Assembly (NCBI RefSeq): GCF_023823125.1
Contig: NZ_CP090949.1
Span: 310,001 to 374,000, forward strand
DNA from: Erythrobacter aurantius
GTDB lineage: Bacteria > Pseudomonadota > Alphaproteobacteria > Sphingomonadales > Sphingomonadaceae
Direction of reading: 5' to 3'
DNA length: 64,000 nucleotides
Position numbers and translations under genes: made by a program
Notes under the pieces: generated by a model
Seen by the model: only the letters and a program-made list of their open reading frames with translations
What the model was told of the DNA's origin: nothing
Databases searched by the model: none
In this document: positions 1-64,000 of the stretch, piece by piece
Layout: every line of letters begins with the position of its first letter
How positions within the stretch are numbered: the first letter of the stretch is position 1

Positions 1-1
1 A

Positions 2-337
2 AGCGCGGCCACATGGGGCACCGTCTGGGCCGAAAACGCCACCTGGGATTTCTTCGGTAATCTATTCGAAGGCAGGGCGGCGATCGTCGGCTTCTGGGAA
101 CAGGCGATGAGCGGAATCGAAGCTGTCAGCTTCCACTGCGTGCCCTGCATGATCGAAGTCACTGGCGATACCGCCACTTCGCGCGTGCAGACGCAGGAAA
201 TCCTCCACATGAAGGACGGCAAGACCCGCGTTGTCGGCGGCCTTTACGAAGACGAATTGGCAAAGATCGACGGCGCGTGGGTGTTCACTCACCGCAAGTT
301 CGGGATCGTCGCCGAATACAACCCGCAAGAAGGATAA
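2..337 (+). CDS. NTF2-like (SnoaL/limonene-epoxide-hydrolase fold) protein, 5' truncated
   Basis: Only the C-terminal 111 residues are in the window; the frame is open from base 2 and ends in TAA. The segment with Trp-rich strands, a Gly-Leu-Phe-Glu-Gly-Arg-type turn and the late 'HMKDGKTRVVGGLYEDEL' stretch fits the small alpha+beta barrel of NTF2-like proteins, which may be epoxide hydrolases, isomerases or non-catalytic binders. The true start lies upstream of the window. Five bases separate its stop from the next gene, so the two are probably co-transcribed at the left edge of the catabolic island. Catalytic residues cannot be assigned from this fragment. Confidence 0.6.
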   Translation, partial: SAATWGTVWAENATWDFFGNLFEGRAAIVGFWEQAMSGIEAVSFHCVPCMIEVTGDTATSRVQTQEILHMKDGKTRVVGGLYEDELAKIDGAWVFTHRKFGIVAEYNPQEG

Positions 338-341
338 ACCG

Positions 342-683
342 ATGGCCAAGATTGTCATTGCCGCCCAGATCGACCTTGACCCCGCCCAGCGCGAAGAAGC
401 GCTCAGGACTGCCAAGCCGCATATCGACGCCGCGCTCGCGCAGGACGGCTGCATCGCATACGACTGGAGCGCCGACGGGAACGATCCGGCACGCGTCAAC
501 GTGTTCGAGGAGTGGGAAAGCGAGGAAGCGTTGGCCCACCACTTCGCCAATGCGGCCTATGCCGGTATGCGCGATCACATCGGCCAGTTCGGGCTGACAG
601 GCGCCGCCAGCAAGAAATACCGCGTCGATGCCGAAGGGCCGGTTTACAACGCCGAAGGTCAGGCGACCGAGGCGTTCGATTAG
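342..683 (+). CDS. Antibiotic biosynthesis monooxygenase (ABM)-fold protein
   Basis: This 113-residue protein has the length and ferredoxin-like pattern of dimeric ABM/YgiN-type proteins, some of which are cofactor-free quinol monooxygenases. The strand 'KIVIAAQIDLDP', a helix, the 'CIAYDWSADG' strand and the 'VNVFEEWESEEALAHHF' strand-helix unit are the usual order. I chose the ATG at 342 because it starts this domain exactly and follows the previous stop by four bases; the longer open frame from 231 only overlaps the upstream gene. It sits ahead of mobA and may belong to the catabolic island. Substrate is unknown. Confidence 0.75.
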   Translation: MAKIVIAAQIDLDPAQREEALRTAKPHIDAALAQDGCIAYDWSADGNDPARVNVFEEWESEEALAHHFANAAYAGMRDHIGQFGLTGAASKKYRVDAEGPVYNAEGQATEAFD

Positions 684-1197
684 GCTGCTCGGAGCGATCC
701 TCGCCGGGGGACAGGCACGCCGTTTCGGCAGCGACAAGGCGCATGCGCGCTACAACGGGTTCCGGCTGATCGATCTCGTATTCGATCATTTGAGCGCCCA
801 ATGCGAAGCAATCGTGGTGTGCGGTCGCGATGAACCGGGTTTTGACTGCATCCCCGATTTGCCCGAAGCCGGAATGGGGCCGCTCGGCGGATTGAACGCG
901 GCTCTGCACCACGCTCGCGCACAGGGGTTCAGCCACGTGTTGAGCGCGGGGTGCGATGCCCCCAACCTGCCGCACGACCTCGCACAGACGCTTGCCGGTG
1001 ACGGCGCGGCAATCGTGCAGAGCCAGCCGGTGGTGGGGCTATGGCCGGTCGAACTTGCCCCGGTGCTGGCCTCGTTCCTCGATGACGGCGGGCGCGCGCT
1101 TTATCGCTTTGCCGAAGGTGTAGGAGCGCGGCGGATCGCATTCGACCCGCCGCTGCTGAATGTGAACACTCCGGGCGATTTGCCGCCTACAGCTTGA
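628..1197 (+). CDS. mobA: Molybdenum cofactor guanylyltransferase
   Basis: MobA transfers GMP to molybdopterin to make the guanine dinucleotide cofactor used by DMSO-reductase-family enzymes. The nucleotide-binding motif is near the N terminus: residues 21-35 read LGAILAGGQARRFGS and DK follows. A GPLGGL turn lies further on, with DAPNLP matching the family's aspartate-proline metal site. The ATG at 628 would overlap the upstream gene by 56 bases and add about 18 basic residues; ATT 679 or CTG 685 would fit the family N terminus better, so the start is uncertain. It lies about 1 kb from a molybdopterin oxidoreductase that would need this cofactor. It converges with the next gene, overlapping by 11 bases. 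Confidence 0.85.
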   Translation: MPKGRFTTPKVRRPRRSIRLLGAILAGGQARRFGSDKAHARYNGFRLIDLVFDHLSAQCEAIVVCGRDEPGFDCIPDLPEAGMGPLGGLNAALHHARAQGFSHVLSAGCDAPNLPHDLAQTLAGDGAAIVQSQPVVGLWPVELAPVLASFLDDGGRALYRFAEGVGARRIAFDPPLLNVNTPGDLPPTA

Positions 1198-2188
1198 GCA
1201 TCTGTTTCCCGCGGTTCTTGCCGGTGAATAGCCGCTGGAGCGTGTCGGGCGCGTTTTCGAAGCCGTGCTGGATGTCTTCCTGATATTTCAGGCTGCCATC
1301 CTTGACGAACCCTTCGAGCCGCTTGCGGATGCCGGGGAATTCGCTGGCCCAGTCGAGCACGATGAAGCCCGCCATAGTCCCCCGGCGGAACACCAGGTTG
1401 AAGTAATTCTCCGGCCCGGCAGGCAGGCTGCCGGTTTCGTACCGGCTAATGCCGCCGCATATCACCACGCGGGCTCCGGTGGCGATGCAGGCGAGCATGT
1501 CGTTGAGGATTGCGCCGCCGACATTGTCGTAGATCACATCGACGCCGCGCGGACAAAGCTCCTTGATCTGCGCCTTCACATTGCCCGCCTTGTAATCGAT
1601 GGCGGCGTCGTATCCGGCTTCCTTGACCAGCCATTCGCACTTTTCGGCGCCTCCCGCGATGCCCACGGCGCGGCACCCGGCGATCTTGGCGAGCTGGCCG
1701 ACAATGCTGCCCGTCGCCCCGGCCGCGCCCGAGACAAGCACGGTATCCCCGGCAACCGGCTTTCCGACCTTGAACAGCCCGCAATAGGCCGTCAGCCCGG
1801 TCGTCCCCAGCACCGAAAGCACGGCGGTGGGCGACAGGTCGGTTTCGACCTTGGTCAATTCCTTGCCGTCGGTGACGAGATATTCGGTCCAGCCGGTCGT
1901 CCCGAACACAAAGTCGCCGACTGCGAATTTGCCGCCATTGCTTTCGACCACCTCGCAAATGCCGCTGCCGCGCATCACGTCGCCGATCGCCATCGGCGCT
2001 ACATAGTCGGCGATGTTTTCCATCCAGCCCTTCTGCGCAGGATCAAAGCCGAGATAGCGGGTTGCCAGCACCATTTCCCCCGGGCCCGGATCGGGCAATT
2101 GGGTTTCGGCCAGCTTGAAATCATCTTCGGCGATACCCCGGCCGCGCGGATGTCCGTTCAAAAGCCATTGGCGGGTGGTGGTTGGCAT
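1187..2188 (-). CDS. Zinc-independent MDR-family NAD(P)H oxidoreductase (CurA/prostaglandin-reductase-like)
   Basis: The 333-residue protein is a medium-chain reductase of the leukotriene B4 dehydrogenase/CurA type, which usually reduces enones or acts on quinone-like substrates with NADPH. The Rossmann motif is at 'VLVSGAAGATGSIVGQLAKIAGC', cited here as Ala-Ala-Gly-Ala-Thr-Gly, and the structural-zinc cysteine cluster of alcohol dehydrogenases is absent. I chose ATG 2188, which has a GGAG ribosome site nine bases upstream, over the longer frame start at 2221. It is a paralogue of the gene at 4480-5490 but on the opposite strand, and the two flank the molybdopterin oxidoreductase. Confidence 0.82.
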   Translation of the reverse strand: MPTTTRQWLLNGHPRGRGIAEDDFKLAETQLPDPGPGEMVLATRYLGFDPAQKGWMENIADYVAPMAIGDVMRGSGICEVVESNGGKFAVGDFVFGTTGWTEYLVTDGKELTKVETDLSPTAVLSVLGTTGLTAYCGLFKVGKPVAGDTVLVSGAAGATGSIVGQLAKIAGCRAVGIAGGAEKCEWLVKEAGYDAAIDYKAGNVKAQIKELCPRGVDVIYDNVGGAILNDMLACIATGARVVICGGISRYETGSLPAGPENYFNLVFRRGTMAGFIVLDWASEFPGIRKRLEGFVKDGSLKYQEDIQHGFENAPDTLQRLFTGKNRGKQMLKL

Positions 2189-2303
2189 GGGTGTTTCTCC
2201 TTCGCCGCCTCTAATGCGCACCTCACCCCAATGCCTCCACGGACAAAAGTGTCAGTCGCTGCACGGCGGCGCTCTGGTATCTCTTGCAGCAAGGAGAGAA
2301 GTC

Positions 2304-4454
2304 ATGGCTGTCGAGACTCACAAGACGTTTTGCCGTTTCTGCCACGCCAATTGCGCGATGGAAGTCGATGTCGAGGTGACCAAAGCCGGGCGCAAAGTCA
2401 TCGAGGTACGCGGCGATCCCGATGATCCCGCTTTCGGTGGATACACCTGCCTGAAAGGGCGCGAGCTGCCGGATTCGCACAATGCGGAACATCGCCTGCA
2501 TCACAGCCTGGTGCGCAATGCCAATGGCGAGTTTCAGGAAACCGCCATGCCAGATGCGCTCGCCCATGTGGCAGAGACGATCCGCCGCGTGATCGACGAA
2601 CACGGGCCGCACGCGGTTGCCGTGTTCATGGGATCGGGCGGGTATCAGAACAGCGCCGCCATGGCCGCCTCGCTCAGCTTCGCGCAGGCAATCGGCACGC
2701 GCAATTTCTACACCTCGGTGACGCTCGATCAGCCCGCCAAGGTGTTCACCACCGCACGTTATGGCAAATGGATGGGCGGCCCGAACACCTTTTCGGAAAG
2801 CGATGTCGCGCTTCTCGTCGGCAACAACCCCATTGTCTCGCACTATTCCCCGCCGGGCGGCGTTCCGCCGTTCAGCCCGTCGCGCCGCATCCGCGATCGC
2901 AAGGCCGAAGGGATGAAGGTGATCGTCGCCGACCCACGTGAAAGCGATGTGGCGCGGCTGGCGGACATATACCTGCCGGTAAAGCCGGGCGAAGACCCCG
3001 CGCTGCTCGCCGGGATGCTCAACGTGATCATTTCCGAAGAGCTGTATGATCGCAATTTCGTCTCCGCCCATGTCGACGGGTTTGAAGAACTCGCCGAAGC
3101 GGTGAAGCCGATGACGCCCGAAGTGGCGGCAGAGCGCGCCGGGGTGGACAAGGATCAGCTGGTCGCCGCCGCGCGGATGTTTGCTGGCGGATCGAAAGGC
3201 TGCGCCGTCACCGGCACCGGTCCCGAAATGGCGGGCAACGGCACGCTGACCGAATATCTCGTCACCTGCCTCAACACCGTCTGCGCCCGGTTCAAGCAGG
3301 AGGGCGAAAAGGCCGCGATCCCCGGTGTCTTCACCAACATCAACGGCCCCCGCCGTGCGCAGGTCGGCCCGCCGATGCCGATGTTCGGCGCGGAAGGCAT
3401 GGCGAAATCGCGCTTTCGCGGGCTCGGCCAGCTTGGTTTTGAAATGCCGTGCAATGTGCTGGCGGACGAAATCCTCACCCCCGGCGAAGGCCAGATCCGG
3501 GTGCTGATATCGGTCGGTGGCAATCCGGTGGTGGGCTTCCCCAACCAGCAGAAGATGGTGCGCGCGCTCGACGATCTCGACCTGTTCGTGCAGATCGACC
3601 CGTGGATGAGCGCCAGCGCAAAGCGCGCCGGTGTCGTGCTCGCCCCGTCGCAATGCCTTGAGCGTGAAGACATCACCAACCTGTCAGAATGGTGGCACGA
3701 AACCGCCTATGCCCGCTACGTCGAAGCGCTCGCGACGCCTCCGGGTGACGTGATCGACGAATACGAGATGTTCTGGACTTTGGCCCATCATCTGGGCGTG
3801 CAGATGAACCTTGCGGGCGGGCCGTTGCCGATGGATCGCAAGCCGTCGAAGGAGGAATTCCTCGATCTGATGACAGCCGGTTGCATTGCCCCGCCCAGCC
3901 AGGTGCGCAAGGATGCGCAGGCGGCAGGCGGCGCGGCGGTGGTCTATGAAGACAAGCACCCCGTCGTCGGCCCGGTGGAGGAAAGCGAATTCAACCGCTT
4001 CAACCTTGCCGCAGGCGACATGCCCGCCGAATTGCTGCGCTATGCCGACAATCCGGCGGCGCGGGCGGGTTACGAATTCAAGCTGATCAGCCGCCGTTCG
4101 AAAACGCGCTTCAACTCGATCGGGCACCCGCTCAAGAAGCTGCGTGAAAAGACGACGACCAACCCGGCCTATATCCACCCGGACGACATTGCCGCGCTGG
4201 GGCTGGAAGAAGGCGGGATTGTCGAAATCACCAGCCCGCACGCCACGATTCATGGCGTGGTCAAGGCGAGCAACAAGGTGCGCCGTGGCCTCGTGTCGAT
4301 GGCGCATGCCTATGGCGATGCCGACGCGTCGAAAGAGGATGTGCGCGAGCGCGGCTCTTCGACCAACCGTCTGACCAGCGACGAGGTGGATTACGATCCG
4401 ATCACCGGACAGGCGCTGCAAAGCGCGATCCCGGTGAAGCTTGTCGCTGCCTGA
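2304..4454 (+). CDS. Molybdopterin oxidoreductase of the DMSO-reductase superfamily
   Basis: The 716-residue protein starts with an iron-sulfur motif, CRFCHANC, and a fourth cysteine in 'YTCLKG' (Cys-Leu-Lys-Gly), giving the Cx2C-x3-C-xn-C arrangement of a [4Fe-4S] site ahead of a bis-MGD domain. The middle contains 'GGNPVVGFPNQQK', and the C-terminal beta-barrel dinucleotide-binding domain begins near residue 600 ('FKLISRRSKTRFNS'). There is no twin-arginine signal, so a cytoplasmic enzyme is expected. The ATG at 2304 follows an AAGGAG site at 2291-2296. No partner iron-sulfur or membrane subunit is adjacent. The substrate is unknown; formate, a thiol oxide or an organic hydroxylation are all possible. 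Confidence 0.85.
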   Translation: MAVETHKTFCRFCHANCAMEVDVEVTKAGRKVIEVRGDPDDPAFGGYTCLKGRELPDSHNAEHRLHHSLVRNANGEFQETAMPDALAHVAETIRRVIDEHGPHAVAVFMGSGGYQNSAAMAASLSFAQAIGTRNFYTSVTLDQPAKVFTTARYGKWMGGPNTFSESDVALLVGNNPIVSHYSPPGGVPPFSPSRRIRDRKAEGMKVIVADPRESDVARLADIYLPVKPGEDPALLAGMLNVIISEELYDRNFVSAHVDGFEELAEAVKPMTPEVAAERAGVDKDQLVAAARMFAGGSKGCAVTGTGPEMAGNGTLTEYLVTCLNTVCARFKQEGEKAAIPGVFTNINGPRRAQVGPPMPMFGAEGMAKSRFRGLGQLGFEMPCNVLADEILTPGEGQIRVLISVGGNPVVGFPNQQKMVRALDDLDLFVQIDPWMSASAKRAGVVLAPSQCLEREDITNLSEWWHETAYARYVEALATPPGDVIDEYEMFWTLAHHLGVQMNLAGGPLPMDRKPSKEEFLDLMTAGCIAPPSQVRKDAQAAGGAAVVYEDKHPVVGPVEESEFNRFNLAAGDMPAELLRYADNPAARAGYEFKLISRRSKTRFNSIGHPLKKLREKTTTNPAYIHPDDIAALGLEEGGIVEITSPHATIHGVVKASNKVRRGLVSMAHAYGDADASKEDVRERGSSTNRLTSDEVDYDPITGQALQSAIPVKLVAA

Positions 4455-4479
4455 CCCGTAACGAACAAAAGGAATTCCC

Positions 4480-5490
4480 ATGCCCGAAAACCGGCGCTTC
4501 CTCCTCCAGCGTCGCCCCGATGGCGAACCTGTCGCGCAAGACTTCGAGCTTGTTACCGAGCCGACGCCCGAACTGGCGGAGGGGCAATTCCTGATCCGCA
4601 ACCATTATGCCTCGCTCGATCCGGCGATGCGCGGATGGATGGACGCGGGTGGGAATTACATGCCGCCGATCCCCCTGGGCGATCCGGTGCGCGCCAGCAC
4701 CATCGGCGTGGTCGAGGAAAGCCGCGCCGACGGGTTCGAAAAGGGTCAATGGGTGATGGGCCTCAACGCGCTGGAGGATTATTCTATCGGAGTCGCGGGC
4801 GGCTTCACCCAGCCGATCGACCCGTCACTGGTGCCGAGCGTCACCAATTACCTCTCGATCTTCGGCGCGGTCGGGATGACGGCGTATTTCGGTTTTCTGG
4901 AGGTGTGCGAACCCAAGCCGGGTGAAACCGTGCTGGTATCGGGCGCGGCGGGCGCGGTCGGCAGCCTTGTCGGACAATTGGCGAAAATCCACGGTTGCCG
5001 CGCTGTCGGCATTGCCGGCGGCCCGGCGAAGTGCGCTCGGCTGACGGAGAAATACGGCTTTGACGCAGCGATCGACTATCGCGGCAAGGATGAGGCCGCG
5101 CTGACCGCCGCGATAGCCGAAGCCTGCCCGGACGGGGTCGATGTGATCTTCGAAAACGTCGGCGGGATCATCCTTGATGCCGGGCTGATGAACCTCAACC
5201 TGCATTCGCGGGTCGGGCTGTGCGGCCTGATCAGCGAATACAACACCGAGCCGCGCGGCATCCGCAACCTGTGGCAGCTGATCGTAAAGCGCGCGCATAT
5301 CCGCGGCCTGCTGGTGGCGGATTATGTCGAACGTTTCGGCGAAGGCGCGGTGAAGATGGGCGAATGGGCCGCTGCCGGCAAACTCACCATCGACGAACAT
5401 GTCGATGAAGGGCTGGAACATGCTTTCGACAGCTTCATGCGGCTGTTTGCCGGGACCAATGACGGCAAGATGATCCTCAAGATCGCCTGA
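4480..5490 (+). CDS. MDR-family NADPH oxidoreductase, paralogue of the 1187-2188 gene
   Basis: The 336-residue protein aligns along its length with the minus-strand MDR gene to the left: 'YASLDPAMRGWM' here matches 'YLGFDPAQKGWM' there, and 'VLVSGAAGAVGSLVGQLAKI' is the cofactor motif in both. Family members reduce activated double bonds with NADPH. It starts 25 bases after the molybdopterin oxidoreductase and its stop overlaps the next ATG (TGATG), so it belongs to the same transcription unit as the ThuA-like gene. This suggests action on a shared substrate. The exact substrate cannot be read from the sequence. Confidence 0.85.
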   Translation: MPENRRFLLQRRPDGEPVAQDFELVTEPTPELAEGQFLIRNHYASLDPAMRGWMDAGGNYMPPIPLGDPVRASTIGVVEESRADGFEKGQWVMGLNALEDYSIGVAGGFTQPIDPSLVPSVTNYLSIFGAVGMTAYFGFLEVCEPKPGETVLVSGAAGAVGSLVGQLAKIHGCRAVGIAGGPAKCARLTEKYGFDAAIDYRGKDEAALTAAIAEACPDGVDVIFENVGGIILDAGLMNLNLHSRVGLCGLISEYNTEPRGIRNLWQLIVKRAHIRGLLVADYVERFGEGAVKMGEWAAAGKLTIDEHVDEGLEHAFDSFMRLFAGTNDGKMILKIA

Positions 5491-6254
5491 TGGGATCGCT
5501 GCTCGTCCTGTCCGGTGGCCATCCCTACGAGGAAGGACCGTTCGACGAGCTGATCCATGCACTCGGCAATTGGGACGTCACCCATCTGGTGCACCCCGAA
5601 GCGGAGCAGAAGGTCGCCGAGGGGGCGCTGAACCTTGCCGACGCGCTGCTGTTCTACGACATGGGCGGGTACACTTTCGCCGATGGGGCGGTGGCGGTGC
5701 AAGAGCCCTCGCAAGCCTTCCGCAAGGCGATCACGCAGCGGTTCCTGTCAGGAAAAGGCGCGGTGGCGATGCATCATGCGCTGGCCGGGTGGGCCGATTG
5801 GCCGGAATGGCACGAATGGCTGGGCGGGCAGTTCCACTACCAGCCCGGAAAGCACGGCCCGGATTCCGGCTATCGTCACGATGTGGCCTACGAAGCGCGT
5901 ATCGTGGCCAGCCATCCGGTGACGCAGGGCCTGCCCGAAGGCTTCCCGGTTACCGACGAGTTGTATCTCTGCCCGATCGATGAAAGCGCGATCACGCCAT
6001 TGGCACGCGCCGAGGGGTTCGGTTTCACACGCGACAATTTCTACTCGGCGGCAAATGCGGTCGCGGGCGAGATGTTCAGCCGGGACGGCTGGGATCACCC
6101 TCAGGGCAGCAATTGCGTCGCCTGGGAAAGCCGGACCTGCCCCGCCCCGCTCGTCTATCTGCAATTCGGCGACGGGCCCGATACCTATGCCAACCCGCAT
6201 TTGCGCCGGATGCTCGCACAAGCGCTCGAATACACTTCAGGAGGAAACGCATGA
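5490..6254 (+). CDS. ThuA-like (class I glutamine amidotransferase fold) protein, copy 1
   Basis: The 254-residue protein opens with a 'LLVLSGGHPYEEGPFDEL' strand-loop-helix and has 'GKGAVAMHHALAGWADWPEW' in the middle, both typical of the ThuA-like trehalose-utilisation fold, an amidotransferase-like fold that often lacks the catalytic cysteine. Here the nucleophile elbow carries His-His-Ala, not Cys. Its ATG overlaps the upstream stop and its own stop overlaps the next ATG, so translation of three genes is coupled. A second ThuA-like gene lies at 11498-12250. In this context a sugar role is unlikely; an isomerase, hydratase or lyase step in the island pathway is a guess. Confidence 0.75.
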   Translation: MGSLLVLSGGHPYEEGPFDELIHALGNWDVTHLVHPEAEQKVAEGALNLADALLFYDMGGYTFADGAVAVQEPSQAFRKAITQRFLSGKGAVAMHHALAGWADWPEWHEWLGGQFHYQPGKHGPDSGYRHDVAYEARIVASHPVTQGLPEGFPVTDELYLCPIDESAITPLARAEGFGFTRDNFYSAANAVAGEMFSRDGWDHPQGSNCVAWESRTCPAPLVYLQFGDGPDTYANPHLRRMLAQALEYTSGGNA

Positions 6255-6631
6255 CCCCGATCGAAACCATCGAAGCCTTTATCGCTGCCTGGGACGAATA
6301 TGATCTGGAGAAGATCTATTCCTTCATGGCCGAGGACATCGAATGGAGCGACATCCCGCTTTCCACGGTGAACGGGATTGCGCAGGTCCGGGCCAAGATG
6401 GACGGTTTCCCCGGCGTCGAAGCCTGCGGGTTCGAAACCCACCATATCGCCGCCAATGGCAATGTCGTGCTGACGGAACGGACCGACTGGTTCCAGATGA
6501 AGGGGCGCAAACGCTCGATCCGGGTGATGGGCACCTTCGAATTGAACGACGAGGGCAAGATCGCGCGCTGGCGCGACTATTTCGACAGCGCCGAATTCGT
6601 CCGGGAATTCGGCGATCTGGCGGGTGGCTAA
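6251..6631 (+). CDS. Limonene-1,2-epoxide hydrolase-like NTF2-fold protein
   Basis: The 126-residue protein has the LEH/SnoaL layout: 'ETIEAFIAAWDEYDLEKIYSF' helices, 'WSDIPLSTVNGIAQV', a 'NGNVVLTERTDWF' strand and a final 'GKIARWRDYFD' strand. In limonene-epoxide hydrolase an Asp-Arg-Asp triad activates water; here Arg-Thr-Asp in 'TERTDWF' and Arg-Asp in 'RWRDYFD' are in corresponding places, so activity on an epoxide or similar small ring is plausible. ATG 6251 overlaps the previous stop (ATGA). Two other NTF2-like genes lie at the left edge and at 22996-23382. Confidence 0.75.
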   Translation: MTPIETIEAFIAAWDEYDLEKIYSFMAEDIEWSDIPLSTVNGIAQVRAKMDGFPGVEACGFETHHIAANGNVVLTERTDWFQMKGRKRSIRVMGTFELNDEGKIARWRDYFDSAEFVREFGDLAGG

Positions 6632-6754
6632 GCGTCGCGGCAGCCTTTTGACGCCATGCAGATGACGCAACCCTAACACATTCGCGCATCGCGCTGGCGG
6701 GCGGGGAGTGGCTAGAAATCAGGCTCGAAATTCCTCGCGATGGGAGCCGCCCGC

Positions 6755-8008
6755 ATGAACAAGCCCGAAGCCATCAAGGACGCGCACATCTTCGCGCCGG
6801 AAACGCTGCTTGATCCGTTCGACTACTACCGCGCGATCCACGATGCCGGGATCGCGATCGAGCATCTGCCGGAAATGAACACCTATGTTGTCTACAGCTA
6901 CGACCTGTGCAGCGAGGCCAACACCAAGCCCGAGGTGTTCTCGAACGATTTTACCGCTCTGATGGGGCGCGAGGAGGATGAGGAGATCAACGCCATCCTC
7001 GCCGAAGGCTGGCCGGACGAACCCACCCTTTTGACCGCCGATCACCCCGTCCACACCCGCAACCGCAAGCTGGTCAACCTCGCCTTTTCCGCGCCGCGCG
7101 TGAACGCGATCGAAGGGACGATGCGCGAAAAGAGCGTCAGCCTGATCGAAGCCTTCGCCGACAAGGGTGAGTGCGAGTTCGTCGAGGAATTCGCGATCCC
7201 ATTGCCGGTGTTCATGATCGCCGGGCAGATCGGGCTCGACAAGGATCCCAAGCAGGTGAAGATGTGGTCGGATGCGGCGGTCGACCGGTTCAGCCAGATG
7301 GTCGATCACGAACGCAAGAAGGAATGCGCCCGCAGCCTGGTCGAATACCAGCATTACATGAAAGGCCTGATCGACGATCGCCGCGCCAATGGCGGGGACG
7401 ATCTGCTGACCGATCTGGTTGAAGCGCGGGTCGAAGGCGAAAAGCCGCTGACCGATCCGGAGATCATGTCGATCATGCAGCAATTCATGGTGGCGGGTAA
7501 CGAAACCACCACTTCGACGCTGGCGGGCGGGCTGTTGCAGCTTATCCGCAATCCCGAACAGATGGAAAAGGCCAAGGCCGCAGCCGGCGGACGCGATCCA
7601 AAGCTGATCGGCAACCTCGTCGAAGAGGCGCTGCGTTACGAAACGCCGACAGCGGGGATGTGGCGCATCGTCAAGCAGGACACGCGGCTGGGCGATACCG
7701 ACATTCCGGCAGGGGCCATCGTGCAACTGCGCTATGCCGCGGCCAACCGCGATCCGAAGAAGTTCGAAAACCCCGACAAGTTCGACATCGAACGCACCAA
7801 TGCCCGCGCGCATCTGGCGTTCGGCAAGGGGCCGCACATGTGCGTGGGCAACATGCTCAGCCGCAAGGAAATGCTGGTCGCCTTCGACGAGCTGCTGGAA
7901 CGGCTCGACAATTTCGCTGTCGCCGATCCGGACGGGATCAAGGTCCTGCCCAACATCCTGCTGCGCGGCGTGACCCGCCTGCCAATCACCTTCACCAGGA
8001 AGGGCTGA
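6755..8008 (+). CDS. Cytochrome P450
   Basis: A 417-residue soluble bacterial P450. Oxygen-activating I-helix motif AGNETT is at residues 247-252, the K-helix E-x-x-R is at 291-294, and the heme-ligand loop FGKGPHMCVG holds Cys363. I chose ATG 6755, preceded by GGGAG eight bases upstream, over ATG 6740. It heads the plus-strand run of two acyl-CoA dehydrogenases, DUF35 protein and thiolase, a position like that of CYP125 in actinobacterial side-chain operons. No ferredoxin or ferredoxin reductase is adjacent. Likely role is hydroxylation or stepwise oxidation of a hydrophobic terpenoid or steroid, which is inference. Confidence 0.95.
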   Translation: MNKPEAIKDAHIFAPETLLDPFDYYRAIHDAGIAIEHLPEMNTYVVYSYDLCSEANTKPEVFSNDFTALMGREEDEEINAILAEGWPDEPTLLTADHPVHTRNRKLVNLAFSAPRVNAIEGTMREKSVSLIEAFADKGECEFVEEFAIPLPVFMIAGQIGLDKDPKQVKMWSDAAVDRFSQMVDHERKKECARSLVEYQHYMKGLIDDRRANGGDDLLTDLVEARVEGEKPLTDPEIMSIMQQFMVAGNETTTSTLAGGLLQLIRNPEQMEKAKAAAGGRDPKLIGNLVEEALRYETPTAGMWRIVKQDTRLGDTDIPAGAIVQLRYAAANRDPKKFENPDKFDIERTNARAHLAFGKGPHMCVGNMLSRKEMLVAFDELLERLDNFAVADPDGIKVLPNILLRGVTRLPITFTRKG

Positions 8009-8013
8009 ATCCC

Positions 8014-9102
8014 GTGAATTTCGATCTGTCCGAAGAACAGGAAATGTTCCGCAGCTCGGTCGAGCGGTTCGCCGCGCCGATCGATGTCGAGGCGCGCCGC
8101 CGCTTGCGGCTGTCGCCCACTGGCTATGATCGCGGGCGCTGGAGCCAGCTTGCAGAGATGGGCCTGATCGCGCTCTCCGCGCCCGAGGATGCGGGCGGCA
8201 TGGGCGGTTCCGCCATCGATCTTGCGCTGGTGGCAGAAGCCATCGGCAAGGCCAATTCGCCCGATCCCTGGCTGGAGCACGGCGTGGTTCCCGCTTTGCT
8301 GCTGGCGGCAGGCGGGGGTGAGGCGTTGCTGGAGCCGGTGTTGAGCGGAGAGACAATCGCGACCCTCGCCTGGGCCGAACGGGCGCAACGCTACAATCTC
8401 GAACCGGCCGCCACCGTCGCCGAATACACCGGGGACCGTTTTACGCTGTCGGGTGAAAAGACGTTCGTGATGGGCGCGCTGCTGTCCGACCTGTTCCTCG
8501 TCACCGCAAAGGCCGGATCGCAAACCGCCTGTTTCGTGGTGCCGCGCGATGCCGAAGGTGTCGAAGTGCGCGCCTATCGTCTGGCGGACGGCAGCATTGC
8601 CGGCGAACTGCGGCTGACGCGCGTGCAACTGGACAAGGCGGCGCGGCTCGATCTCGATCTTCCCGCGATTGAAGCGGTTATTTCCGATGTCCGGACCTAT
8701 GCCGCCGCAGAGATGGTTGGTCTGGGCCAACGGCTGCTCGACGATACGCTCGCCTATGTGAAGGAGCGGGAGCAATTCGGGGCGGCAATCGGGACGTTTC
8801 AGGCGCTCCAGCACCGGCTGGTCGAATGCTACGTCCGGATCGAGCAGTGCCGTTCGATGCTGTATCGCGCCGCGCTGACCGATCGCGGCGATGCGCAAGA
8901 ATGGCAGCGTGCCTCTGCCGGGGCGAAGGCTTTCATTGGCGAGAATGTCGACGCGATCGCGCGCGAAGCGGTGCAGATGCACGGCGGCATGGGGATCACC
9001 GACGAACTGGCAATCGGCCACGCGATGAAGCGGGTGATGGTGCTCGCCCGGCTGTTTGGCGACACCGATGCCGCGCTGTCCGAATACGCGCAGGCAGCCT
9101 GA
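8014..9102 (+). CDS. Acyl-CoA dehydrogenase, short form (probable heteromer subunit)
   Basis: The 362-residue protein begins 'FDLSEEQEMFRSSVERF' and has the four-helix C-terminal domain with 'REQFGAAIGTFQALQH', a flavin/interface motif, and 'EAVQMHGGMGIT'. It is shorter than housekeeping acyl-CoA dehydrogenases (about 380-400), mainly in the N-terminal and beta domains. The start is GTG 8014, five bases after the P450 stop, with AGGAAGG upstream. In ChsE1-ChsE2-type enzymes, two unlike subunits form an alpha2beta2 flavoenzyme that desaturates steroid-CoA side chains; the second subunit would be the gene at 12263. This pairing is inferred from length and context. Confidence 0.85.
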   Translation: MNFDLSEEQEMFRSSVERFAAPIDVEARRRLRLSPTGYDRGRWSQLAEMGLIALSAPEDAGGMGGSAIDLALVAEAIGKANSPDPWLEHGVVPALLLAAGGGEALLEPVLSGETIATLAWAERAQRYNLEPAATVAEYTGDRFTLSGEKTFVMGALLSDLFLVTAKAGSQTACFVVPRDAEGVEVRAYRLADGSIAGELRLTRVQLDKAARLDLDLPAIEAVISDVRTYAAAEMVGLGQRLLDDTLAYVKEREQFGAAIGTFQALQHRLVECYVRIEQCRSMLYRAALTDRGDAQEWQRASAGAKAFIGENVDAIAREAVQMHGGMGITDELAIGHAMKRVMVLARLFGDTDAALSEYAQAA

Positions 9103-9126
9103 CAAGAACTAGGGACAGGAGCCGAA

Positions 9127-9552
9127 ATGGGCCAGAAAATCGATCCGAACCTGTGGAGCGACGATCCGCAACCGCACCTGATGGGCGGCAGGCTGCCTTC
9201 GGGCGAAATCGTGTTCCCGATGCCGCAGGGTGACGCGGCGAAGGATGTCGAACCCTACAAGCTGTCACGCCACGGCAGACTGTGGTCGTGGACCTCGCAG
9301 GGGTTCCTTCCCAAGGAGCCTTACGAAGGCCCCGGTTCCGGCCCCGATCAGGGACCGCCCGATTTCGTGCCCTTTCTGCTCGGCTATATCGAGCTGCCGG
9401 GCGAAGTGATCGTCGAAAGCTACATCGTCGATGCGAAGCTGGAAGACCTTCATCTCGACATGCCGATGGAGTTCTGCGTGGTGCCGTTCAACGACACGCA
9501 CGACACCTTCGCCTTCCGCCCCATCGCCTCTTCACAGGAGAAAGCCGCGTGA
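9127..9552 (+). CDS. DUF35 OB-fold acyl-CoA-associated protein lacking zinc-ribbon cysteines
   Basis: The 141-residue protein has the DUF35 layout of an N-terminal ribbon followed by an OB fold, including 'YKLSRHGRLWSWTSQGF' and 'PFLLGYIELPGEVIVESYIVD'. Such proteins form a complex with SCP-x-like thiolases, and in steroid degradation the pair is a retro-aldolase. The usual two Cys-x2-Cys knuckles are missing: the ribbon region reads 'GRLPSGEIVFPMPQGD', and the only cysteine is in 'EFCVV'. Its stop overlaps the thiolase GTG start (GTGA), in keeping with equimolar subunits. Confidence 0.85.
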   Translation: MGQKIDPNLWSDDPQPHLMGGRLPSGEIVFPMPQGDAAKDVEPYKLSRHGRLWSWTSQGFLPKEPYEGPGSGPDQGPPDFVPFLLGYIELPGEVIVESYIVDAKLEDLHLDMPMEFCVVPFNDTHDTFAFRPIASSQEKAA

Positions 9553-10721
9553 GCGAGAATGTCTATATCATCGGCGCAGGCATCCATCCCTTTGGCCGCA
9601 CCGACGAACGATCGGGCCGCGAACAGGGCGTCTATGCCGTGCGCGAGGCGTTGAAGGACGCGGGGCTCGAATGGGCCGACATGGAATGCGCCTATGGCGG
9701 CAGCGCGGCGGCGGGCAATGCCGATATCATGGTCAACGAGCTGGGCCTGACATCGCTGCCCTTCACCAATGTCGCCAATGGCTGCGCCACCGGCGGCAGC
9801 GCGCTGGTTTCGGCGCAAATGGCGATTGCAAGCGGGATGTATGACCTCGCTCTGGCGGTGGGTTTCGACAAGCACCCACGCGGCGCCTTCAACGCCAAGC
9901 CCGCCGATTACGGCCTGCCCGAATGGTACGGCCAGACCGGCATGATGCTGACCACGCAGTTCTTCGCGCTGAAGATCCAGCGTTACATGCAGTTGCACGG
10001 GATCAGCCGCACGACGCTCGGCCGGGTGGCGGAAAAGGCGTTCATCAACGGCGCCGTCACTCCGCATGCATGGCGGCGGAGCGAAATCGATCTCGACACG
10101 ATCATGAACGCGCCGATGATCAATGATCCGCTGACCAAGTTCATGTTCTGCGCTCCGGCGGAGGGCGGTGTTGCCCTGATCCTCGCGAGCGAGAAAAAGG
10201 CGAAGGAGCTGGGCGCGCTCAATAACAATGGCGCGGTGAAGATTTCCAAGATCGCGGTGCGGACCCGTCCGCCTGACAGCTTCGAGGTGTTTCAGGCGGG
10301 TGTCAGCGTGAAGGAAGGCGGCAAGCCGACCGTGCTCGCGTCAAAGGCCGCGTTCGAAGGTGCCGGGATCGGCCCCGAAGACATCGAAGTCGCGCAGTTG
10401 CAGGACACCGAAAGCGGCGCGGAAATCATGCACATGGCCGAAAACGGCTTCTGCAAGGATGGCGATCAGGAAGAATGGCTCGCCAATGGCTGGTCGCGGC
10501 GCGACGGAAAGCTGCCGATCAACACCGATGGCGGATGCCTCGCCTGCGGGGAACCGATCGGCGCATCGGGCCTGCGGCAAGTGTACGAGAATGTCGAGCA
10601 GCTGCGCGGGCGCGCGGGCGAACGGCAGGTGATCAAGGCCCACGGCGGCGCACCAAAGACGGGATACAGCCACGTCTACGGCGCACCGGGGCTTTCGGCA
10701 GTGGCGATTTTGGAGCGTTAA
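9549..10721 (+). CDS. SCP-x/Ltp2-like thiolase-family protein (probable acyl-CoA retro-aldolase)
   Basis: The 390-residue protein is a thiolase-fold lipid-transfer-protein type enzyme. Cys79 in 'NGCATGGSAL' is at the thiolase nucleophile position, and the C terminus has 'GGCLACGEPIGASGLRQV' and 'HGGAPKTGYSHVYGAPG' with two tyrosines. Known DUF35-partnered members cleave beta-hydroxyacyl-CoA side chains by retro-aldol chemistry and use tyrosines for catalysis; I recall this for Ltp2. GTG 9549 overlaps the DUF35 stop. A plain 3-ketoacyl thiolase or hydroxymethylglutaryl-type condensation is less likely given the DUF35 neighbour. Confidence 0.85.
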   Translation: MSENVYIIGAGIHPFGRTDERSGREQGVYAVREALKDAGLEWADMECAYGGSAAAGNADIMVNELGLTSLPFTNVANGCATGGSALVSAQMAIASGMYDLALAVGFDKHPRGAFNAKPADYGLPEWYGQTGMMLTTQFFALKIQRYMQLHGISRTTLGRVAEKAFINGAVTPHAWRRSEIDLDTIMNAPMINDPLTKFMFCAPAEGGVALILASEKKAKELGALNNNGAVKISKIAVRTRPPDSFEVFQAGVSVKEGGKPTVLASKAAFEGAGIGPEDIEVAQLQDTESGAEIMHMAENGFCKDGDQEEWLANGWSRRDGKLPINTDGGCLACGEPIGASGLRQVYENVEQLRGRAGERQVIKAHGGAPKTGYSHVYGAPGLSAVAILER

Positions 10722-11492
10722 ATGGGCAAGATGACAGGCAAGGTGGCGCTCGTCACCGGCGGCGCGGAAGGGATCGGAGCCACGGTCGGCCGGATGATCG
10801 TCGCCGAGGGCGGACAGGTTCTGCTGTGCGACATACAGATCAAGAAAGCGCGCCAGCTGGCGGACGAGCTGGGCGACAATGCCGAAGCGTTCGAGCTCGA
10901 CGTGCGCAATCTCGATCAATGGCACGCAGCGGTGAAATTCGCGCAGGAGCAGTTCGGCAAGCTTACCGTGCTGTGCAACATCGCGGGGATTTCAGAGCCG
11001 GGCAATGTGCCCGAAGGCGCGCTCGACGTTTGGGAACGCACGATCGATATCAATCTCAACGGCCCCTATTACGGAATGCGCGCGGCGATCCCGGCGATGG
11101 AGGCGAGCGGCGAACCCTGTGCCATCGTCAACATCGGGTCGATGATCGCGATGCGCCCTGCCGCTTTCGTTGCGGCCTACAGCGCCTCCAAATCCGGCCT
11201 TCGCGGTCTTACGCAGAGCGTTGCGCTCGATTGCGCCGAACGCGGCGTGCCGATCCGCGCCAACATGGTTCACCCCGGCGCGATCCGCACCCCGATGTAT
11301 GAACGCTACAAATATTCGGGCGCGGACACGCCGGAGAATATCGAGACGAACTTCGCCGCCACCCACCCGATGAACCGCATCGGCGAGCCGGATGAAGTGG
11401 CCAAGGCGGTGGTGTTCCTCGCCAGCGACGAAGCGAGCTTTACCACCGGCTGCGATTTCACCGTCGATGGCGGCGGCAGCATCAGGAGCTGA
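10722..11492 (+). CDS. Short-chain dehydrogenase/reductase
   Basis: A 256-residue classical SDR. The cofactor motif TGGAEGIG is near the N terminus, with NIAG-type strand 'LCNIAGIS', and the catalytic set is Ser140, Tyr153 and Lys157 ('YSASKSG'). Asp after the second strand ('LLCDIQ') predicts NAD rather than NADP. ATG directly follows the thiolase TAA. Close association with acyl-CoA dehydrogenase, DUF35 and thiolase genes suggests oxidation of a hydroxyl on the same substrate, possibly a ring or side-chain alcohol. The substrate is unknown. Confidence 0.88.
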   Translation: MGKMTGKVALVTGGAEGIGATVGRMIVAEGGQVLLCDIQIKKARQLADELGDNAEAFELDVRNLDQWHAAVKFAQEQFGKLTVLCNIAGISEPGNVPEGALDVWERTIDINLNGPYYGMRAAIPAMEASGEPCAIVNIGSMIAMRPAAFVAAYSASKSGLRGLTQSVALDCAERGVPIRANMVHPGAIRTPMYERYKYSGADTPENIETNFAATHPMNRIGEPDEVAKAVVFLASDEASFTTGCDFTVDGGGSIRS

Positions 11493-11497
11493 CGGAT

Positions 11498-12250
11498 ATG
11501 GGCGAACAACCGGCAAAACGCATCGACGCGCATTTCATCGCTGCGGGCAAGTATCACGATATCGACTATCCGCGGCTGGAAGTGCTCAAGCTGCTGGCCG
11601 AACACCCGCATATCCGCACCACTGTCGCCTGCGATTATTCGGGGCTGGAGCGGCTGGACCAGTGCCGTTTCCTCGTAACCTACACTTGCGACCTGATGCC
11701 GACCGAGGAACAGGCGAAGCAGCTTCGCGCGTGGCTGGAAGCGGGCGGCAAGTGGCTGGCGCTGCACGGCACCAATTCGATCCTCGTCTTCACCGAGGAC
11801 GGGCTGGTCGATGCGCCGGAAAACCGCCCTGACGTGTTCGACATGCTCGGCACCCAGTTCAAGGCGCACCCCCCGATCGGCCCGTTCGAAGTCGAAGTGG
11901 TGAACAAGGATCACGAACTGACCCGCGGGATCGACAATTTCGAAGTGGTGGACGAGCTGTACCTGTCCAAGACCACCGCCGAAATCGACACGCTGATGCA
12001 GACCACTTTCGAAGGCGAAGCGACCGGCTTTGTCGACGGGCAATGGGACAAGACGGCGGTGCCGATCCTCTACACCCGCGACATCGGCGCCGGGCGGATC
12101 GTCTACAACACGCTGGGCCATTGCCGCGGCCATTACGACCTGCCGGGAATGCAGGATTTCTACCCGCACAAGGAAATGTGCGCCTGGAATTACGATGTTT
12201 ATTACGATCTTCTGCGCCGCTCGATTGGCTGGGCGATGCGGGAAGACTGA
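11498..12250 (+). CDS. ThuA-like protein, copy 2
   Basis: The 250-residue protein shares the ThuA-like/amidotransferase fold: 'HFIAAGKYHDIDYPRLEVLKLL' at the start, 'YTCDLMPTEEQAKQLRAWLEAGGKW' leading into 'LALHGTNSIL', and 'GAGRIVYNTLGHCRGHYD' near the end, a stretch typical of the family. The elbow residue is His-Gly-Thr rather than Cys, as in copy 1 (His-His-Ala). It lies five bases after the SDR and 12 before the second acyl-CoA dehydrogenase, so it is in the middle of the operon. Its place is where a hydratase would be expected in a side-chain operon; function is not established. Confidence 0.78.
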   Translation: MGEQPAKRIDAHFIAAGKYHDIDYPRLEVLKLLAEHPHIRTTVACDYSGLERLDQCRFLVTYTCDLMPTEEQAKQLRAWLEAGGKWLALHGTNSILVFTEDGLVDAPENRPDVFDMLGTQFKAHPPIGPFEVEVVNKDHELTRGIDNFEVVDELYLSKTTAEIDTLMQTTFEGEATGFVDGQWDKTAVPILYTRDIGAGRIVYNTLGHCRGHYDLPGMQDFYPHKEMCAWNYDVYYDLLRRSIGWAMRED

Positions 12251-12262
12251 AGGACACAGCCA

Positions 12263-13471
12263 ATGGATATGACATTCTCCCCCGAAGACATCGCGTTTCG
12301 CGAAGAAGTGCGCGATTTCCTCGCTGAAAAGCTGCCGCAGCACCTGCGCGATGGTGCCCGGCGCACGCCCGGCGTGTTTGTCGAACCCGACATCGGGATG
12401 GAATGGCACCGCATCCTGAATGAAAGAGGCTGGGTCGCCCCGCACTGGCCCAAGGAAGACGGCGGAACCGGCTGGACCCCGACGCAGAAATTCATCTTCG
12501 AAAAGGAATGCGCGCTGGCCGGAGCGCCCGCCCTCGCCATCCTCGGCCTGCGACTGGTCGGCCCGGTGATCTGCGCTTTCGGCACGCCCGAACAAAAGGC
12601 GCGCTTCCTGCCGCGCATCCTTTCTGGCGACGATTACTGGTGCCAGGGTTATTCCGAGCCGGGTAGCGGATCGGACCTTGCCAGCCTCAAGACTTCGGCC
12701 CGGTTGGAAGGCGACGAATATGTCGTCAACGGTTCGAAAATCTGGACCACCCACGCGCATCACGCCAACTGGATCTTCGCGCTGGTGCGCACCGATCCCA
12801 CGGTGAAGAAGCAGGCGGGCATCACTTTCCTGCTGCTGCCGATGGACCAGCCGGGGATCGAGGTGACGCCGATCCATTCGATGTCGGGCGATCACGAAGT
12901 CAACGCGGTGTTCTTCACCGACGCACGCACTCCGATCGAAAACCGTATCGGCGAGGAAGGCCAGGGCTGGACCATCGCCAAGTTCCTGCTTGAAAACGAG
13001 CGCGGCGGATCGTGCTTTGCCCCGCGCCTGTTGCAGAGCATCGACAAGCTGGCGGAGCTGGCGGAAACGCAGCCTTCGGGCGTCAACGGGGCGATCGCGC
13101 ATGATCCGCGCTTCCGCGACCGGCTGGCGCGCACCCGGCTTGAGGCGGAAGCGCTCGAATTCACCGAACTGCGCATCCTTGCCGAACTGGCGAAGGGCCG
13201 CTCACCCGGGCCGCAAACCTCGCTGGTCAAGATGCTAGGGGCGAACATCGGGCAGGCGGTCGATACGCTGCGGCTCGAACTGCTTGGCCCCGACGCGCTG
13301 CAATTGCCGCTGGAGCGCCCGCTTTACGGCAATGAAGCGCCCGAGCCGGTGGGCAGCGAAATGGCGCAGACTGCCATGGGCCGCTATCTCAACAATCGCG
13401 CCGCGACGATCTTTGGCGGATCGGACGAAGTGCAGAAGAACATCATAGCCAAGACCGTCCTCGGTCTCTGA
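12263..13471 (+). CDS. Acyl-CoA dehydrogenase, full-length (probable heteromer subunit)
   Basis: The 402-residue protein has 'FSPEDIAFREEVRDFL' at the N terminus, the FAD/substrate motif 'YSEPGSGSDLASLKTSA', 'VNGSKIWTTHAHHANW', and C-terminal 'IFGGSDEVQKNIIAKTVLGL'. In medium- and short-chain dehydrogenases the last motif is usually Tyr-Glu-Gly-Thr with the catalytic Glu; here it is Phe-Gly-Gly-Ser, so the base must be elsewhere or in the partner. It lies four genes after the short dehydrogenase at 8014, which may be the partner subunit. The stop is 14 bases before the DECR-like gene. Confidence 0.87.
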   Translation: MDMTFSPEDIAFREEVRDFLAEKLPQHLRDGARRTPGVFVEPDIGMEWHRILNERGWVAPHWPKEDGGTGWTPTQKFIFEKECALAGAPALAILGLRLVGPVICAFGTPEQKARFLPRILSGDDYWCQGYSEPGSGSDLASLKTSARLEGDEYVVNGSKIWTTHAHHANWIFALVRTDPTVKKQAGITFLLLPMDQPGIEVTPIHSMSGDHEVNAVFFTDARTPIENRIGEEGQGWTIAKFLLENERGGSCFAPRLLQSIDKLAELAETQPSGVNGAIAHDPRFRDRLARTRLEAEALEFTELRILAELAKGRSPGPQTSLVKMLGANIGQAVDTLRLELLGPDALQLPLERPLYGNEAPEPVGSEMAQTAMGRYLNNRAATIFGGSDEVQKNIIAKTVLGL

Positions 13472-13484
13472 GAGGGAAGTACCA

Positions 13485-14387
13485 ATGGACGTATCGAAGC
13501 TGATGTTCCGCGATGGCCTAATGGATGGCCAGCGGATCCTTGTCACCGGCGGGGGAACCGGGCTGGGCCGTGAAATGGCGGAAGGTTTCCTGAAGCTGGG
13601 GGCAACCGTCTACATCTGCGGCCGCCGCCAGAACAAGCTGGACGAAACCGCCGCCGAATTGATGGCCGCGCATGGGGGCAAGGTTGTCGCCCATGCCTGC
13701 GACATCCGCGATGCGGACGCGATTCACGCCATGGTCGATGCAATCTGGGCCGATGGCGGCGCGCTTACGGGCGTGGTCAACAACGCGGCGGGCAACTTTA
13801 TCAGCCGGACCGAAGACCTTTCGGTCAACGGCTTCAACGCGATTGCCGATATCGTGATGCGCGGCACGTTCTACGTCACGCTCGACATCGGAAAACGCCT
13901 GATCGCCGAAGGCAAGAAAGCGAGCTTCCTCTCGATCCTCACCACCTGGGTGTGGTCGGGCAGCGCCTTCGTGGTGCCTAGCGCGATGAGCAAGACCGCG
14001 ATCAACGCCATGACGCAAAGCCTTGCGACAGAATGGGGCCGCTATGGCCTGCGCTTCAACGCCATCGCGCCGGGGCTTTTCCCGACCAAGGGCATGAGCG
14101 CGCGTTTGTCCCCTGGGGGACAAGGCGGGAATTCCAAGAACGATCTCAACCCGATGGGCCGCGCAGGCGAAATGCACGAACTGGCGAACCTCGCAGTGTT
14201 CCTGATGGGACCGGGCGCGGAATATGTGAACGGGCAGACCATCGCGATCGACGGCGCAGGCTATCAGGCCAATGGCGGGACATTCTACCCCATGCTCCAC
14301 GCGCTGGGCGATGCCGAATGGGAGCAGATGCGCGCGATGATCAAGGGCACCAACGAGAAGGACAAGGCGGACCGCGCGACCGGATAA
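13485..14387 (+). CDS. 2,4-dienoyl-CoA reductase-type SDR
   Basis: A 300-residue SDR with TGGGTGLG cofactor motif and Arg-Arg after strand two ('ICGRRQNK'), which predicts NADPH. The stretch around residues 160-190 resembles mitochondrial DECR1 closely: 'FVVPSAMSK', 'SLATEWGRYGLRFN' and 'PTKGMSARL'. As in DECR1, the usual catalytic Tyr is replaced by Ser (Ser166), while Lys170 is kept. DECR enzymes reduce 2,4-dienoyl-CoA esters with NADPH. It ends the plus-strand run that starts with the P450. A peroxisomal-type trans-enoyl reductase is an alternative. Confidence 0.85.
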   Translation: MDVSKLMFRDGLMDGQRILVTGGGTGLGREMAEGFLKLGATVYICGRRQNKLDETAAELMAAHGGKVVAHACDIRDADAIHAMVDAIWADGGALTGVVNNAAGNFISRTEDLSVNGFNAIADIVMRGTFYVTLDIGKRLIAEGKKASFLSILTTWVWSGSAFVVPSAMSKTAINAMTQSLATEWGRYGLRFNAIAPGLFPTKGMSARLSPGGQGGNSKNDLNPMGRAGEMHELANLAVFLMGPGAEYVNGQTIAIDGAGYQANGGTFYPMLHALGDAEWEQMRAMIKGTNEKDKADRATG

Positions 14388-14406
14388 GGCAGCGCGAATA
14401 GCCCAG

Positions 14407-14685
14407 TCAGAAATCGTCTTCTTCGACGGCTTGTGTCTCGAGGAAGTGCAAGCCCAGCATCAGGCCGTCGACCCAGACGACTTCGCACCAGACCTTGCGG
14501 TCTTCCCAGGCGAGCAGCCCTGTCTTGTCCCTGACCGGTCGCCTGACGAGGATTTTTGCACCGGTCGCGGACACATCCTTGATCAGGACAGGCTGCGTCC
14601 GGCTCGGGGTAAGCAGCGTTCCCATGATCTCTACGGACCGGCGCCTCGCCTGTCTCCGACCGATCAAATTGTCGATATCGCTCAC
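14407..14685 (-). CDS. PilZ-domain protein
   Basis: The 92-residue protein is a single PilZ domain. The c-di-GMP signature is visible: RRQARRRS near residue 10-17 (Arg-x3-Arg) and 'DVSATGAKI' (Asp-x-Ser-x2-Gly). Binding of cyclic di-GMP is therefore likely. The start is GTG 14685; no ATG fits. It lies between two converging catabolic units and has no evident link to them. Its target (motility, polysaccharide or an enzyme) cannot be told. Confidence 0.8.
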   Translation of the reverse strand: MSDIDNLIGRRQARRRSVEIMGTLLTPSRTQPVLIKDVSATGAKILVRRPVRDKTGLLAWEDRKVWCEVVWVDGLMLGLHFLETQAVEEDDF

Positions 14686-14759
14686 AAATCGATCCCAAAC
14701 TAAGGCTGCGGCTCCTCCTCTAACCGAGACAGTCTTAGAAAGGGTAAACCGACGGTCGA

Positions 14760-16382
14760 TTACTCCGCTTCGGCCAGTGCCTGCGCGGTCTTGTAATCAG
14801 GCTTGCCGTTGTTGAGCCTGAGCGACTGATGCGTCATCACGTAAAGGCGTGGAATCTTGTAACCCGCCAACCCGGCGCGGGCACAGGCGTCGAGCGCGTC
14901 CTCGGACACTTCGCCCTCCGGCTGCACCACCGCGACAACTTTCCGGCCAAAGCGCGGATCGGGCAGGCTGACGACGCGCACGTCCTTGACGCCCGGATGC
15001 TCCAGCAGCACCGCCTCGACCTCTTCGGGGAAGACTTTCTCGCCGCCGGTGTTGATGCACATGTTGTCGCGGCCGATGAATTCCATGCTGCCGTCCGCCG
15101 CCCAGCGCGCGCGGTCCCCCGTCATCAGCCAGCGTTTGCCGTCGATTTCGGGGAAGGTCTGGCGGTTCTTTTCGTCCTCGCCCAGATAGCCGAGCGGCAA
15201 GGGCCCGGTGCGCGCGACGATGCCGACGCCTTCGCTGCCCTTGGGAATCTCTTTCAGGTTTTCGTCGAACAGCTTTGTCTCGCGCCCCGGCAAGGGCTGG
15301 AACTTGCCCCCGCCCGTCGATCCTTGCGCGGTGGTGATGACGATCCCGGTGCCGCTGCTTTCCGACGATCCCAGCGCATCGATCACCACCAGCGCGGGAT
15401 TGTGCGCGATCAGCCGTTTCTTGAGATGTTCGGAGAACACCGCGCCTGACGATGTCACGCTGCGCAGGCTGGCAATCGCCTCTGCGGCGTCGGCACGCGC
15501 ATCCAGCCGATCGGCCAGCGGCAGGGCAAAGGCATCGCCGACGATGAAAACACCCCGCGCGCCCAGCCGCTTCACTTCGTCAATCGCGATGTCGGCGTCA
15601 AACTTGTGCGCGGGTAACAGCGCCAGCGTGCCGCCTTTCAGCAGGTGGATCACAGCGGTGAACTGCCCAGCCCCGTGCATCAGCGGGCTGAGCAGCAGCA
15701 GCGGCGAAGTGCTTGCGGGGTGATCCGGCCCGATCCTTGCCGCTTCCTCCAGCTGCGCTTCCAGCGAAGTCGCGACAAAGGGCGGTTCGCCAAAGCCGCG
15801 CTGCCATACCGAAATGCTGAAAGCCTGCCATGCTTCCACCATCGGCCACATCACCGCCTTGGGCATGCCGGTGGTGCCGCCCGTTGCCGTCAGGAACAGC
15901 GCCTGTGGATCGTCATGGATCGCGAAGCCATCAGGCAGCGGGGTTGCTTGCAGCGCGTCCCATTCCGCCCCGCCGACATCCACCGTCAGCGCATCAGGCG
16001 CCATTGCTTCGCGCGCCAGATCGGCAAAATCGCTTTCGGTGAACAGCGCCTTCAGTCCGAACCGGGCGAAGATGTCCGCAAGCTCGCGCTCCTTGTAATG
16101 GTAATTCACATTAACCGGGACGACGCCCGCTTTCACGCAGCCGAAATAGGCGAGCATGTAGTCGGGATTGTTGCGCAGCATCTGCCCGGCAATGTCGCCC
16201 GGCTGCAAACCATGCGCCCTGAGGCCGGCAGCAATCGCATCGGTGCACGAATCGAATTCGCCCCAGGTGACGATCCGCTCCCCATGAATCAGCGCCGGAC
16301 GCGCCGAATCGATACCCTGAGCCAAGGCTTTCAGCGCGATTCCGAAATTCTCGCCCGCCCAGAAGCCATCCTGCCTTAACAT
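14760..16382 (-). CDS. Acyl-CoA synthetase (AMP-forming, FadD-like)
   Basis: The 540-residue ANL-superfamily enzyme activates a carboxylic acid to its CoA ester with ATP. The P-loop 'TATGGTTGMPK' is near residue 190, 'LGSSESSG' is the A5 region, 'MTGDRARW' holds the ribose-binding Asp, and 'GGEKVFPEEVE' and 'NNGKPDYK' (catalytic Lys near the C terminus) close the fold. I chose ATG 16382, which follows a GGAG site, rather than a longer frame. It is divergent from the LuxR-type regulator across 135 bases. It likely activates the island's acid substrate. Sphingomonad steroid clusters often carry such a synthetase, but substrate is inference. Confidence 0.92.
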   Translation of the reverse strand: MLRQDGFWAGENFGIALKALAQGIDSARPALIHGERIVTWGEFDSCTDAIAAGLRAHGLQPGDIAGQMLRNNPDYMLAYFGCVKAGVVPVNVNYHYKERELADIFARFGLKALFTESDFADLAREAMAPDALTVDVGGAEWDALQATPLPDGFAIHDDPQALFLTATGGTTGMPKAVMWPMVEAWQAFSISVWQRGFGEPPFVATSLEAQLEEAARIGPDHPASTSPLLLLSPLMHGAGQFTAVIHLLKGGTLALLPAHKFDADIAIDEVKRLGARGVFIVGDAFALPLADRLDARADAAEAIASLRSVTSSGAVFSEHLKKRLIAHNPALVVIDALGSSESSGTGIVITTAQGSTGGGKFQPLPGRETKLFDENLKEIPKGSEGVGIVARTGPLPLGYLGEDEKNRQTFPEIDGKRWLMTGDRARWAADGSMEFIGRDNMCINTGGEKVFPEEVEAVLLEHPGVKDVRVVSLPDPRFGRKVVAVVQPEGEVSEDALDACARAGLAGYKIPRLYVMTHQSLRLNNGKPDYKTAQALAEAE

Positions 16383-16517
16383 GGTCGCAATCTCCGTTAG
16401 AGTAGCCGTGCCTAACCAGCGATAAAGTGCATTGCCCCTACGTAAAGTATGAGGCGACTCGCGCGAAATAAGATAGTCTGGTCGGACGGGAGCAAGAGGA
16501 GAGGAGTGAGCCTTATC

Positions 16518-17327
16518 ATGGCCACCAATGTCGTTGAACTTCGCACGCCGAACGGCACCGAGAATCTCGAGCAATTGCTGGAACAGGTGACGATCACCTG
16601 CCCCGAAGACATCCACGATGCCGCCGTCAATCTGGCCCGCATCGCGCAGGAGCGGGGGATGCAGGTCGCCGTGTGCGACGACATCTCCTCCAAGGAACCG
16701 ATGATCGACGCCGACGGCACGATCCTGAATGCCGACATCTTCCGCTGGCTGGACGATGGCGCTCGCTGGTGGGAGGATCATCGCCTCGCGCTGCATTCGC
16801 CATTGCCGCGCGCCTGCCGCTATGAAAGCGAACCGTTCTGGGTGAACCGCCACGGCTTCAACCTGAAATGGCGCAATTCCTATCTCGAGGAAATCGACCT
16901 CGCCGATTTTGAAAAGCGTTCGCTGTGCAAGGCGGCGATCGTCATCCCGACGCACCTGCCGTTTGGCCAGATTTCGGCCAGCAGCTTCATCAGCATGGAC
17001 CACGACAAGGAAGACCTGTCGGAAGAATACGCGCTTTACGGCACGCTGTTCGGGCATCTGATCCGCCGCTTCGTCGCCGGTTATGTGCAGGCGAACCGCA
17101 CCAAGCGGCGCATCCCTTCGGATTGCGTGCTGTCAAAGCGCGAGGTCGAATGCCTGCGCTGGGCGGCGATCGGCAAGACCGACAAGGAAATCAGCATGAT
17201 CCTTGATCGCAGCCACGCGACGATCCGCTATCACATCCACCGCGCGGGCGAAAAACTCGACAGCGTCAACCGCGCGCAGACGATTTTCAAGGCAGGCCAG
17301 CTGGGCTATCTGGGGGCGTCGTCCTAG
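16518..17327 (+). CDS. LuxR-family regulator with altered autoinducer-binding domain
   Basis: The 269-residue protein has an N-terminal alpha/beta sensor domain and a C-terminal LuxR helix-turn-helix ('LSKREVECLRWAAIGKTDKE', then 'ILDRSHATIRYHIHRA'). The order fits quorum-sensing LuxR proteins, but the position of the conserved Asp-Pro pair reads Ser-Pro ('LHSPLPRACR'), so acyl-homoserine-lactone binding is doubtful. No luxI homologue is present. ATG 16518 has GAGGAG 11 bases upstream; GTG 16506 is an alternative. It is divergent from the acyl-CoA synthetase and probably controls it, sensing an intermediate or an external signal. Confidence 0.85.
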   Translation: MATNVVELRTPNGTENLEQLLEQVTITCPEDIHDAAVNLARIAQERGMQVAVCDDISSKEPMIDADGTILNADIFRWLDDGARWWEDHRLALHSPLPRACRYESEPFWVNRHGFNLKWRNSYLEEIDLADFEKRSLCKAAIVIPTHLPFGQISASSFISMDHDKEDLSEEYALYGTLFGHLIRRFVAGYVQANRTKRRIPSDCVLSKREVECLRWAAIGKTDKEISMILDRSHATIRYHIHRAGEKLDSVNRAQTIFKAGQLGYLGASS

Positions 17328-17562
17328 GGTTTTCGAAGGCGCATCTGCGCTTTCATCCTCGCTAGACGTGCGTTGCTGCGCACCGCACCCGCTGCGGGCG
17401 GGCAGTCGCCCTTGCGACGCGTTCAGCGTCGAAGCAGCGCATTTGACGAATATTTGCAGATCGGTTGCGTAGCAACCGCAAGGCCACGCGGCCGCCCCGC
17501 AGGTGCCCGAGCGTAGCGAGGAGCAGCACCGAGGACGAAGGCGCATCCGCGCCTTCGATAAA
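17328..17562. repeat. Intergenic mosaic of short hairpins between converging genes
   Basis: This 235-base stretch between the LuxR stop and the VOC stop is made almost entirely of short inverted repeats. Clear ones are 17335-17354 (nine-base arms with one G-T pair), 17415-17431 (six-base arms), 17462-17478 (seven-base arms, CGGTTGC/GCAACCG) and 17536-17557 (nine-base perfect arms, loop ATCC). The first and last share the core GAAGGCGCAT and both end against a coding stop, so they can act as terminators for the two genes. The overall composition looks like a dispersed palindromic element of the REP kind, which I cannot confirm without a genome. Confidence 0.6.
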
Positions 17563-18096
17563 TCAAAGCTTACGCAACGGTTCGCTGCCGTCCCAGCTTT
17601 CACACGCGGCCTTGATGATGGCGAACAGGTCCGGCCCGTCCTTGGCCTGCTGGAGGATTTCGACCAGCCCGCCCGGACCGCTGCCGGGATTGACATAGAT
17701 CACTTCGCTGGCACCAAAGCGCCCTTCGACCATCACCTCGGCGCCGGCATCGGCACACACCCTGCGCGCCTCGGCGATGTCGTCCACCAGAATGCAGACA
17801 TGGTGCAGCCCGTTGCCGGTCGATCCGTATTCGCCGCGATAGATCGACGGGTGATCGTCGCGCGGGCGGATCAGTTCGATCTGGATATCCCCCCAATAGG
17901 CGAGCGCGAGGTCGAACACCGCATCGGTCGGCTGGCCGCGGTATTTCATTCCCTCAAGATGGATGCCCTCGATCAGGTGGAACGGCCCCACGCCGATCGT
18001 TCCCGTCCAGTGCGCGACGGCGGCGTCGAAGTCCTCGGGCACGAAAGCCAGCTGCATGATCTCGCCCAAAGCCGCAATTTTCCCCGACAGCGCCAT
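17563..18096 (-). CDS. VOC-superfamily (glyoxalase/dioxygenase fold) protein
   Basis: The 177-residue protein has two beta-alpha-beta3 units: 'LGEIMQLAFVPEDFDAAVAHW' then 'HHVCILVDDIAEARRVCADAG'. Candidate metal ligands are the His in 'LHHVCI' and the Glu of 'GGLVEILQ'. Related enzymes include epimerases of methylmalonyl-CoA type, glyoxalases and ring-cleaving dioxygenases. I chose ATG 18096, which follows a GGAGAGG site, over the longer frame. It converges with the LuxR gene and is divergent from the Rieske oxygenase across about 100 bases. Function is not assigned beyond family. Confidence 0.8.
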   Translation of the reverse strand: MALSGKIAALGEIMQLAFVPEDFDAAVAHWTGTIGVGPFHLIEGIHLEGMKYRGQPTDAVFDLALAYWGDIQIELIRPRDDHPSIYRGEYGSTGNGLHHVCILVDDIAEARRVCADAGAEVMVEGRFGASEVIYVNPGSGPGGLVEILQQAKDGPDLFAIIKAACESWDGSEPLRKL

Positions 18097-18198
18097 CGAT
18101 CCTCTCCAATCCGATAGGGTGACCCGGCTGATAACCTGTGTGATATTCTCCCGACGGAACACTGCACAAAGTGCGAGTAAGGATCGAGAGAGGGACCC

Positions 18199-19623
18199 AT
18201 GAACGATATCAAGGACGTCAACCGCGAGGATCGCTGCCCCGGCATCAGCTACACCGACATGCTGAACGGTGACACGCGCACCCCGCCCGATTACCTGTTC
18301 GAGGAAACGACCATCGAAATGGGTGACGATCCGATCCCGGTCGAACCCTATATTTCCGAAGATTTCGCCCGGCTCGAACGCGAGAAGATGTGGCCCAATG
18401 TCTGGCTGTTCGCCGCGCGCGAGGACGAAATGCCCGATCCTGGCGACACGGTGGTGTTCGAAATCGCGGGCAAGAGCTTCCTGCTGATCCGCCAGAAAGA
18501 CGGATCGGTCCGCGCTTTCTACAACGCCTGTCTACACCGCGGGCGCAAGCTGCGCACCACTTGCGGCCCGTCGATCCAGCTGCGCTGCCCGTTCCACGGT
18601 TTCACCTGGCGCAATGACGGCAGCTTGAAGGAAATCCCGTCGGAGTGGGACTTCAAGCATCTCGAAGGCAAGGATCTGTCGCTACCCGAAGCCCGCGTCG
18701 AGCTGTGGCAGGGCTTCGTGATGATCACCGAGAACCACGACCTGCCCGATTTCAAGACCTGGCTCGGCCCGGCGGCTTCGCATTACGAACGCTATGACTT
18801 CGAAAACCGCTACACCGGCATGTGGGTGCAGAAGAAGATCCCGGCCAACTGGAAAGCGACGGCGGAAGCCTTCATGGAGGCGTGGCACTCGATCGTCACC
18901 CACCCGCAATTGCTGCCGTTCCTGGGCGATGCCAACACCCGCTACGATCACATCGGCGATCACTTCAACCGCGCAATCACCCCGTCGGGCGTGCTCAGCC
19001 CGCATCTCAAAGGCAAGGATTCGGATTACGTCCTGTCGAAAATGAACGAATTTTCGGGCGGCGCGGATGCCAGCACCAACCGGCGGTTTGCTGCCGGAGA
19101 AGGCGGCGAAGGCTATGACGCTGCCGATCCGTTGGGGGCGCGCAAGGTACTGGCCGAAGCCAGCCGTCAGGGCTTCAGCGAACAATACGGCTATGACTAT
19201 TCCGAGGCATCGGACAGCGAACTGCTCGACAATTTCACCTACAACATCTTCCCCAATTTCGCGCCGTGGATCGGGTATCTGCCGACGCTGACCTATCGCT
19301 GGTTGCCGGGTGATACACCCGACTGGTGCATCATGGAAATCCGTCTGCTGTTCCCCACGCCCAAGGGCGAGAAACGCCCGCGCGCGGTGGAAATGACCTA
19401 CATCCCCGATGACGAGCCCTTTGCATGGGCCGCCGACATCATGGGGCCGCAGCTGGCCAATGTGTTCGATCAGGACATGGCCAATCTGCCGCATGTCCAG
19501 ACCGGGATGAAGACGATGAAGGAAGGCCTGATGGAGCTTGGCCACTATCAGGACAGCCGCGTGCGTCATTTCCAGACGACCTTGCGGAAATATGTCGAGG
19601 GCGAATTGCCCGCCAAGGGCTGA
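18199..19623 (+). CDS. Rieske non-heme iron oxygenase, alpha subunit
   Basis: The 474-residue protein has a Rieske [2Fe-2S] centre with ligands Cys111, His113, Cys130 and His133 ('CLHRGRKL' and 'CPFHGF'), and a mononuclear iron site with His230-x4-His235 in 'AWHSIVTHPQ'. These enzymes hydroxylate aromatic or aliphatic rings with electrons from a reductase. No beta subunit, ferredoxin or reductase is adjacent, so an alpha-only oxygenase fed by partners elsewhere is likely. A GAGAGAGGGA site precedes ATG 18199. An SDR follows after 19 bases and may oxidise the alcohol or diol it makes. Confidence 0.92.
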   Translation: MNDIKDVNREDRCPGISYTDMLNGDTRTPPDYLFEETTIEMGDDPIPVEPYISEDFARLEREKMWPNVWLFAAREDEMPDPGDTVVFEIAGKSFLLIRQKDGSVRAFYNACLHRGRKLRTTCGPSIQLRCPFHGFTWRNDGSLKEIPSEWDFKHLEGKDLSLPEARVELWQGFVMITENHDLPDFKTWLGPAASHYERYDFENRYTGMWVQKKIPANWKATAEAFMEAWHSIVTHPQLLPFLGDANTRYDHIGDHFNRAITPSGVLSPHLKGKDSDYVLSKMNEFSGGADASTNRRFAAGEGGEGYDAADPLGARKVLAEASRQGFSEQYGYDYSEASDSELLDNFTYNIFPNFAPWIGYLPTLTYRWLPGDTPDWCIMEIRLLFPTPKGEKRPRAVEMTYIPDDEPFAWAADIMGPQLANVFDQDMANLPHVQTGMKTMKEGLMELGHYQDSRVRHFQTTLRKYVEGELPAKG

Positions 19624-19642
19624 GCGGGCAGAAAGCCGAGGC

Positions 19643-20395
19643 ATGAGCATTTCCGTCGATCTTTCGGGGCGCACCGCGCTCGTCACCGGCGCGTCCTCGG
19701 GGCTTGGCGCGCGCTTTGGCCGCATCCTTGCCGCGAACGGGGCACGCGTCGCCCTCGGCGCAAGGCGCAAGGACAGGCTTGAAGCGCTTGCCGATGAAAT
19801 CGGCGAAAGCGCCGCCGCGATCGCCATGGATGTCGCGCAAGAGGCCGACATCATCGCCGGTTTCGATGCGGCAGAGGCAGCATTCGGCCCGGTCGACACG
19901 GTGATCGCCAACGCCGGTGTCGACGGCGCAGGCATGGCCATCGACATGCCAGAGGAAGAGATCGAGCGCACGCTTGCGATCAACCTCAAAGGCGCGATCC
20001 TGACCGCGCGTGAAGGCGCAAAACGGATGATCTCGAACAAGGTCGAGCGCGGGCGGATCGTGATGATCGCATCGATCACCGCGTTCGAGCCGTCGCCCGG
20101 CCTTGTCGCCTATTCCGCGTCCAAGGCAGGCGTCATTCAGGCCGCGCGCAGCATGGCGCGCGAATGGGCGCGCTACGGCATTTGCGTGAACACGATCTCC
20201 CCCGGCTACATCCGCACCGCGATCAACGATGACTGGTTCGATACCGACATGGGCAAGAAACAGATCGCCCGCTTCCCCAAGCGTCGTCTGATGGGCGAAG
20301 AGGGACTCGACGGGCCGCTGCTGTTCCTGTGTTCGGACGCGGCGGAATTCGTGACGGGAAGCGATTTCGTGCTGGACGACGGGCAGACGCTTTAG
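19643..20395 (+). CDS. Short-chain dehydrogenase/reductase
   Basis: A 250-residue classical SDR with TGASSGLG near the N terminus, 'VIANAGVDGAG' and catalytic Tyr157/Lys161 in 'YSASKAG'. 'ALGARRKDR' after strand two favours NADP. The ATG at 19643 has a GAGG-like site upstream, and the next in-frame start is far downstream. It is 19 bases after the Rieske oxygenase and probably co-transcribed, so the likely substrate is an alcohol in that pathway. Identity of substrate is unknown. Confidence 0.87.
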   Translation: MSISVDLSGRTALVTGASSGLGARFGRILAANGARVALGARRKDRLEALADEIGESAAAIAMDVAQEADIIAGFDAAEAAFGPVDTVIANAGVDGAGMAIDMPEEEIERTLAINLKGAILTAREGAKRMISNKVERGRIVMIASITAFEPSPGLVAYSASKAGVIQAARSMAREWARYGICVNTISPGYIRTAINDDWFDTDMGKKQIARFPKRRLMGEEGLDGPLLFLCSDAAEFVTGSDFVLDDGQTL

Positions 20396-20410
20396 CCCGG
20401 CAGCCGGCGA

Positions 20411-20752
20411 TTACGAGGCAGAGGTTTCAGGCGCACCATCAGCCGCAACGCAGCGCCGCTGCTGTTCGGCCCGGATCGCGCGAACCGATATGCCACGGTC
20501 ATCGGCTTCGAGAAAATTCATGTCGGAATCAAGCTCAAGCAGATCGCCGTCATCACCGCCCGCGATAATGCTGGCGATGCCCGTGACAACCCCGGTACGC
20601 CGGGCGCGCCGCTCCCCGCGCTTCTCATAATCGAGCGCGGTGGCAAGCTGGGCACAGGTGAGCAAGGAATAGCGGGTGGCGCGCTGTTCGACGGTGGTGC
20701 AACCGCCTCCAATCAGCGCCAGCCCGACAACAAGAGTAAAGGTGCGAAACAT
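20411..20752 (-). CDS. Small lipoprotein of unknown function
   Basis: The 113-residue protein begins 'MFRTFTLVVGLALIGGGC', a lipoprotein signal with the lipobox ending Gly-Gly-Cys at residue 18. After it come a basic segment 'KRGERRARRTG' and an acidic one around 'GGDDGDLLELDSD'. ATG 20752 is preceded by AAGGGAG eight bases upstream; longer starts read through other sequence. The stop lies 15 bases from the SDR stop on the other strand. No family recognised; envelope location is expected. Confidence 0.7.
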   Translation of the reverse strand: MFRTFTLVVGLALIGGGCTTVEQRATRYSLLTCAQLATALDYEKRGERRARRTGVVTGIASIIAGGDDGDLLELDSDMNFLEADDRGISVRAIRAEQQRRCVAADGAPETSAS

Positions 20753-20847
20753 CGGGTTACTCCCTTGGTTCATGGTTCGGGGAAAATGGGGCCGGGCCAC
20801 CGCCGGGGGGTGCAGGTTTGGGGATTCCGGCAGCGGCCCGACCATCG

Positions 20848-21504
20848 TCAGAAGCGCAAGGTAACGCCTCCGAGGACCTGGTTGGATGAAAGCGAACCGT
20901 CGAGCTCCTTGCGCCGGTATTCGGCGCGCACCGACGCGTTATCGCTGAGCGCGTACTCCAGCCCGCCGCCAAAGATCACGCCGTCGGAAGTCTCGCCATC
21001 GCTGGCGACAGGGGCGGTGGTGCCGGTGGCAAAGCCACGGATGCGATACCGGTTGAGCGCATAGCCGACCCGGCCATAGGCGAGCAGCCGCTCAGTCACG
21101 GTCACGCCGCCACGCACGCTCAGGTCGGCGCTCCATTTCGAATCAAGCTCGATCGAACCGCCCGGAATATCGGCGCGCAAGGTCTTGCCGCCCGGCGCGA
21201 AACCGGCTTCGACACCGATAACGAAGCGATCAAGCTGGTGATCGTATCCGACATATCCGGCATAGGCGAAGCCGTCCCGGCTATCGTCAAGCGCGGTGTT
21301 GAGCGCATCGGGCAACACCGTCGCGTCGATTGTACGGTCTTCCCAGCCGGCCTGCGCACCGATGGTGACGCCCTGGAAATGCTCGTCACTGGATTGTGCA
21401 TGGGTTGGCGTCGCCGTTGCCAGCATTGCCAGCGAGGCAGCCAGCGCGGCCAAACCCACGCCCAGCGGCTTCACGTTGCGGATGGTGTTTTGGGAATACA
21501 TCAT
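20848..21504 (-). CDS. Outer-membrane beta-barrel protein with signal peptide
   Basis: The 218-residue protein starts with a signal peptide ending 'ATPTHAQ' around residue 37 and continues with alternating amphipathic strands, such as 'YDHQLDRFVIGVEAGF', 'DLSVRGGVTVTERLLAYGRVGYAL' and 'NASVRAEYRRKEL', with a C-terminal Phe ('GGVTLRF'). This is the 8-strand OmpA/porin-family layout (OMP_b-brl), also close to Omp25-type proteins. It is separated from the lipoprotein by 95 bases. Role is structural or adhesion-like by analogy; no specific ligand is suggested. Confidence 0.85.
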   Translation of the reverse strand: MMYSQNTIRNVKPLGVGLAALAASLAMLATATPTHAQSSDEHFQGVTIGAQAGWEDRTIDATVLPDALNTALDDSRDGFAYAGYVGYDHQLDRFVIGVEAGFAPGGKTLRADIPGGSIELDSKWSADLSVRGGVTVTERLLAYGRVGYALNRYRIRGFATGTTAPVASDGETSDGVIFGGGLEYALSDNASVRAEYRRKELDGSLSSNQVLGGVTLRF

Positions 21505-21667
21505 GGTCTTTCAGTCCTTTCATTTGCGTCGCTTGCATGGATTGCGGGCAAGCGTTCCCGCTGCGGCAGGCGACCCTGACGCTGGAATTTGGAGGTTGGT
21601 TTGTGGAAGGGTCACACGCCCTTGCGGGTGGTGATCCTGTCTGATCGGGGCGGGTTGCCCGGATGTT

Positions 21668-22708
21668 TTACGGAGGCGGCTCCGGTGCTTCGTTCAAGGC
21701 ACCGAGGCAGAAGCGTTCGCGATAGTCCGTCGCCGAAACGCCGACGTGGCGCTGAAACGCACGGCGCATCCGCTCGGCGCTTTGGAACCCGGTCTGAAGC
21801 GCGATCTGGTCGATCCGGGCAGAGGATTGCTCCAGCGCGACCCGCGCCGCCTGAACCCTTGCCGCTTCGACGTAATGCGCCGGTGTAACCCCGGTTTCGT
21901 CCTTGAACTTGCGGGCGAAAGTCCGCTCCGACATGGCCGCCCGCGCCGCCAGAGCGGTGATGTTGAGCGGTTCGGCCAAATGGCCGAGGATGTAGTCGAG
22001 CGTTTCGTTGATGGCCGGGTCCTCGGCGCGCTGCGCGACCAGATGCGCGCTGAATTGCGACTGTCCGCCCGGACGCATCATGTACATCACATTGTAGCGC
22101 GCGACCTGAAGCGCGATGTCGTGCCCCCAGTCCTGTTCCAGCAGGGCCAGCGCAAGGTCCATCCCCGATGTCACTCCGGCGGAGGTCCAGATATTGCCGT
22201 CGCGGATGAAGATCGCGTCCGACTGGACGGAGACTTGCGGATAGCGTTTGGCGAGAACCGGGCACCACCACCAATGGGTGGTGGCGCGGCGCCCGTCGAG
22301 CAGTCCGATCTCTGCGAGGATCATCGCCCCGGTACAGATCGACACGACGCGTCCCGCGCGCTTTGCCGCCTGTTGCACGAAATCGAGCAAGGCCGGGCTT
22401 TCAAGCGCCTCGACCGTGCCGTGCCCGCCTGCGACGACCAGCGTATCGATCGGGGCGCCATCGGCCAGCGCGTCGGCAAAGCTCTGGTCGGCCTCGATCG
22501 TCAGCCCGCTGGTCGTGCTGACCCGGCCCGCGCTTTCGGCGACGACGTGCACTTCATAGGGGGTGACGCCTTCGGGCAGGAACAGCTTCGCGCCGGTCAG
22601 GACCTCAAGCGGGCCGACCACGTCAAGAATGTGCGCCTGGGGATAGACGACCATGACGACGCGGGGGGGCTGCGGAGCCTTTGTCTGAATGGTGTGTTTG
22701 TGTGCCAT
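21668..22708 (-). CDS. GlxA-type AraC regulator with DJ-1/PfpI domain
   Basis: The 346-residue protein has an N-terminal DJ-1/PfpI-like domain ('VVMVVYPQAHILDVVGPLEV', elbow 'VSICTGAMILAEIGLLDGRRATTH') and a C-terminal AraC DNA-binding domain with two helix-turn-helix units ('LARRAAMSERTFARKF'-like and 'IALQTGFQSAERMRRAF'). Members of this group control amino-acid, carnitine or aldehyde metabolism. The elbow cysteine is present. The gene reads away from the operon at 22996-25582, with 287 bases between them, and has no evident partner target nearby. Confidence 0.85.
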   Translation of the reverse strand: MAHKHTIQTKAPQPPRVVMVVYPQAHILDVVGPLEVLTGAKLFLPEGVTPYEVHVVAESAGRVSTTSGLTIEADQSFADALADGAPIDTLVVAGGHGTVEALESPALLDFVQQAAKRAGRVVSICTGAMILAEIGLLDGRRATTHWWWCPVLAKRYPQVSVQSDAIFIRDGNIWTSAGVTSGMDLALALLEQDWGHDIALQVARYNVMYMMRPGGQSQFSAHLVAQRAEDPAINETLDYILGHLAEPLNITALAARAAMSERTFARKFKDETGVTPAHYVEAARVQAARVALEQSSARIDQIALQTGFQSAERMRRAFQRHVGVSATDYRERFCLGALNEAPEPPP

Positions 22709-22995
22709 GGACAGACATTAGCCCGATCGCGCGGCAACCGTTAGGACAGTAACCCCACTCTTTCTGCCAAACTTCGCTGAAATGGGCGCTTTCCTACATG
22801 GGGACGTCCGGGCGATACTGTTGCAATGCGCGGCGCTCTGTCCGCCGGACGCGTGCAATCAGGATGGAAAGCGATCAATCTGAAAAGTCACACCCCCACC
22901 CCCGGAAAGTCCCACTTTTCCTATTATGTTCAGTGATTTGGGGTAGGACCGAATATTTTTAAAACACCCGGTTCGCTGTCACACACTCTCCCGGA
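22709..22995. other. Gap with no recognised gene
   Basis: Between the GlxA start and the end of the SnoaL gene the sequence is non-coding, with an AT-rich block near 22915-22965 (GAATATTTTTAAAAC and neighbours). It must contain the promoter of the GlxA gene and may include a terminator for the operon to the right. I see no strong hairpin, no tRNA-like structure and no short open frame with a ribosome site. Confidence 0.5.
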
Positions 22996-23382
22996 TCAAG
23001 CCCGCGCAGCAACCTCGGCGGCGTCGAAGTAATGGATGCGCAGTTCCTTGAGCAGCCCGTCCTCGAACACGCCCATCTCGTTGACGGTCTGGCTGAAGGG
23101 GGCGCTGCCGTCCTTGGGGTGCATCGTCAGCGTCAGCACCGTAACGGCGTGGGTATCGCCGCCGGTGATATCGTGAATGTCGACAGTCGCCTGCGCCCAG
23201 GTGCCGTACATCGCGGCGGCGCAGCGTTGCAGCGCGTCCTTGCCGCGCCATTCCCCGCCGAACGGCAGGCACTCCGCCTCGTACAGCACGAAATCGGGGT
23301 GAAGCAGGCTTTCGACCTTGTCCCAGTCGCGCGCACCCGCTGCGGCATAGACTGCGGACAGAAGTTCCCGCGGATTACTCAC
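22996..23382 (-). CDS. SnoaL-like NTF2-fold protein
   Basis: The 128-residue protein has the NTF2-like order: helices 'LLSAVYAAAGARDWDKVESLL', 'HPDFVLYEAECLPFGGEWRG', then strands with 'ATVDIHDITGGDTHAVTVLTLTM' and 'LLKELRIHYFD'. In polyketide cyclases of this fold Asp/His pairs act as acid-base; HYFD near the end could serve, but that is inference. GTG 23382 is the only reasonable start. The upstream lipoyl gene stops 12 bases earlier, so it is the last gene of the E1 operon. Confidence 0.72.
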   Translation of the reverse strand: MSNPRELLSAVYAAAGARDWDKVESLLHPDFVLYEAECLPFGGEWRGKDALQRCAAAMYGTWAQATVDIHDITGGDTHAVTVLTLTMHPKDGSAPFSQTVNEMGVFEDGLLKELRIHYFDAAEVAARA

Positions 23383-23394
23383 CGTCGCCGGCCC

Positions 23395-23625
23395 TCACTC
23401 GATCGTCCCGATGATGTCGCCGACCTTGTATTTGACGCCTTCTTCCCCGGTCGGGCGGATGACACCGGAGGCCTGAGCCTCGATCTCGACGGTCGTCTTG
23501 TCGGTTTCGGCGGTGTAGATGATGTCGCCCTTGCTGACCTGTTCGCCGTCGCCGAACATCCATTCGGCGAGCGTCACCTCGGTCGCGCTCATGCCCAGCT
23601 TGGGGATGCGGATTTCCTCGGCCAT
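23395..23625 (-). CDS. Free-standing lipoyl (biotinyl/lipoyl-attachment) domain protein
   Basis: The 76-residue protein is a single lipoyl domain. Its modified lysine is expected to be Lys43 in 'ETDKTTVEIEA', at the tip of the hairpin, with 'EIRIPKLGMSATEVTLAEWM' before it. In 2-oxo-acid dehydrogenases this domain is the N-terminal part of E2; here it is a whole gene with no acyltransferase core. Its ATG directly abuts the E1 beta stop. It could serve as a swinging acyl carrier between E1 and an unlinked enzyme. A biotin carrier is less likely because the motif is Asp-Lys-Thr, not Met-Lys-Met. Confidence 0.85.
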   Translation of the reverse strand: MAEEIRIPKLGMSATEVTLAEWMFGDGEQVSKGDIIYTAETDKTTVEIEAQASGVIRPTGEEGVKYKVGDIIGTIE

Positions 23626-24612
23626 TCAGAGCTTTCCTACGCTTGCCTTGATCTGTTCGACGATTTGCGCCTTGGTCGGGATCCACGCCTGCTCAAGATG
23701 CGAAGCGAAGGGCACGGCGGAGAAGGTCCCGCCGATGCGGCGCACCGGGCCTTTGAGATTGTCCCAGCACTTCTCCTGGATGTTGGCGGCGATTTCCGCC
23801 CCCGTCCCGAACGGACGCACCGCCTCGTGCAGGGTCAGCGCGTGGCCCGTCTTGTTGACCGAAGCGAGCACGGTAGCTTCGTCATAAGGGGCGATGGTGC
23901 GCAGATCGACAACCTCGACGCTGATGCCCTCTTTCTCCAGCTCGCCCGCCACTTCGAGCGCGTCGAGCACGGTGCGGCCATAGGTGATGAGGCTGATGTC
24001 ACTGCCTTCACGCGCAATCGCGGCCTTGCCCAGCGGCACGCGGTAACCGGGGCCGGGGTCTTCGCTGGTGAGGCCGTAGCACAGGATGTTCTCGATAAAG
24101 ACGACCGGATCGTTGGCGTCGATCGCAGACCGCATCAGCCCGCGCGCGTCGGCGGCGTTCGACGGGGTGACGACATGCATCCCGGCGACATGGGCGAACC
24201 ATGCTTCGAGCATGTCGGAATGCTGTCCGCCAAAGCCAACGCCCACCCCGGTGGTGGTGCGGATCACGATCGGGCACGGCGTCTGCCCGCCCGACATGAA
24301 GCGCAGCTTGGCCGCGTGGTTGACGATTTGGTCCATGCACACGCCGACGAAGTTCATCAGCATGATCTCGGCAATCGGGCGCTGTCCGGCGAGCGCCGCG
24401 CCCACCGCCGCGCCGATGATCGCGGTTTCGGAGATCGGCGTGGCGCGAATGCGGTGTTCGCCATACTTTTCGGTAAGCCCGGCGGTGACCTTGAACACGC
24501 CGCCGCCCTGCTTGGCCGAAACGTCCTCGCCCAGGCAGAACACGCCGTCGTCTTCGGCCATTGCCTCGTCAATCGCGAGGTTCAGCGCCTGCGTCATGGT
24601 GATCTGGCCCAT
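23626..24612 (-). CDS. 2-oxo-acid dehydrogenase E1 beta subunit (acetoin/pyruvate type)
   Basis: The 328-residue protein matches E1 beta subunits of pyruvate, branched-chain and acetoin dehydrogenases: 'TMTQALNLAIDEAMAEDDGVFCLGEDV', 'RIRATPISETAIIGAAVGAALAG', and a C-terminal transketolase-like domain with 'DLRTIAPYDEATVLASV' and 'HEAVRPFGTGAEIAANI'. With the E1 alpha gene it binds thiamine diphosphate. ATG 24612 is one base after the E1 alpha stop. The substrate is unknown; the lack of E2/E3 genes separates it from the usual operons. Confidence 0.9.
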   Translation of the reverse strand: MGQITMTQALNLAIDEAMAEDDGVFCLGEDVSAKQGGGVFKVTAGLTEKYGEHRIRATPISETAIIGAAVGAALAGQRPIAEIMLMNFVGVCMDQIVNHAAKLRFMSGGQTPCPIVIRTTTGVGVGFGGQHSDMLEAWFAHVAGMHVVTPSNAADARGLMRSAIDANDPVVFIENILCYGLTSEDPGPGYRVPLGKAAIAREGSDISLITYGRTVLDALEVAGELEKEGISVEVVDLRTIAPYDEATVLASVNKTGHALTLHEAVRPFGTGAEIAANIQEKCWDNLKGPVRRIGGTFSAVPFASHLEQAWIPTKAQIVEQIKASVGKL

Positions 24613-24613
24613 G

Positions 24614-25582
24614 TCAGTTAACCTCCTCGAGAACGTCTTTGTAGATTTCGTCAGTATCAGGCAGCGGCGCGTCGAGCGCGTGTTGCACCGCCGCGTTGAT
24701 CTGCGCGTCGATGTCGGCGACAATCGCGTCCAGCTCCTCTTCGGTGAACTGGTGTTCGAGCATGACCTGCCTGAGCTTGGGCAGCGGATCCTCGGCCTTC
24801 ATTTCGGCGATGTGTTCGGGCGGCATGTAGCTGAAGTCCGAGCCGAAGAAGTGGCCCATCATGCGGTAACACATGGCCTCGACCAGCGTCGGCCCTTCGC
24901 CGCGGCGCGCCCGATCCACGGCTTCTTTGACGGCGGGGTAGACCTGATTCACGTCATTGCCGTCCACCGTCACACCCGGCATGCCATAGCCCGCAGCGCG
25001 GCTGGCGATATTGGGGCTGTCGGTGTGATCGGCATAGGCGGTGTGTTCGCCATAACGGTTGTTCTGGCACAGGAAGACGACCGGCAGCTTGTAAAGCTGG
25101 GCCATGTTCATAGCTTCGTGGAAGCCGCCGATATTGGCCGCGCCATCGCCAAAGCTGACCAGCGTCACCCGCCCGTCGCCATTGTTCTGGCTCGCCATGG
25201 CAAGCCCGTTGGCAATCGGCAGGCCCGATCCGACGACGCCCGTTGTCACCATGATTCCGGTTTCAGGATCGGTGATGTGCATGGTGCCGCCCTTGCCCTT
25301 GCAGGTGCCGGTCGCCTTGCCGAGGCATTCGCCCCACCACTTCTCCATCGGGATGCCCTTGGCGGTCTGTTCGCCCTGGCCGCGATAGGTGCAGACGACG
25401 TAATCGTCCTTTTCCAATGCAGCCATCGCCGCGGCGGAAACCAGCTCCTGCCCGCGCACGCAGTAATACATCACGGCGACCTTGCCCTGCATCAGCAGTT
25501 CGCGGAACTTCTCGTCCGTGCGGTTCACCTTCATCGTGCGGGTATAGATGTCGAGCAGCTTGTCGCGGTCTATCTCAGCCAT
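24614..25582 (-). CDS. 2-oxo-acid dehydrogenase E1 alpha subunit (acetoin/pyruvate type)
   Basis: The 322-residue protein has the thiamine-diphosphate motif 'GDGAANIGGFHEAMNMA' followed by 'LPVVFLCQNN', an entry helix 'RGQGEQTAKG', and 'YRMMGHFFGSD'. E1 alpha decarboxylates a 2-oxo acid or cleaves acetoin and passes the acyl group to lipoamide. It is first in a four-gene minus-strand operon (E1 alpha, E1 beta, lipoyl domain, SnoaL), with the SDR gene at 25616 probably also upstream of it. ATG 25582 has AGGAAGG 11 bases upstream. Confidence 0.9.
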   Translation of the reverse strand: MAEIDRDKLLDIYTRTMKVNRTDEKFRELLMQGKVAVMYYCVRGQELVSAAAMAALEKDDYVVCTYRGQGEQTAKGIPMEKWWGECLGKATGTCKGKGGTMHITDPETGIMVTTGVVGSGLPIANGLAMASQNNGDGRVTLVSFGDGAANIGGFHEAMNMAQLYKLPVVFLCQNNRYGEHTAYADHTDSPNIASRAAGYGMPGVTVDGNDVNQVYPAVKEAVDRARRGEGPTLVEAMCYRMMGHFFGSDFSYMPPEHIAEMKAEDPLPKLRQVMLEHQFTEEELDAIVADIDAQINAAVQHALDAPLPDTDEIYKDVLEEVN

Positions 25583-25615
25583 GGAGTAAGAGCCTTCCTG
25601 TTGGGATCGGGGTGC

Positions 25616-26380
25616 TTAGAACTGGACGCGCTGCGTGAAGCCGCCGTCGACGACGACATTCGCGCCGGTCATGTAGGGGACAGCCGGGCTGGCAACGAAG
25701 ACGATCGCGTTGGCGACTTCCTGATCATTGCCGAAACGTCCCATCGGCATCTTGGCGAGCGTAGCCTGGAACAGCTCCGGCATGACGCCTTCGATCACTT
25801 CCCAGTTTCCGCCGGGATAGTAGATCGCGCCAGGCGACACGGTGTTGACGCGGATGCCCTGCGGCGCAAGCGCCTGCGACAATTGCGAGCCGTAGGTGAT
25901 CAGCGCGGCCTTGAGCGCGTTGAACGCCTGCGGGGCGATGAAGGTCTCAAGCGCCGCAGTCGAGCTCATGAACACGATGGAGCCGCTGTCCGAATTGGCG
26001 AGATGCGGGGTCAGAACCTCAACCCCGTTCACAGCGCCCATGATGTCCATGTCGAGCGTGCTCTGCCAATCACCGGTGCCGCCCGTGCCGGAGGAGGACG
26101 CGGTGTGGATGAAGATATCGCAGCCGCCCAGTTCGCCGGCGGCCTTTTCCAGCCATGCCTTGTAGGCGTCAGGCCCGTTGGCCATGTCGAATACCTCGGC
26201 AAACACCTTGCCCGGCCCTGCTGCTTCGATCGCCGCCTTGGCCGCTTCGATCTTGTCTTCCTTGCGGCTGAAAAAGGCGACATCGGCGCCCTCGGCCGCG
26301 AACAGCTTGAGCGAGGCAAGCCCCAGCCCGTGCGCGCCGCCGTTCATGATGACTTTCTTGCCTTTGAGTCCCAGATCCAT
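25616..26380 (-). CDS. SDR-family protein with Phe at the catalytic Tyr position
   Basis: The 254-residue protein has an SDR fold: 'VIMNGGAHGLGLASLKLF' as cofactor motif, 'FFSRKEDK', 'FIHTASSSGTG', and the C-terminal 'TGANVVVDGGF'. The catalytic Tyr-x3-Lys unit is Phe153-Asn-Ala-Leu-Lys157, and Ser139-Ser140 are present, so normal SDR oxidoreduction is questionable. ATG 26380 follows a GAGGGAGAG site seven bases away. It is 33 bases upstream of E1 alpha and probably the first gene of that operon. It may be a non-redox or scaffold member. Confidence 0.82.
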   Translation of the reverse strand: MDLGLKGKKVIMNGGAHGLGLASLKLFAAEGADVAFFSRKEDKIEAAKAAIEAAGPGKVFAEVFDMANGPDAYKAWLEKAAGELGGCDIFIHTASSSGTGGTGDWQSTLDMDIMGAVNGVEVLTPHLANSDSGSIVFMSSTAALETFIAPQAFNALKAALITYGSQLSQALAPQGIRVNTVSPGAIYYPGGNWEVIEGVMPELFQATLAKMPMGRFGNDQEVANAIVFVASPAVPYMTGANVVVDGGFTQRVQF

Positions 26381-26512
26381 CGTGCGCTCTCCCTCGCATA
26401 TACCGTGATGGGCAAAGGGATAGCGAAGCCTGCCGTGCAGGCGTATCGTCAAAAGTGTGGGTATGGGGTGTTTGTGCCGCAAAAACCCGGTCTGACGGGT
26501 ATGGGCAGGAGG

Positions 26513-26587
26513 TGGTGCTGCTGGAGAGAATTGAACTCTCGACCTCACCCTTACCAAGGGTGCGCTCTACCACTGAGCTACAGCAGC
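26513..26587 (-). tRNA. tRNA-Thr (anticodon GGT)
   Basis: The reverse strand folds as a complete cloverleaf: a seven-base acceptor stem (GCTGCTG with CAGCAGC), D-stem GCTC/GAGC with loop AGTGGTA, anticodon stem CACCC/GGGTG with loop TTGGTAA giving anticodon GGT, and a T-arm GAGAG/CTCTC with TTCAATT loop. The CCA end is encoded at 26513-26515. It would read ACC and ACT. It lies between the SDR start and the small basic protein, with no other tRNA next to it. Confidence 0.97.
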
Positions 26588-26677
26588 CTGCCAGTGCAGG
26601 CGCGCGCTATTGTCGCGTGCGATGCGAATGTCAAGCGGGGCTTGAAGGTTGCGGCCTCTGACGGCAATGGGTTTCGC

Positions 26678-26827
26678 ATGAGTGAAGGCCGAAGCAATAA
26701 AATGTCGCGCGAGGAACGCATGGCGGCGAAGCTGCGGGAAAACCTGCGGCGTCGCAAAGCGCAATCGCGCCAGTTGAAGGCCGAATCGCCCGATAACGGG
26801 GTTTCCAAGGACGATTGCGAAAGCTAA
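26678..26827 (+). CDS. Small basic protein, 49 residues
   Basis: A short open frame starting ATG and ending TAA encodes a very basic helix-rich peptide with 'MSREERMAAKLRENLRRRKAQSRQLKAE' (cited as Arg/Lys/Glu-rich, residues 9-36) and an acidic tail. It looks like the short conserved proteins seen upstream of gpmA in sphingomonads, but I recall this only loosely. The ribosome site is weak. A long helix with alternating charges is expected, so binding to RNA, DNA or a ribosome is possible. Function unknown. Confidence 0.55.
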   Translation: MSEGRSNKMSREERMAAKLRENLRRRKAQSRQLKAESPDNGVSKDDCES

Positions 26828-26893
26828 CGCGTAACGTTCCTGATCACACAAGCCCGATGATATAGGCCCGACCAAGCAGGAGCGACCTTCCAA

Positions 26894-27580
26894 GTGCCAA
26901 AGTTGATATTGGTCCGCCACGGCCAGAGCCAGTGGAACCTCGAAAACCGCTTTACCGGATGGTGGGATGTCGACCTCACCGAAAAGGGTGTGGCCGAGGC
27001 GAAGGCCGCCGGTGCACTGATGAAGGACAAGGGTGTGCTGCCCACGGTCTGCTTCACCTCGGTTCAAACCCGCGCGATCAAGACGCTCAATCTGGCGCTG
27101 GAGGAAATGGGCCGGCTGTGGCTGCCGGTGACGAAGGACTGGCGGCTCAATGAAAGGCACTATGGCGGGCTTACAGGGCTGAACAAGCAGGAAACCCGCG
27201 ACAAGCACGGCGATGAACAGGTGCACATCTGGCGCCGCAGCTTCGACGTGCCGCCGCCGCCGATGGAGCCGGGCAGCGAATATGACCTTTCTGACGATCC
27301 GCGCTACGCCGGGATCGAGGTGCCAAACACCGAAAGCCTGAAACTGACGATCGAACGCGTGCTTCCCTATTGGGAAAGCGACATTCTCCCGGTGCTGGCC
27401 AGCGGTGAAACCGTCATCATTTCAGCCCACGGCAACAGCTTGCGCGCGCTGGTGAAGCACCTTTCGAATATCTCGGATGAGGACATCACCAGGCTGGAGA
27501 TTCCCACGGGCCAGCCGATCATCTATGACTTCGATGACAATATGGTGCCGGGCGAACGGTACTATCTGAAGGATAGCTGA
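26894..27580 (+). CDS. gpmA: 2,3-bisphosphoglycerate-dependent phosphoglycerate mutase
   Basis: The 228-residue enzyme interconverts 3- and 2-phosphoglycerate in glycolysis. The phosphohistidine motif '[10 protein letters not shown]' is at the N terminus, '[10 protein letters not shown]' holds the catalytic Glu, and '[17 protein letters not shown]' the second catalytic His. The start is GTG 26894, with GGAG 11 bases upstream. Length is normal for this family. It begins the housekeeping block and is followed 12 bases later by purE. Confidence 0.96.
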
Positions 27581-27592
27581 GGGGCTTTGCGC

Positions 27593-28075
27593 GTGGGAGG
27601 AAAAGTAGCCATCGTCATGGGCAGCCAGTCGGACTGGCCGACCATGCGCCTTGCCGCAGAGCTTCTTGAGGAGCTTGAGGTCGAACATGAGGCCCGGATC
27701 GTCTCCGCCCACCGCACACCAGATCGGATGAGCGCCTTTGCCAAGGGTGCAGAAGGCGAAGGCTTTGACGTGATCATCGCCGGTGCCGGAGGTGCAGCGC
27801 ACCTGCCCGGAATGATCGCGGCGATGACGCATCTGCCGGTGCTGGGCGTACCGGTGCAGTCGAAAGCGCTGTCGGGCATGGATAGCCTGCTGTCGATCGT
27901 CCAGATGCCCGCCGGGATTCCGGTCGGCACGCTGGCCATTGGCGAAGCGGGAGCGAAGAATGCCGCGTTGATGGCGGCTGCCATTCTGGCGCTGAGTGAC
28001 GAAGACCTGTCGGAGCGGCTGCAGGATTGGCGCGCCGCCCGCACCGGCGACGTTGCGGATTTACCGGTGGACTGA
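27593..28075 (+). CDS. purE: N5-carboxyaminoimidazole ribonucleotide mutase
   Basis: The 160-residue protein carries '[11 protein letters not shown]' (substrate-binding Ser-Asp) and 'SAHRTPDRM', the PurE active-site signatures, and '[12 protein letters not shown]'. It converts N5-CAIR to CAIR in purine biosynthesis. I prefer GTG 27593, which has GAGGGG eight bases upstream; TTG 27587 would place the site too close. Its stop overlaps the purK ATG (TGATG), so purE and purK are translationally coupled. Confidence 0.96.
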
Positions 28076-29169
28076 TGGCAGAACGTGCACCCCTTCCCCC
28101 GGGCTCGACCATCGGCATCCTTGGCGGTGGCCAACTTGGCCGGATGCTCGCCATCGCGGCAAAGCAGCTGGGCTATCGCTGCATCGGCTACGCCCCGCCC
28201 GGCGACAATGTCGCGGCGTCGGCTTGCGATGACTTCTTCGACAACGGCTGGGGCGAAACCGCTGCGCTCGCTGCATTCGCCAGCAAGTGCGATGTCGTGA
28301 CATGGGAATTCGAGAACGTCCCGCTGACGGCGGTTGGCGCGATTCCCGAACGCATGCTCGCACCCAATCCCCGCGCGCTCCAGATCGCACAGGACCGGCT
28401 GAACGAGAAACGCTTCGTCGAAGAGCTTGGCGCGACTTGCGCGCCCTATATGCGGGTCGAAAGCGATGAGGAGCTCACCCGCGCCATCGACCGGATCGGC
28501 GCGCCCGGTATTCTGAAGACCGCGCGCGACGGTTACGACGGCAAAGGCCAGTGGCGCATCGGATCGTCCCGCGAAGCCGAAGGGGTGCGCTTCCCGGGGC
28601 AAACCTGCATTTACGAAGGGCTTGTCGATTTCGAGACCGAATTTTCCGTAATCCTTGCTCGCGGGTACGACGGCTCGATCCGCATCTGGGATTCGACCGC
28701 AAACACCCACGAAGGCGGAATGCTGGTGCGTTCGGCTCTGCCGGCAGGTGAGATTGTCGAGGCTCAGGTCGAGGAGGCACGCGCCATCGCCAAGAAGACC
28801 GCCAAGGCGCTGGGCTATGTCGGGGTGCTGACGCTCGAATTCTTCGCCACACGAAATGGGCCTGTTTTCAACGAGATGGCGCCGCGCGTCCACAATTCCG
28901 GGCACTGGACCATTGAAGGTGCGGCGACGAGCCAGTTCGAAAACCACATCCGCGCGATCTGCGCCCTGCCGCTGGGCGGGACGGCGACCCGCTTTGCCGA
29001 AATCGAGATGCGCAACATCGTCGGCGAACAGGCGTTGGCGGCGCACCGCATACTTTCCGAAGCCGGGGAGCCGCATTTGCACCTTTACGGCAAACGCGAG
29101 GCCCGCGCTGGACGCAAGATGGGCCATGTCACGCGCGTGTCTCACGGGATCAGCCACGGCAAGCCGTGA
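28075..29169 (+). CDS. purK: N5-carboxyaminoimidazole ribonucleotide synthase
   Basis: The 364-residue ATP-grasp enzyme makes N5-CAIR from AIR, bicarbonate and ATP. 'IGILGGGQLGRMLA' is the pre-ATP-grasp motif, 'TARDGYDGKGQW' the nucleotide loop, and 'FNEMAPRVHNSGHWTIEGAATSQFE' the metal/phosphate site. It follows purE by overlap and its stop overlaps the folA GTG (GTGA). This is the canonical PurE-PurK pair used by most bacteria. Confidence 0.96.
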   Translation: MAERAPLPPGSTIGILGGGQLGRMLAIAAKQLGYRCIGYAPPGDNVAASACDDFFDNGWGETAALAAFASKCDVVTWEFENVPLTAVGAIPERMLAPNPRALQIAQDRLNEKRFVEELGATCAPYMRVESDEELTRAIDRIGAPGILKTARDGYDGKGQWRIGSSREAEGVRFPGQTCIYEGLVDFETEFSVILARGYDGSIRIWDSTANTHEGGMLVRSALPAGEIVEAQVEEARAIAKKTAKALGYVGVLTLEFFATRNGPVFNEMAPRVHNSGHWTIEGAATSQFENHIRAICALPLGGTATRFAEIEMRNIVGEQALAAHRILSEAGEPHLHLYGKREARAGRKMGHVTRVSHGISHGKP

Positions 29170-29699
29170 ACCCCATGAATAAAAAAGAGATTTTCCTGAT
29201 CTATGCGCGCGCCGCCAATGGCGCAATCGGCAATGAAGGACGCTTGCCGTGGCACCTTCCGGCTGACCTCAAGCGGTTCAAGGCGCTGACTTTGGGCAAG
29301 CCGATGATCATGGGGCGCAAGACCTTTGAAAGCCTGCCGGGCCTGCTTCCGGGGCGTCGCCACATTGTGCTCACCCGGCGCGAACATTGGGATTCGACCG
29401 GGGCCGAAGTCGTGCGAACCGCGGCTGAAGCGCTTTCAAAGGCGGCTGAAGGCAACGAAACCGGCGAAATTGCGGTTGTTGGCGGCGCCGCGATCTATGA
29501 CGTGTTCCGCCCCATGGCAGACCGCATCGAAGTGACCGAAATTCACGAGGATTATCCCGGCGACACCTTCATGAAGCCGCTTGGCGACGAATGGCGGGAA
29601 ACATCGCGCGAAGATCATCCCGCCACGGATGGCCGGCCCGCCTATTCCTTCGTCACTTATGCGCGCCATGTCGAGGACGACGCAGGCGAGGCGGCATGA
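29166..29699 (+). CDS. folA: Dihydrofolate reductase
   Basis: The 177-residue protein has 'GAIGNEGRLPWHLPADLKRFK', 'PMIMGRKTFESL' and 'GRRHIVLTRR', then 'AVVGGAAIYDVF', the usual DHFR order with the acidic residue in the Leu-Pro-Trp-His-Leu-x-x-Asp loop. It reduces dihydrofolate with NADPH. GTG 29166 overlaps the purK stop; ATG 29175 is an alternative start that costs three residues. Its stop overlaps the next ATG. Confidence 0.95.
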   Translation: MNPMNKKEIFLIYARAANGAIGNEGRLPWHLPADLKRFKALTLGKPMIMGRKTFESLPGLLPGRRHIVLTRREHWDSTGAEVVRTAAEALSKAAEGNETGEIAVVGGAAIYDVFRPMADRIEVTEIHEDYPGDTFMKPLGDEWRETSREDHPATDGRPAYSFVTYARHVEDDAGEAA

Positions 29700-30922
29700 T
29701 CCGCAAGCTTCTCCTCGGGCTCGTCGGCTTTGTCGTGCTCGCCGCAGCGGGGTTCTTCCTGTTCGCGCCGAGGATGGCCGAAGAAAGCATGAACAAGATC
29801 GACGGCGAGCCGCTGATCGCGGTGAGCGCCGAGGCGAAGGCGCTGCACGCGACACTGACCATCGTCGACCTTCACGCAGATACACTGCTGTGGCAGCGCA
29901 GCCTGCTGGCGGACAGCGGCCGGGGGCATGTAGACCTTTGGCGGCTGCAGCAAGGCAATGTCGCGCTGCAGGTGTTCTCCAGCGTCACCAAGACGCCAAA
30001 GGGTCAGAATTACGACAGCAATTCCGCCGATGGCGACAACATCACCATGCTTGCCATTGGCCAGTTGCAACCGGTGCGCACGTGGTTCTCGATCCTTGAG
30101 CGCGGGCTCTATCATGGCGAGAAGCTTGATCGGGCCGTAAGCGAAGACAAGTGGGGCATCTTGACCAAGGTGACGAGTGCCACGGAACTTGAGGCCCTGC
30201 TTTTGCGACGAGCAGACAAGAGCATGTGGCGCAGCGCACCTGAGGGCGTAAAGGGAATCGCACAACCTCCAATCGGCGCGCTCTTCAGCGCCGAAGGCCT
30301 CCACAGCCTCGAAGGCGATCCCGACAATCTCGACAAGCTCTATGACGCCGGCCTGCGCATGGCTGGGCTCACCCATTTCTTCGACAATGAACTCGCCGGA
30401 TCGATGCATGGCGAGGAAAAGGGCGGACTCACCCCGATGGGCCGCGAGGTCGTCCGCCGCATGGAGGACAAGGGCATCGTGGTCGATATCGCCCATTGCT
30501 CGCACCAATGCGTCGCCGAAGTGCTGGCGATGGCGCGTCGCCCGGTGGTTTCCAGCCATGGCGGGGTGCAGGCGACCTGCGATGTCAACCGCAACCTTAC
30601 CGATGACGAGATCCGGGGCGTCGCCGCAACCGGCGGAGTGATCGGTGTCGGCTATTGGGAGGGCGCCGTTTGCTCGACAGACCCGCGCGCCACCGCCCGT
30701 GCGATGAAGCATATCCGCGATCTCGTGGGCATTGAACATGTCGCGCTCGGCAGCGATTATGATGGCGCGGTCACCGTGCGGTTCGACACTTCGCAACTGA
30801 CACAGGTGACGCAGGCATTGATGGACGAAGGTTTCTCCGAGGAAGAAATCCGCGCCGCGATGGGCCTGAACGCGCTTCGGGTGTTGCAAGCCGGGCTCAA
30901 TCCGATGAAAGCAGCGCAATGA
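29696..30922 (+). CDS. Membrane dipeptidase (peptidase family M19) with N-terminal anchor
   Basis: The 408-residue protein starts with a hydrophobic segment ('LLLGLVGFVVLAAAGFFLF', residues 5-23) that anchors or exports it. The M19 zinc-site motifs follow: 'IVDLHADTLLW' (His-x-Asp), 'HSLEGDPDNLDKLYDAG', 'DIAHCS' and 'SSHGGVQA'. These enzymes hydrolyse dipeptides, D-amino-acyl dipeptides or related amides. It overlaps folA and ribF by ATGA at both ends, so it is translated within the operon. Confidence 0.9.
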   Translation: MIRKLLLGLVGFVVLAAAGFFLFAPRMAEESMNKIDGEPLIAVSAEAKALHATLTIVDLHADTLLWQRSLLADSGRGHVDLWRLQQGNVALQVFSSVTKTPKGQNYDSNSADGDNITMLAIGQLQPVRTWFSILERGLYHGEKLDRAVSEDKWGILTKVTSATELEALLLRRADKSMWRSAPEGVKGIAQPPIGALFSAEGLHSLEGDPDNLDKLYDAGLRMAGLTHFFDNELAGSMHGEEKGGLTPMGREVVRRMEDKGIVVDIAHCSHQCVAEVLAMARRPVVSSHGGVQATCDVNRNLTDDEIRGVAATGGVIGVGYWEGAVCSTDPRATARAMKHIRDLVGIEHVALGSDYDGAVTVRFDTSQLTQVTQALMDEGFSEEEIRAAMGLNALRVLQAGLNPMKAAQ

Positions 30923-31857
30923 GGTGGCTCGATCATCGTGAGGATGTTCCCAAGGCGCTGCGCGGTGCGGTGATCGCGCTGGGCAATTTCGACGGTTTCC
31001 ATCGCGGGCATCAGGCCGTGGCGGGTGAGGCGATCCGCTGGGCGCATCAGGAAGGCCGCCCTTCGATCATCGCGACATTCGATCCGCATCCGGTGCGGTT
31101 CTTCCGCCCAGATGTGCCGCCGTTCCGCCTGACCACGCTCGAACAGCGGCAGGAACTGTACCTTGCCGCCGGGGCCACCGCGATGCTGGTGTTCCACTTC
31201 GATGCCGAACTGGCAGGGACAAGCGCGGAGGATTTCATCACGCAAATCCTGATCGGCCGTTTCGGCGCTCATGGCGTGGTGACGGGCGGCGATTTCACTT
31301 TCGGCAAGATGGCGAAGGGCAATGTCGATCTGCTGCGCACCTTCGGGGCCGAAAACGGCCTCGAATCGCGCGTGGTCGAAGCGGTGGAGGAATCCGGTGT
31401 CATCTCCTCCAGCCGCATCCGCGAAGCCCTGCGCGAAGGCGATCCGCAGCTTGCCGCGCAGCTTCTGTCGCGCCCCTTCGCGATCCGCGGTATCGTGGAA
31501 CACGGGGACAAGCGCGGTCGCACCATCGGCTATCCCACGGCGAACCTTTCAGTCGAGAATTACCTGCGGCCCAGATACGGCGTCTATGCCGTTACGGGAA
31601 AGATACTGGCGACGGGCCAGGTGCTGAAAGGTGCGGCCAATATCGGCATCCGTCCGCAGTTCGAACCGCCCAAGGAGCTGCTCGAACCCTATTTCTTCGA
31701 CTTCTCCGGCGATCTGTACGGACAGGAAATCGAGGTCGCCTTCCACCACTTCCTGCGCGGCGAGGCGAAGTTTGACAGCCTCGAAGGATTGATGGCGCAG
31801 ATGGAGAAGGATTGCGACGAAGCGCGAAGGCTTCTAAGCGCCCTTCCCGATGAGTAA
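30919..31857 (+). CDS. ribF: Bifunctional riboflavin kinase/FAD synthetase
   Basis: The 312-residue protein makes FMN and then FAD. The N-terminal nucleotidyltransferase domain has 'ALGNFDGFHRGHQ' and 'SSSRIREALREG'; the C-terminal kinase domain has 'GRTIGYPTANL' and 'GVYAVTG'. ATG 30919 overlaps the M19 stop. Flavin-dependent enzymes are frequent in the island to the left, but this gene is general housekeeping. Its C-terminal end overlaps the ileS start by eight bases. Confidence 0.95.
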   Translation: MRWLDHREDVPKALRGAVIALGNFDGFHRGHQAVAGEAIRWAHQEGRPSIIATFDPHPVRFFRPDVPPFRLTTLEQRQELYLAAGATAMLVFHFDAELAGTSAEDFITQILIGRFGAHGVVTGGDFTFGKMAKGNVDLLRTFGAENGLESRVVEAVEESGVISSSRIREALREGDPQLAAQLLSRPFAIRGIVEHGDKRGRTIGYPTANLSVENYLRPRYGVYAVTGKILATGQVLKGAANIGIRPQFEPPKELLEPYFFDFSGDLYGQEIEVAFHHFLRGEAKFDSLEGLMAQMEKDCDEARRLLSALPDE

Positions 31858-34800
31858 CGACACCGCGAAACGCGACTACAAGGACACCGTCTTCCTGCCG
31901 AAGACGGACTTCCCGATGAAAGCCGGCCTTCCCCAGAAGGAACCGGGCATTGCGGCGCGCTGGCGCGAGATTGGTCTTTACGAAAAACTGCGCGAGGCGC
32001 GCCGGGGCCGGGAGAAGTTCATCCTCCACGATGGCCCGCCCTATGCAAATGGCGACATGCACATCGGCCATGCGCTGAACCATATCCTCAAGGACATGGT
32101 CTGCCGCACGCAGAACCTGATGGGCAAGGACGCGCCCTATGTTCCCGGCTGGGACTGCCACGGCCTGCCGATCGAATGGAAGGTCGAGGAACAGTACCGC
32201 AAGAAGAAGAAGAACAAGGACGAGGTTCCGGCAAAGGAATTCCGCGCCGAATGCCGCGCCTATGCGCAGCACTGGGTCGACACGCAGCGCGAGCAGCTGA
32301 AGCGGCTCGGCATCCTTGGCGATTGGGACAATCCGTATCTGACGATGGATTTCCAGGCCGAGGCGACGATCGTTGCCGAGCTGTGCAAGTTCGCGGAGAA
32401 CGGCAACCTCTATCGCGGCGCGAAGCCAGTGATGTGGTCCCCGGTCGAAAAGACTGCACTGGCCGAGGCGGAGGTTGAGTACGAAGACCTGACCGACAGC
32501 CCGCAGATCGACGTGGCGTTCGAGATCGTCGAGAGCGCTGTGCCGGAGCTGGTCGGCGCGCATGCGGTGATCTGGACGACCACCCCGTGGACGATCCCGG
32601 TGAACCAGGCTTTGGCCTATGGGCCGGAGGTTGAATACATCACCCTGAAGTTCACCGAAGATCGTGACAGTTGGATTTCCCTCCCGGAGGAGGGAATGTC
32701 GATTGTGCTTCGAGAAGAGTTTTTCGACATTCTTGGTGGCAGAACAGTATTAGTTTCAGCCGAGTTGGCCAAAGCGTTCATCCGACGAGTGGCCGAATAT
32801 TGGATGGTGCCTAACAATCAGAAGGCAACTGTCGGAGGCGAAACTCCTTTCGTCGAGAAGCAGAGTCGCCTCAAAGGCTCCGACCTCGCCGGAACCAAAG
32901 TCCGCCACCCGATGCACCATCTCGGGGGGTTCTACGCGACCCCCCGCCCCATGCTCCCCGGCGACTTCGTCACCACCGACTCTGGCACCGGGATCGTCCA
33001 TATGTCGCCCGATCATGGCGAGGACGATTTCGAGCTGTGCAAGGCGAACGGCATCAACCCCGTTTTCGCGGTGCAGAACGACGGCACCTATCGCGACGAC
33101 TGGCCGTGGCTGGGCGGGCATGACGAGCGCCGCCGCAGCGTCATCAACAAGCCCTTCAACGCGCCCGACGGGCCGATCTGCAACGATTTGCGCGAAGCGG
33201 GTGCGTTGCTCAGTGCCAGCGCCGACTACGCGCACTCCTATCCGCATTCCTGGCGCTCGAAAGCCAAGGTGATTTATCGCTGCACGCCGCAATGGTTCGT
33301 GCCGATGGATCGCGATCTTCCGTGGCTCGAACCCAAGAGCAAGGAAGACAAGGCGTGGGAAAGCGAAGGCGGCGCGATTGATCCTTCCGAGGAAAGCCTG
33401 TGCGCCGCGCCGACGCTGCGCGAACGGGCGATGGAGGAAATCGCCCGCGTCGAATTCATCCCCGAAAAGGGCCGCCGCCGCATCGGCGCAATGGTCGAAG
33501 GCCGCCCCGACTGGGTGCTTTCGCGCCAGCGCGCATGGGGTGTGCCGATCACGCTGTTCGTGCGGCCTGACGGCACCTATCTGCAAGACCCCGCCGTCAA
33601 CGCCCGCATCGTCAACGCGGTGCGCGAACAGGGCGTCGATGCGTGGGAGGAAAGCCGCAAGGCCGAATTCCTCGGCCCCGATTACAACCCTGACGATTTC
33701 GAGATGGTCACCGACATTCTCGACGTGTGGTTCGATTCGGGCTGCACCCATGCCTTCGTGCTCGAATCGGGGCGCTGGCCCGACCTGCAATGGCCCGCCA
33801 ACCTCTATCTCGAAGGGTCTGACCAGCATCGCGGCTGGTTCCAGTCCTCGCTGCTGCAAAGCTGCGCAACGCGCGGGCGTGCGCCTTACGATCAGGTTCT
33901 GACCCACGGCTTCACCATGGATGCCAAGGGCAAGAAGATGTCCAAATCGCTCGGCAACACCATTGACCCGCTGAAGGTGATGGAGACGACCGGCGCGGAC
34001 ATCATCCGGCTGTGGGCGCTATCGGTCGATTTCACCGAGGATCACCGCATCGGCGATGAGATCCTGAAAGGCGTGGGCGACCAGTACCGCAAGCTGCGCA
34101 ACACTTTCCGCTACCTGCTGGGCGCGCTGGACGGCTGGGTTGGCGACATGAGCGATCTGGGCGAGATTCCGGAGCTGGAGCGGTATGTCCTCTCGCTCCT
34201 TTCCGAACTCGACGGGAAGCTGCGCAAGGCGGCGACCGAGTACGATTTCAACACCTACACCCGCCTGCTGGTCGATTTCTGCAACGAAGACCTCAGCGCG
34301 TTCTATTTCGATATCCGCAAGGACACGCTCTATTGCGAAGGGCCGGACAGCGATCTGCGCAATGCCTATCGCGTGGTGCTCGATCTGCTGTTCCACGCGC
34401 TGGTGCGGTATGCCGCGCCGGTGCTGGTCTTCACCGCCGAGGAAGTGTGGAAGAGCCGCTATCCCGAAGACGACGAACAGGGCGGCAGCGTTCACTTGCT
34501 CGAATGGCCCAGCGTCCCTGCCGTCCCGGCGGACGCCCACACATGGGCAAAGCTTCGCGAACTGCGTGAGCGCGTGACCGAAGCGATCGAGCCGCTGCGC
34601 CGCGAAAAGGTGATCCGTTCGAGCAATGAAGCCGTCGTCACCGTGTCCGCATCGGCCGTTCCCGAAGGTGTGAGCGACGAACAGCTCGCCGAATTGTTCA
34701 TCACCGGGACAGTGACGCGCGGGCAAGGCGAAGAGGTGACAGTCACCAAATCCACCGACCACAAATGCGGCCGCTGCTGGCGCCTGCTTCCCGACGTGCC

Positions 34801-34864
34801 CGAAGACGGTGCGCTGTGCGGGCGCTGCGACAGCGTGGTTGCAGCGATGGACGGCGCGCAATGA
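31850..34864 (+). CDS. ileS: Isoleucine-tRNA ligase with an insert in the editing region
   Basis: The 1004-residue enzyme charges tRNA-Ile. HIGH is at residues 71-74, KMSKS at about 696, and a C-terminal zinc knuckle has 'CGRCWRL' and 'LCGRCDSV'. E. coli IleRS is about 938 residues. The extra length falls mainly around residues 268-345 ('DSWISLPEEGMSIVLREEFF' and the following stretch) in the CP1 editing domain. The DNA there is less GC-rich than its flanks (about 42% in 32701-32760 by hand count) and uses TTA and AGA codons. It overlaps ribF by eight bases and lspA by ATGA. Confidence 0.95.
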   Translation: MSNDTAKRDYKDTVFLPKTDFPMKAGLPQKEPGIAARWREIGLYEKLREARRGREKFILHDGPPYANGDMHIGHALNHILKDMVCRTQNLMGKDAPYVPGWDCHGLPIEWKVEEQYRKKKKNKDEVPAKEFRAECRAYAQHWVDTQREQLKRLGILGDWDNPYLTMDFQAEATIVAELCKFAENGNLYRGAKPVMWSPVEKTALAEAEVEYEDLTDSPQIDVAFEIVESAVPELVGAHAVIWTTTPWTIPVNQALAYGPEVEYITLKFTEDRDSWISLPEEGMSIVLREEFFDILGGRTVLVSAELAKAFIRRVAEYWMVPNNQKATVGGETPFVEKQSRLKGSDLAGTKVRHPMHHLGGFYATPRPMLPGDFVTTDSGTGIVHMSPDHGEDDFELCKANGINPVFAVQNDGTYRDDWPWLGGHDERRRSVINKPFNAPDGPICNDLREAGALLSASADYAHSYPHSWRSKAKVIYRCTPQWFVPMDRDLPWLEPKSKEDKAWESEGGAIDPSEESLCAAPTLRERAMEEIARVEFIPEKGRRRIGAMVEGRPDWVLSRQRAWGVPITLFVRPDGTYLQDPAVNARIVNAVREQGVDAWEESRKAEFLGPDYNPDDFEMVTDILDVWFDSGCTHAFVLESGRWPDLQWPANLYLEGSDQHRGWFQSSLLQSCATRGRAPYDQVLTHGFTMDAKGKKMSKSLGNTIDPLKVMETTGADIIRLWALSVDFTEDHRIGDEILKGVGDQYRKLRNTFRYLLGALDGWVGDMSDLGEIPELERYVLSLLSELDGKLRKAATEYDFNTYTRLLVDFCNEDLSAFYFDIRKDTLYCEGPDSDLRNAYRVVLDLLFHALVRYAAPVLVFTAEEVWKSRYPEDDEQGGSVHLLEWPSVPAVPADAHTWAKLRELRERVTEAIEPLRREKVIRSSNEAVVTVSASAVPEGVSDEQLAELFITGTVTRGQGEEVTVTKSTDHKCGRCWRLLPDVPEDGALCGRCDSVVAAMDGAQ

Positions 34865-35397
34865 GCGGCCTGTTCACCCGCAACCGGCTGATCGGGCTGG
34901 GGTTTGCCGCCTTCATCGCGGTGATCGACCAGATCGTGAAGTGGTATGTGATCGGCCCGCTCGACCTGCGTCTGGTGCGCAACATCGAGCTACTGCCGTT
35001 CTTCGACCTGACCTACACCGAAAATCGCGGCATCTCGCTCGGCATGTTCCAGGCGACGACGATGGAGATGCGCTGGCTGCTGGTACTCGTCACCGCCGCG
35101 ATCGCACTGGTGGTGCTGGTATGGATGATGCGCGAAAAGCTGCTGAGCGACATTCTCGGGCTGGCGCTGATCCTTGGCGGAGCGCTGGGTAACATCCGTG
35201 ATCGCTGGGAACTGGGCTATGTCATCGACTATGCCGATTTCCACATCGGGACGTTCCGCCCCTTCCTCGTTTTCAACATCGCCGATGCGGCTATCACCAT
35301 CGGTGTTCTCATAATCCTTGCCCGCAGCCTGTTCGTGCGCGAAAAGGATGAAAATACGGACGCGGAAAGCGTCCAAGCGGAGAATGAACATGCGTAA
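34861..35397 (+). CDS. lspA: Lipoprotein signal peptidase
   Basis: The 178-residue protein is a four-helix membrane protease. The catalytic aspartates are in 'GYVIDYADFH' and 'FNIADAAITIG', with 'GGALGNIRDR' before them. It cleaves prolipoprotein signals before the lipidated cysteine, and several lipoproteins lie in this window. I chose ATG 34861, which overlaps the ileS stop; ileS-lspA is a common pair. The C-terminal end overlaps the next gene by eight bases. Confidence 0.96.
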   Translation: MSGLFTRNRLIGLGFAAFIAVIDQIVKWYVIGPLDLRLVRNIELLPFFDLTYTENRGISLGMFQATTMEMRWLLVLVTAAIALVVLVWMMREKLLSDILGLALILGGALGNIRDRWELGYVIDYADFHIGTFRPFLVFNIADAAITIGVLIILARSLFVREKDENTDAESVQAENEHA

Positions 35398-35800
35398 CCT
35401 CAAATCGGCCATCCTGCTCGCATCCGGCTGCGCCATGCTGGCGGCTTGCGGAGGCAGCGGCATCTTCAACCGTGACCGGCCCGACGAATTCGCCGTCCAG
35501 CGGCAGGCTCCGCTGGTGGTCCCGCCCGATTTCACGCTGACTCCGCCCGCTCCCGGGGCACCGCGCCCGTCGGAAGGCACCGCGTCGGAACAGGCACTCG
35601 AAGCGCTGTTTGGCGGCCCTGCTCCGCGTAGCCAGATCGAAACCAGCGCGCTTGACCGTGCCGGCAGCGCGGCTCCGGGCATCCGCTCCGAAGTCGGCGA
35701 TCCGGGCACCAACACCGTTGCCAAGGGCAGCGTGACGCGTGACATCATCGCCGCCCCTCAGGGTGACGGCGCGGCGGCACAGACGCTTATTCCGGGCTAA
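35390..35800 (+). CDS. DUF3035-type lipoprotein
   Basis: The 136-residue protein has a lipoprotein signal ending in 'CAMLAACGG', with the lipidated Cys expected at residue 20, and a Pro-rich stretch 'PLVVPPDFTLTPPAPGAPRP' typical of the DUF3035 family found beside lspA in alphaproteobacteria. ATG 35390 is chosen over ATG 35384 because the GCGGAG site is then eight bases upstream. It is the last gene in the overlapping chain from purE. Function unknown; it is an lspA substrate by nature. Confidence 0.82.
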   Translation: MRNLKSAILLASGCAMLAACGGSGIFNRDRPDEFAVQRQAPLVVPPDFTLTPPAPGAPRPSEGTASEQALEALFGGPAPRSQIETSALDRAGSAAPGIRSEVGDPGTNTVAKGSVTRDIIAAPQGDGAAAQTLIPG

Positions 35801-35815
35801 TTCAGGGCGGGTCGA

Positions 35816-37135
35816 CTAGCCGCGCGTATCGTCCGGCTCATCATCGACCTGCCGCACCAGAATCTTGTCGATTCGGCGATTGTCCATGTCGACGATTTCG
35901 AAGCTCCAGCCCTGATCGACGAAGCTCTCGCCCTCAAGCGGGAGCTTTTTCATGACGGACAGGACATAACCCGCCGCAGTGCCGAATTCGCGGCCCTCGC
36001 CATAATCCAGCCCCAGCCTGTCGGCGAGGCCGTCCGCCGAAAGCGCGCCTGACACCAGCAGCGATCCGTCGCTCCGCTCGACGATTTGGGGCGCTTCGCC
36101 CTGATCCTGATCGCTGGCAAAACTCCCTGCGATGGCTGTGAGAAGATCGACCGGCGTGACGATCCCTTCGAAATGGCCGTATTCGTCATGCACCACCGCC
36201 ATAGCGATATCGGCGGATTGCAGCACCCGCAGCGCATCCATTGCATCAAGCTGATCGGGTACGACCTCGGCCTTGCGCATCATTGCCCGGATCGAGACTT
36301 CCTCGCCCGCGACGAGCGCCGCCAGCACTTCGCGCACCTTGACGATGCCGAGGATCGTATCGGGCGAACCCTCGGCCACGGGCAGCAGCGAATGTGGACT
36401 GCGTTCGATCGTTTCCCTGATCTGCGTTACATCGGCATCGGCCTCGATCCAGTCGAGCTCGGTACGCGGCGTCATCATTTCGCGCACCGGACGCTCCGCC
36501 AGACGGACGACGCCCGTCAGGATCTGGTGCTGTTCTTCCTCGATCACGCCCGAGCGTGTGGCTTCGGCGAAGATCATTTGCAGTTCCTCGGCGGTGACCG
36601 AGGTCTGACCCTTTGCCCGAATGCCGAACAACGCAACGATGCCCGCCGATGAGCGGTCAAGCAGCCAGACCAGCGGCGCCGCAATGGTGGCGAGCAACGC
36701 CATCGGGCGTGCCATAACCAGCGAAACCGGAACCGCCGCCCTCAGCGCAAGCTGTTTGGGCACCAATTCGCCCACAACCACGCTCAGATAGGTCGTCAGG
36801 GCGATCACGGTCACAAACGCAGCTTCCTGCGATATGTCGGCGGGCACGCCCAGAGCAGCCAGCCGTTCACCCACCGGCCCTTCAAGGCTTGCGCCCGAGA
36901 ACGCGCCGGTGATGATCGCGATCAGGGTGATGCCGATCTGGACGGTGGAGAGGAATTTGCCCGGCTCAGCAGCAAGGCCGATGGCAATCCGCGCGCTGGC
37001 AGAGCCATCTTCGGCTTTCGCCTTGAGCTTGTTCGTTTGGGCGGAGACTATCGCCAGCTCGGACATGGCGAAAACGCCATTGAGCACGATCAGCCCGGCG
37101 ATGATCAGGACTTCTGGCCAGGGAAACGGTGTCAC
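35816..37135 (-). CDS. CNNM/HlyC-CorC family membrane protein
   Basis: The 439-residue protein has an N-terminal DUF21/CNNM transmembrane domain of about four helices (for example 'VLIIAGLIVLNGVFAMSELAIVS'), two CBS domains (from 'MMTPRTELDWIEADADV' and 'IVKVREVLAALVAGEEVSI') and a CorC_HlyC domain at the end ('ADGLADRLGLDYGEGREFGTAAGYVLSVM'). Members are linked to magnesium or cobalt transport and once to haemolysin. The start is GTG 37135. It converges with the DUF3035 gene and has an own promoter region to its right. Confidence 0.88.
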   Translation of the reverse strand: MTPFPWPEVLIIAGLIVLNGVFAMSELAIVSAQTNKLKAKAEDGSASARIAIGLAAEPGKFLSTVQIGITLIAIITGAFSGASLEGPVGERLAALGVPADISQEAAFVTVIALTTYLSVVVGELVPKQLALRAAVPVSLVMARPMALLATIAAPLVWLLDRSSAGIVALFGIRAKGQTSVTAEELQMIFAEATRSGVIEEEQHQILTGVVRLAERPVREMMTPRTELDWIEADADVTQIRETIERSPHSLLPVAEGSPDTILGIVKVREVLAALVAGEEVSIRAMMRKAEVVPDQLDAMDALRVLQSADIAMAVVHDEYGHFEGIVTPVDLLTAIAGSFASDQDQGEAPQIVERSDGSLLVSGALSADGLADRLGLDYGEGREFGTAAGYVLSVMKKLPLEGESFVDQGWSFEIVDMDNRRIDKILVRQVDDEPDDTRG

Positions 37136-37303
37136 CCCCTGTCGCTAGCACAAATCGCGCGGTGTTCCAGTGTTCGTTGGCAAAACCCTTGGCAAAAATG
37201 CGTTCAGCTTCGCGAAAAGCGGGCTTGGGCATCAGATGAATGCGCAGGACATCAGGCCTAATCATGTATGATGGTGCCATAAGACAAAGCTGGAGGACGA
37301 AAC

Positions 37304-37999
37304 ATGAAAGCATCACGGATTCTTCTCTCGGGAACGGCGGCATTGGCGCTGCTCGGGACGAGCGCATGCGTTACCGATCCCAACACCGGGGAACGCAAGG
37401 TTTCGCGCACGGCAATCGGCGCTGGCCTCGGCGGCACGCTTGGCTATCTGCTCGGCGGGGCAATCGGCGGCGACACGGCCCGTATCATTGGTGCAGGCAT
37501 CGGCGGTTCGGCAGGTGCCGTCATCGGCAAGCAGTTCGACGACCAGATCCGCGAGCTTGATGAAGAGCTGCAGGGAACCGGTGTCGATGTCGAGGAAGTG
37601 GGCGATCAGGACGCAATTCTGGTGCGCTTGCCCGACGGTGTCACATTCGCGCGCGGATCGGCCAACATCAATCCCGGCTTCTACGATTCGCTCAATGCTG
37701 TGGCGGAAAGCCTGATCAAATATCCCAACAGCCTCGTCGATGTGTACGGCTTTACCGATACGACCGGCTCGGACGCGCTCAATCAGCGCCTGTCGGAACA
37801 ACGCGCGCAGGCCGTGGCCGATTACCTGGCCGCACGCGGGGTTGCTCGCAGCCGCATCGAAACGCGCGGATATGGCGAAAGCTACGATTACCTGCGGGTG
37901 AAGACCGCGGATGGCGTTGACGAGCCGCTCAACCGCCGGGTCGAGATCAAGATCATCCCGATCAGCCAGGAGGACGTAAGCGCCGCTCGCGGCCAGTAA
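37304..37999 (+). CDS. OmpA-family lipoprotein (YiaD-like)
   Basis: The 231-residue protein has a lipoprotein signal with lipobox 'LGTSAC', a Gly-rich region that looks like a glycine zipper ('GLGGTLGYLLGGAIGG'), and a C-terminal OmpA peptidoglycan-binding domain from 'FARGSANINPGFYDSLN' to 'YGESYDYLRVKTADGVDEPLNRRVEI'. It anchors the outer membrane to the wall. ATG 37304 follows a GGAGGA site. It ends before the converging cysQ gene with a shared terminator. Confidence 0.9.
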   Translation: MKASRILLSGTAALALLGTSACVTDPNTGERKVSRTAIGAGLGGTLGYLLGGAIGGDTARIIGAGIGGSAGAVIGKQFDDQIRELDEELQGTGVDVEEVGDQDAILVRLPDGVTFARGSANINPGFYDSLNAVAESLIKYPNSLVDVYGFTDTTGSDALNQRLSEQRAQAVADYLAARGVARSRIETRGYGESYDYLRVKTADGVDEPLNRRVEIKIIPISQEDVSAARGQ

Positions 38000-38018
38000 T
38001 CCGACTGCTCCGAATGCG

Positions 38019-38055
38019 AAGGGGCCGGGCCGATGGTCTGGCCCCTTTTATTTTT
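38019..38055. terminator. Hairpin with T-tract between converging genes
   Basis: AAGGGGCC at 38019-38026 pairs with GGCCCCTT at 38040-38047 and the stem extends inward with G-T pairs, followed by TTTTATTTTT. This is a good Rho-independent terminator for the OmpA-family gene. Read in reverse it overlaps the end of cysQ, so it may also serve that strand in part. Confidence 0.75.
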
Positions 38056-38833
38056 CCCGCTGCAATTGTTCGGCGCGATCAGCCAGCCGGGCCACCGCGG
38101 CATCGTGAATGCCAGGCGCGCAGACGAGCACGCCGAAATCGCGTGGATCATGCTTGTTGTAGGCAAGCGGCTTGCCAAAAGCGTCGGACACCCGCGCCCC
38201 GGCCTCGCGCGCGATCAGCGTGGCGGCAGCGATGTCCCATTCGAAGCCCCAGCGCAGGGTCGCCAGCAGGTCGGCGCGATCATCGGCAACCATGGCGATG
38301 CGCAAGGCGATGGAATTAGGCTTTTCGACCGGTACGAGGTCCGAATCGACCGCCGGCACCTGATCCACCGGAACCCGCGATCCGGCAAATTCGGTGCGCG
38401 TGCTCGCCTTCAACGTCTTGCCATTGAGCGTCGCGCCGCGTCCCGCAATCGCGAACCATTCCTCGCCGCGTGCCGGAGCCGAAAGCATCCCTATCAAAGG
38501 GCGGCCCGCGCTGATCAGGGCGACCGAGACGGACCAGCCTGTCCGCCCACGTACGAAATCGCGTGTGCCGTCAATCGGATCTACCAGCCAGATGAGGTCG
38601 CTGCGGGTGCGCACTTTGTCATCGGCGGTTTCCTCGGAAAGCCAGGCCGCCGCTGGCAGCAGGCGGCCAAGCTCCCGCTTCAGGAAGATATCGACCGAAA
38701 GGTCGGCTTCGCTGACGGGATTGCCCGGAGTCTTGTCCCAGCTTTCCAGCTTGTGCCCGTCGCCGGGCCATCGCGCATGAGCGATGCGACCCGCCTCGCG
38801 CACGATCTCCAGAAAGCGACCCTCATCTATCAT
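38048..38833 (-). CDS. cysQ: 3'(2'),5'-bisphosphate nucleotidase-type inositol monophosphatase
   Basis: The 261-residue phosphatase has the metal-site motif 'WLVDPIDGTRDFVRG' and the second signature 'WDIAAATLIAREAGARVSD'. Members remove phosphate from PAP, a by-product of sulfate assimilation, or from inositol phosphate. Start is ATG 38833. Its stop lies in the terminator shared with the OmpA-family gene. A general IMPase role is the alternative. Confidence 0.87.
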   Translation of the reverse strand: MIDEGRFLEIVREAGRIAHARWPGDGHKLESWDKTPGNPVSEADLSVDIFLKRELGRLLPAAAWLSEETADDKVRTRSDLIWLVDPIDGTRDFVRGRTGWSVSVALISAGRPLIGMLSAPARGEEWFAIAGRGATLNGKTLKASTRTEFAGSRVPVDQVPAVDSDLVPVEKPNSIALRIAMVADDRADLLATLRWGFEWDIAAATLIAREAGARVSDAFGKPLAYNKHDPRDFGVLVCAPGIHDAAVARLADRAEQLQREK

Positions 38834-38971
38834 TTTTGATCATTCCCGCGATGCATACCAAGGTAGGACGCCTGAAGGCAGCTTCGACACTTTTCAAGTG
38901 CCGCGATACGTGCTTAGGGCCTCCGCAAACAATCTCTCCCCCGGGACATCAATCAAAAGGGATCGAATCTG

Positions 38972-40171
38972 ATGAACGTCCACGAATATCAGGCCAAGGA
39001 ACTTCTCAAGGAACACGGGATCGCAGTTCCCGCGGGCCATGCGGCGCTTTCTGTTGAGGAAGCTGTTGCGGCGGCAAAGAACCTTCCCGGGCCGCTCTAT
39101 GTCGTGAAGGCGCAGATTCACGCCGGTGGCCGCGGCAAGGGCAAGTTCAAGGAACTGCCCGAAGATGCCAAGGGCGGCGTTCGGCTCGCCAAGAGCATCG
39201 ACGAAGTCGAAGCCAACGCCAAGGAAATGCTCGGCAACACGCTGGTGACGGTGCAGACCGGTGCGGAAGGCAAGCAGGTCAACCGCCTCTACGTCACCGA
39301 TGGCGTTGATATTGCCAAGGAATACTACCTCTCGCTGCTGGTCGACCGGGCGACCGGTCGTGTGGCTTTCGTTGTTTCGACCGAAGGCGGTATGGATATC
39401 GAAGCGGTGGCGCACGACACGCCTGAGCTGATCACCACCTTCACCATCGATCCGGCACAGGGCTTCATGCCGCACCATGGCCGCGCCGTGGCCTTTGCCC
39501 TGAAGCTGACCGGCGATCTCAACAAGCAGGCGCAAAAGCTCGCCAAGCAGCTTTACGACGCCTTCATGGCGACCGACTGCTCGATGCTCGAAATCAACCC
39601 GCTGGTGGAAACCGTGGACGGCACGCTGACCGTGCTCGACGCCAAGATGAGCTTCGATTCGAACGCGCTCTATCGCCACCCGGCGATCGAGGCGCTGCGC
39701 GACGAGACCGAGGAAGACCCGGCCGAAGTCGAAGCGAGCGAATACGACCTCGCCTACATCAAGCTGGATGGCAACATCGGCTGCATGGTCAATGGCGCGG
39801 GCCTGGCCATGGCGACGATGGACATCATCAAGCTGAACGGCGCTTTCCCGGCCAACTTCCTCGACGTGGGCGGCGGCGCGACCACCGAAAAGGTGACGGC
39901 AGCGTTCAAGATCATCCTCAAGGACCCGGCAGTCGAAGGCATCCTCGTCAACATCTTCGGCGGAATCATGAAGTGCGACGTGATCGCCAACGGTATCGTT
40001 CAGGCGGCAAAGGACGTGAACCTCTCGGTTCCGCTCGTTGTCCGGCTTGAAGGCACCAATGTCGACGCGGGCAAGGAAATCCTCGCCAATTCGGGCCTGC
40101 CGATCGTCCCCGCAGACGATTTGGGCGACGCCGCGAAGAAGATCGTCGCCGAGGTGAAGAAGGCGGCCTGA
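38972..40171 (+). CDS. sucC: Succinate-CoA ligase, beta subunit
   Basis: The 399-residue protein has the ATP-grasp start '[21 protein letters not shown]' and '[15 protein letters not shown]', '[14 protein letters not shown]' and '[11 protein letters not shown]'. It makes succinate and ATP or GTP in the TCA cycle with an alpha subunit. No sucD lies next to it: the following gene is on the other strand. AAGGGA precedes ATG 38972. The 138-base gap to the left must contain the promoter. Confidence 0.96.
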
Positions 40172-40183
40172 TCCAGCTGCGCT

Positions 40184-40201
40184 CGCCCGCCCGGGCGGGC
40201 G
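40184..40201. terminator. 18-base perfect palindrome after sucC
   Basis: Nine bases CGCCCGCCC are followed at once by their reverse complement GGGCGGGCG, between the sucC stop and the stop of the minus-strand gene. It can form a GC hairpin on either strand, probably a bidirectional terminator, though no T-run follows on either side. Confidence 0.45.
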
Positions 40202-40203
40202 CC

Positions 40204-40719
40204 TTACATAGCGTTGAAGCGGAACAGCAGTTCCCCGCCGCTTTGCATTCTTACGGCCGCGACAAGCCCTACTCCGGGTTTGTCGCGGTCTTCGCATCTG
40301 AGCGTCAAAGCGTGGAAATAGGCCGCGCAAGGCTCAATTGCGACAAGGCGGAAGGTCAGCATGTCGCCTTTCTTCTCCCACCCGGTGAGGTCGGCGTTGA
40401 AGTGCTTCAGACGCAGCACCAACGTGCCATCCTCCTCCATCAGATACATATGTTCGGTGAAGCGGATGCCGCCTTCTTCGGTCGACTGCACGAAGGTGCC
40501 GACCATCGTGTCACCTGTGGGCGGCAGCCAGCTTTCCATTGCGGGCGCGCCGCCGATGCCTTCGCCCGACCATTGGCCGACCAGCCAGTCCAGCTGGTCC
40601 AGCCGGGCGGCGGGCGATTCGAAACCTTCGCCCCCCAGCCGCGTTTCCTGTGCTTGGACTGAAGGGGTCAGAACGCAGGCACAAAGCAGCACAACGGCTC
40701 TGAAGACGGATTGAAGCAT
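40204..40719 (-). CDS. DUF6265-like secreted protein
   Basis: The 171-residue protein has a signal peptide ('SVFRAVVLLCACVLTPSVQAQ', cleaved near residue 24) and 'LDQLDWLVGQWSGEGIGG', then 'GTFVQSTEEGGIRFTEHMYLMEEDGTL', a lipocalin-like beta barrel. It resembles the DUF6265 family. ATG 40719 has AAGGGAGG six bases upstream, better than ATG 40737. It is divergent from etfB. Role is unknown. Confidence 0.75.
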   Translation of the reverse strand: MLQSVFRAVVLLCACVLTPSVQAQETRLGGEGFESPAARLDQLDWLVGQWSGEGIGGAPAMESWLPPTGDTMVGTFVQSTEEGGIRFTEHMYLMEEDGTLVLRLKHFNADLTGWEKKGDMLTFRLVAIEPCAAYFHALTLRCEDRDKPGVGLVAAVRMQSGGELLFRFNAM

Positions 40720-40815
40720 GGCAAACCTCCCTTGCATTAAAGATGATGGACGAGGCCGCGTGATCTTGGCAAGGCTGCGCGCTGACAGCGATAAGAGCCG
40801 CCTCCACCAGCTTGA

Positions 40816-40829
40816 CGTTTACGTAAACG
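40816..40829. promoter_or_regulatory. 14-base palindrome, MerR/LiuR-like operator upstream of etfBA
   Basis: CGTTTACGTAAACG is a perfect 14-base inverted repeat at 40816-40829, with CTTG before and CAAG after, offset by one base. The same core is known from MerR-family LiuR-type sites that control branched-chain amino-acid and fatty-acid degradation in proteobacteria. It lies 76 bases upstream of the etfB ATG and about 100 from the divergent gene. It also contains TTGACG, a -35-like element. Confidence 0.6.
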
Positions 40830-40905
40830 CAAGTTAGGGGGCAGCCGGAATAGTTTTGTCGTCCTGCCGCAAACCCGGCGGGGCGTTATTGGGAAAGGAA
40901 GCGCA

Positions 40906-41652
40906 ATGAAAATCCTCGTCCCCGTCAAACGGGTGATCGACTACAACGTCAAGCCACGCGTCAAGGCCGATGGCTCGGGCGTGGATCTTGCCAACGTCAA
41001 GATGAGTATGAACCCCTTCGACGAAATCGCTGTCGAAGAAGCGATCCGCATCAAGGAAGCCGGCAAGGCCGAGGAAATCATCGCCGTTTCGGTCGGCCCG
41101 GCAAAGGCCCAGGAAACGCTGCGCACCGCACTCGCCATGGGTGCCGACCGCGCGATCCTCGTCGAAACCGATGAAGAAGTCGAACCGCTGGCCGTCGCCA
41201 AGATCCTGAAGGCGATCGCCGATGAGGAACAGCCCGGCCTGGTGCTGCTCGGCAAGCAGTCGATTTCGGACGATTCGAACCAGACCGGCCAGATGCTCGC
41301 CGCGCTGATGGGCCGTCCGCAGGGCACCTTTGCCAACACCGTAGAAGTCGAAAGCGACAGCGTCACCGTGAAGCGCGAAATCGACGGCGGGCTTGAAACC
41401 GTGAAGCTGACGCTTCCCGCGATCGTCACCACCGACCTGCGCCTGAACGAGCCGCGCTACGCTTCGCTGCCGAACATCATGAAGGCGAAGAAGAAGCCGC
41501 TCGATACCAAGACGCCAGCCGATTACGGGGTCGACATCACCCCGCGCCTCACCACCACCAAGGTCAGCGAGCCGCCGGTTCGTCAGGCCGGTGTGAAGGT
41601 CGAGGACGTCGCCGCTCTGGTTGAAAAGATCAAGGCTCTGGGCATCGCCTGA
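40906..41652 (+). CDS. etfB: Electron transfer flavoprotein, beta subunit
   Basis: The 248-residue subunit has '[20 protein letters not shown]', '[21 protein letters not shown]', and '[21 protein letters not shown]'. The recognition loop for dehydrogenase partners is '[14 protein letters not shown]'. With EtfA it takes electrons from acyl-CoA dehydrogenases, so the two dehydrogenases in the island likely feed it. GGAAAGGA precedes ATG 40906. The LiuR-like palindrome is upstream. Confidence 0.96.
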
Positions 41653-41683
41653 TCGGCGCCCCGGAGAGAGAAGGATTTAGGAC

Positions 41684-42613
41684 ATGAACACTCTGGTTCT
41701 GGTCGAACACGACAACAACACCGTCAACGATGCGACGCTGGCCGTGGTCACGGCAGCAGGCAAGCTGGGCGAAGTCACCGCGCTGGTCGCAGGTCACAAC
41801 TGCGGCTCCGTCGCCGAAGCAGCCGCCAAGATCGCGGGCGTTTCCAAGGTGCTCAAGGCGGATGACGCCGCCTATGCGCACGCGCTGGCCGAAAACGTCG
41901 CGCCGCTCGTCGCCGGGCTGATGGCAGGCTATGACGCCTTCCTCGCGCCCGCCACCACCAGCGGCAAGAACATCGCACCGCGCGTCGCCGCGCATCTCGA
42001 CGTGATGCAGATTTCGGAAATCCTTTCGGTCGAAGGCCCCAAGACCTTCACCCGTCCGATCTATGCAGGCAACGCCATCGCGACGGTTGAATCGACCGAC
42101 GCGAAGCTCGTCATCACCGTACGCGGCACCGCTTTCGAAAAGGCGGCAACCGAAGGCGGATCAGCCGCAATCGAAGACGCTGCCGGACCGGGTGACGCAG
42201 GCACCTCGAGCTTCGTCGGTTCGGAAATCGCCAAGAGCGAGCGTCCGGAACTGACGAGCGCCAAGGTGATCGTTTCGGGCGGTCGCGCGCTGAAAGATGC
42301 CGAGACTTTCGAAGCCACAATCACCCCGCTCGCCGACAAGCTGGGCGCCGCCATCGGCGCTTCGCGTGCCGCAGTCGATGCGGGCTATGTCCCGAACGAT
42401 TATCAGGTCGGCCAGACCGGCAAGATCGTCGCCCCCGAAGTGTACATCGCCATCGGCATTTCCGGCGCGATCCAGCACCTTGCGGGGATGAAGGATTCGA
42501 AGGTCATCATCGCGATCAACAAGGACGAAGACGCACCGATCTTCCAGGTCGCGGATATCGGCCTTGTCGCAGACCTCTACAACGCCGTGCCGGAACTCAC
42601 CGGAGCGCTGTAA
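41684..42613 (+). CDS. etfA: Electron transfer flavoprotein, alpha subunit
   Basis: The 309-residue protein binds FAD in its C-terminal domain: '[35 protein letters not shown]' and '[29 protein letters not shown]' are the ETF alpha signature parts. ATG 41684 follows etfB after 31 bases. A terminator-like hairpin lies 30 bases after its stop. It passes electrons to ETF-ubiquinone oxidoreductase, not seen here. Confidence 0.96.
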
Positions 42614-42642
42614 GCCTTTCGAATTTCTGAAGGTTGAAGAAG

Positions 42643-42680
42643 ACCTCCGCCGCGTTAGTCTGCGCAGCGGAGGTTTTCTT
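42643..42680 (+). terminator. Terminator-like hairpin after etfA, overlapping the next ribosome site
   Basis: Arms ACCTCCGC (42643-42650) and GCGGAGGT (42667-42674) pair perfectly, with an inner CGC/GCG stem, and TTTTCTT follows. This is a standard Rho-independent shape for the etfBA transcript. The second arm contains GCGGAGG, which is also the ribosome site of the gene starting at 42681. Confidence 0.75.
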
Positions 42681-43598
42681 ATGGGTCGCACCAAACTTAT
42701 CAGAGCCGCATATGTGGCAGGCGTCGCAGCTTTGCTCCTGACTTCTCCCATCGGCGCAGCGGCGCAAGACGGGCCGGACCGCGTCGAGCAACTCCTGCCA
42801 AGCTCTGAGTGGAATATTGATTTTGGCGAGGATTACTGCCGCCTCGCGCGCACTTTTTCGGACGGAGAGGATCAGTACCTCCTGTTCATCGAGCAGGCCG
42901 CGCCTGCGACGGGGTTCGGCATGACGCTCGCGGGTCCGAAGATTCGCCAGTTCAGACAGGTCATCACCCGCCTCAAGCTTGAAGAGGATGAAGGTTACCC
43001 GCAGGTTTCCCGCATGACCGGAGAGGTAGTGGGGTTTGGTCCAGCCGCAATTTTCTCGCGGATCGAGATAAATGACGATCGCGATGCAGCCCCAGATGGC
43101 ACGCTCCGCACTCTCCCGCACATAGATCTCGACGAAGCATCCAAGATTGACCGAATCCAATACGGCCACGGCGGCTTTGCCCTGTCTTTCGAGACGGGAG
43201 ACATGGGTCCACCTTTGCAGGCGCTCAACGTCTGCGCTGCCGATTTCGTGCGTTCGTGGGGCCTTGATGTCGAGCAACACAAGCAATTCACTCGGATGGC
43301 ACGGTTGACGAACGAGCAAGAGATCGCCCGTGAAATCCAGAAATACTACACGCGTTCGGCACTGAACCGCGGCGAACAAGCGATCATCAGGATGCTTGTC
43401 ATCGTCGAAACTGATGGATCGGTATCGCAATGCAAACTGTTCGAATCCACGGAGACGGACAGGCTACAAAGCAAGGCCTGCGAGGAGATGGAGGGAGCGG
43501 AATTCGAGCCAGCCCTCGACGCAAGCGGACAGCCGATGCGTTCCTTCTACACAACCAACATCATTTACCGGATTACAGAAGCCAACGCGCACGGCTGA
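42681..43598 (+). CDS. Secreted protein with TonB C-terminal-like domain
   Basis: The 305-residue protein has a signal peptide ending near 'SPIGAAAQ' (residue 29), a central domain of unknown kind, and a C-terminal TonB_C-like unit: 'IIRMLVIVETDGSVSQCKLF', 'CEEMEGAEFEPALDASGQP' and 'YTTNIIYRI'. Such proteins are periplasmic and may take part in energy transfer or bind other envelope proteins. No proline-rich spacer as in real TonB is seen, so it is a domain homologue. The ribosome site is inside a terminator-like hairpin. Confidence 0.75.
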   Translation: MGRTKLIRAAYVAGVAALLLTSPIGAAAQDGPDRVEQLLPSSEWNIDFGEDYCRLARTFSDGEDQYLLFIEQAAPATGFGMTLAGPKIRQFRQVITRLKLEEDEGYPQVSRMTGEVVGFGPAAIFSRIEINDDRDAAPDGTLRTLPHIDLDEASKIDRIQYGHGGFALSFETGDMGPPLQALNVCAADFVRSWGLDVEQHKQFTRMARLTNEQEIAREIQKYYTRSALNRGEQAIIRMLVIVETDGSVSQCKLFESTETDRLQSKACEEMEGAEFEPALDASGQPMRSFYTTNIIYRITEANAHG

Positions 43599-43634
43599 TC
43601 GTGATGCCACAACAGACTGCGTCTCGCAGTCGCC

Positions 43635-44927
43635 TTACAGTAACGTCACAATGAAATGCAGCGTCATCCCGACAAGGCCGCCCACCAGCGTGCCGTTGAT
43701 ACGGATGAATTGCAGGTCGCGCCCGACGGCGCTTTCGATGCGGCCGGTGATGGTTGTCGCGTCCCAGCGCTTCACCGTTTCCGAAACCAGCGTCACGATC
43801 CCGCTGCCGTAACGAGTGGCGACACCGACAGCGGTGCGGCGGGCGAAACGGTTGATCTGCACCTGCAGGCGTTCATCCTGCTTCAACGCGTGGCCAAGAT
43901 CGGCAAGGCCGTTGCGCATTTCCATGCCGAGCCCCGTGTCGCTTTCCCGAGCACGGCGGATCAGTGACAGGCGGATGCGTTCCCACACGCCCATCCACCA
44001 TTCGGCCACAGCCGGGTTCTCCAATAGGTCGCGCTTCATTTCCTCCACCCGCTCGCGGGTTTCGGGATCGTGCTGCAGATCCTGCGACAGCTTGTGCAGC
44101 CCTTCCTCCACCTTGCCGCGCAAGGGGTGATCGGGATTGACCAGCACTTCGGCCAGCAGCTTGTACAGGCCATCAAGGACATTCGAGGAAATCGTTTTGT
44201 CCAGCCCTGCCCAGCGCAGCACCCCGGCGACGCGATTGTGAATGATCTCGCGGACGGTTTCCTCATTGTCCTCCAGCGTCAGCCCCGCCCAGCGGATGAA
44301 ACCGTTGATCAGCGGAGTATGGCGCTGATCGGTCATCGCGCTTTCGAGCATCCGGCCCGCGAGCGGGGACACGTCGATCTTCGCCAGCTGCGAGCCAAGG
44401 CCAGAACGCACCTGATTGCCGAGCCGCTGCGGATCGAGCGATTCGAGCACTTCGGCCAGCAATTCCGCCGCGCCGCTGGTGATGCGCGAACGCGCGTCGT
44501 CGCCCGATTTGTTCGGACTGTCGACGAGGAAATCGCCGATCGCGCGCGCGACATTCATGCTCGACATGCGCCGGGCAACCACGGCCGGGGTCAGGAAGTT
44601 TTCGCGCAGGAATTGCGCCATGGTGTCGGCGATGCGATCCTTGTTCGACGGGATGATCGCGGTGTGCGGGATCGGCACGCCCAAAGGATGGCGGAACAGC
44701 GCGGTCACTGCGAACCAGTCAGCCAGCCCGCCGACCATTGCCGCTTCGGCAAAGGCGTTGACGTACCCCCACGCGGGATGGCCCGTCTGGGCGAGCGCGT
44801 GGGTGGAAAAGAACACGCCTGCCATCGCCGCCAGCAGGCCGGTTGCGGTCCAGCGCATCCGGCGCGCGCGATCCGCCGTCAGCGGTTCTCCGCCGAACTT
44901 CAGGGGGACAGGGCGCTTGTTCTCCAT
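43635..44927 (-). CDS. DUF445 membrane protein (YjiN-like)
   Basis: The 430-residue protein has two N-terminal hydrophobic segments ('TGLLAAMAGVFFSTHALA', 'GYVNAFAEAAMVGGLADWFAVTALF') and 'HPLGVPIPHTAIIPSNKDRIADTMAQFLRENFL', the DUF445 signature. A coiled or helical central region follows, and another hydrophobic end ('INGTLVGGLVGMTLHFIVTLL'). ATG 44927 is preferred; the frame extends to a TTG. Function unknown. It converges with the TonB-C gene. Confidence 0.85.
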   Translation of the reverse strand: MENKRPVPLKFGGEPLTADRARRMRWTATGLLAAMAGVFFSTHALAQTGHPAWGYVNAFAEAAMVGGLADWFAVTALFRHPLGVPIPHTAIIPSNKDRIADTMAQFLRENFLTPAVVARRMSSMNVARAIGDFLVDSPNKSGDDARSRITSGAAELLAEVLESLDPQRLGNQVRSGLGSQLAKIDVSPLAGRMLESAMTDQRHTPLINGFIRWAGLTLEDNEETVREIIHNRVAGVLRWAGLDKTISSNVLDGLYKLLAEVLVNPDHPLRGKVEEGLHKLSQDLQHDPETRERVEEMKRDLLENPAVAEWWMGVWERIRLSLIRRARESDTGLGMEMRNGLADLGHALKQDERLQVQINRFARRTAVGVATRYGSGIVTLVSETVKRWDATTITGRIESAVGRDLQFIRINGTLVGGLVGMTLHFIVTLL

Positions 44928-45001
44928 CTGACCGTCTATCTGCCCGAAAACCGCCGCGCCGTCACGCCTTGGCAAGGCCGATCACCCACAGTCCGATGCC
45001 G

Positions 45002-48000
45002 TTACTCTGCAGGTTCCGCCCCTGGCGGCAGGCGCGTTGCCGGGATGGCGGGGCCTGCGCCACGCCCCGGATAGGGCGGGGTCGGGTCGGGTGCATGCGG
45101 CGGCGCGACAGGCTGGCCGTCGTCGCCGGGCTTGTAAGTCAGCAGGCGGCTGCGCAGCCACGGGCCGACACGCCGCTCGAACCCGTCGGCCAAGCTAAAG
45201 CCTGCAGGGACGATCACCAACGTGAGAAGGGTCGACATGATCAGGCCGCCGATCACGACGATGCCCATCGGCTGACGCCAGGCGCCATCGCCCGACATTG
45301 AGATTGCGACAGGGACCATCCCGGCCGTCATCGCCACCGTCGTCATCACGATCGGCTGCGCGCGCTTGTGCCCGGCTTCCATGATCGCTTCGAACTTGTT
45401 GGTGCCGCGCTCCATTTCCTCGATTGCGAAGTCGATCAGCAGGATCGAGTTCTTGGACACGATGCCGAGCAGCAGCAGAATGCCGATGTAGACAGGCATG
45501 CTCTGCGCAAAGCCGACCAGCCAGACCAAGAGGATGCCGCCCAAGGGAGCCAGCGCCAGCGAGGTCATGTTGACCAGCGGGCTCATCAATCGCTTGTAGA
45601 GCAGCACCAGCACCGCGAACACCAGCAGCACACCGGTGATGATCGCGATGATGAGGTTCTGCACCAGCTCTTGCTGCCATTCCTCTTCGCCCACGACATC
45701 GCGGATCACCCCGACGGGCAGGGTTTTGAGCACTGGCAGCGCATCCACTTCGGCCTGCGCCTCGCCTTTCAACACGCCGCTTGCCAGATCCGCGCCGACA
45801 AGCACGCGGCGGTTCTGGTTGTAGCGTTGGATCGCGGTCGGGCCGGAGCCGTAGGTGATGTCGGCAACCCGTGAGAGGGGAACGGTGCCGCCATTGATCG
45901 TCTGCACCGGCAGGTTCTCGATGGTGGCAAGGCGCCCGCGGGCTTCTTCCGACAGCTTGACCCGGATCGGGATCTGGCGATCCGACAGGGAGAAGCGCGC
46001 AGCATTCTGCTCGATCTCGCCAAGCGTCGCGATGCGGATCGTCTGTGACAGCGCGAGCGTCGAAACTCCCAATTCCGCAGCGATCTTCTCACGCGGAGTG
46101 ATGATGATTTCGGGCCGGTTGATGTCTGCGCTGATGCGGGGCGCAACCAGCGTATCGAGCCCGCGCATCTGTTCCACCAGTTCCGCAGCAGTCCGATCAA
46201 GCAACTCGGGGTCGGAGCCGGCCAACATGACGGTGAGATCGCGGCCCGAGCCAAAGCCGCCGCTCTGCGAACGGAAGCGCACACGTGCATCGGGGATCTG
46301 CGCCAGTTGCGGGGCAAGCTCCCGTTCGAATTCGATCGAGGTGCGCTTACGATCATCGGTCAGCTTGATGAAGATGGTCGAATTGCCCAGCCGGATGCGC
46401 TGCAAGGTGCGTTCGACTTCGGGTTGCTCGTTCAACAGGGCATCGACCCGGTCAGACACGCGCTTGGTCGTCTCCAGCGTGGTGCCGGGAACCATTTCGA
46501 TCTCGACGGTCGAATTCTCGTCATCGATGGTGGGCTGGAACTGGGCCGGAATCTGCCCGAACAACAGGATTGTGACCAACAAGGAGAACCAGCCGATGCC
46601 GAGCATCCACACGCGGTGATCGAAGAAGCGCGCCTGCGCCCAGCGGAAACCGTGCCCGATCTGGTGAAGGCCGAGCGGTTCCGGCGCACTGCTCTGGAAC
46701 AACCAGCCCAGCAGAAGATGCTTCACCCAGCCAAGCGCCGAGGACAGAAGGTGGGCAATGGCGGTCACCACCGGACCAAGCACCTTCAGCGAAGCGATGC
46801 CGACGGCAAGACTGAAGATCGAAGTCACGATGACGAAGAAGACCTCGAACAGCTTGGCAACCACGGCATGTACCATGCTGTTGGTGTCTGCAGAAACGGC
46901 TGTTGCAATATCCTCATGGACGCCCAACCCGGCAAGACCTTGCCACAGCGGTTCCGGCAGCAACATCGCAGAGAACGTACCGCTGAACAGCTCGAACATA
47001 GCAATCATGGTCATGGCAAGCAGCGTCAGCACGATCAGCAACAGGGATGCCGTGTAGCGGCCGCGCGCCACCGGCGCGTCCACACCGGCTCGCCGCGCCC
47101 GAAGCTTGCCGCTGTCGAGCGTCCAGGCCAGCATCTGCATGTAGCGGTCCATCAACGGGCCTTCGCCATGCGCGCCCGCACCCTTGGCTGACAGGAAGTA
47201 GGCCGCCATCAGCGGCGTGATCATGCGCGCCACGGCAAGTGACATGAGCACCGCGACCACCACCGTCAGGCCGAAGTTCTGAAAGAATTGCCCGGACACA
47301 CCCGGCATCAGGCCAACCGGCAGGAACACGGCGACGATGCAGAAGCTGGTTGCCACCACCGGCAAGCCGATTTCGTCGGCGGCATCGATACTGGCCTGAT
47401 AGGCGCTTTTGCCCATGCGCATGTGGCGCACGATATTCTCGATCTCCACGATCGCGTCATCGACCAGCACCCCGGCGACAAGCGCCAGAGCCAGCAGCGA
47501 AAGGAAGTTCAGGTTGAACCCGAGCAGGTCCATGAAGAAGAACGTCGGGATCGCCGAAAGCGGAATGGCAACGGCGCTGATGAAGGTCGCCCGCCAATCG
47601 CGCAGGAACAGGAACACCACGACGATGGCGAGCACGGCACCTTCGATCAAGGCCGAGATCGAGCTTTTGTACTGGTTGTCAGTGTAGGTGGTGCTGGTGA
47701 ACATCTTGATGAAGCGGACGCCCTCGGTCTCCGCCTCGATCTTGTCCATTTCCGCAACCGCCGCTTCGTAGACGGCGAGATCCGATGCGCCGCGGGCACG
47801 GTTCATGAAGAAGTTGACGACTTCGCGATCCTTGACCTCGCTGACCGATGTCCGCTCACCATAGCCATCACGCACGGTTGCAACATCGGCCAGCCGGATG
47901 GTGCGCCCGCCGCCCAGCTGGATCTGGCGTTGCGACAATTCATAGGCTGAATCGTCATTGCCCAGAACGCGCAGCGACTGTCGGGTGCCGCCGACTTCCG

Positions 48001-48664
48001 CCACGCCGCCGGCAGCATCGACGTTGTTCTGCCGCAGCACAGAGTTGATCTGCGATGCGGTAACTCCGAGCGCCTGCATCTTGGCCGGATCGAGGATCAC
48101 CTCGATTTCGCGATCAACCCCGCCAAAACGCTGAACTTCGGCCATGCCGTCAATGCCTAGCAGCCGCTTCGCCACCGTATCGTCGATGAACCAGCTGAGC
48201 TGCTCGATCGTCATGTCGTCGGCTTCGACGGCAACGTAGCCGATCGCCTCGCCAACGACGTTCACCTTCGCGATTTGCGGCTCCAGAATGCCATCGGGCA
48301 GGCTGGCGCGCACCGAATTGACGGCGGTTTCCACTTCGTTGACGGCTTCGATGATGTCGACGCCGATTTCGAACTCCACGAAGGTGCTCGAGTTGCCCTC
48401 GCTCGCGGTCGACTGGATCGAATTCACGCCGTTGATGGCACGAACCGCGCTTTCGACGCGCTGTGTGATCTGGTTTTCGATTTCAGTCGGCGCGGCGCCG
48501 GGTTGGGCGATGGTAACTCTGACGGCAGGGAAATCGACGTCAGGATTGTTCGTGACGTCCATCCGCGCGAAGCTGATGATGCCAGCCAGCAGCAGCGCGG
48601 TGAAGAACACCAGAGGAATAACCGGATTGCGGATTGACCAGGCGGATATGTTCTTGAAGTTCAT
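45002..48664 (-). CDS. RND efflux permease with an extra central hydrophobic domain
   Basis: The 1220-residue inner-membrane pump subunit starts 'NISAWSIRNPVIPLVFF' and has the two RND repeats. In the first, 'VAGVLVDDAIVEIENIVRHM' holds the proton-relay Asp pair; in the second 'SPLVNMTSLALAPLGGILLVW' and 'GIVSKNSILLIDFAIEEMERG' follow. Usual length is 1030-1060. The surplus lies at about residues 537-685 (46610-47056), between the repeats, with three to four extra hydrophobic stretches. It pairs with the adaptor gene 83 bases upstream. Substrate unknown. Confidence 0.92.
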   Translation of the reverse strand: MNFKNISAWSIRNPVIPLVFFTALLLAGIISFARMDVTNNPDVDFPAVRVTIAQPGAAPTEIENQITQRVESAVRAINGVNSIQSTASEGNSSTFVEFEIGVDIIEAVNEVETAVNSVRASLPDGILEPQIAKVNVVGEAIGYVAVEADDMTIEQLSWFIDDTVAKRLLGIDGMAEVQRFGGVDREIEVILDPAKMQALGVTASQINSVLRQNNVDAAGGVAEVGGTRQSLRVLGNDDSAYELSQRQIQLGGGRTIRLADVATVRDGYGERTSVSEVKDREVVNFFMNRARGASDLAVYEAAVAEMDKIEAETEGVRFIKMFTSTTYTDNQYKSSISALIEGAVLAIVVVFLFLRDWRATFISAVAIPLSAIPTFFFMDLLGFNLNFLSLLALALVAGVLVDDAIVEIENIVRHMRMGKSAYQASIDAADEIGLPVVATSFCIVAVFLPVGLMPGVSGQFFQNFGLTVVVAVLMSLAVARMITPLMAAYFLSAKGAGAHGEGPLMDRYMQMLAWTLDSGKLRARRAGVDAPVARGRYTASLLLIVLTLLAMTMIAMFELFSGTFSAMLLPEPLWQGLAGLGVHEDIATAVSADTNSMVHAVVAKLFEVFFVIVTSIFSLAVGIASLKVLGPVVTAIAHLLSSALGWVKHLLLGWLFQSSAPEPLGLHQIGHGFRWAQARFFDHRVWMLGIGWFSLLVTILLFGQIPAQFQPTIDDENSTVEIEMVPGTTLETTKRVSDRVDALLNEQPEVERTLQRIRLGNSTIFIKLTDDRKRTSIEFERELAPQLAQIPDARVRFRSQSGGFGSGRDLTVMLAGSDPELLDRTAAELVEQMRGLDTLVAPRISADINRPEIIITPREKIAAELGVSTLALSQTIRIATLGEIEQNAARFSLSDRQIPIRVKLSEEARGRLATIENLPVQTINGGTVPLSRVADITYGSGPTAIQRYNQNRRVLVGADLASGVLKGEAQAEVDALPVLKTLPVGVIRDVVGEEEWQQELVQNLIIAIITGVLLVFAVLVLLYKRLMSPLVNMTSLALAPLGGILLVWLVGFAQSMPVYIGILLLLGIVSKNSILLIDFAIEEMERGTNKFEAIMEAGHKRAQPIVMTTVAMTAGMVPVAISMSGDGAWRQPMGIVVIGGLIMSTLLTLVIVPAGFSLADGFERRVGPWLRSRLLTYKPGDDGQPVAPPHAPDPTPPYPGRGAGPAIPATRLPPGAEPAE

Positions 48665-48747
48665 GGGTATTCTGCCTGTCCTGCAATCGTGTCTCTGTTC
48701 GTCAGCCGCGCGGTATCAGTTACGCAATTCGCACCTGATCGGATGGA

Positions 48748-49941
48748 TCAACGCTCCTGCTTCTGAGGGCTCACTGTCTCGCCGGCATTTAGGAAACCGC
48801 CCGCGCGCAGCACCACCATCTCATTCCCGTTGAGGCCGTCCGTTATGGCAATGCCCTCTGCCGTCGCCATCCCGGTCGTGACCGAGCGACGCTCGGTCTT
48901 GTTCTCGGCCCCCACGACATAGACATAACTGCCCTTGTCATCCGCCAGCACCGCGCTTTCCGGAAGGACGGTCGCCTGAAGGCTACCGCTGTTGATCCGC
49001 GCGGTCGCAAAGCCGCCGGGACGAAGTTCGGGCGCATAAGACAGCGCAATACGGGCCGTTCCCTGGCGCGTTGCCGCATCGATCGTGGGCGACAATTGCC
49101 AGACCTGGCCTTCATATGATTTTTCCGATCCGGCAGGGGTAATCGTGGCCATTACACCGGTAGAAAGGCCCGCAAGCTGTGCTTCGCTGACCTGGGCGAG
49201 CATTTCCATTTCGCCACCACGCGCAATGACGAACAAAGCGGGCGTTCCGCCACCGACTGTTTGGCCCGGCTCGACATTGCGCTCCAGCACATAGCCGGAA
49301 GCTGGCGCGACAATGTTCAGACGTGCGTTACGGGCCCGCAGTTCGGCCAGTTGCGCCTCGGCAACCCTGACCCGCGCGACGGCGGCATCGCGCGTCGCCG
49401 TCAGGCGATCAACATCGGCCTTGGACACGAATCCGCGATCAACCAGCTGCAACGAGCGATCAAGATTGGCCTGAGCCAGCTGCGCGTCGGCGCGCGCCAC
49501 CTCGATCTGGGCTGCCTGTGCGGCCGCCTGCTGGGTTTGCACCGAACGATCAATCACGGCGAGCACTTCGCCCTGCTGCACCCAGTCGCCTGCATCCACC
49601 CGCACCGAGAGGACCTGTCCGCCCTCACCCACAACACCCACGGGCATCGGTCGGCGGGCGGCCAGTGTGCCCGGCGCCTCCACCATGCCCTCAATAGTCG
49701 TCTTGCCCGGCGAAATGACCGTCACGACCGGCGCCTGCGTCTTGTCATCGCCCGGCGCCACCGGCTCACCGCCCGCGAACGCGAAGTAGGCGGCAATCGC
49801 GCCCAGCAGGACGAGCAGCCCGCCAAGTGCAATCAGCAGCCTTTTCACGACGGGTGACGATTGTGTGGGATCGCGCATGGCATCGACATCCGTCGGGATG
49901 TCGTCCTGCGTTTCTGCCGTGATGGTCGTCGCGTAATTCAT
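48748..49941 (-). CDS. RND efflux periplasmic adaptor (HlyD/MFP family)
   Basis: The 397-residue protein has an N-terminal transmembrane anchor ('LLIALGGLLVLLGAIAAYFAF', residues 34-54), a lipoyl-like hybrid motif split around a coiled-coil hairpin ('VQTQQAAAQAAQIEVARADAQ' to 'AEAQLAELRARNARL'), and a beta-barrel part with 'PGGFATARINSG'. It links the permease to an outer-membrane channel, which is not in the window. ATG 49941 has AGGG nine bases upstream. Confidence 0.92.
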   Translation of the reverse strand: MNYATTITAETQDDIPTDVDAMRDPTQSSPVVKRLLIALGGLLVLLGAIAAYFAFAGGEPVAPGDDKTQAPVVTVISPGKTTIEGMVEAPGTLAARRPMPVGVVGEGGQVLSVRVDAGDWVQQGEVLAVIDRSVQTQQAAAQAAQIEVARADAQLAQANLDRSLQLVDRGFVSKADVDRLTATRDAAVARVRVAEAQLAELRARNARLNIVAPASGYVLERNVEPGQTVGGGTPALFVIARGGEMEMLAQVSEAQLAGLSTGVMATITPAGSEKSYEGQVWQLSPTIDAATRQGTARIALSYAPELRPGGFATARINSGSLQATVLPESAVLADDKGSYVYVVGAENKTERRSVTTGMATAEGIAITDGLNGNEMVVLRAGGFLNAGETVSPQKQER

Positions 49942-50009
49942 TGTCTCAAACCCTGTTGGGGAGGCTCTGCCACCCACCTGTCCGGGCCCGTTTGCGCCCG
50001 GCCAAGTGT

Positions 50010-50050
50010 ATTATAGATATAAGTCACCCTTCGCAATCCCTCATAGATAT
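50010..50050 (-). promoter_or_regulatory. Probable promoter and direct repeats upstream of the RND operon
   Basis: On the minus strand a perfect TATAAT lies at 50015-50010 and TTGCGA at 50036-50031, with a short spacer of 15. The eight-base direct repeat ATAGATAT occurs at 50013-50020 and 50043-50050, 30 bases apart, about three helical turns, suggesting a regulator site that overlaps the promoter. No regulator gene is adjacent. Confidence 0.45.
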
Positions 50051-50225
50051 GGTGCGCGAGCCGGGCAACGCGTGGTTCGACTGATGACTTTGAGCCTAGA
50101 CGAATGGCCTTTCGGATCGTTCCGGCACTAAAACAGGCGCTCCAACAGGTAAGGGCAGCGCAGCCCTATGGCCACGCCGCCCTTTTCGTCGAGGAAATCC
50201 CTTCCCCCGAAGCTCCCGGTCAGTC
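50051..50225. other. Gap with no recognised gene
   Basis: Between the putative RND promoter and the GlsB stop no gene with a recognisable product is seen. The open frame on the plus strand from 50104 runs mostly opposite the GlsB gene and does not resemble a protein. Confidence 0.5.
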
Positions 50226-50501
50226 TTATCCTCGAACGTTGCCGCGCTGGATGAGATTCAGCACGCCCAGCAGCACAATGGCACCGATCAGAGCGGAAAT
50301 GATCCCCATGATGTCAGGTGGCCAGGCACCGATCTCGCCGCTGCCAAGAACGAACGAGAACACAGAATTGCCGATGAACGATCCGACCATGCCGACTACG
50401 ACATTCCAGAAATATCCCATTTGCGCGTCGCGATTCATCACGAGGCTGGCAACCCATCCGATGATACCGCCCATAATGATGAACCAGATGAAACCAAGCA
50501 T
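50226..50501 (-). CDS. GlsB/YeaQ/YmgE-family small membrane protein
   Basis: The 91-residue protein has three hydrophobic stretches with glycine-rich motifs: 'FIWFIIMGGIIGWVASLVM', 'NVVVGMVGSFIGNSVF' and 'IMGIISALIGAIVLLGVLNLI'. This is the transglycosylase-associated protein family, induced under stress in many bacteria. ATG 50501 has GGGGAG six bases upstream; 50519 is a longer alternative. It lies between the RND operon and sciP. Confidence 0.85.
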   Translation of the reverse strand: MLGFIWFIIMGGIIGWVASLVMNRDAQMGYFWNVVVGMVGSFIGNSVFSFVLGSGEIGAWPPDIMGIISALIGAIVLLGVLNLIQRGNVRG

Positions 50502-50644
50502 GGAATCTCCCCTTCCCATACCCGCAGTCGCGCAAGGACTGCGCGAATCCCGCTGCGAGCTGGGATGAGGATTAGCCTAGTTGAGCCTGGAAGAGAACCG
50601 GGGGCCCCGATCAGGCGACCCGCCGTGCGCCGTGGTCTGCGTGA

Positions 50645-50944
50645 TCAGTATTTGAGCTGGCGTTCGTAGAGGTCGCGGTAATGCTGGATGCGAGTGACAC
50701 GCAGGCCCTGCATGCCCGAACGGTCGACCGCGCGCTGCCATGACGCGAATTCCTCCAGCGTCAGGCCGTAGCGTTCCAGCACCTCGTCGATGGACAGCAG
50801 TCCGCCGTTGACAGCCGCAACCACCTCCGCCTTGCGACGAACGACCCAACGCTTGGTGTTGGGTGAAGGCAAATCATCGATGGTCAGCGGCTCACCGAGC
50901 GGGCCGATCACCTGTGCCGGGCGGATGTCCTGATTCTCAATCAT
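50645..50944 (-). CDS. sciP: SciP-like CtrA inhibitor (DUF1153)
   Basis: The 99-residue protein matches the DUF1153 family: 'IGPLGEPLTIDDLPSPNTKRWVVRRKAEVVAAVNGGLLSI' (quoted only as Leu-Pro-Ser-Pro-Asn-Thr-Lys-Arg-Trp), then helix-turn-helix 'EVLERYGLTLEEFASWQRAVD'. In Caulobacter SciP binds CtrA-regulated promoters and blocks CtrA activation in G1. ATG 50944 overlaps the upstream stop (TGATG), so it is coupled to the gene at 50944-51309. CtrA itself is not here. Confidence 0.85.
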   Translation of the reverse strand: MIENQDIRPAQVIGPLGEPLTIDDLPSPNTKRWVVRRKAEVVAAVNGGLLSIDEVLERYGLTLEEFASWQRAVDRSGMQGLRVTRIQHYRDLYERQLKY

Positions 50945-51309
50945 CAATATTCTCTCGCATCACCATGTGTCACGCGACCTCTTTCCCGAGCAGCTTCTTG
51001 ATCTGCTCCATCAATGCCGTCGACTATGACAGGCGAGCCTTTGCTCTCGCTTAAAGCAACAGGGTTAACGATCGGTTTTTCATCGTCCTTCGCTCGAAAG
51101 TAACGCACCGCTGCATCCGCAAGGCTGTTGCTGGCGGCGCGCGTGCCGCAAGCGGCTTCGCTCAGGAGCACCTGGCGGAAATCGCGTGCGGCATTGAGCC
51201 GTGCGGTCAACTCCCGCCACTCAAGGGTGCGAAGCGTGCCGCGCTGGTCGGAGTCGGATGCGACTCGCGCTGCTTGCAGGTGCCCAAGAGGATTGGTCAT
51301 TTCGATCAT
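50944..51309 (-). CDS. Uncharacterised protein coupled to sciP
   Basis: The 121-residue protein begins '[31 protein letters not shown]' (cited as Leu-Arg-Thr-Leu-Glu-Trp after a Pro-Leu-Gly-His start) and has a mainly helical N-terminal half and an acidic, Gly/Asp-rich tail. ATG 51309 has AAAGG about six bases upstream. Its TGA overlaps the sciP ATG, which supports it as a real gene. I recognise no family; a role in cell-cycle control is only suggested by the coupling. Confidence 0.6.
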
Positions 51310-51343
51310 GAGGGACCTTTTAGATCGAAGAACGTCAAAATGT

Positions 51344-51388
51344 GGTAAAGCTGCGCGATACCGAGCAATGGGTGTGGCGAGCTTTACC
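51344..51388. repeat. Inverted repeat in the mnmA leader
   Basis: GGTAAAGCT at 51344-51352 and AGCTTTACC at 51380-51388 are perfect nine-base arms separated by 27 bases, about 65 bases before the mnmA ATG and 35 from the start of the divergent gene. It could be an operator or a leader hairpin. Confidence 0.45.
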
Positions 51389-51454
51389 CTCCAGAAAGGT
51401 TTGGGTGGCCCCTATGGCGCAATCGCATCCTACGCATTATATGGCGCGGCGATC

Positions 51455-52627
51455 ATGACCTCCCCCTCCACCTTGACGCAGCCCTCGACATTCGGGCTGG
51501 ACACCGCTGCGCTGTTCGACCTTCCGCGGCCGGCCAAGGACTGCCGGATTGTTGTCGCCATGAGCGGCGGCGTCGATTCGTCAGTGGTTGCCGCACTCGC
51601 GGCCGATACCGGCGCAGAGGTGATCGGGATTACCCTGCAGCTTTACGACTACGGGGCTGCAACCGGGCGCAAGGGGGCATGCTGCGCCGGCGACGATATT
51701 GCCGATGCGCGCGCCGTGTCAGACCGGCTTGGCATCGCCCATTACGTCTTCGATCACGAAAGCGCATTCCGCGAGGATGTGGTCGAGCAGTTCGCCGACG
51801 AATATCTCGCCGGGCGCACCCCTGTGCCCTGCATACGCTGCAACATGGGGCCGAAATTCACCGACCTGTTCCGCATGGCGCGCGAACTTGGTGCCGATTG
51901 CCTTGCCACCGGGCATTATGTCCAGCGCGTCATGGCGGCAGACGGCCCGCATCTTCACCGTGCGCTCGATCCGGCGCGGGACCAGTCGTACTTCCTTTAC
52001 GCGACGACGCAGGAACAGCTCGACTACATCCGCTTCCCGCTGGGCGGCCTACCCAAGACCCAGGTGCGCGAGCTCGCCGAAAAGGCTGGACTGCGCAATG
52101 CGGCCAAGCCTGACAGCCAGGACATCTGCTTCGTGCCTGACGGCAATTACGCCAAGATCGTCACCAAGCTGCGCCCCGAAGGCGGAGCGCCCGGCGCAAT
52201 CGTCCATGCTGCGACCGGCGAACAGCTGGGCGAGCACAAGGGCATCATCCATTTCACCGTCGGCCAGCGCAAAGGGCTGGAAATCGGCGGCCAGCCCGAA
52301 CCGCTCTATGTCATCGGTCTGGATGCTGCGAACCGCGAGGTGCGGGTTGGGCCAAAACGGATGCTCGGTGTCGAAAGCGCGGCGCTGATCGAAACCAACC
52401 GGATCGGGGAATTGCCCGAAGGCGTGCAACTCACTGCCAAGGTCCGCAGCCTGGCCAAGCCCGTTCCAATCACACTCGACGGGCCGCTGGGCGATGGGGC
52501 GGCCACCACGATCCGCTTCGAAAACCCCGAATTCGGGGTCGCGCCGGGTCAGGCCGCCGTGATCTATGCCGGTGAGCGCGTTGTTGGCGGCGGGTGGATC
52601 GATTCGACGTCGCCCGTCGCGGCTTAA
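51455..52627 (+). CDS. mnmA: tRNA-specific 2-thiouridylase
   Basis: The 390-residue enzyme makes 2-thiouridine at position 34 of Lys, Glu and Gln tRNAs. The PP-loop is '[14 protein letters not shown]', the catalytic cysteines are expected in '[14 protein letters not shown]' and '[14 protein letters not shown]', and the C-terminal beta domain begins near '[12 protein letters not shown]'. The ATG at 51455 starts a short N-terminal tail and gives the family length. It is divergent from the sciP unit. Confidence 0.94.
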
Positions 52628-52983
52628 CCCTCCCAGGGCTCCAGCACGCAGCCATAACCATCGCGCAGAGTCGCGGTGTTGGACGTCACCAGCGGGAAAC
52701 TGGCGGTGACGCTTTTGCCTTCCGGATCATCGCTCAGCGATACCAGCTCCATCCCGGCCAGTTTGTCCTTGCGGCAATCTTCCAGAGTGCGTCCGGCAAC
52801 AAAGCGGCATGAACAGGCGACCCGCGCTGCATAGGATGTACCCACATCGGCATAGCCGCCGATGGCGGTGCGATTGGACCAGACAGCAATGGCGATCCCA
52901 ACCAGCGCAAGGCCGATAATCCAGAACGCAGCTCTTCCCGCCACGCTCCGCCCGCTGTGCGAATTCGACCCCATATTTGCCAT
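52624..52983 (-). CDS. Small anchored protein of unknown function
   Basis: The 119-residue protein has one N-terminal transmembrane stretch ('[18 protein letters not shown]', residues 18-35) and a soluble part with four cysteines ('ACSCRF', 'LEDCRK', 'GYGCVL') that could form disulfides in the periplasm. It overlaps the mnmA stop by four bases and is divergent from the serine hydrolase. ATG 52983 is used; ATG 52974 is an alternative. No family recognised. Confidence 0.65.
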
Positions 52984-53018
52984 TGCTTTGTTGGAACCCT
53001 TGTAGAAATGAGTGCGCG

Positions 53019-54155
53019 ATGACGTATCGCCCGCTGTCCCTTATCGCCGCCGCGGCACTCCTGCCAAGCCTTGTCTCCTGCGGCTCCGCCCCTGACCCCG
53101 CCCTTCCGCCGCTGACACAGGAAGCGCTGGATGCAGTGACGGAGGATGCGGGGGCGCCCAAGGATCAGTTGGCACGGCAGGTCGATGAGCTCTTCACGAT
53201 GGAAGGGCTTGGCGAAACGCGCGCCGTGCTGGTTCTGGCGGATGGCAAGGTCGCTGCCGAACGGTATGCGCCCGGCTATGACGCAGACACCCGCTTCGTC
53301 AGCTGGTCGATGGCCAAGACTGTCACTGCCGTACTGATCGGGATGCTGGTGGCTGATGGCTTGCTTAGCGTGGACGAGCCGGCTCCGGTGCCGCTCTGGC
53401 AACGGCAGGGCGATCCACGCGCCGACATCACCCTGCGCCACCTGCTGCAGATGCGTTCGGGCCTGCGCCATACCGAGGCGGGCGATCCGCCTTACGAATC
53501 CTCGGAAGTGCGGATGCTGTTCCTCGACGGGCGCGATGATATGGCGAAATGGGCGAAGGAGCAGCCGCTTGAAGCCGAACCGGGGGAGCGGTTCGAATAC
53601 TCGTCCAACACCACCGTGATTCTCGCTGATATCGCAGCGCGCGCATTGACCGACAGCGACAATCCCGATGCCCGGCGCAAAGCCGTGGCGGATTACCTCA
53701 ACCAGCGGCTGTTCGCGCCGCTCGGCATGACCTCCATCGTGCCTGAATTCGACGCATCGGGCACGCTGATCGGCGGCAGCCTGATGCATGCGACGGCAGG
53801 CGATTATGCCCGGTTCGGCGAGTTCCTGCGCCGCGGCGGGCAAGCTCCCGATGGCGAGCAACTGGTGCCCACGCGCTGGGTCGAGGCGATGCTGGAGCCA
53901 AGCCCCGTGTCGCAGCACTATGGCTACCAGATCTGGCTCAACCGGCCCGAGCCCGAACTCGAAGGCGGCCACCCGCTGTTCCCTGAACGCGCGCCCGCGA
54001 GCATGTTCGCGCTGATCGGGCACATGGGCCAGTATGTGATCGTCTCGCCTCAGCAGCGCGTTACGCTGGTGCGGCTCGGCCATTCGGACAGCGCGGAACG
54101 CCCGCCCATGTTGCAACAGGCCGCCGATGTCCTGGCGCTTTACCCGGTAAGGTAG
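53019..54155 (+). CDS. Lipoprotein serine hydrolase (beta-lactamase/transpeptidase-like)
   Basis: The 378-residue protein has a lipoprotein signal ending 'LVSCG' (Cys at residue 21) and a beta-lactamase-like domain. Ser-x2-Lys is in 'SWSMAKTVTAVLIGML', and 'FEYSSNTTVILADI' carries the Tyr-x-(x)-Asn motif. Class C-like esterases and 6-aminohexanoate-dimer hydrolases belong to this family. ATG 53019 gives a clean signal peptide. The gene converges with phzF and overlaps its end by 16 bases. Confidence 0.88.
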   Translation: MTYRPLSLIAAAALLPSLVSCGSAPDPALPPLTQEALDAVTEDAGAPKDQLARQVDELFTMEGLGETRAVLVLADGKVAAERYAPGYDADTRFVSWSMAKTVTAVLIGMLVADGLLSVDEPAPVPLWQRQGDPRADITLRHLLQMRSGLRHTEAGDPPYESSEVRMLFLDGRDDMAKWAKEQPLEAEPGERFEYSSNTTVILADIAARALTDSDNPDARRKAVADYLNQRLFAPLGMTSIVPEFDASGTLIGGSLMHATAGDYARFGEFLRRGGQAPDGEQLVPTRWVEAMLEPSPVSQHYGYQIWLNRPEPELEGGHPLFPERAPASMFALIGHMGQYVIVSPQQRVTLVRLGHSDSAERPPMLQQAADVLALYPVR

Positions 54156-54967
54156 AACACTCCTTCCACCACAGTCACGCACGGCCCGCCAAGCCAGGCG
54201 CGCGCATCCTTGCCACTGCCTTCGAGCCGCAGCGCAAGGTCGCCGCCGCGTGTGCTGGCCTGATGCGCCGTCATGGTATCGCGCCCTAGCCGCTCCGCCC
54301 AGAAGGGTGCAAGCGCGGCATGGGCCGATCCCGTAACGCTGTCTTCGTCCACGCCCCATGCCGGCACGAAGACGCGGCTGACGATGTCATAATTTGCGCC
54401 CGGCGCGGTGCAGATCGCCATCAGATCGATCTGGCGCAGCGCTTCCATGTCGGGGTTGAGCGCCCTGATCTCATCCTCGCTCTCCATCAGGATGATCGCG
54501 GTCTGCTCGGCCCCGTGCCATGACAGATACGCTTCCCCGCGAAAGCCGATGGCTGCGAGCAGTTCGGGCTGCGAGCTCGGCTCCACCAGAGTGACCGGCA
54601 GCGCCAGCTCATACCCCTGATCCATCCGCACCACTTCCAAGACGCCCGCCTTGCGGGTGCGGAAGGTGACGCGATCGCTGTCACCGAAACGGGCGGGATC
54701 TGACAGCACCACATGCCCGCTCGCCAGCGTCGCATGGCCGCACAGCGCGACCTCGTCCGTCGGAGTAAACCAGCGCAGCTCCCAATCCGCCTCGCCCCTT
54801 GCGTCCTTCACGATGAAGGCGGTTTCGGCGAACATGTTCTCCTCCCCGATTGCCTGCAGCACATCATCGGGCAGCCATTCGTCCAGCACCATCACCGCGG
54901 CCTGATTGCCGCCGAAGGTCGCGGAGCTGAAGGCATCCACATGCCAATAGGGGATCGTCTGTGTCAT
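54140..54967 (-). CDS. PhzF-family isomerase/epimerase
   Basis: The 275-residue protein begins 'PYWHVDAFSSATFGGNQAAVMVLDEWL' (quoted as Val-Asp-Ala-Phe with Gly-Asn-Gln-Ala-Ala-Val), then 'ENMFAETAFIV' with the catalytic Glu, 'LRWFTPTDEVALCGHATLASGHVV' and 'GVDEDSVTGSAHAALAPFW'. PhzF enzymes isomerise phenazine precursors, but most members have unknown substrates. ATG 54967 has GAGGACACCC upstream. It follows pdxH after eight bases. Confidence 0.88.
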   Translation of the reverse strand: MTQTIPYWHVDAFSSATFGGNQAAVMVLDEWLPDDVLQAIGEENMFAETAFIVKDARGEADWELRWFTPTDEVALCGHATLASGHVVLSDPARFGDSDRVTFRTRKAGVLEVVRMDQGYELALPVTLVEPSSQPELLAAIGFRGEAYLSWHGAEQTAIILMESEDEIRALNPDMEALRQIDLMAICTAPGANYDIVSRVFVPAWGVDEDSVTGSAHAALAPFWAERLGRDTMTAHQASTRGGDLALRLEGSGKDARAWLGGPCVTVVEGVFYLTG

Positions 54968-54975
54968 GGGTGTCC

Positions 54976-55626
54976 TCAGGGGTAGAGCAGTGTGTCCGAC
55001 CACCCATCTGCTGTGCGAGTGAAGCGGCGGCGGTCATGCAGGCGGTTGTCGCGGTCCATCCAGAACTCGATCGCGGCGGGGCGCAGTGTGAAGCCGGTCC
55101 AGTGCGACGGGCGCGGCACCCGGCCTTCCGCTTCGTGTTTGGCCCAGATCGCCTCCACCCGGTCGAGATAGGTCTGGCGTACAGGCAAGGCACGCGACTG
55201 GTCGCTGGCAGCGCTGCCGACCTGGCTTTTGTACGGGCGCGAGTGGAAGTAGGCGTCGGCTCGTTCGGGGCTCACTTCCTCCAGCGGCCCTTCGATCCGG
55301 ATCTGGCGGCGCAGGCTCTTCCAGTGGAACAGCAGCGCGGCCTGCATGTTGGCGCGGATTTCCCCGCCCTTGCGGCTGTCGGCATTGGTGAAGAAGGTGA
55401 AGCCGCCACTCCCGCTTTCTGCCGGGCCGTGCCCTTTGAGCAGCACCATCCGTACCGAAGGCGCGCCAACCGGCGTCGCTGTCGCCAGCGCCATGGCGTT
55501 GGGATCGTTCGGCTCGCTCGCCTGCGCATCGGCGAACCATGAATCGAACAGCGCGTAAGGGTCTGCACCGCTCGGGATCATGGTGTCACCCAATTGGGCC
55601 GGGTTAAGGGGGTCAGATTGGCTCAT
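54976..55626 (-). CDS. pdxH: Pyridoxamine 5'-phosphate oxidase
   Basis: The 216-residue FMN enzyme makes pyridoxal phosphate from PNP or PMP. Signatures are 'PSVRMVLLKGHG', 'FTFFTNADSRKGGEIRANMQAALLFHW' (cited as Asn-Ala-Asp-Ser-Arg-Lys-Gly), 'RQIRIEGPLEEVSPERADAYFHSRPYKSQ' in part, and C-terminal 'FWMDRDNRLHDRRRF'. It heads a two-gene unit with phzF. The 197-base gap to its right is shared with the divergent small membrane protein. Confidence 0.95.
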   Translation of the reverse strand: MSQSDPLNPAQLGDTMIPSGADPYALFDSWFADAQASEPNDPNAMALATATPVGAPSVRMVLLKGHGPAESGSGGFTFFTNADSRKGGEIRANMQAALLFHWKSLRRQIRIEGPLEEVSPERADAYFHSRPYKSQVGSAASDQSRALPVRQTYLDRVEAIWAKHEAEGRVPRPSHWTGFTLRPAAIEFWMDRDNRLHDRRRFTRTADGWSDTLLYP

Positions 55627-55823
55627 TTCCGGGATTCCTCAAGCGCGGTTTCCAACAGGATGGAACATGTGGAACACAGTCCTGGGAAAGAAACCGCAAA
55701 GTATCACTATCGCGGCCCGCAATGTCACTTTTTCGCACAAGGCGTAACCCTTTGCGGGGGAAGCGATAGATCGTGTGAAACATGGCCCGAGCATAACGGA
55801 CCTCGTCCCCGGTAGGAAAGCGC

Positions 55824-56177
55824 TTGGCGCACGATCCGGCCACAGCTATTTCGGCGGATATGGTCGCACTCTATTCATGGACTGCCATTGCGCTTTTCGG
55901 CATCGGCTTCGCGTGGTTTGCCTCTCGGACATTCCTCGACGGTTTGCGCGCACCGACATTCTTTCACGGGCTCGAGATCGGAAAGCATGGAACCCTGCCA
56001 GCGATCTTCGCTATTGGCGTAGGCGTCTATGCCGCGATCACCGGCGACTGGATCGGGCTCTTGGCCGCAGCGGGCGGCGCCGGCGTTTTCCTGACCGCTT
56101 TTCTTGTTTTCTACGGCCTTGGCTTTGGCGCCGGTCGGATGCGCGCCCGAAGCGGCAATAGTCGTAACACGCATTAG
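55824..56177 (+). CDS. Small membrane protein of unknown function
   Basis: The 117-residue protein has three hydrophobic stretches ('WTAIALFGIGFAWFA', 'TLPAIFAIGVGVYAAITG', 'AGVFLTAFLVFYGLGFGAG') and a basic tail. TTG 55824 has AGGAAAG six bases upstream; ATG 55860 is a shorter alternative. It lies just before the DnaJ-like gene. No family recognised. Confidence 0.6.
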   Translation: MAHDPATAISADMVALYSWTAIALFGIGFAWFASRTFLDGLRAPTFFHGLEIGKHGTLPAIFAIGVGVYAAITGDWIGLLAAAGGAGVFLTAFLVFYGLGFGAGRMRARSGNSRNTH

Positions 56178-56230
56178 GTTTGCGCAGGACGCTTGCACCC
56201 GGGCACCGTCTCACCTAGCTAACACACAAG

Positions 56231-57238
56231 ATGAACGATCCATATCGCACCCTTGGCGTTGCGCGCACGGCCTCCGAAAAGGAGATCAAGAGCGCCTATC
56301 GCAAGCTCGCCAAGGAGCTTCACCCCGATCGCAACAAGGACAACCCCAAGGCCGCCGAGAAATTCTCGGACGCGACCAAGGCGTATGATCTGCTGTCGGA
56401 CAAGGACAAGCGTGCCCAGTTCGACCGCGGCGAAATCGACGGCGAAGGCAATCCGATGAACCCCTTTGCCGGAATGGGCGGAGGAGGCATGGGCGGCGGG
56501 GCTCGCGGTTTCGGCCGGGGTTTCGGCGGGGCGGGCGCGCGTCCGGGCGGCGGCTTTCGCGATTCCGAGTTTCAGGGCTTCGGCGCCGACGACGTGGATC
56601 TGGGCGACCTGTTCGAAGGGTTGTTCGGAGGCCGCGCGCGCCAGCAGGAAGCGCCCCGGCGCGGCTTTGGCACACGGCCTCCGCCACCACCGCCACGGCG
56701 CGGCGCGGATATCCAGTATCGGCTGGCCGTGCCTTTCGTCGACGCGGCGACAGGCCGCGACCAGCGCATAACGCTGGCTAATGGCAAGGCGATCAATCTG
56801 AAGCTGCCCGGCGGCGTCGAAGACGGCACGCAGATGCGGCTGAAGGACAAGGGCCACACCGGCCCCGGCGGCAATGGGGACGGGATCGTGATGATCGAAG
56901 TCGGCCCGCACCCGTTCTTCCGCCGCGATGGCGACAACATCCGCATGGACTTGCCGATCACGCTCGATGAAGCGGTGAACGGCGGCAAGGTGAAATGCCC
57001 GACGGTGGATGGCCCGGTGATGCTGACTCTGAAACCGGGGATCAACGGCGGCACGGTGATGCGGCTTTCGGGCAAGGGCTGGACCAAGAAATCGGGCAAG
57101 GATGGCGAGGGCAGGCCGCTGCGCGGGGATCAGCTGGTGACGCTCGAAATCCAGATGCCCGAAGATATCGAGGGGCTGAAGGAGCGGCTCGGCGACTGGA
57201 AGGACCCGGCCAGCCCGCGGGCGAAATTCGGGCTTTAG
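56231..57238 (+). CDS. DnaJ-like co-chaperone (CbpA type, no zinc finger)
   Basis: The 335-residue protein has an N-terminal J domain with the HPD motif ('[17 protein letters not shown]'), a Gly/Phe-rich linker from about residue 77 ('[20 protein letters not shown]'), and a C-terminal substrate-binding domain starting '[18 protein letters not shown]' with '[18 protein letters not shown]'. The Cys-rich zinc fingers of DnaJ are missing. It stimulates DnaK ATPase activity and may bind DNA. A short run of prolines precedes the C-terminal domain. Confidence 0.92.
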
Positions 57239-57347
57239 GTCGGGCGGCGCCTTGGGAACCGAAAGCCACCCGCCCCGCCACCCCGAATAGCATCTTCACG
57301 AGCTGGAAATCCGTTCGCTCTCACCCGAAGCGCGGCGGCTGCGCGCC

Positions 57348-58289
57348 ATGTCGCAGCCGGTGCATTTCACCGCCAGCCATGCCGCTGCACCGCCCGCTGC
57401 GAGCGGCCTCGCGGGCTTGGCCAGCCGGATAGGCCCCGGCACGCGCCCGTTTGAAGTCGTCCGGCGCACGGTGGTGGGCACATGGCAGGACGGTTTCATC
57501 CATGCTGGCAACCTCGCCTATCTCTCGATGCTGGCGATCTTCCCTTTCTTCATCATCGGCGCCGTGCTGTTCGAACTGGTCGGCGGGCGTGATCGCGCGC
57601 GCGAACTGGTGGAAACGGTGCTGATGGCGATGCCGCCCACCGTGAGCAAGGCGATCGGCCCGGTCGCCGAGGAAATAATCTACGCCCGCGACGGATGGCT
57701 GCTGTGGCTGGGGGCGGGCGTCGCGCTGTGGACGGTGTCGAGTCTCGTCGAAACCATCCGCGATATATTGCGGCGGGCCTATGGCACCCGCGCGATCCGG
57801 GCCTTCTGGAAAAACCGCCTGCTATCGGCGGGCTTCATCCTCGGATCGGTGGTGCTGTTGATGGTGTCGCTGTTCGCGCAGGTCGCGATTGGCGCGGCGC
57901 AGCAGGTTATTATCGCCACGATCCCGCAATTGTCCGAGGTGCTCGACGAATTGCGGCTTTCGCGGATCGTCCCGGCGATCGGCCTCGCGCTGTCGCTTTA
58001 TCTCCTGTTCTTCACGCTGACCCCGCAGCAATACCGGGCAAAGGTCTATCCGAAATGGCCCGGCGCGCTGTTCACCGCCGCATGGTGGGTTGGCGTAACC
58101 ACGGCGCTGCCGCCGATCCTGCGGAGCTTTTTCACCTACAGCCTGACCTATGGCAGCATGGCGGGCATTATCATCGCGCTGTTCTTTTTCTGGCTCGTCG
58201 GGCTTGGCCTCGTTATCGGGGCGGAATTGAACGCGGCGCTGGCCGAGCCCGAGGTGGGCGGGGCCGGCGCGCAGACACAGGATAATTGA
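57348..58289 (+). CDS. YihY/BrkB-family membrane protein
   Basis: The 313-residue protein has about six transmembrane segments, including 'LAYLSMLAIFPFFIIGAVLFELVG', 'GWLLWLGAGVALWTVSSLV' and 'SMAGIIIALFFFWLVGLGLVIGAELNA'. The last stretch ('FFWLVGLGLVIGAELNA') is the usual YihY signature. It was once thought to be ribonuclease BN; the real function is unclear. ATG 57348 is used. It lies 14 bases before fabI and may share its transcript. Confidence 0.9.
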   Translation: MSQPVHFTASHAAAPPAASGLAGLASRIGPGTRPFEVVRRTVVGTWQDGFIHAGNLAYLSMLAIFPFFIIGAVLFELVGGRDRARELVETVLMAMPPTVSKAIGPVAEEIIYARDGWLLWLGAGVALWTVSSLVETIRDILRRAYGTRAIRAFWKNRLLSAGFILGSVVLLMVSLFAQVAIGAAQQVIIATIPQLSEVLDELRLSRIVPAIGLALSLYLLFFTLTPQQYRAKVYPKWPGALFTAAWWVGVTTALPPILRSFFTYSLTYGSMAGIIIALFFFWLVGLGLVIGAELNAALAEPEVGGAGAQTQDN

Positions 58290-58302
58290 GGAGACACTTG
58301 GC

Positions 58303-59109
58303 ATGACCCAGCTGATGAAGGGCAAGCGCGGACTGATCATGGGACTTGCCAATGACAAGTCGCTGGCATGGGGCATTGCGAAACAGCTTGCCGAACACGG
58401 GGCTGAGCTGGCCTTTTCCTATCAGGGCGAGGCTCTGGCCAAACGCGTCAAACCGCTGGCGGAACAGCTGGGTAGCGACTTCACTTTCGAATGTGATGTA
58501 TCCGATATGGAGTCATTGGACGCGGCCTTCGCGACACTGAAGCAGCGGTGGGACACGCTCGACTTCGTGGTCCATGCGATCGGCTTTTCCGACAAGAGCG
58601 AATTGCGCGGCAAATATGTCGACACCAGTCTCGACAATTTCCTGATGACGATGAACATCTCCGCCTACTCGCTGGTCGCGGTAACAAAGCGCGCGGCGGA
58701 AATGATGCCCGAAAGCGGCGGCAGCATCCTGACGCTCACCTATTACGGCGCGGAAAAAGTTGTGCCGCATTACAATGTGATGGGCGTGGCCAAGGCGGCA
58801 CTGGAAACCAGTGTCCGCTATCTTGCCAATGACCTCGGACCCAAGGGCATCCGGGTCAACGCTATCAGCGCCGGACCGGTCAAAACACTGGCCGCAAGCG
58901 GGATCGGCGACTTCCGCTATATCCTCAAATGGAACGAGCTGAATTCACCGCTGCGGCGCAATATCACGATCGAAGATGTCGGCGGATCGGGCCTTTATTT
59001 CCTTTCGGACCTGTCATCCGGCGTCACCGGAGAGGTGCATCACGTCGATGCGGGCTATCATCTGGTCGGCATGAAACAGGAAGATGCACCCGATATTGCG
59101 CTTTCTTGA
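58303..59109 (+). CDS. fabI: Enoyl-ACP reductase (NADH)
   Basis: The 268-residue protein completes each round of fatty-acid synthesis. 'GLIMGLANDKSLAWGIAKQLAEHGAELAFSYQ' (cited as Gly-Leu-Ala-Asn-Asp-Lys-Ser) is the NADH motif. The catalytic Tyr-x6-Lys is 'YNVMGVAKA', with the first tyrosine unit 'YYGAEKV' before it. Length and the late 'NELNSPLRRNITIEDVG' are normal for FabI. A weak GGAG site precedes ATG 58303. Confidence 0.95.
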   Translation: MTQLMKGKRGLIMGLANDKSLAWGIAKQLAEHGAELAFSYQGEALAKRVKPLAEQLGSDFTFECDVSDMESLDAAFATLKQRWDTLDFVVHAIGFSDKSELRGKYVDTSLDNFLMTMNISAYSLVAVTKRAAEMMPESGGSILTLTYYGAEKVVPHYNVMGVAKAALETSVRYLANDLGPKGIRVNAISAGPVKTLAASGIGDFRYILKWNELNSPLRRNITIEDVGGSGLYFLSDLSSGVTGEVHHVDAGYHLVGMKQEDAPDIALS

Positions 59110-59120
59110 CCTTTGATTTC

Positions 59121-59149
59121 TTGAACGAATCCCACTCGGTGTGTAGACG
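59121..59149 (+). promoter_or_regulatory. Possible sigma70 promoter of the polysaccharide cluster
   Basis: TTGAAC at 59121-59126 and TAGACG at 59144-59149 are 17 bases apart, in the 113-base gap between fabI and the CapD-like gene. The -35 is good, the -10 is weak (three of six matches). It is the best candidate to drive the exopolysaccharide genes. Confidence 0.35.
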
Positions 59150-59222
59150 ACAGCCCTCGATGAGGCAGGCGCGCCCCCTTTTGTGACGCTCCTGCTTCTG
59201 TTTTTCTGTTCGGTGGTCGCTC

Positions 59223-61154
59223 ATGCTGGACAATACCTCGACGGCTATGCCGTTCGCTCTGCGTGCCAGGGCGGCGGTGGATCGTGCCGATGAACTCACG
59301 CGTGGCCAGAAACGTATTCTGGTCGCTGTGGGCGACGCTGTGCTGTGCGTTGTCGCGGTGTGGTTCGCCTACTTCCTGCGGCTGGGTGAATGGCGCCTGT
59401 TCACAGAAGATGTCGCGAAACTGACTGTCGGCGCGCTGGCCTTCTGGTTCCTCGCCGCTGGCGCGACCGGGGTTTACCGCGAATTCTTCCGCTTTTCCGG
59501 CAGCGGCACGATGATGCGCATCGCGCGCGCCATCGGGATCATGCTCATCCCCATGGTGACGCTGTTCCTGATCTGGCTGGTGCCGGGTGTGCCCCGGACG
59601 CTGTCGGTCCTGCAGCCGATCATCTTCTTCCTGCTGCTGGTGCTGAGCCGGATGATGATCCGCTACGTCATCCTGGATCTCAGCGCGGCGGGCGGTTTCA
59701 ACGGGGAAACCCGCCGTATCCTGATCTACGGTGCAGGGGCACCTGGCATGCGCCTGGCGAGCGCGATGCGGCACGAACCGGGCCTGCGGATCGAAGGCTA
59801 TGTCGACGATGACGAGCTGATGCGTGGGCAACGGCTCGACCGGCTGAAAGTCTACCATTCCAGCGATCTGCCGGCTCTGGTGCGCAACAAGGACATCAGC
59901 GACATCTACCTCGCGCTTCCTCGTCTCACCCGCAGCGCCAAGCAACGGATCATGGAAAGCCTGGGTGAAAATCCGGTGCAGATCATGGCTCTGCCCAACG
60001 TGCGTGACATCATCGAAGGCGGGGTGTCGATCAACGAATTCCGGGAGATCGACATTTCCGATCTGCTGGGCCGATCCCCGATCGCGCCCGATCCGGCGTT
60101 GATGGCGCAGACGATCACCGGAAAAACGGTAGTGGTGACAGGGGCCGGTGGCTCCATCGGCAGCGAACTGTGCACCCAGATCGCCCGGCTTGCTCCGGCT
60201 CGTCTGGTGCTGCTCGAACTCGGCGAATTCGCGCTCTATTCGGTCGATCGCGCCATTCGCGAACAGGCCAAGGCAATCGGCGCGGATTTCGAGATAGTCC
60301 CGGAACTGTGCAACGTCTCCGATCGCGCTTCGGTAAGCCGCATCATCGAACGGCATCGGCCCGACACGGTTTTCCACGCCGCCGCGTACAAACATGTTCC
60401 GCTGGTGGAGGCCAACGTCATCGGCGGTGCGCGCAACAACATCATCGGCACGCTCAACACCCTGCAGGCCGCCTTGGCCTGCGAGGTGTCAAACTTCATC
60501 CTGATCAGCACCGACAAGGCCGTACGCCCCACCAACATCATGGGCGCGACCAAGCGCGTGTGCGAGCAGATCTTGCAGGCCCACGCCGCTCGCCCGGACA
60601 AGGCGGGCAAGACCGTCATGACAATGGTGCGGTTCGGAAATGTGCTGGGATCGTCGGGATCGGTCGTCCCCCTGTTCAAGCGGCAGATCCGACAAGGCGG
60701 CCCAATTACCATCACCGATCGCCGGATCAACCGCTACTTCATGACCATCCCCGAAGCCGCCGAACTGGTGATCCAGGCGGGCGCCATGGCGCAAGGGGGC
60801 GAAGTCTACGTGCTCGACATGGGCAACCCGGTGAAGATTATCGACCTCGCTCGCACCATGATCCGGCTTTCGGGGCTTAAGGAAAAGTCGGAGGAGCACC
60901 CCGATGGCGATATCGCCATCGCCGAGATCGGGCTGCGCCCAGGTGAAAAGCTGTATGAAGAGCTCCTGATCGGCGACAACCCGCTGCCCACGCCGCACCC
61001 GCGCATCATGCAGGCGCGTGAGAGCCACATGCCTTACGACGATCTGGTTGACGCGCTCTCGCACTTGGTCGAGGCGCTCGACGCCGGGAATGCCGCCGCA
61101 GTTCGTACACTGATCGCCGAAATGGTGCCGGAATACGTCGCGGCGCAGGATTGA
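59223..61154 (+). CDS. Membrane-bound nucleotide-sugar dehydratase/epimerase (CapD/WbpM-like)
   Basis: The 643-residue protein has four N-terminal transmembrane helices (from 'ILVAVGDAVLCVVAVWFAYFL' to 'VLQPIIFFLLLVLSRMMIRYVIL'), a CoA-binding-like domain with 'ILIYGAGAPGMRLASAM', and a C-terminal extended SDR: 'VVVTGAGGSIGSELCTQIARL' and 'FHAAAYKHVPLVEANVIGG'. The catalytic Tyr is in the latter only as Tyr of 'AAYKH', and the dehydratase Lys follows, as in WbpM-type 4,6-dehydratases. It makes UDP-sugar precursors for the polymer. It starts the cluster. Confidence 0.9.
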   Translation: MLDNTSTAMPFALRARAAVDRADELTRGQKRILVAVGDAVLCVVAVWFAYFLRLGEWRLFTEDVAKLTVGALAFWFLAAGATGVYREFFRFSGSGTMMRIARAIGIMLIPMVTLFLIWLVPGVPRTLSVLQPIIFFLLLVLSRMMIRYVILDLSAAGGFNGETRRILIYGAGAPGMRLASAMRHEPGLRIEGYVDDDELMRGQRLDRLKVYHSSDLPALVRNKDISDIYLALPRLTRSAKQRIMESLGENPVQIMALPNVRDIIEGGVSINEFREIDISDLLGRSPIAPDPALMAQTITGKTVVVTGAGGSIGSELCTQIARLAPARLVLLELGEFALYSVDRAIREQAKAIGADFEIVPELCNVSDRASVSRIIERHRPDTVFHAAAYKHVPLVEANVIGGARNNIIGTLNTLQAALACEVSNFILISTDKAVRPTNIMGATKRVCEQILQAHAARPDKAGKTVMTMVRFGNVLGSSGSVVPLFKRQIRQGGPITITDRRINRYFMTIPEAAELVIQAGAMAQGGEVYVLDMGNPVKIIDLARTMIRLSGLKEKSEEHPDGDIAIAEIGLRPGEKLYEELLIGDNPLPTPHPRIMQARESHMPYDDLVDALSHLVEALDAGNAAAVRTLIAEMVPEYVAAQD

Positions 61155-61196
61155 CCCTTTCGCACCCCATGACAATCGCGCACGAGAACAATGAGA

Positions 61197-61211
61197 TGCT
61201 CGAATCGAGCA
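61197..61211. promoter_or_regulatory. 15-base palindrome before the Wza-like gene
   Basis: TGCTCGA and TCGAGCA flank one A at 61197-61211, just upstream of the GGAG ribosome site at 61215. It could be an operator or a weak attenuating hairpin for the gene starting at 61228. Confidence 0.4.
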
Positions 61212-61227
61212 ATTGGAGACCCGGTTC

Positions 61228-61929
61228 TTGAAATTCCCATCATTCCTTGGAGCAACGGCCGCTGCCGCCCTGTTTCTGACTGCCTGCTCGGACGCCCCGC
61301 CGCTGCAAAGCACGGATTTCGTATCCGTGCTCGACACAGCAGAGCTTCCGGTGCCGCTCGACAACACCGGCAAGCTGGGCGCGCTGGACAAGGTTCGGAT
61401 CGAAGTCTTCGGGGTCGAAGAGCTGACCCGCGAGGTCCAGATCGATGGCAGCGGGCGGATGTCCTATCCCTTCATCGGTTCGATTGAGGTGACTGGTCAG
61501 GCGCCAGCAGATGTCGAACGGCTGATCGCCCAGCGGCTCAGCGAAGGCTACGTCCGTAACCCGCAGGTCTCGGTCAACCTCGTCGACACCGTCAGCCAGA
61601 CGATCGCTGTCGAAGGCGAAGTGAAAAGCCCGGGCATCTATGCTGCTGCAGGTCAGCTGACCTTGCTGCGCACCCTTGCTCTGGCCGGGGGGCCGACCGA
61701 GTTTGCCCAGCGCGAGCAGGTCGTCATATTCCGCGAGATCGACTCCGATCGCTACGCCGCCGTCTATGATCTCGACGCGGTGCGCCGGGGCGAAGTCGAA
61801 GACCCGCGCATCTACGCCAACGACACCATCGTTCTTGGTGACAGCCCGCGTCGCCGCGCGATTGACCGGCTTGTCACCATAACCCCCGCACTGGCCTCGC
61901 CGCTCGTGATCCTTTTTACCCGAAACTAA
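61228..61929 (+). CDS. Polysaccharide export lipoprotein (Wza/GumB-like)
   Basis: The 233-residue protein has a lipoprotein signal ending 'LFLTAC' (Cys near residue 20) and the Poly_export domain ('DKVRIEVFGVEELTREVQIDGSGRM'), then SLBB-like repeats ('IAVEGEVKSPGIYAAAGQLTLLRTLALAGG'). It forms the outer-membrane part of the export channel. The start is TTG 61228, which has GGAG nine bases upstream; TTG 61213 is a possible earlier start. It is 10 bases before the BY-kinase gene. Confidence 0.9.
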   Translation: MKFPSFLGATAAAALFLTACSDAPPLQSTDFVSVLDTAELPVPLDNTGKLGALDKVRIEVFGVEELTREVQIDGSGRMSYPFIGSIEVTGQAPADVERLIAQRLSEGYVRNPQVSVNLVDTVSQTIAVEGEVKSPGIYAAAGQLTLLRTLALAGGPTEFAQREQVVIFREIDSDRYAAVYDLDAVRRGEVEDPRIYANDTIVLGDSPRRRAIDRLVTITPALASPLVILFTRN

Positions 61930-61938
61930 GTCGCCATC

Positions 61939-64000
61939 ATGAACTCACCTCTTGTCCCGCTCCCACAGCAGGCCCACCCGCAGCTCGTCACTGATACGAA
62001 CACTGCCGAACCCATTCTGCTGCGGTATTGGGACATCGTGTTCCGCCGACGCTGGCTGGTGATCGCGATTGTCGCCGCCGCCGTTGCCGCCGGCATTGCG
62101 GTAACGCTGCTGCAAACGCCCGCCTTCACCGCCGAAGCGCGGGTCGAAATCCGCCGTTCTCAGGACAATGTCACCGATGTCGAGGCGGTGACACCGTCCG
62201 ATGCGGATCAGGATCTCGAATTCTACCAGACTCAATATGCGCTGCTCGAAGCGCGCTCTTTGGCGACGCGCGTGGTGCGCCGGCTCAACCTCACGCGCAC
62301 CGACGATTTCTTCAATACCTTCGGCGTCGAGCTGGAAGAAGGCCTGCGACTTGAGGATGGCAGCGCCGGTTCGCTCTCGCGCGAGCAGGTGGAAGAGCGC
62401 AATCGCGAGGCCGTGGACCTGTTTCTGCGCCACGTCGGGATTGCGCCCATTCGCGGCTCCGCACTGGTCGATCTGCGCTTTACTTCGCCCGATCCGGTGC
62501 TGTCGCGCGACATCACCAATGCTTGGGCGGAAGAATACATCCAGTCGAATCTCGATCGCCGTTTCGCCTCCTCGATCGAGGCCCGCGAATTCCTGAGCGA
62601 ACAGCTGCAAGCCTTGCGCGAACGGCTTGAAACCTCCGAGCGCGATCTGGTCAATTACGCTGCCAATTCGGGCATCGTCACCCTGTCGCAGCAACGCTCG
62701 GCAAACGGCCGGACCGAAACCGACCGGACATTGACGATTGCCGACATCGAGGCGCTCAACACCGAGCTTGCCGTTGCCACTGCCGACCGGATCCGTGCGG
62801 AAAGCCGGTTGCAGCGCGGGGTCGACACCGCGATCGTCGAGAATGCCACGCTCAGCGGGCTGCGCCAGAACCGCGCCGAAATCGCGGCCAGCCTGTCCAG
62901 CCTCGAAGCGCGATTCGGGCCGGAATATCCGCCGCTGCAATCGCTCGAAGCGCAACTCGCGCAGCTTGAACGTTCGATCACCCAGGAAGAATCCCGGATC
63001 CGCACCGCTGCGCGGACCGATTTCGAACAGGCACGCCAGCGTGAGCAGGAACTGCGTGGTCGGATCACCGGGCTCAAGCAGAACCTGGTGAGCGAACAGC
63101 AAGCCTCGATCCAGTACAACATCTATCAGCGCGAGGTGGACACGAACCGCCAGCTGTATGACGGTCTGCTCCAGCGTTTCAAGGAAATCGGCGTGGCGGG
63201 TGTCGGCACCAACAACGTCTCGATCGTGGATCGCGCCGAGGTGCCGCGTTCCCCGTCCAGCCCCAATCTGCTGATCAATCTGCTGGCGTCGCTGATCGGC
63301 GGGCTGGCTATTGCGGCAGGTGTGGTCTTCGCGCTTGAACAGATCGACAGCTCGCTGCGCGATCCGACGGCGGTGCGCGAACTGGGGCTGACGCTGCTGG
63401 GCGTCATCCCCAAGGTGGAGGGTGACGAAGTTATAGACGCCGTCCTCGACCGGAAATCGGCGATCAGCGAAGCCTATGTCGCGGCGCAGACCAATCTCAG
63501 CCTGCTGACCGACCGAGGATTGCCGGATTCATTCATCCTCACCAGCACACGGCCCAGCGAAGGCAAGAGCAGTTCGGCTGTCGCTCTCGCGATCAGTCTG
63601 GCCCGAACCGGCAATCGCACGATCCTGATCGATGCGGACATCCGTTCGCCTTCAGTGGGAACCTACCTTGGCATCGCCAACGAAAAGGGTCTGACCAACT
63701 ATCTTACCGGCAGCAGCGATCTGGCCGCTCTCCTCGCCCAAACCGAGCAGGAAAACCTTACTGTGATGACCGGCGGGCCCCAGCCGCCGAACGCAGCCGA
63801 GTTGTTCTCCACCCGGCGCTTTGGCGAACTGATCACCGAACTGAAGCGGCAGTTCGACATCGTCGTGGTTGATGCCCCGCCGATGCTCGGGCTGGCCGAT
63901 GTTCCGCTGATCAGCAATTCTGTCGACGGAATCATCTACACAATCGAATCCAACGGAGTGCAGATGCGCGGCATCCGCAATTCGATTGAACGCCTGCGGA
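61939..64000 (+). CDS. Wzz/BY-kinase exopolysaccharide chain-length protein, 3' truncated
   Basis: At least 687 residues are in the window and no stop is reached. The N-terminal Wzz domain has a transmembrane helix ('RRWLVIAIVAAAVAAGIAV', about residues 37-55), a long coiled coil (about residues 210-390, 'LSEQLQALRERLETSERDL' on), a second helix ('LLINLLASLIGGLAIAAGVV'), and a cytoplasmic ATPase domain. Walker A is 'STRPSEGKSSSAV' with Lys543, Walker A-prime 'ILIDADIRSP', Walker B 'VVVDAPPM'. It sets polymer length and drives export, as Wzc does. The tyrosine cluster lies past the edge. Confidence 0.93.
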   Translation, partial: MNSPLVPLPQQAHPQLVTDTNTAEPILLRYWDIVFRRRWLVIAIVAAAVAAGIAVTLLQTPAFTAEARVEIRRSQDNVTDVEAVTPSDADQDLEFYQTQYALLEARSLATRVVRRLNLTRTDDFFNTFGVELEEGLRLEDGSAGSLSREQVEERNREAVDLFLRHVGIAPIRGSALVDLRFTSPDPVLSRDITNAWAEEYIQSNLDRRFASSIEAREFLSEQLQALRERLETSERDLVNYAANSGIVTLSQQRSANGRTETDRTLTIADIEALNTELAVATADRIRAESRLQRGVDTAIVENATLSGLRQNRAEIAASLSSLEARFGPEYPPLQSLEAQLAQLERSITQEESRIRTAARTDFEQARQREQELRGRITGLKQNLVSEQQASIQYNIYQREVDTNRQLYDGLLQRFKEIGVAGVGTNNVSIVDRAEVPRSPSSPNLLINLLASLIGGLAIAAGVVFALEQIDSSLRDPTAVRELGLTLLGVIPKVEGDEVIDAVLDRKSAISEAYVAAQTNLSLLTDRGLPDSFILTSTRPSEGKSSSAVALAISLARTGNRTILIDADIRSPSVGTYLGIANEKGLTNYLTGSSDLAALLAQTEQENLTVMTGGPQPPNAAELFSTRRFGELITELKRQFDIVVVDAPPMLGLADVPLISNSVDGIIYTIESNGVQMRGIRNSIERLR

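Follow-up and report, generated by a model that had tools for sequence, protein, structure and literature searches.

A conserved sphingomonad acyl-CoA cassette with a DUF35/thiolase-fold pair and without a hydratase gene of its own

Genes of the locus

The window, by which we mean the whole stretch of 64,000 nucleotides analysed here (Erythrobacter aurantius, genome bases 310001-374000), carries the genes collected in Table 1. A reading made from the sequence alone had described eight plus-strand genes at 6755-14387 as an operon with gaps or overlaps of at most 25 bases. All eight are found on that strand, each family is backed by Pfam, and the successive junctions (gap 5, gap 24, overlap 4, gap 0, gap 5, gap 12 and gap 13) agree with the claim, with the qualification that these genes form only the 3' part of a longer plus-strand run of about 2304-14387. 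The upstream junctions are similarly tight between the molybdopterin oxidoreductase and the ADH_N_2 reductase (gap 25), the reductase and ThuA-like protein 1 (overlap 1) and the latter and the gene for a limonene-epoxide-hydrolase (LEH)-like protein (overlap 4), with 108-123 bases between the LEH and P450 genes, and the four upstream genes probably share one transcript with the eight. The LEH-like gene had been overlooked in the earlier gene list, as had the E1/lipoyl genes further downstream, and the "DECR-type" label given to the last gene of the run is weak, while its assignment to the SDR family stands.

Table 1. Genes discussed in the text, with positions in the window
Gene product	Position	Strand	Evidence and remarks
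MobA-like nucleotidyltransferase	628..1197	+	PF12804; TIGR02665 100 bits, under cut-off 152
Molybdopterin oxidoreductase (formate dehydrogenase / acetylene hydratase superfamily)	2304..4454	+	PF00384, PF01568, PF04879; starts the long run
ADH_N_2 reductase, curcumin/prostaglandin-reductase type	4480..5490	+	top model under its cut-off
ThuA-like protein 1	5490..6254	+	PF06283
Limonene-1,2-epoxide-hydrolase/SnoaL-like protein, 126 aa	6251..6631	+	PF07858 74 bits, cut-off 24
Cytochrome P450	6755-8008 (start possibly 6740)	+	Pfam
ACAD-S, 362 aa, small subunit of presumed heteromeric acyl-CoA dehydrogenase	8014..9102	+	best NCBIfam model pimD
Stand-alone DUF35/OB-fold subunit, apparently without zinc-ribbon CxxC	9127..9552	+	PF01796
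Thiolase-fold protein, signature C79, QDTE (285-288), GEP (334-336)	9549..10721	+	Pfam, alignments
SDR	10722..11492	+	Pfam
ThuA-like protein 2	11498..12250	+	PF06283 76.5 bits, cut-off 33.4
ACAD-L, 402 aa, presumed catalytic subunit	12263..13471	+	best NCBIfam model pimC
SDR, 2,4-dienoyl-CoA-reductase-like	13485..14387	+	PRK07677 227 bits, under curated cut-off 318
Acyl-CoA synthetase, convergent to the plus-strand run	14760..16382	-	PF00501; PRK07798 459 bits, under cut-off 543
LuxR-type regulator	16518..17327	+	PF00196
Glyoxalase_4 protein	17563..18096	-	PF13669
Rieske ring-hydroxylating oxygenase alpha-type protein	18199..19623	+	PF00355, PF00848
Small putative lipoyl-domain protein	23395..23625	-	gene call; domain judged by eye
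E1beta, 2-oxoacid-dehydrogenase-type complex	23626..24612	-	PRK09212 343 bits, above cut-off 321
E1alpha, same complex	24614..25582	-	TIGR03182 283 bits, under cut-off 394

The PDB matches of the molybdopterin oxidoreductase include FdhF and acetylene hydratase, and the MobA-like protein perhaps supplies its cofactor. By sequence, the solved structures closest to the P450 are CYP142 and steroid C26-monooxygenases of the CYP142/CYP125 type. The LEH-like protein retains R77, D79, R108, D109 and D112 in 49/49 related loci (Arg and Asp residues that presumably include the catalytic ones), and these residues, together with its Pfam score, place it in the limonene-epoxide-hydrolase family.

The two acyl-CoA dehydrogenases presumably form a heteromeric-type enzyme. 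ACAD-L aligns over its full length to 4x28_A, with E246, found in 100/100 loci, opposite residue 247 of that structure. Its nearest solved structures are 4x28 and the Tcur3481/3483 pair, all of which we take to be steroid ACADs; ACAD-S is nearest to Tcur3481, and its best PDB match is 6wy8_A.

The core cassette and its active-site signature

The core of the cassette consists of the DUF35 subunit, the thiolase-like protein, ACAD-L and ACAD-S, frequently accompanied by the LuxR-type regulator, which is present in 31 of 42 clustered sequences and often adjoins the core. All four core genes occur together in 33 of the 41 other stretches. Among 80 named loci, taken from the top of 563 confirmed ones and biased to close relatives for that reason, we found the thiolase-like protein in 80, DUF35 in 77, ACAD-L in 67, ACAD-S in 63, the P450 in 51 and the LEH-like protein in 33. 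These counts come from tblastn (E 1e-8, 40% query coverage, flanks of at most 10 kb) with entire open frames as seeds, part of them with additional upstream residues; absences in them are upper bounds, because of the thresholds, the short flanks and the cross-matching of SDR names, and the thiolase-like protein is present in every compared locus by construction of the set. The cassette is common among sphingomonads, and the P450, the LEH-like protein, the Rieske oxygenase, the Mo enzyme (19 of 42 clustered sequences, the window counted in), the SDRs and the ThuA proteins are extras of some of its versions.

The thiolase-like protein has the superfamily fold, as indicated by Pfam and by Foldseek TM-scores of about 0.8 against SCP2-thiolase and BbsB, but its active site is rewritten. 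In 118/118 loci (two overlapping sets with 111 distinct sequences) the N-terminal Cys, C79, is retained, QDTE replaces HDCF, YDHF or YDCY, and GEP replaces GHP, a motif that we take to be catalytic in thiolases. Of 19 aligned relatives at no more than 35% identity, 18 keep HDCF or HDAF along with GHP, and in our alignments no other thiolase or aldolase shows the QDTE/GEP signature. The protein thus departs from SCP2-type thiolases at HDCF and at GHP, and, although labelled "SCP-x/Ltp2-like" earlier, it has neither the Ltp2 motif YDHF nor the Sal motif YDCY. In the AF2 model (mean pLDDT 76.6) the loop 330-339 has a pLDDT under 50, so the geometry of the active site is unreadable from it. The DUF35 partner matches the OB domain PF01796, and its aligned part contained no CxxC in any of 114 related loci.

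In five of the complete-core stretches the genes follow the order DUF35, thiolase-like protein, ACAD-L, a second thiolase and ACAD-S. The second thiolase of one of them, L047 (the one scanned), matches PRK06504 at 657 bits, above the cut-off of 590, and the QDTE protein is therefore probably dispensable for thiolysis in these five-gene loci.

Of 296 genomes, 28 have an E1beta at least 76% identical to that of the window, and every one of these carries the cassette, unlinked in 7; within the genus this E1beta is found in 19/19 cassette genomes and in 0/5 without the cassette. Shared ancestry of the genomes makes these counts non-independent. At the same identity E1beta is absent from 21 of the 49 cassette genomes, some of which have another E1 adjoining the core.

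Hydration, cleavage and the nature of the substrate

The sequence-only reading had seen no recognisable hydratase in the operon, and the genome bears this out. Searches with PF01575 and PF00378 gave six MaoC and 15 crotonase matches in the genome, all of them outside the window and more than 220 kb away; the nearest are at genome bases 58,099 and 87,958 on one side and 629,405 on the other. Across 122 stretches we found a single MaoC ORF, in the SAR92 locus L151 and 5.0 kb from the thiolase-like gene, and nine crotonase ORFs, with neither family represented in the core. Six of the crotonase ORFs (two in L038 and one each in L051, L075, L118 and L151) lie at least 3.8 kb from the thiolase-like gene, and those of L040, L047 and L048 are probably spurious, given their weak match and a strand opposite to that of the core genes. 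The earlier reading is thus supported as to acyl-CoA chemistry by a heteromeric-type ACAD pair and a DUF35/thiolase-fold pair, and the lack of an own hydratase gene is shared by almost every related locus in the search.

We also considered a MaoC acting in trans and inherited together with the cassette, and rejected it for the window's genome, as none of its six MaoC genes tracks the cassette in nine genomes of the genus. Two of them (MaoC genes L001 and L002) have orthologues in all nine and one (L005) in five, two with and three without the cassette, and the other three (L003, L004 and L006) are the best match of no MaoC in the nine, with L004 having a 92% relative in one of 99 other genus genomes (G736; next 51%). 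Overall hydratase numbers (for crotonases by counts only) differ little between four genomes with the cassette and five without. A further MaoC type is found in 4/4 examined cassette genomes and 0/5 without, a hint that some strains may possess a dedicated hydratase, but it is not the general one, because the window's genome lacks an orthologue of it, the nearest MaoC there being 29-32% identical.

We tentatively read the whole as a conserved module that degrades acyl-CoA esters, its substrate probably being a bulky acid of cyclic terpenoid or other alicyclic type, and hold this reading at a little less than an even chance. The CoA ester would come from a CoA ligase or from the E1/lipoyl complex of 2-oxoacid-dehydrogenase type that accompanies the cassette, and the ACAD pair, with E246 on ACAD-L, would convert it to a 2-enoyl-CoA. 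As the cassette has no linked hydratase of its own, the water would most likely be added by a general-purpose hydratase from another locus, or a hydroxyl introduced by one of the oxygenases. The DUF35/thiolase-fold pair, with its rewritten active site, would then not perform ordinary thiolysis but most likely an aldolase-type C-C cleavage, against which stands the absence of both aldolase motifs, YDHF of Ltp2 and YDCY of Sal. The gene content, its conservation, the active-site signature and the co-occurrence with E1beta are observed directly, whereas the order of reactions, the aldolase-type step, the hetero-oligomers and the class of substrate are inferred from them.

Other ways of supplying the missing step have to be weighed against a general hydratase or an oxygenase. 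The earlier proposal of a new hydratase family, with the ThuA-like protein in place of MaoC, drew on its standing where a hydratase would be expected; it lies between the SDR and ACAD-L, and ThuA is present in 51 of the 80 named loci (best 80 of 563). Yet neither kind of ThuA occurs in the stretch examined around 5 of the 33 complete core loci, and none is found in SAR92 (L151), which makes ThuA an unlikely substitute and rules it out as a general rule; ThuA-like protein 2 moreover matches the Pfam model of the ThuA family in the ordinary way and has an AF2 model (mean pLDDT 91.7) whose top fold matches are ThuA-like proteins. We consider this role extremely improbable. That the DUF35/QDTE complex is itself an acyl-CoA hydratase or hydratase-aldolase appears to us distinctly unlikely, if less so. 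Crotonases have a catalytic Glu pair, and E288 and E335, invariant in 118/118 loci, could act in a similar way together with the old Cys; in the five-gene run an ACAD and a thiolase are already supplied besides the QDTE protein. The missing steps alone are no pointer to hydration, as 3-keto oxidation is likewise not encoded in that run, the retained Cys79 suggests thiol chemistry, and we know of no precedent for hydration in a thiolase fold. If true, a thiolase fold working with a zinc-less DUF35 would let this cassette shorten bulky acids with neither a MaoC nor a crotonase hydratase.

Two further explanations concern the substrate and the oxygenases. The P450 could form an epoxide that the LEH-like protein opens to a diol, an SDR would turn this into an acyloin, and the E1/lipoyl complex, following the logic of acetoin dehydrogenase, would cleave the acyloin to give an acyl-CoA together with a ketone or an aldehyde, so that a double bond is cleaved without a hydratase and the core shortens the acyl-CoA. 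The LEH gene directly upstream of the P450, its conserved Arg/Asp residues and the strict co-occurrence of E1beta with the cassette, even where unlinked (7/28), are consistent with this route, but LEH and P450 (33 and 51 of the best 80 of 563) belong to some versions of the cassette only, in which the route could form the front end, and NCBIfam names the E1 subunits as pyruvate-dehydrogenase type, so a 2-oxo acid is an equally likely substrate; we regard the route as doubtful. We judge it similarly unlikely that the cassette removes the side chain of a sterol or bile acid, by P450 oxidation, ACAD desaturation and removal of a C2 or C3 unit by the DUF35/thiolase-fold pair. The solved structures nearest to the P450 and to both ACADs point that way, and a core is present in a metagenome-assembled genome named after Chol11 (L165). 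A KstD-like gene lies 2-4 kb ahead of the window start, and at 3.02-3.14 Mb the same genome has genes for FadD3, an HsaA-like protein and an extradiol dioxygenase. However, two ring-degradation markers, which the window's genome does contain, are both absent, at the thresholds used, from 41 of the 49 cassette genomes in the order and from 17 of 19 in the genus, which makes a steroid-only function doubtful, and over the order the association is weak (8/49 against 17 or 15 of 247; Fisher p 0.045 and 0.035, uncorrected for kinship). Both ACADs are closest in NCBIfam to pimeloyl-CoA dehydrogenase, and the steroid model IpdE2 gives 123 bits on ACAD-S, far under its cut-off. Of the steroid, hopanoid or terpenoid acid proposed at first, the steroid part is thus weakened.

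Comparison with known systems

In the open-access literature searched, taken by titles and abstract openings, we found no description of the cassette. Its E1alpha and E1beta belong to the same sequence families as those of acetoin and pyruvate dehydrogenases, and the window differs from these in a separate small lipoyl-like protein and in that no E2 is seen beside E1. Against NCBIfam, ACAD-L scores best with PimC and ACAD-S with PimD, at 398 and 228 bits and thus under the cut-offs of 624 and 653. BbsAB, the benzoylsuccinyl-CoA thiolase, has in common with the cassette a thiolase-fold protein and a stand-alone DUF35 and is the best PDB sequence match, but BbsB has HDAF and GHP where the window protein has QDTE and GEP.

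The route through Scd4AB of Sphingobium sp. Chol11 and Caenibius tardaugens, likened by description only, shares a sphingomonad ACAD pair and a monooxygenase. A 2021 review calls side-chain shortening in bile-acid-degrading sphingomonads unknown and counts a hydratase and an aldolase among what Chol11 lacks (PMC8399759), and a later account reports for C. tardaugens a cluster that includes a MaoC-like putative Shy1, as well as Sal candidates and an igr-like operon, with the side-chain candidates in sphingomonads still tentative (PMC12882949). With Scd1AB, Shy and Sal of proteobacterial bile acid degraders the cassette has in common the ACAD pair and a DUF35/aldolase-type pair; Shy is described as MaoC plus DUF35 in a single protein (PMC11321319). 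According to PMC12329534, Sal has the motif YDCY, Ltp2 has YDHF with a second catalytic Tyr, and the zinc cysteines are conserved in other DUF35 partners.

The igr operon, in which ChsE1-ChsE2, ChsH1-ChsH2 and Ltp2 act on the steroid C3 side chain, likewise combines an ACAD pair, a DUF35 partner and an SCP2-thiolase-fold protein. In contrast to the Ltp2/ChsH and Shy/Sal systems, where MaoC is encoded with the aldolase, there is none in the window, and the cassette further differs from igr in a stand-alone DUF35 apparently without zinc ribbon, in QDTE/GEP for YDHF and in its E1/lipoyl partner. The cassette matters because it is common in sphingomonads, carries a clean active-site signature and has an unexpected 2-oxoacid-dehydrogenase partner.

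Gene run, core and spread of the cassette

The positions and families of the eight consecutive genes that had been described from the sequence alone as a side-chain-shortening operon are both correct by gene calls and Pfam, and the plus-strand run extends farther 5', with four more genes ahead of the P450, their block being separated from it by 108-123 bases. Past the 3' end of the run come a CoA ligase gene in convergent orientation, a LuxR regulator, a Glyoxalase_4 gene and a Rieske oxygenase. The Mo enzyme near the head of the run is of the formate-dehydrogenase/acetylene-hydratase type and is accompanied by a MobA-like gene; a DJ-1/PfpI plus AraC-type regulator lies between the catabolic genes and those for the 2-oxoacid-dehydrogenase-type subunits E1alpha and E1beta.

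Coordinates in the window of the cassette core and neighbouring features
Feature	Position	Strand	Remark
MobA-like gene	628-1197		
Mo-oxidoreductase	2304-4454	+	5' of P450
ADH	4480-5490	+	5' of P450
ThuA-1	5490-6254	+	5' of P450
LEH-type gene, 126 residues	6251-6631	+	5' of P450
ACAD-S	8014-9102	+	core
DUF35	9127-9552	+	core
Thiolase-like (QDTE) protein	9549-10721	+	core
ThuA-2	11498-12250	+	
ACAD-L	12263-13471	+	core
DJ-1/PfpI + AraC-type regulator	21668-22708		
E1alpha, E1beta, small lipoyl-like gene	23395-25582	minus	lipoyl label by eye

At an E-value threshold of 1e-40, a protein search through 296 genomes from the order found matches in 75; in 49 of these the relative is at least 61% identical (partial or split in a few cases), and in the remainder 37% or less. 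With a family alignment, 398 genomes across the phylum gave more than 700 bits only in the source genome and one other sphingomonad, and at most 228 bits in each of the other 12 matching genomes. For 38 of the 49 close relatives and for two distant ones, the surrounding DNA was retrieved in stretches no longer than 20 kb; called genes were clustered across 42 sequences, namely 41 stretches plus the window, and the named loci from the species collection are the best 80 of 563 confirmed. Because they have the highest counts in the clustered sequences and in these best 80 of 563 loci, DUF35 (37/42 and 77/80), the thiolase-like protein (37/42 and 80/80), ACAD-L (34/42 and 67/80) and ACAD-S (35/42 and 63/80) are the core, and the remaining genes are variable: LuxR (31/42 and 49/80), ThuA-2 (29/42 and 51/80), P450 (23/42 and 51/80), the Mo enzyme (19/42 and 49/80), the limonene-1,2-epoxide-hydrolase/SnoaL-like gene (LEH; 17/42 and 33/80) and E1beta (14/42 and 23/80). 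The best 80 of 563 include Erythrobacter, Altererythrobacter, Porphyrobacter, Novosphingobium, Blastomonas, Sphingopyxis and Sphingobium, as well as two SAR92/Porticoccaceae records (L151, L152) with the core around a thiolase-like protein 75% identical to that of the window, which suggests transfer between classes or misbinning. The consecutive order in L151 is CoA ligase, ACAD-S, DUF35, thiolase-like, ACAD-L.

Steroid-ring genes and the 2-oxoacid dehydrogenase

The source genome carries FadD3 (692 bits, cut-off 657), HsaA-like and KstD-like genes, but relatives of two ring-degradation genes used as markers are missing from most cassette genomes, which weakens the steroid part of the sequence-only reading. 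Two 9,10-seco-type ring-gene sets (HsaA-like, extradiol dioxygenase and others) lie with FadD3 at approximately 3.02-3.14 Mb (L185, L192, L193). The two HsaA-like genes score 343 and 292 bits, below the cut-off of 450, and the two extradiol dioxygenases 237 and 249 bits against HsaC (cut-off 450); their identity as HsaC is not certain from such scores, since the biphenyl-2,3-diol dioxygenase model scores slightly higher (249 and 261 bits, cut-off 366). The adjoining aldolase and acetaldehyde dehydrogenase pass their cut-offs in the first set, and those of the second were judged by eye. Next to FadD3 are above-cut-off matches to PRK07938, PRK07801, PRK07791 and PRK08290, which we take to be a cluster for HIP degradation; IpdA, IpdB and IpdC are names assigned by eye, and the "IpdC" marker has FabK as its sole NCBIfam match, below cut-off. 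The KstD-like gene, 2-4 kb ahead of the window start (6449-8107 of the fetched stretch L077), scores highest against 4-oxocyclohexanecarboxylate 2-dehydrogenase (446 bits) and 416 bits against KstD, both below cut-off. This flavoprotein has another CoA ligase and another P450 in its vicinity.

Of the 296 genomes, 25 carry a relative of one marker and 23 a relative of the other; each group shares only the same eight genomes with the cassette set of 49. In the genus sample, 2 of 24 genomes have such relatives, the source genome among them. At the thresholds applied, neither marker is found in 41 of the 49 cassette genomes (17 of 19 within the genus), and thus, judged by gene distribution, the cassette is not bound to steroid-ring degradation of the source-genome type; side-chain trimming alone, or action on another terpenoid, is a possible role.

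E1beta co-occurs with the cassette, although shared ancestry inflates the counts: relatives at 76-100% occur in 28 of the 296 genomes, all 28 with the cassette, and within the genus in 19/19 cassette genomes versus 0/5 non-cassette genomes. The next-best match (66%, genome G242) is likewise from a cassette genome. In 7 of the 28, E1beta lies more than 20 kb from the cassette or, in draft assemblies, on a different contig; the seven include the single-contig genomes G143 and G203, with distances of 119 kb and 622 kb. That the gene is kept even where unlinked argues for a functional tie with the cassette. In Sphingobium-type loci, a second E1/E2 set adjoins the core.

The hydration step and a proposed pathway

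Genome-wide family matching places no MaoC or crotonase hydratase within the 64-kb window, and the six MaoC matches (four above cut-off) and 15 crotonase stretches of the complete source genome are in every case separated from the core by over 220 kb, in agreement with the earlier remark that no MaoC hydratase is seen. Seeded with six MaoC and twelve crotonase open frames of that genome, a search of 122 stretches (the window, L037-L077 and L093-L172) returned a single MaoC open frame, which lies 5.0 kb from the thiolase-like gene of L151; of the nine crotonase matches, three are probably spurious. Across nine genus genomes, MaoC counts are 3, 3, 4 and 4 with the cassette versus 3, 3, 2, 2 and 3 without, and crotonase counts 10, 10, 8 and 9 versus 10, 9, 8, 12 and 11. 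From these loci and counts, no MaoC or crotonase hydratase consistently associated with the cassette was found in the 122 stretches and nine genomes; against this counts one MaoC type (L214-L217, open frames of 184-196 residues), present in 4/4 cassette and 0/5 non-cassette genomes among these nine, but without an orthologue in the window's genome.

The suggestion that ThuA substitutes for the hydratase does not hold as a general rule: 5 of 33 complete core loci, and likewise L151, lack ThuA, and the solved folds closest to the predicted ThuA-2 model (mean pLDDT 91.7) are described as putative ThuA-like proteins. We propose instead that a CoA ester would be made by a ligase or the E1 complex and desaturated by the ACAD pair, in which E246 of ACAD-L aligns at residue 247 of 4x28_A, presumably the catalytic residue. 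Water would then come from a general hydratase, or a hydroxyl would be installed by an oxygenase, and the DUF35/QDTE complex would cleave the C-C bond non-thiolytically. That this complex itself adds the water seems to us improbable.

The thiolase-like protein and its DUF35 partner

Five loci (L038, L040, L045, L047, L048) share the order DUF35, thiolase-like, ACAD-L, second thiolase, ACAD-S, with neither ThuA nor E1beta in the stretch fetched. Because a second thiolase stands alongside, that of L047 (the only one of the five scanned) scoring above the PRK06504 cut-off, the QDTE protein is unlikely to be the thiolase in these loci.

By sequence and fold, the thiolase-like protein groups with SCP2-type thiolases and BbsB. 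At the place where, according to PMC12329534, SCP2 thiolases carry HDCF, Ltp2 YDHF and Sal YDCY, it has Q285-D-T-E288 in 118/118 loci (37/37 in a separate alignment); in the same 118 loci, GHP is replaced by G-E335-P and the N-terminal C79 is retained. HDCF or HDAF occurs together with GHP in 18 of 19 aligned relatives at 35% identity or less, the exception being L187, a 25% paralogue in the source genome with YDAF and without GHP; L079, an aligned distant relative in the same identity range, lacks the N-terminal Cys. The cassette DUF35 partner, with no CxxC in its aligned part across 114 loci, differs in this respect from other DUF35 partners, whose zinc cysteines PMC12329534 describes as conserved.
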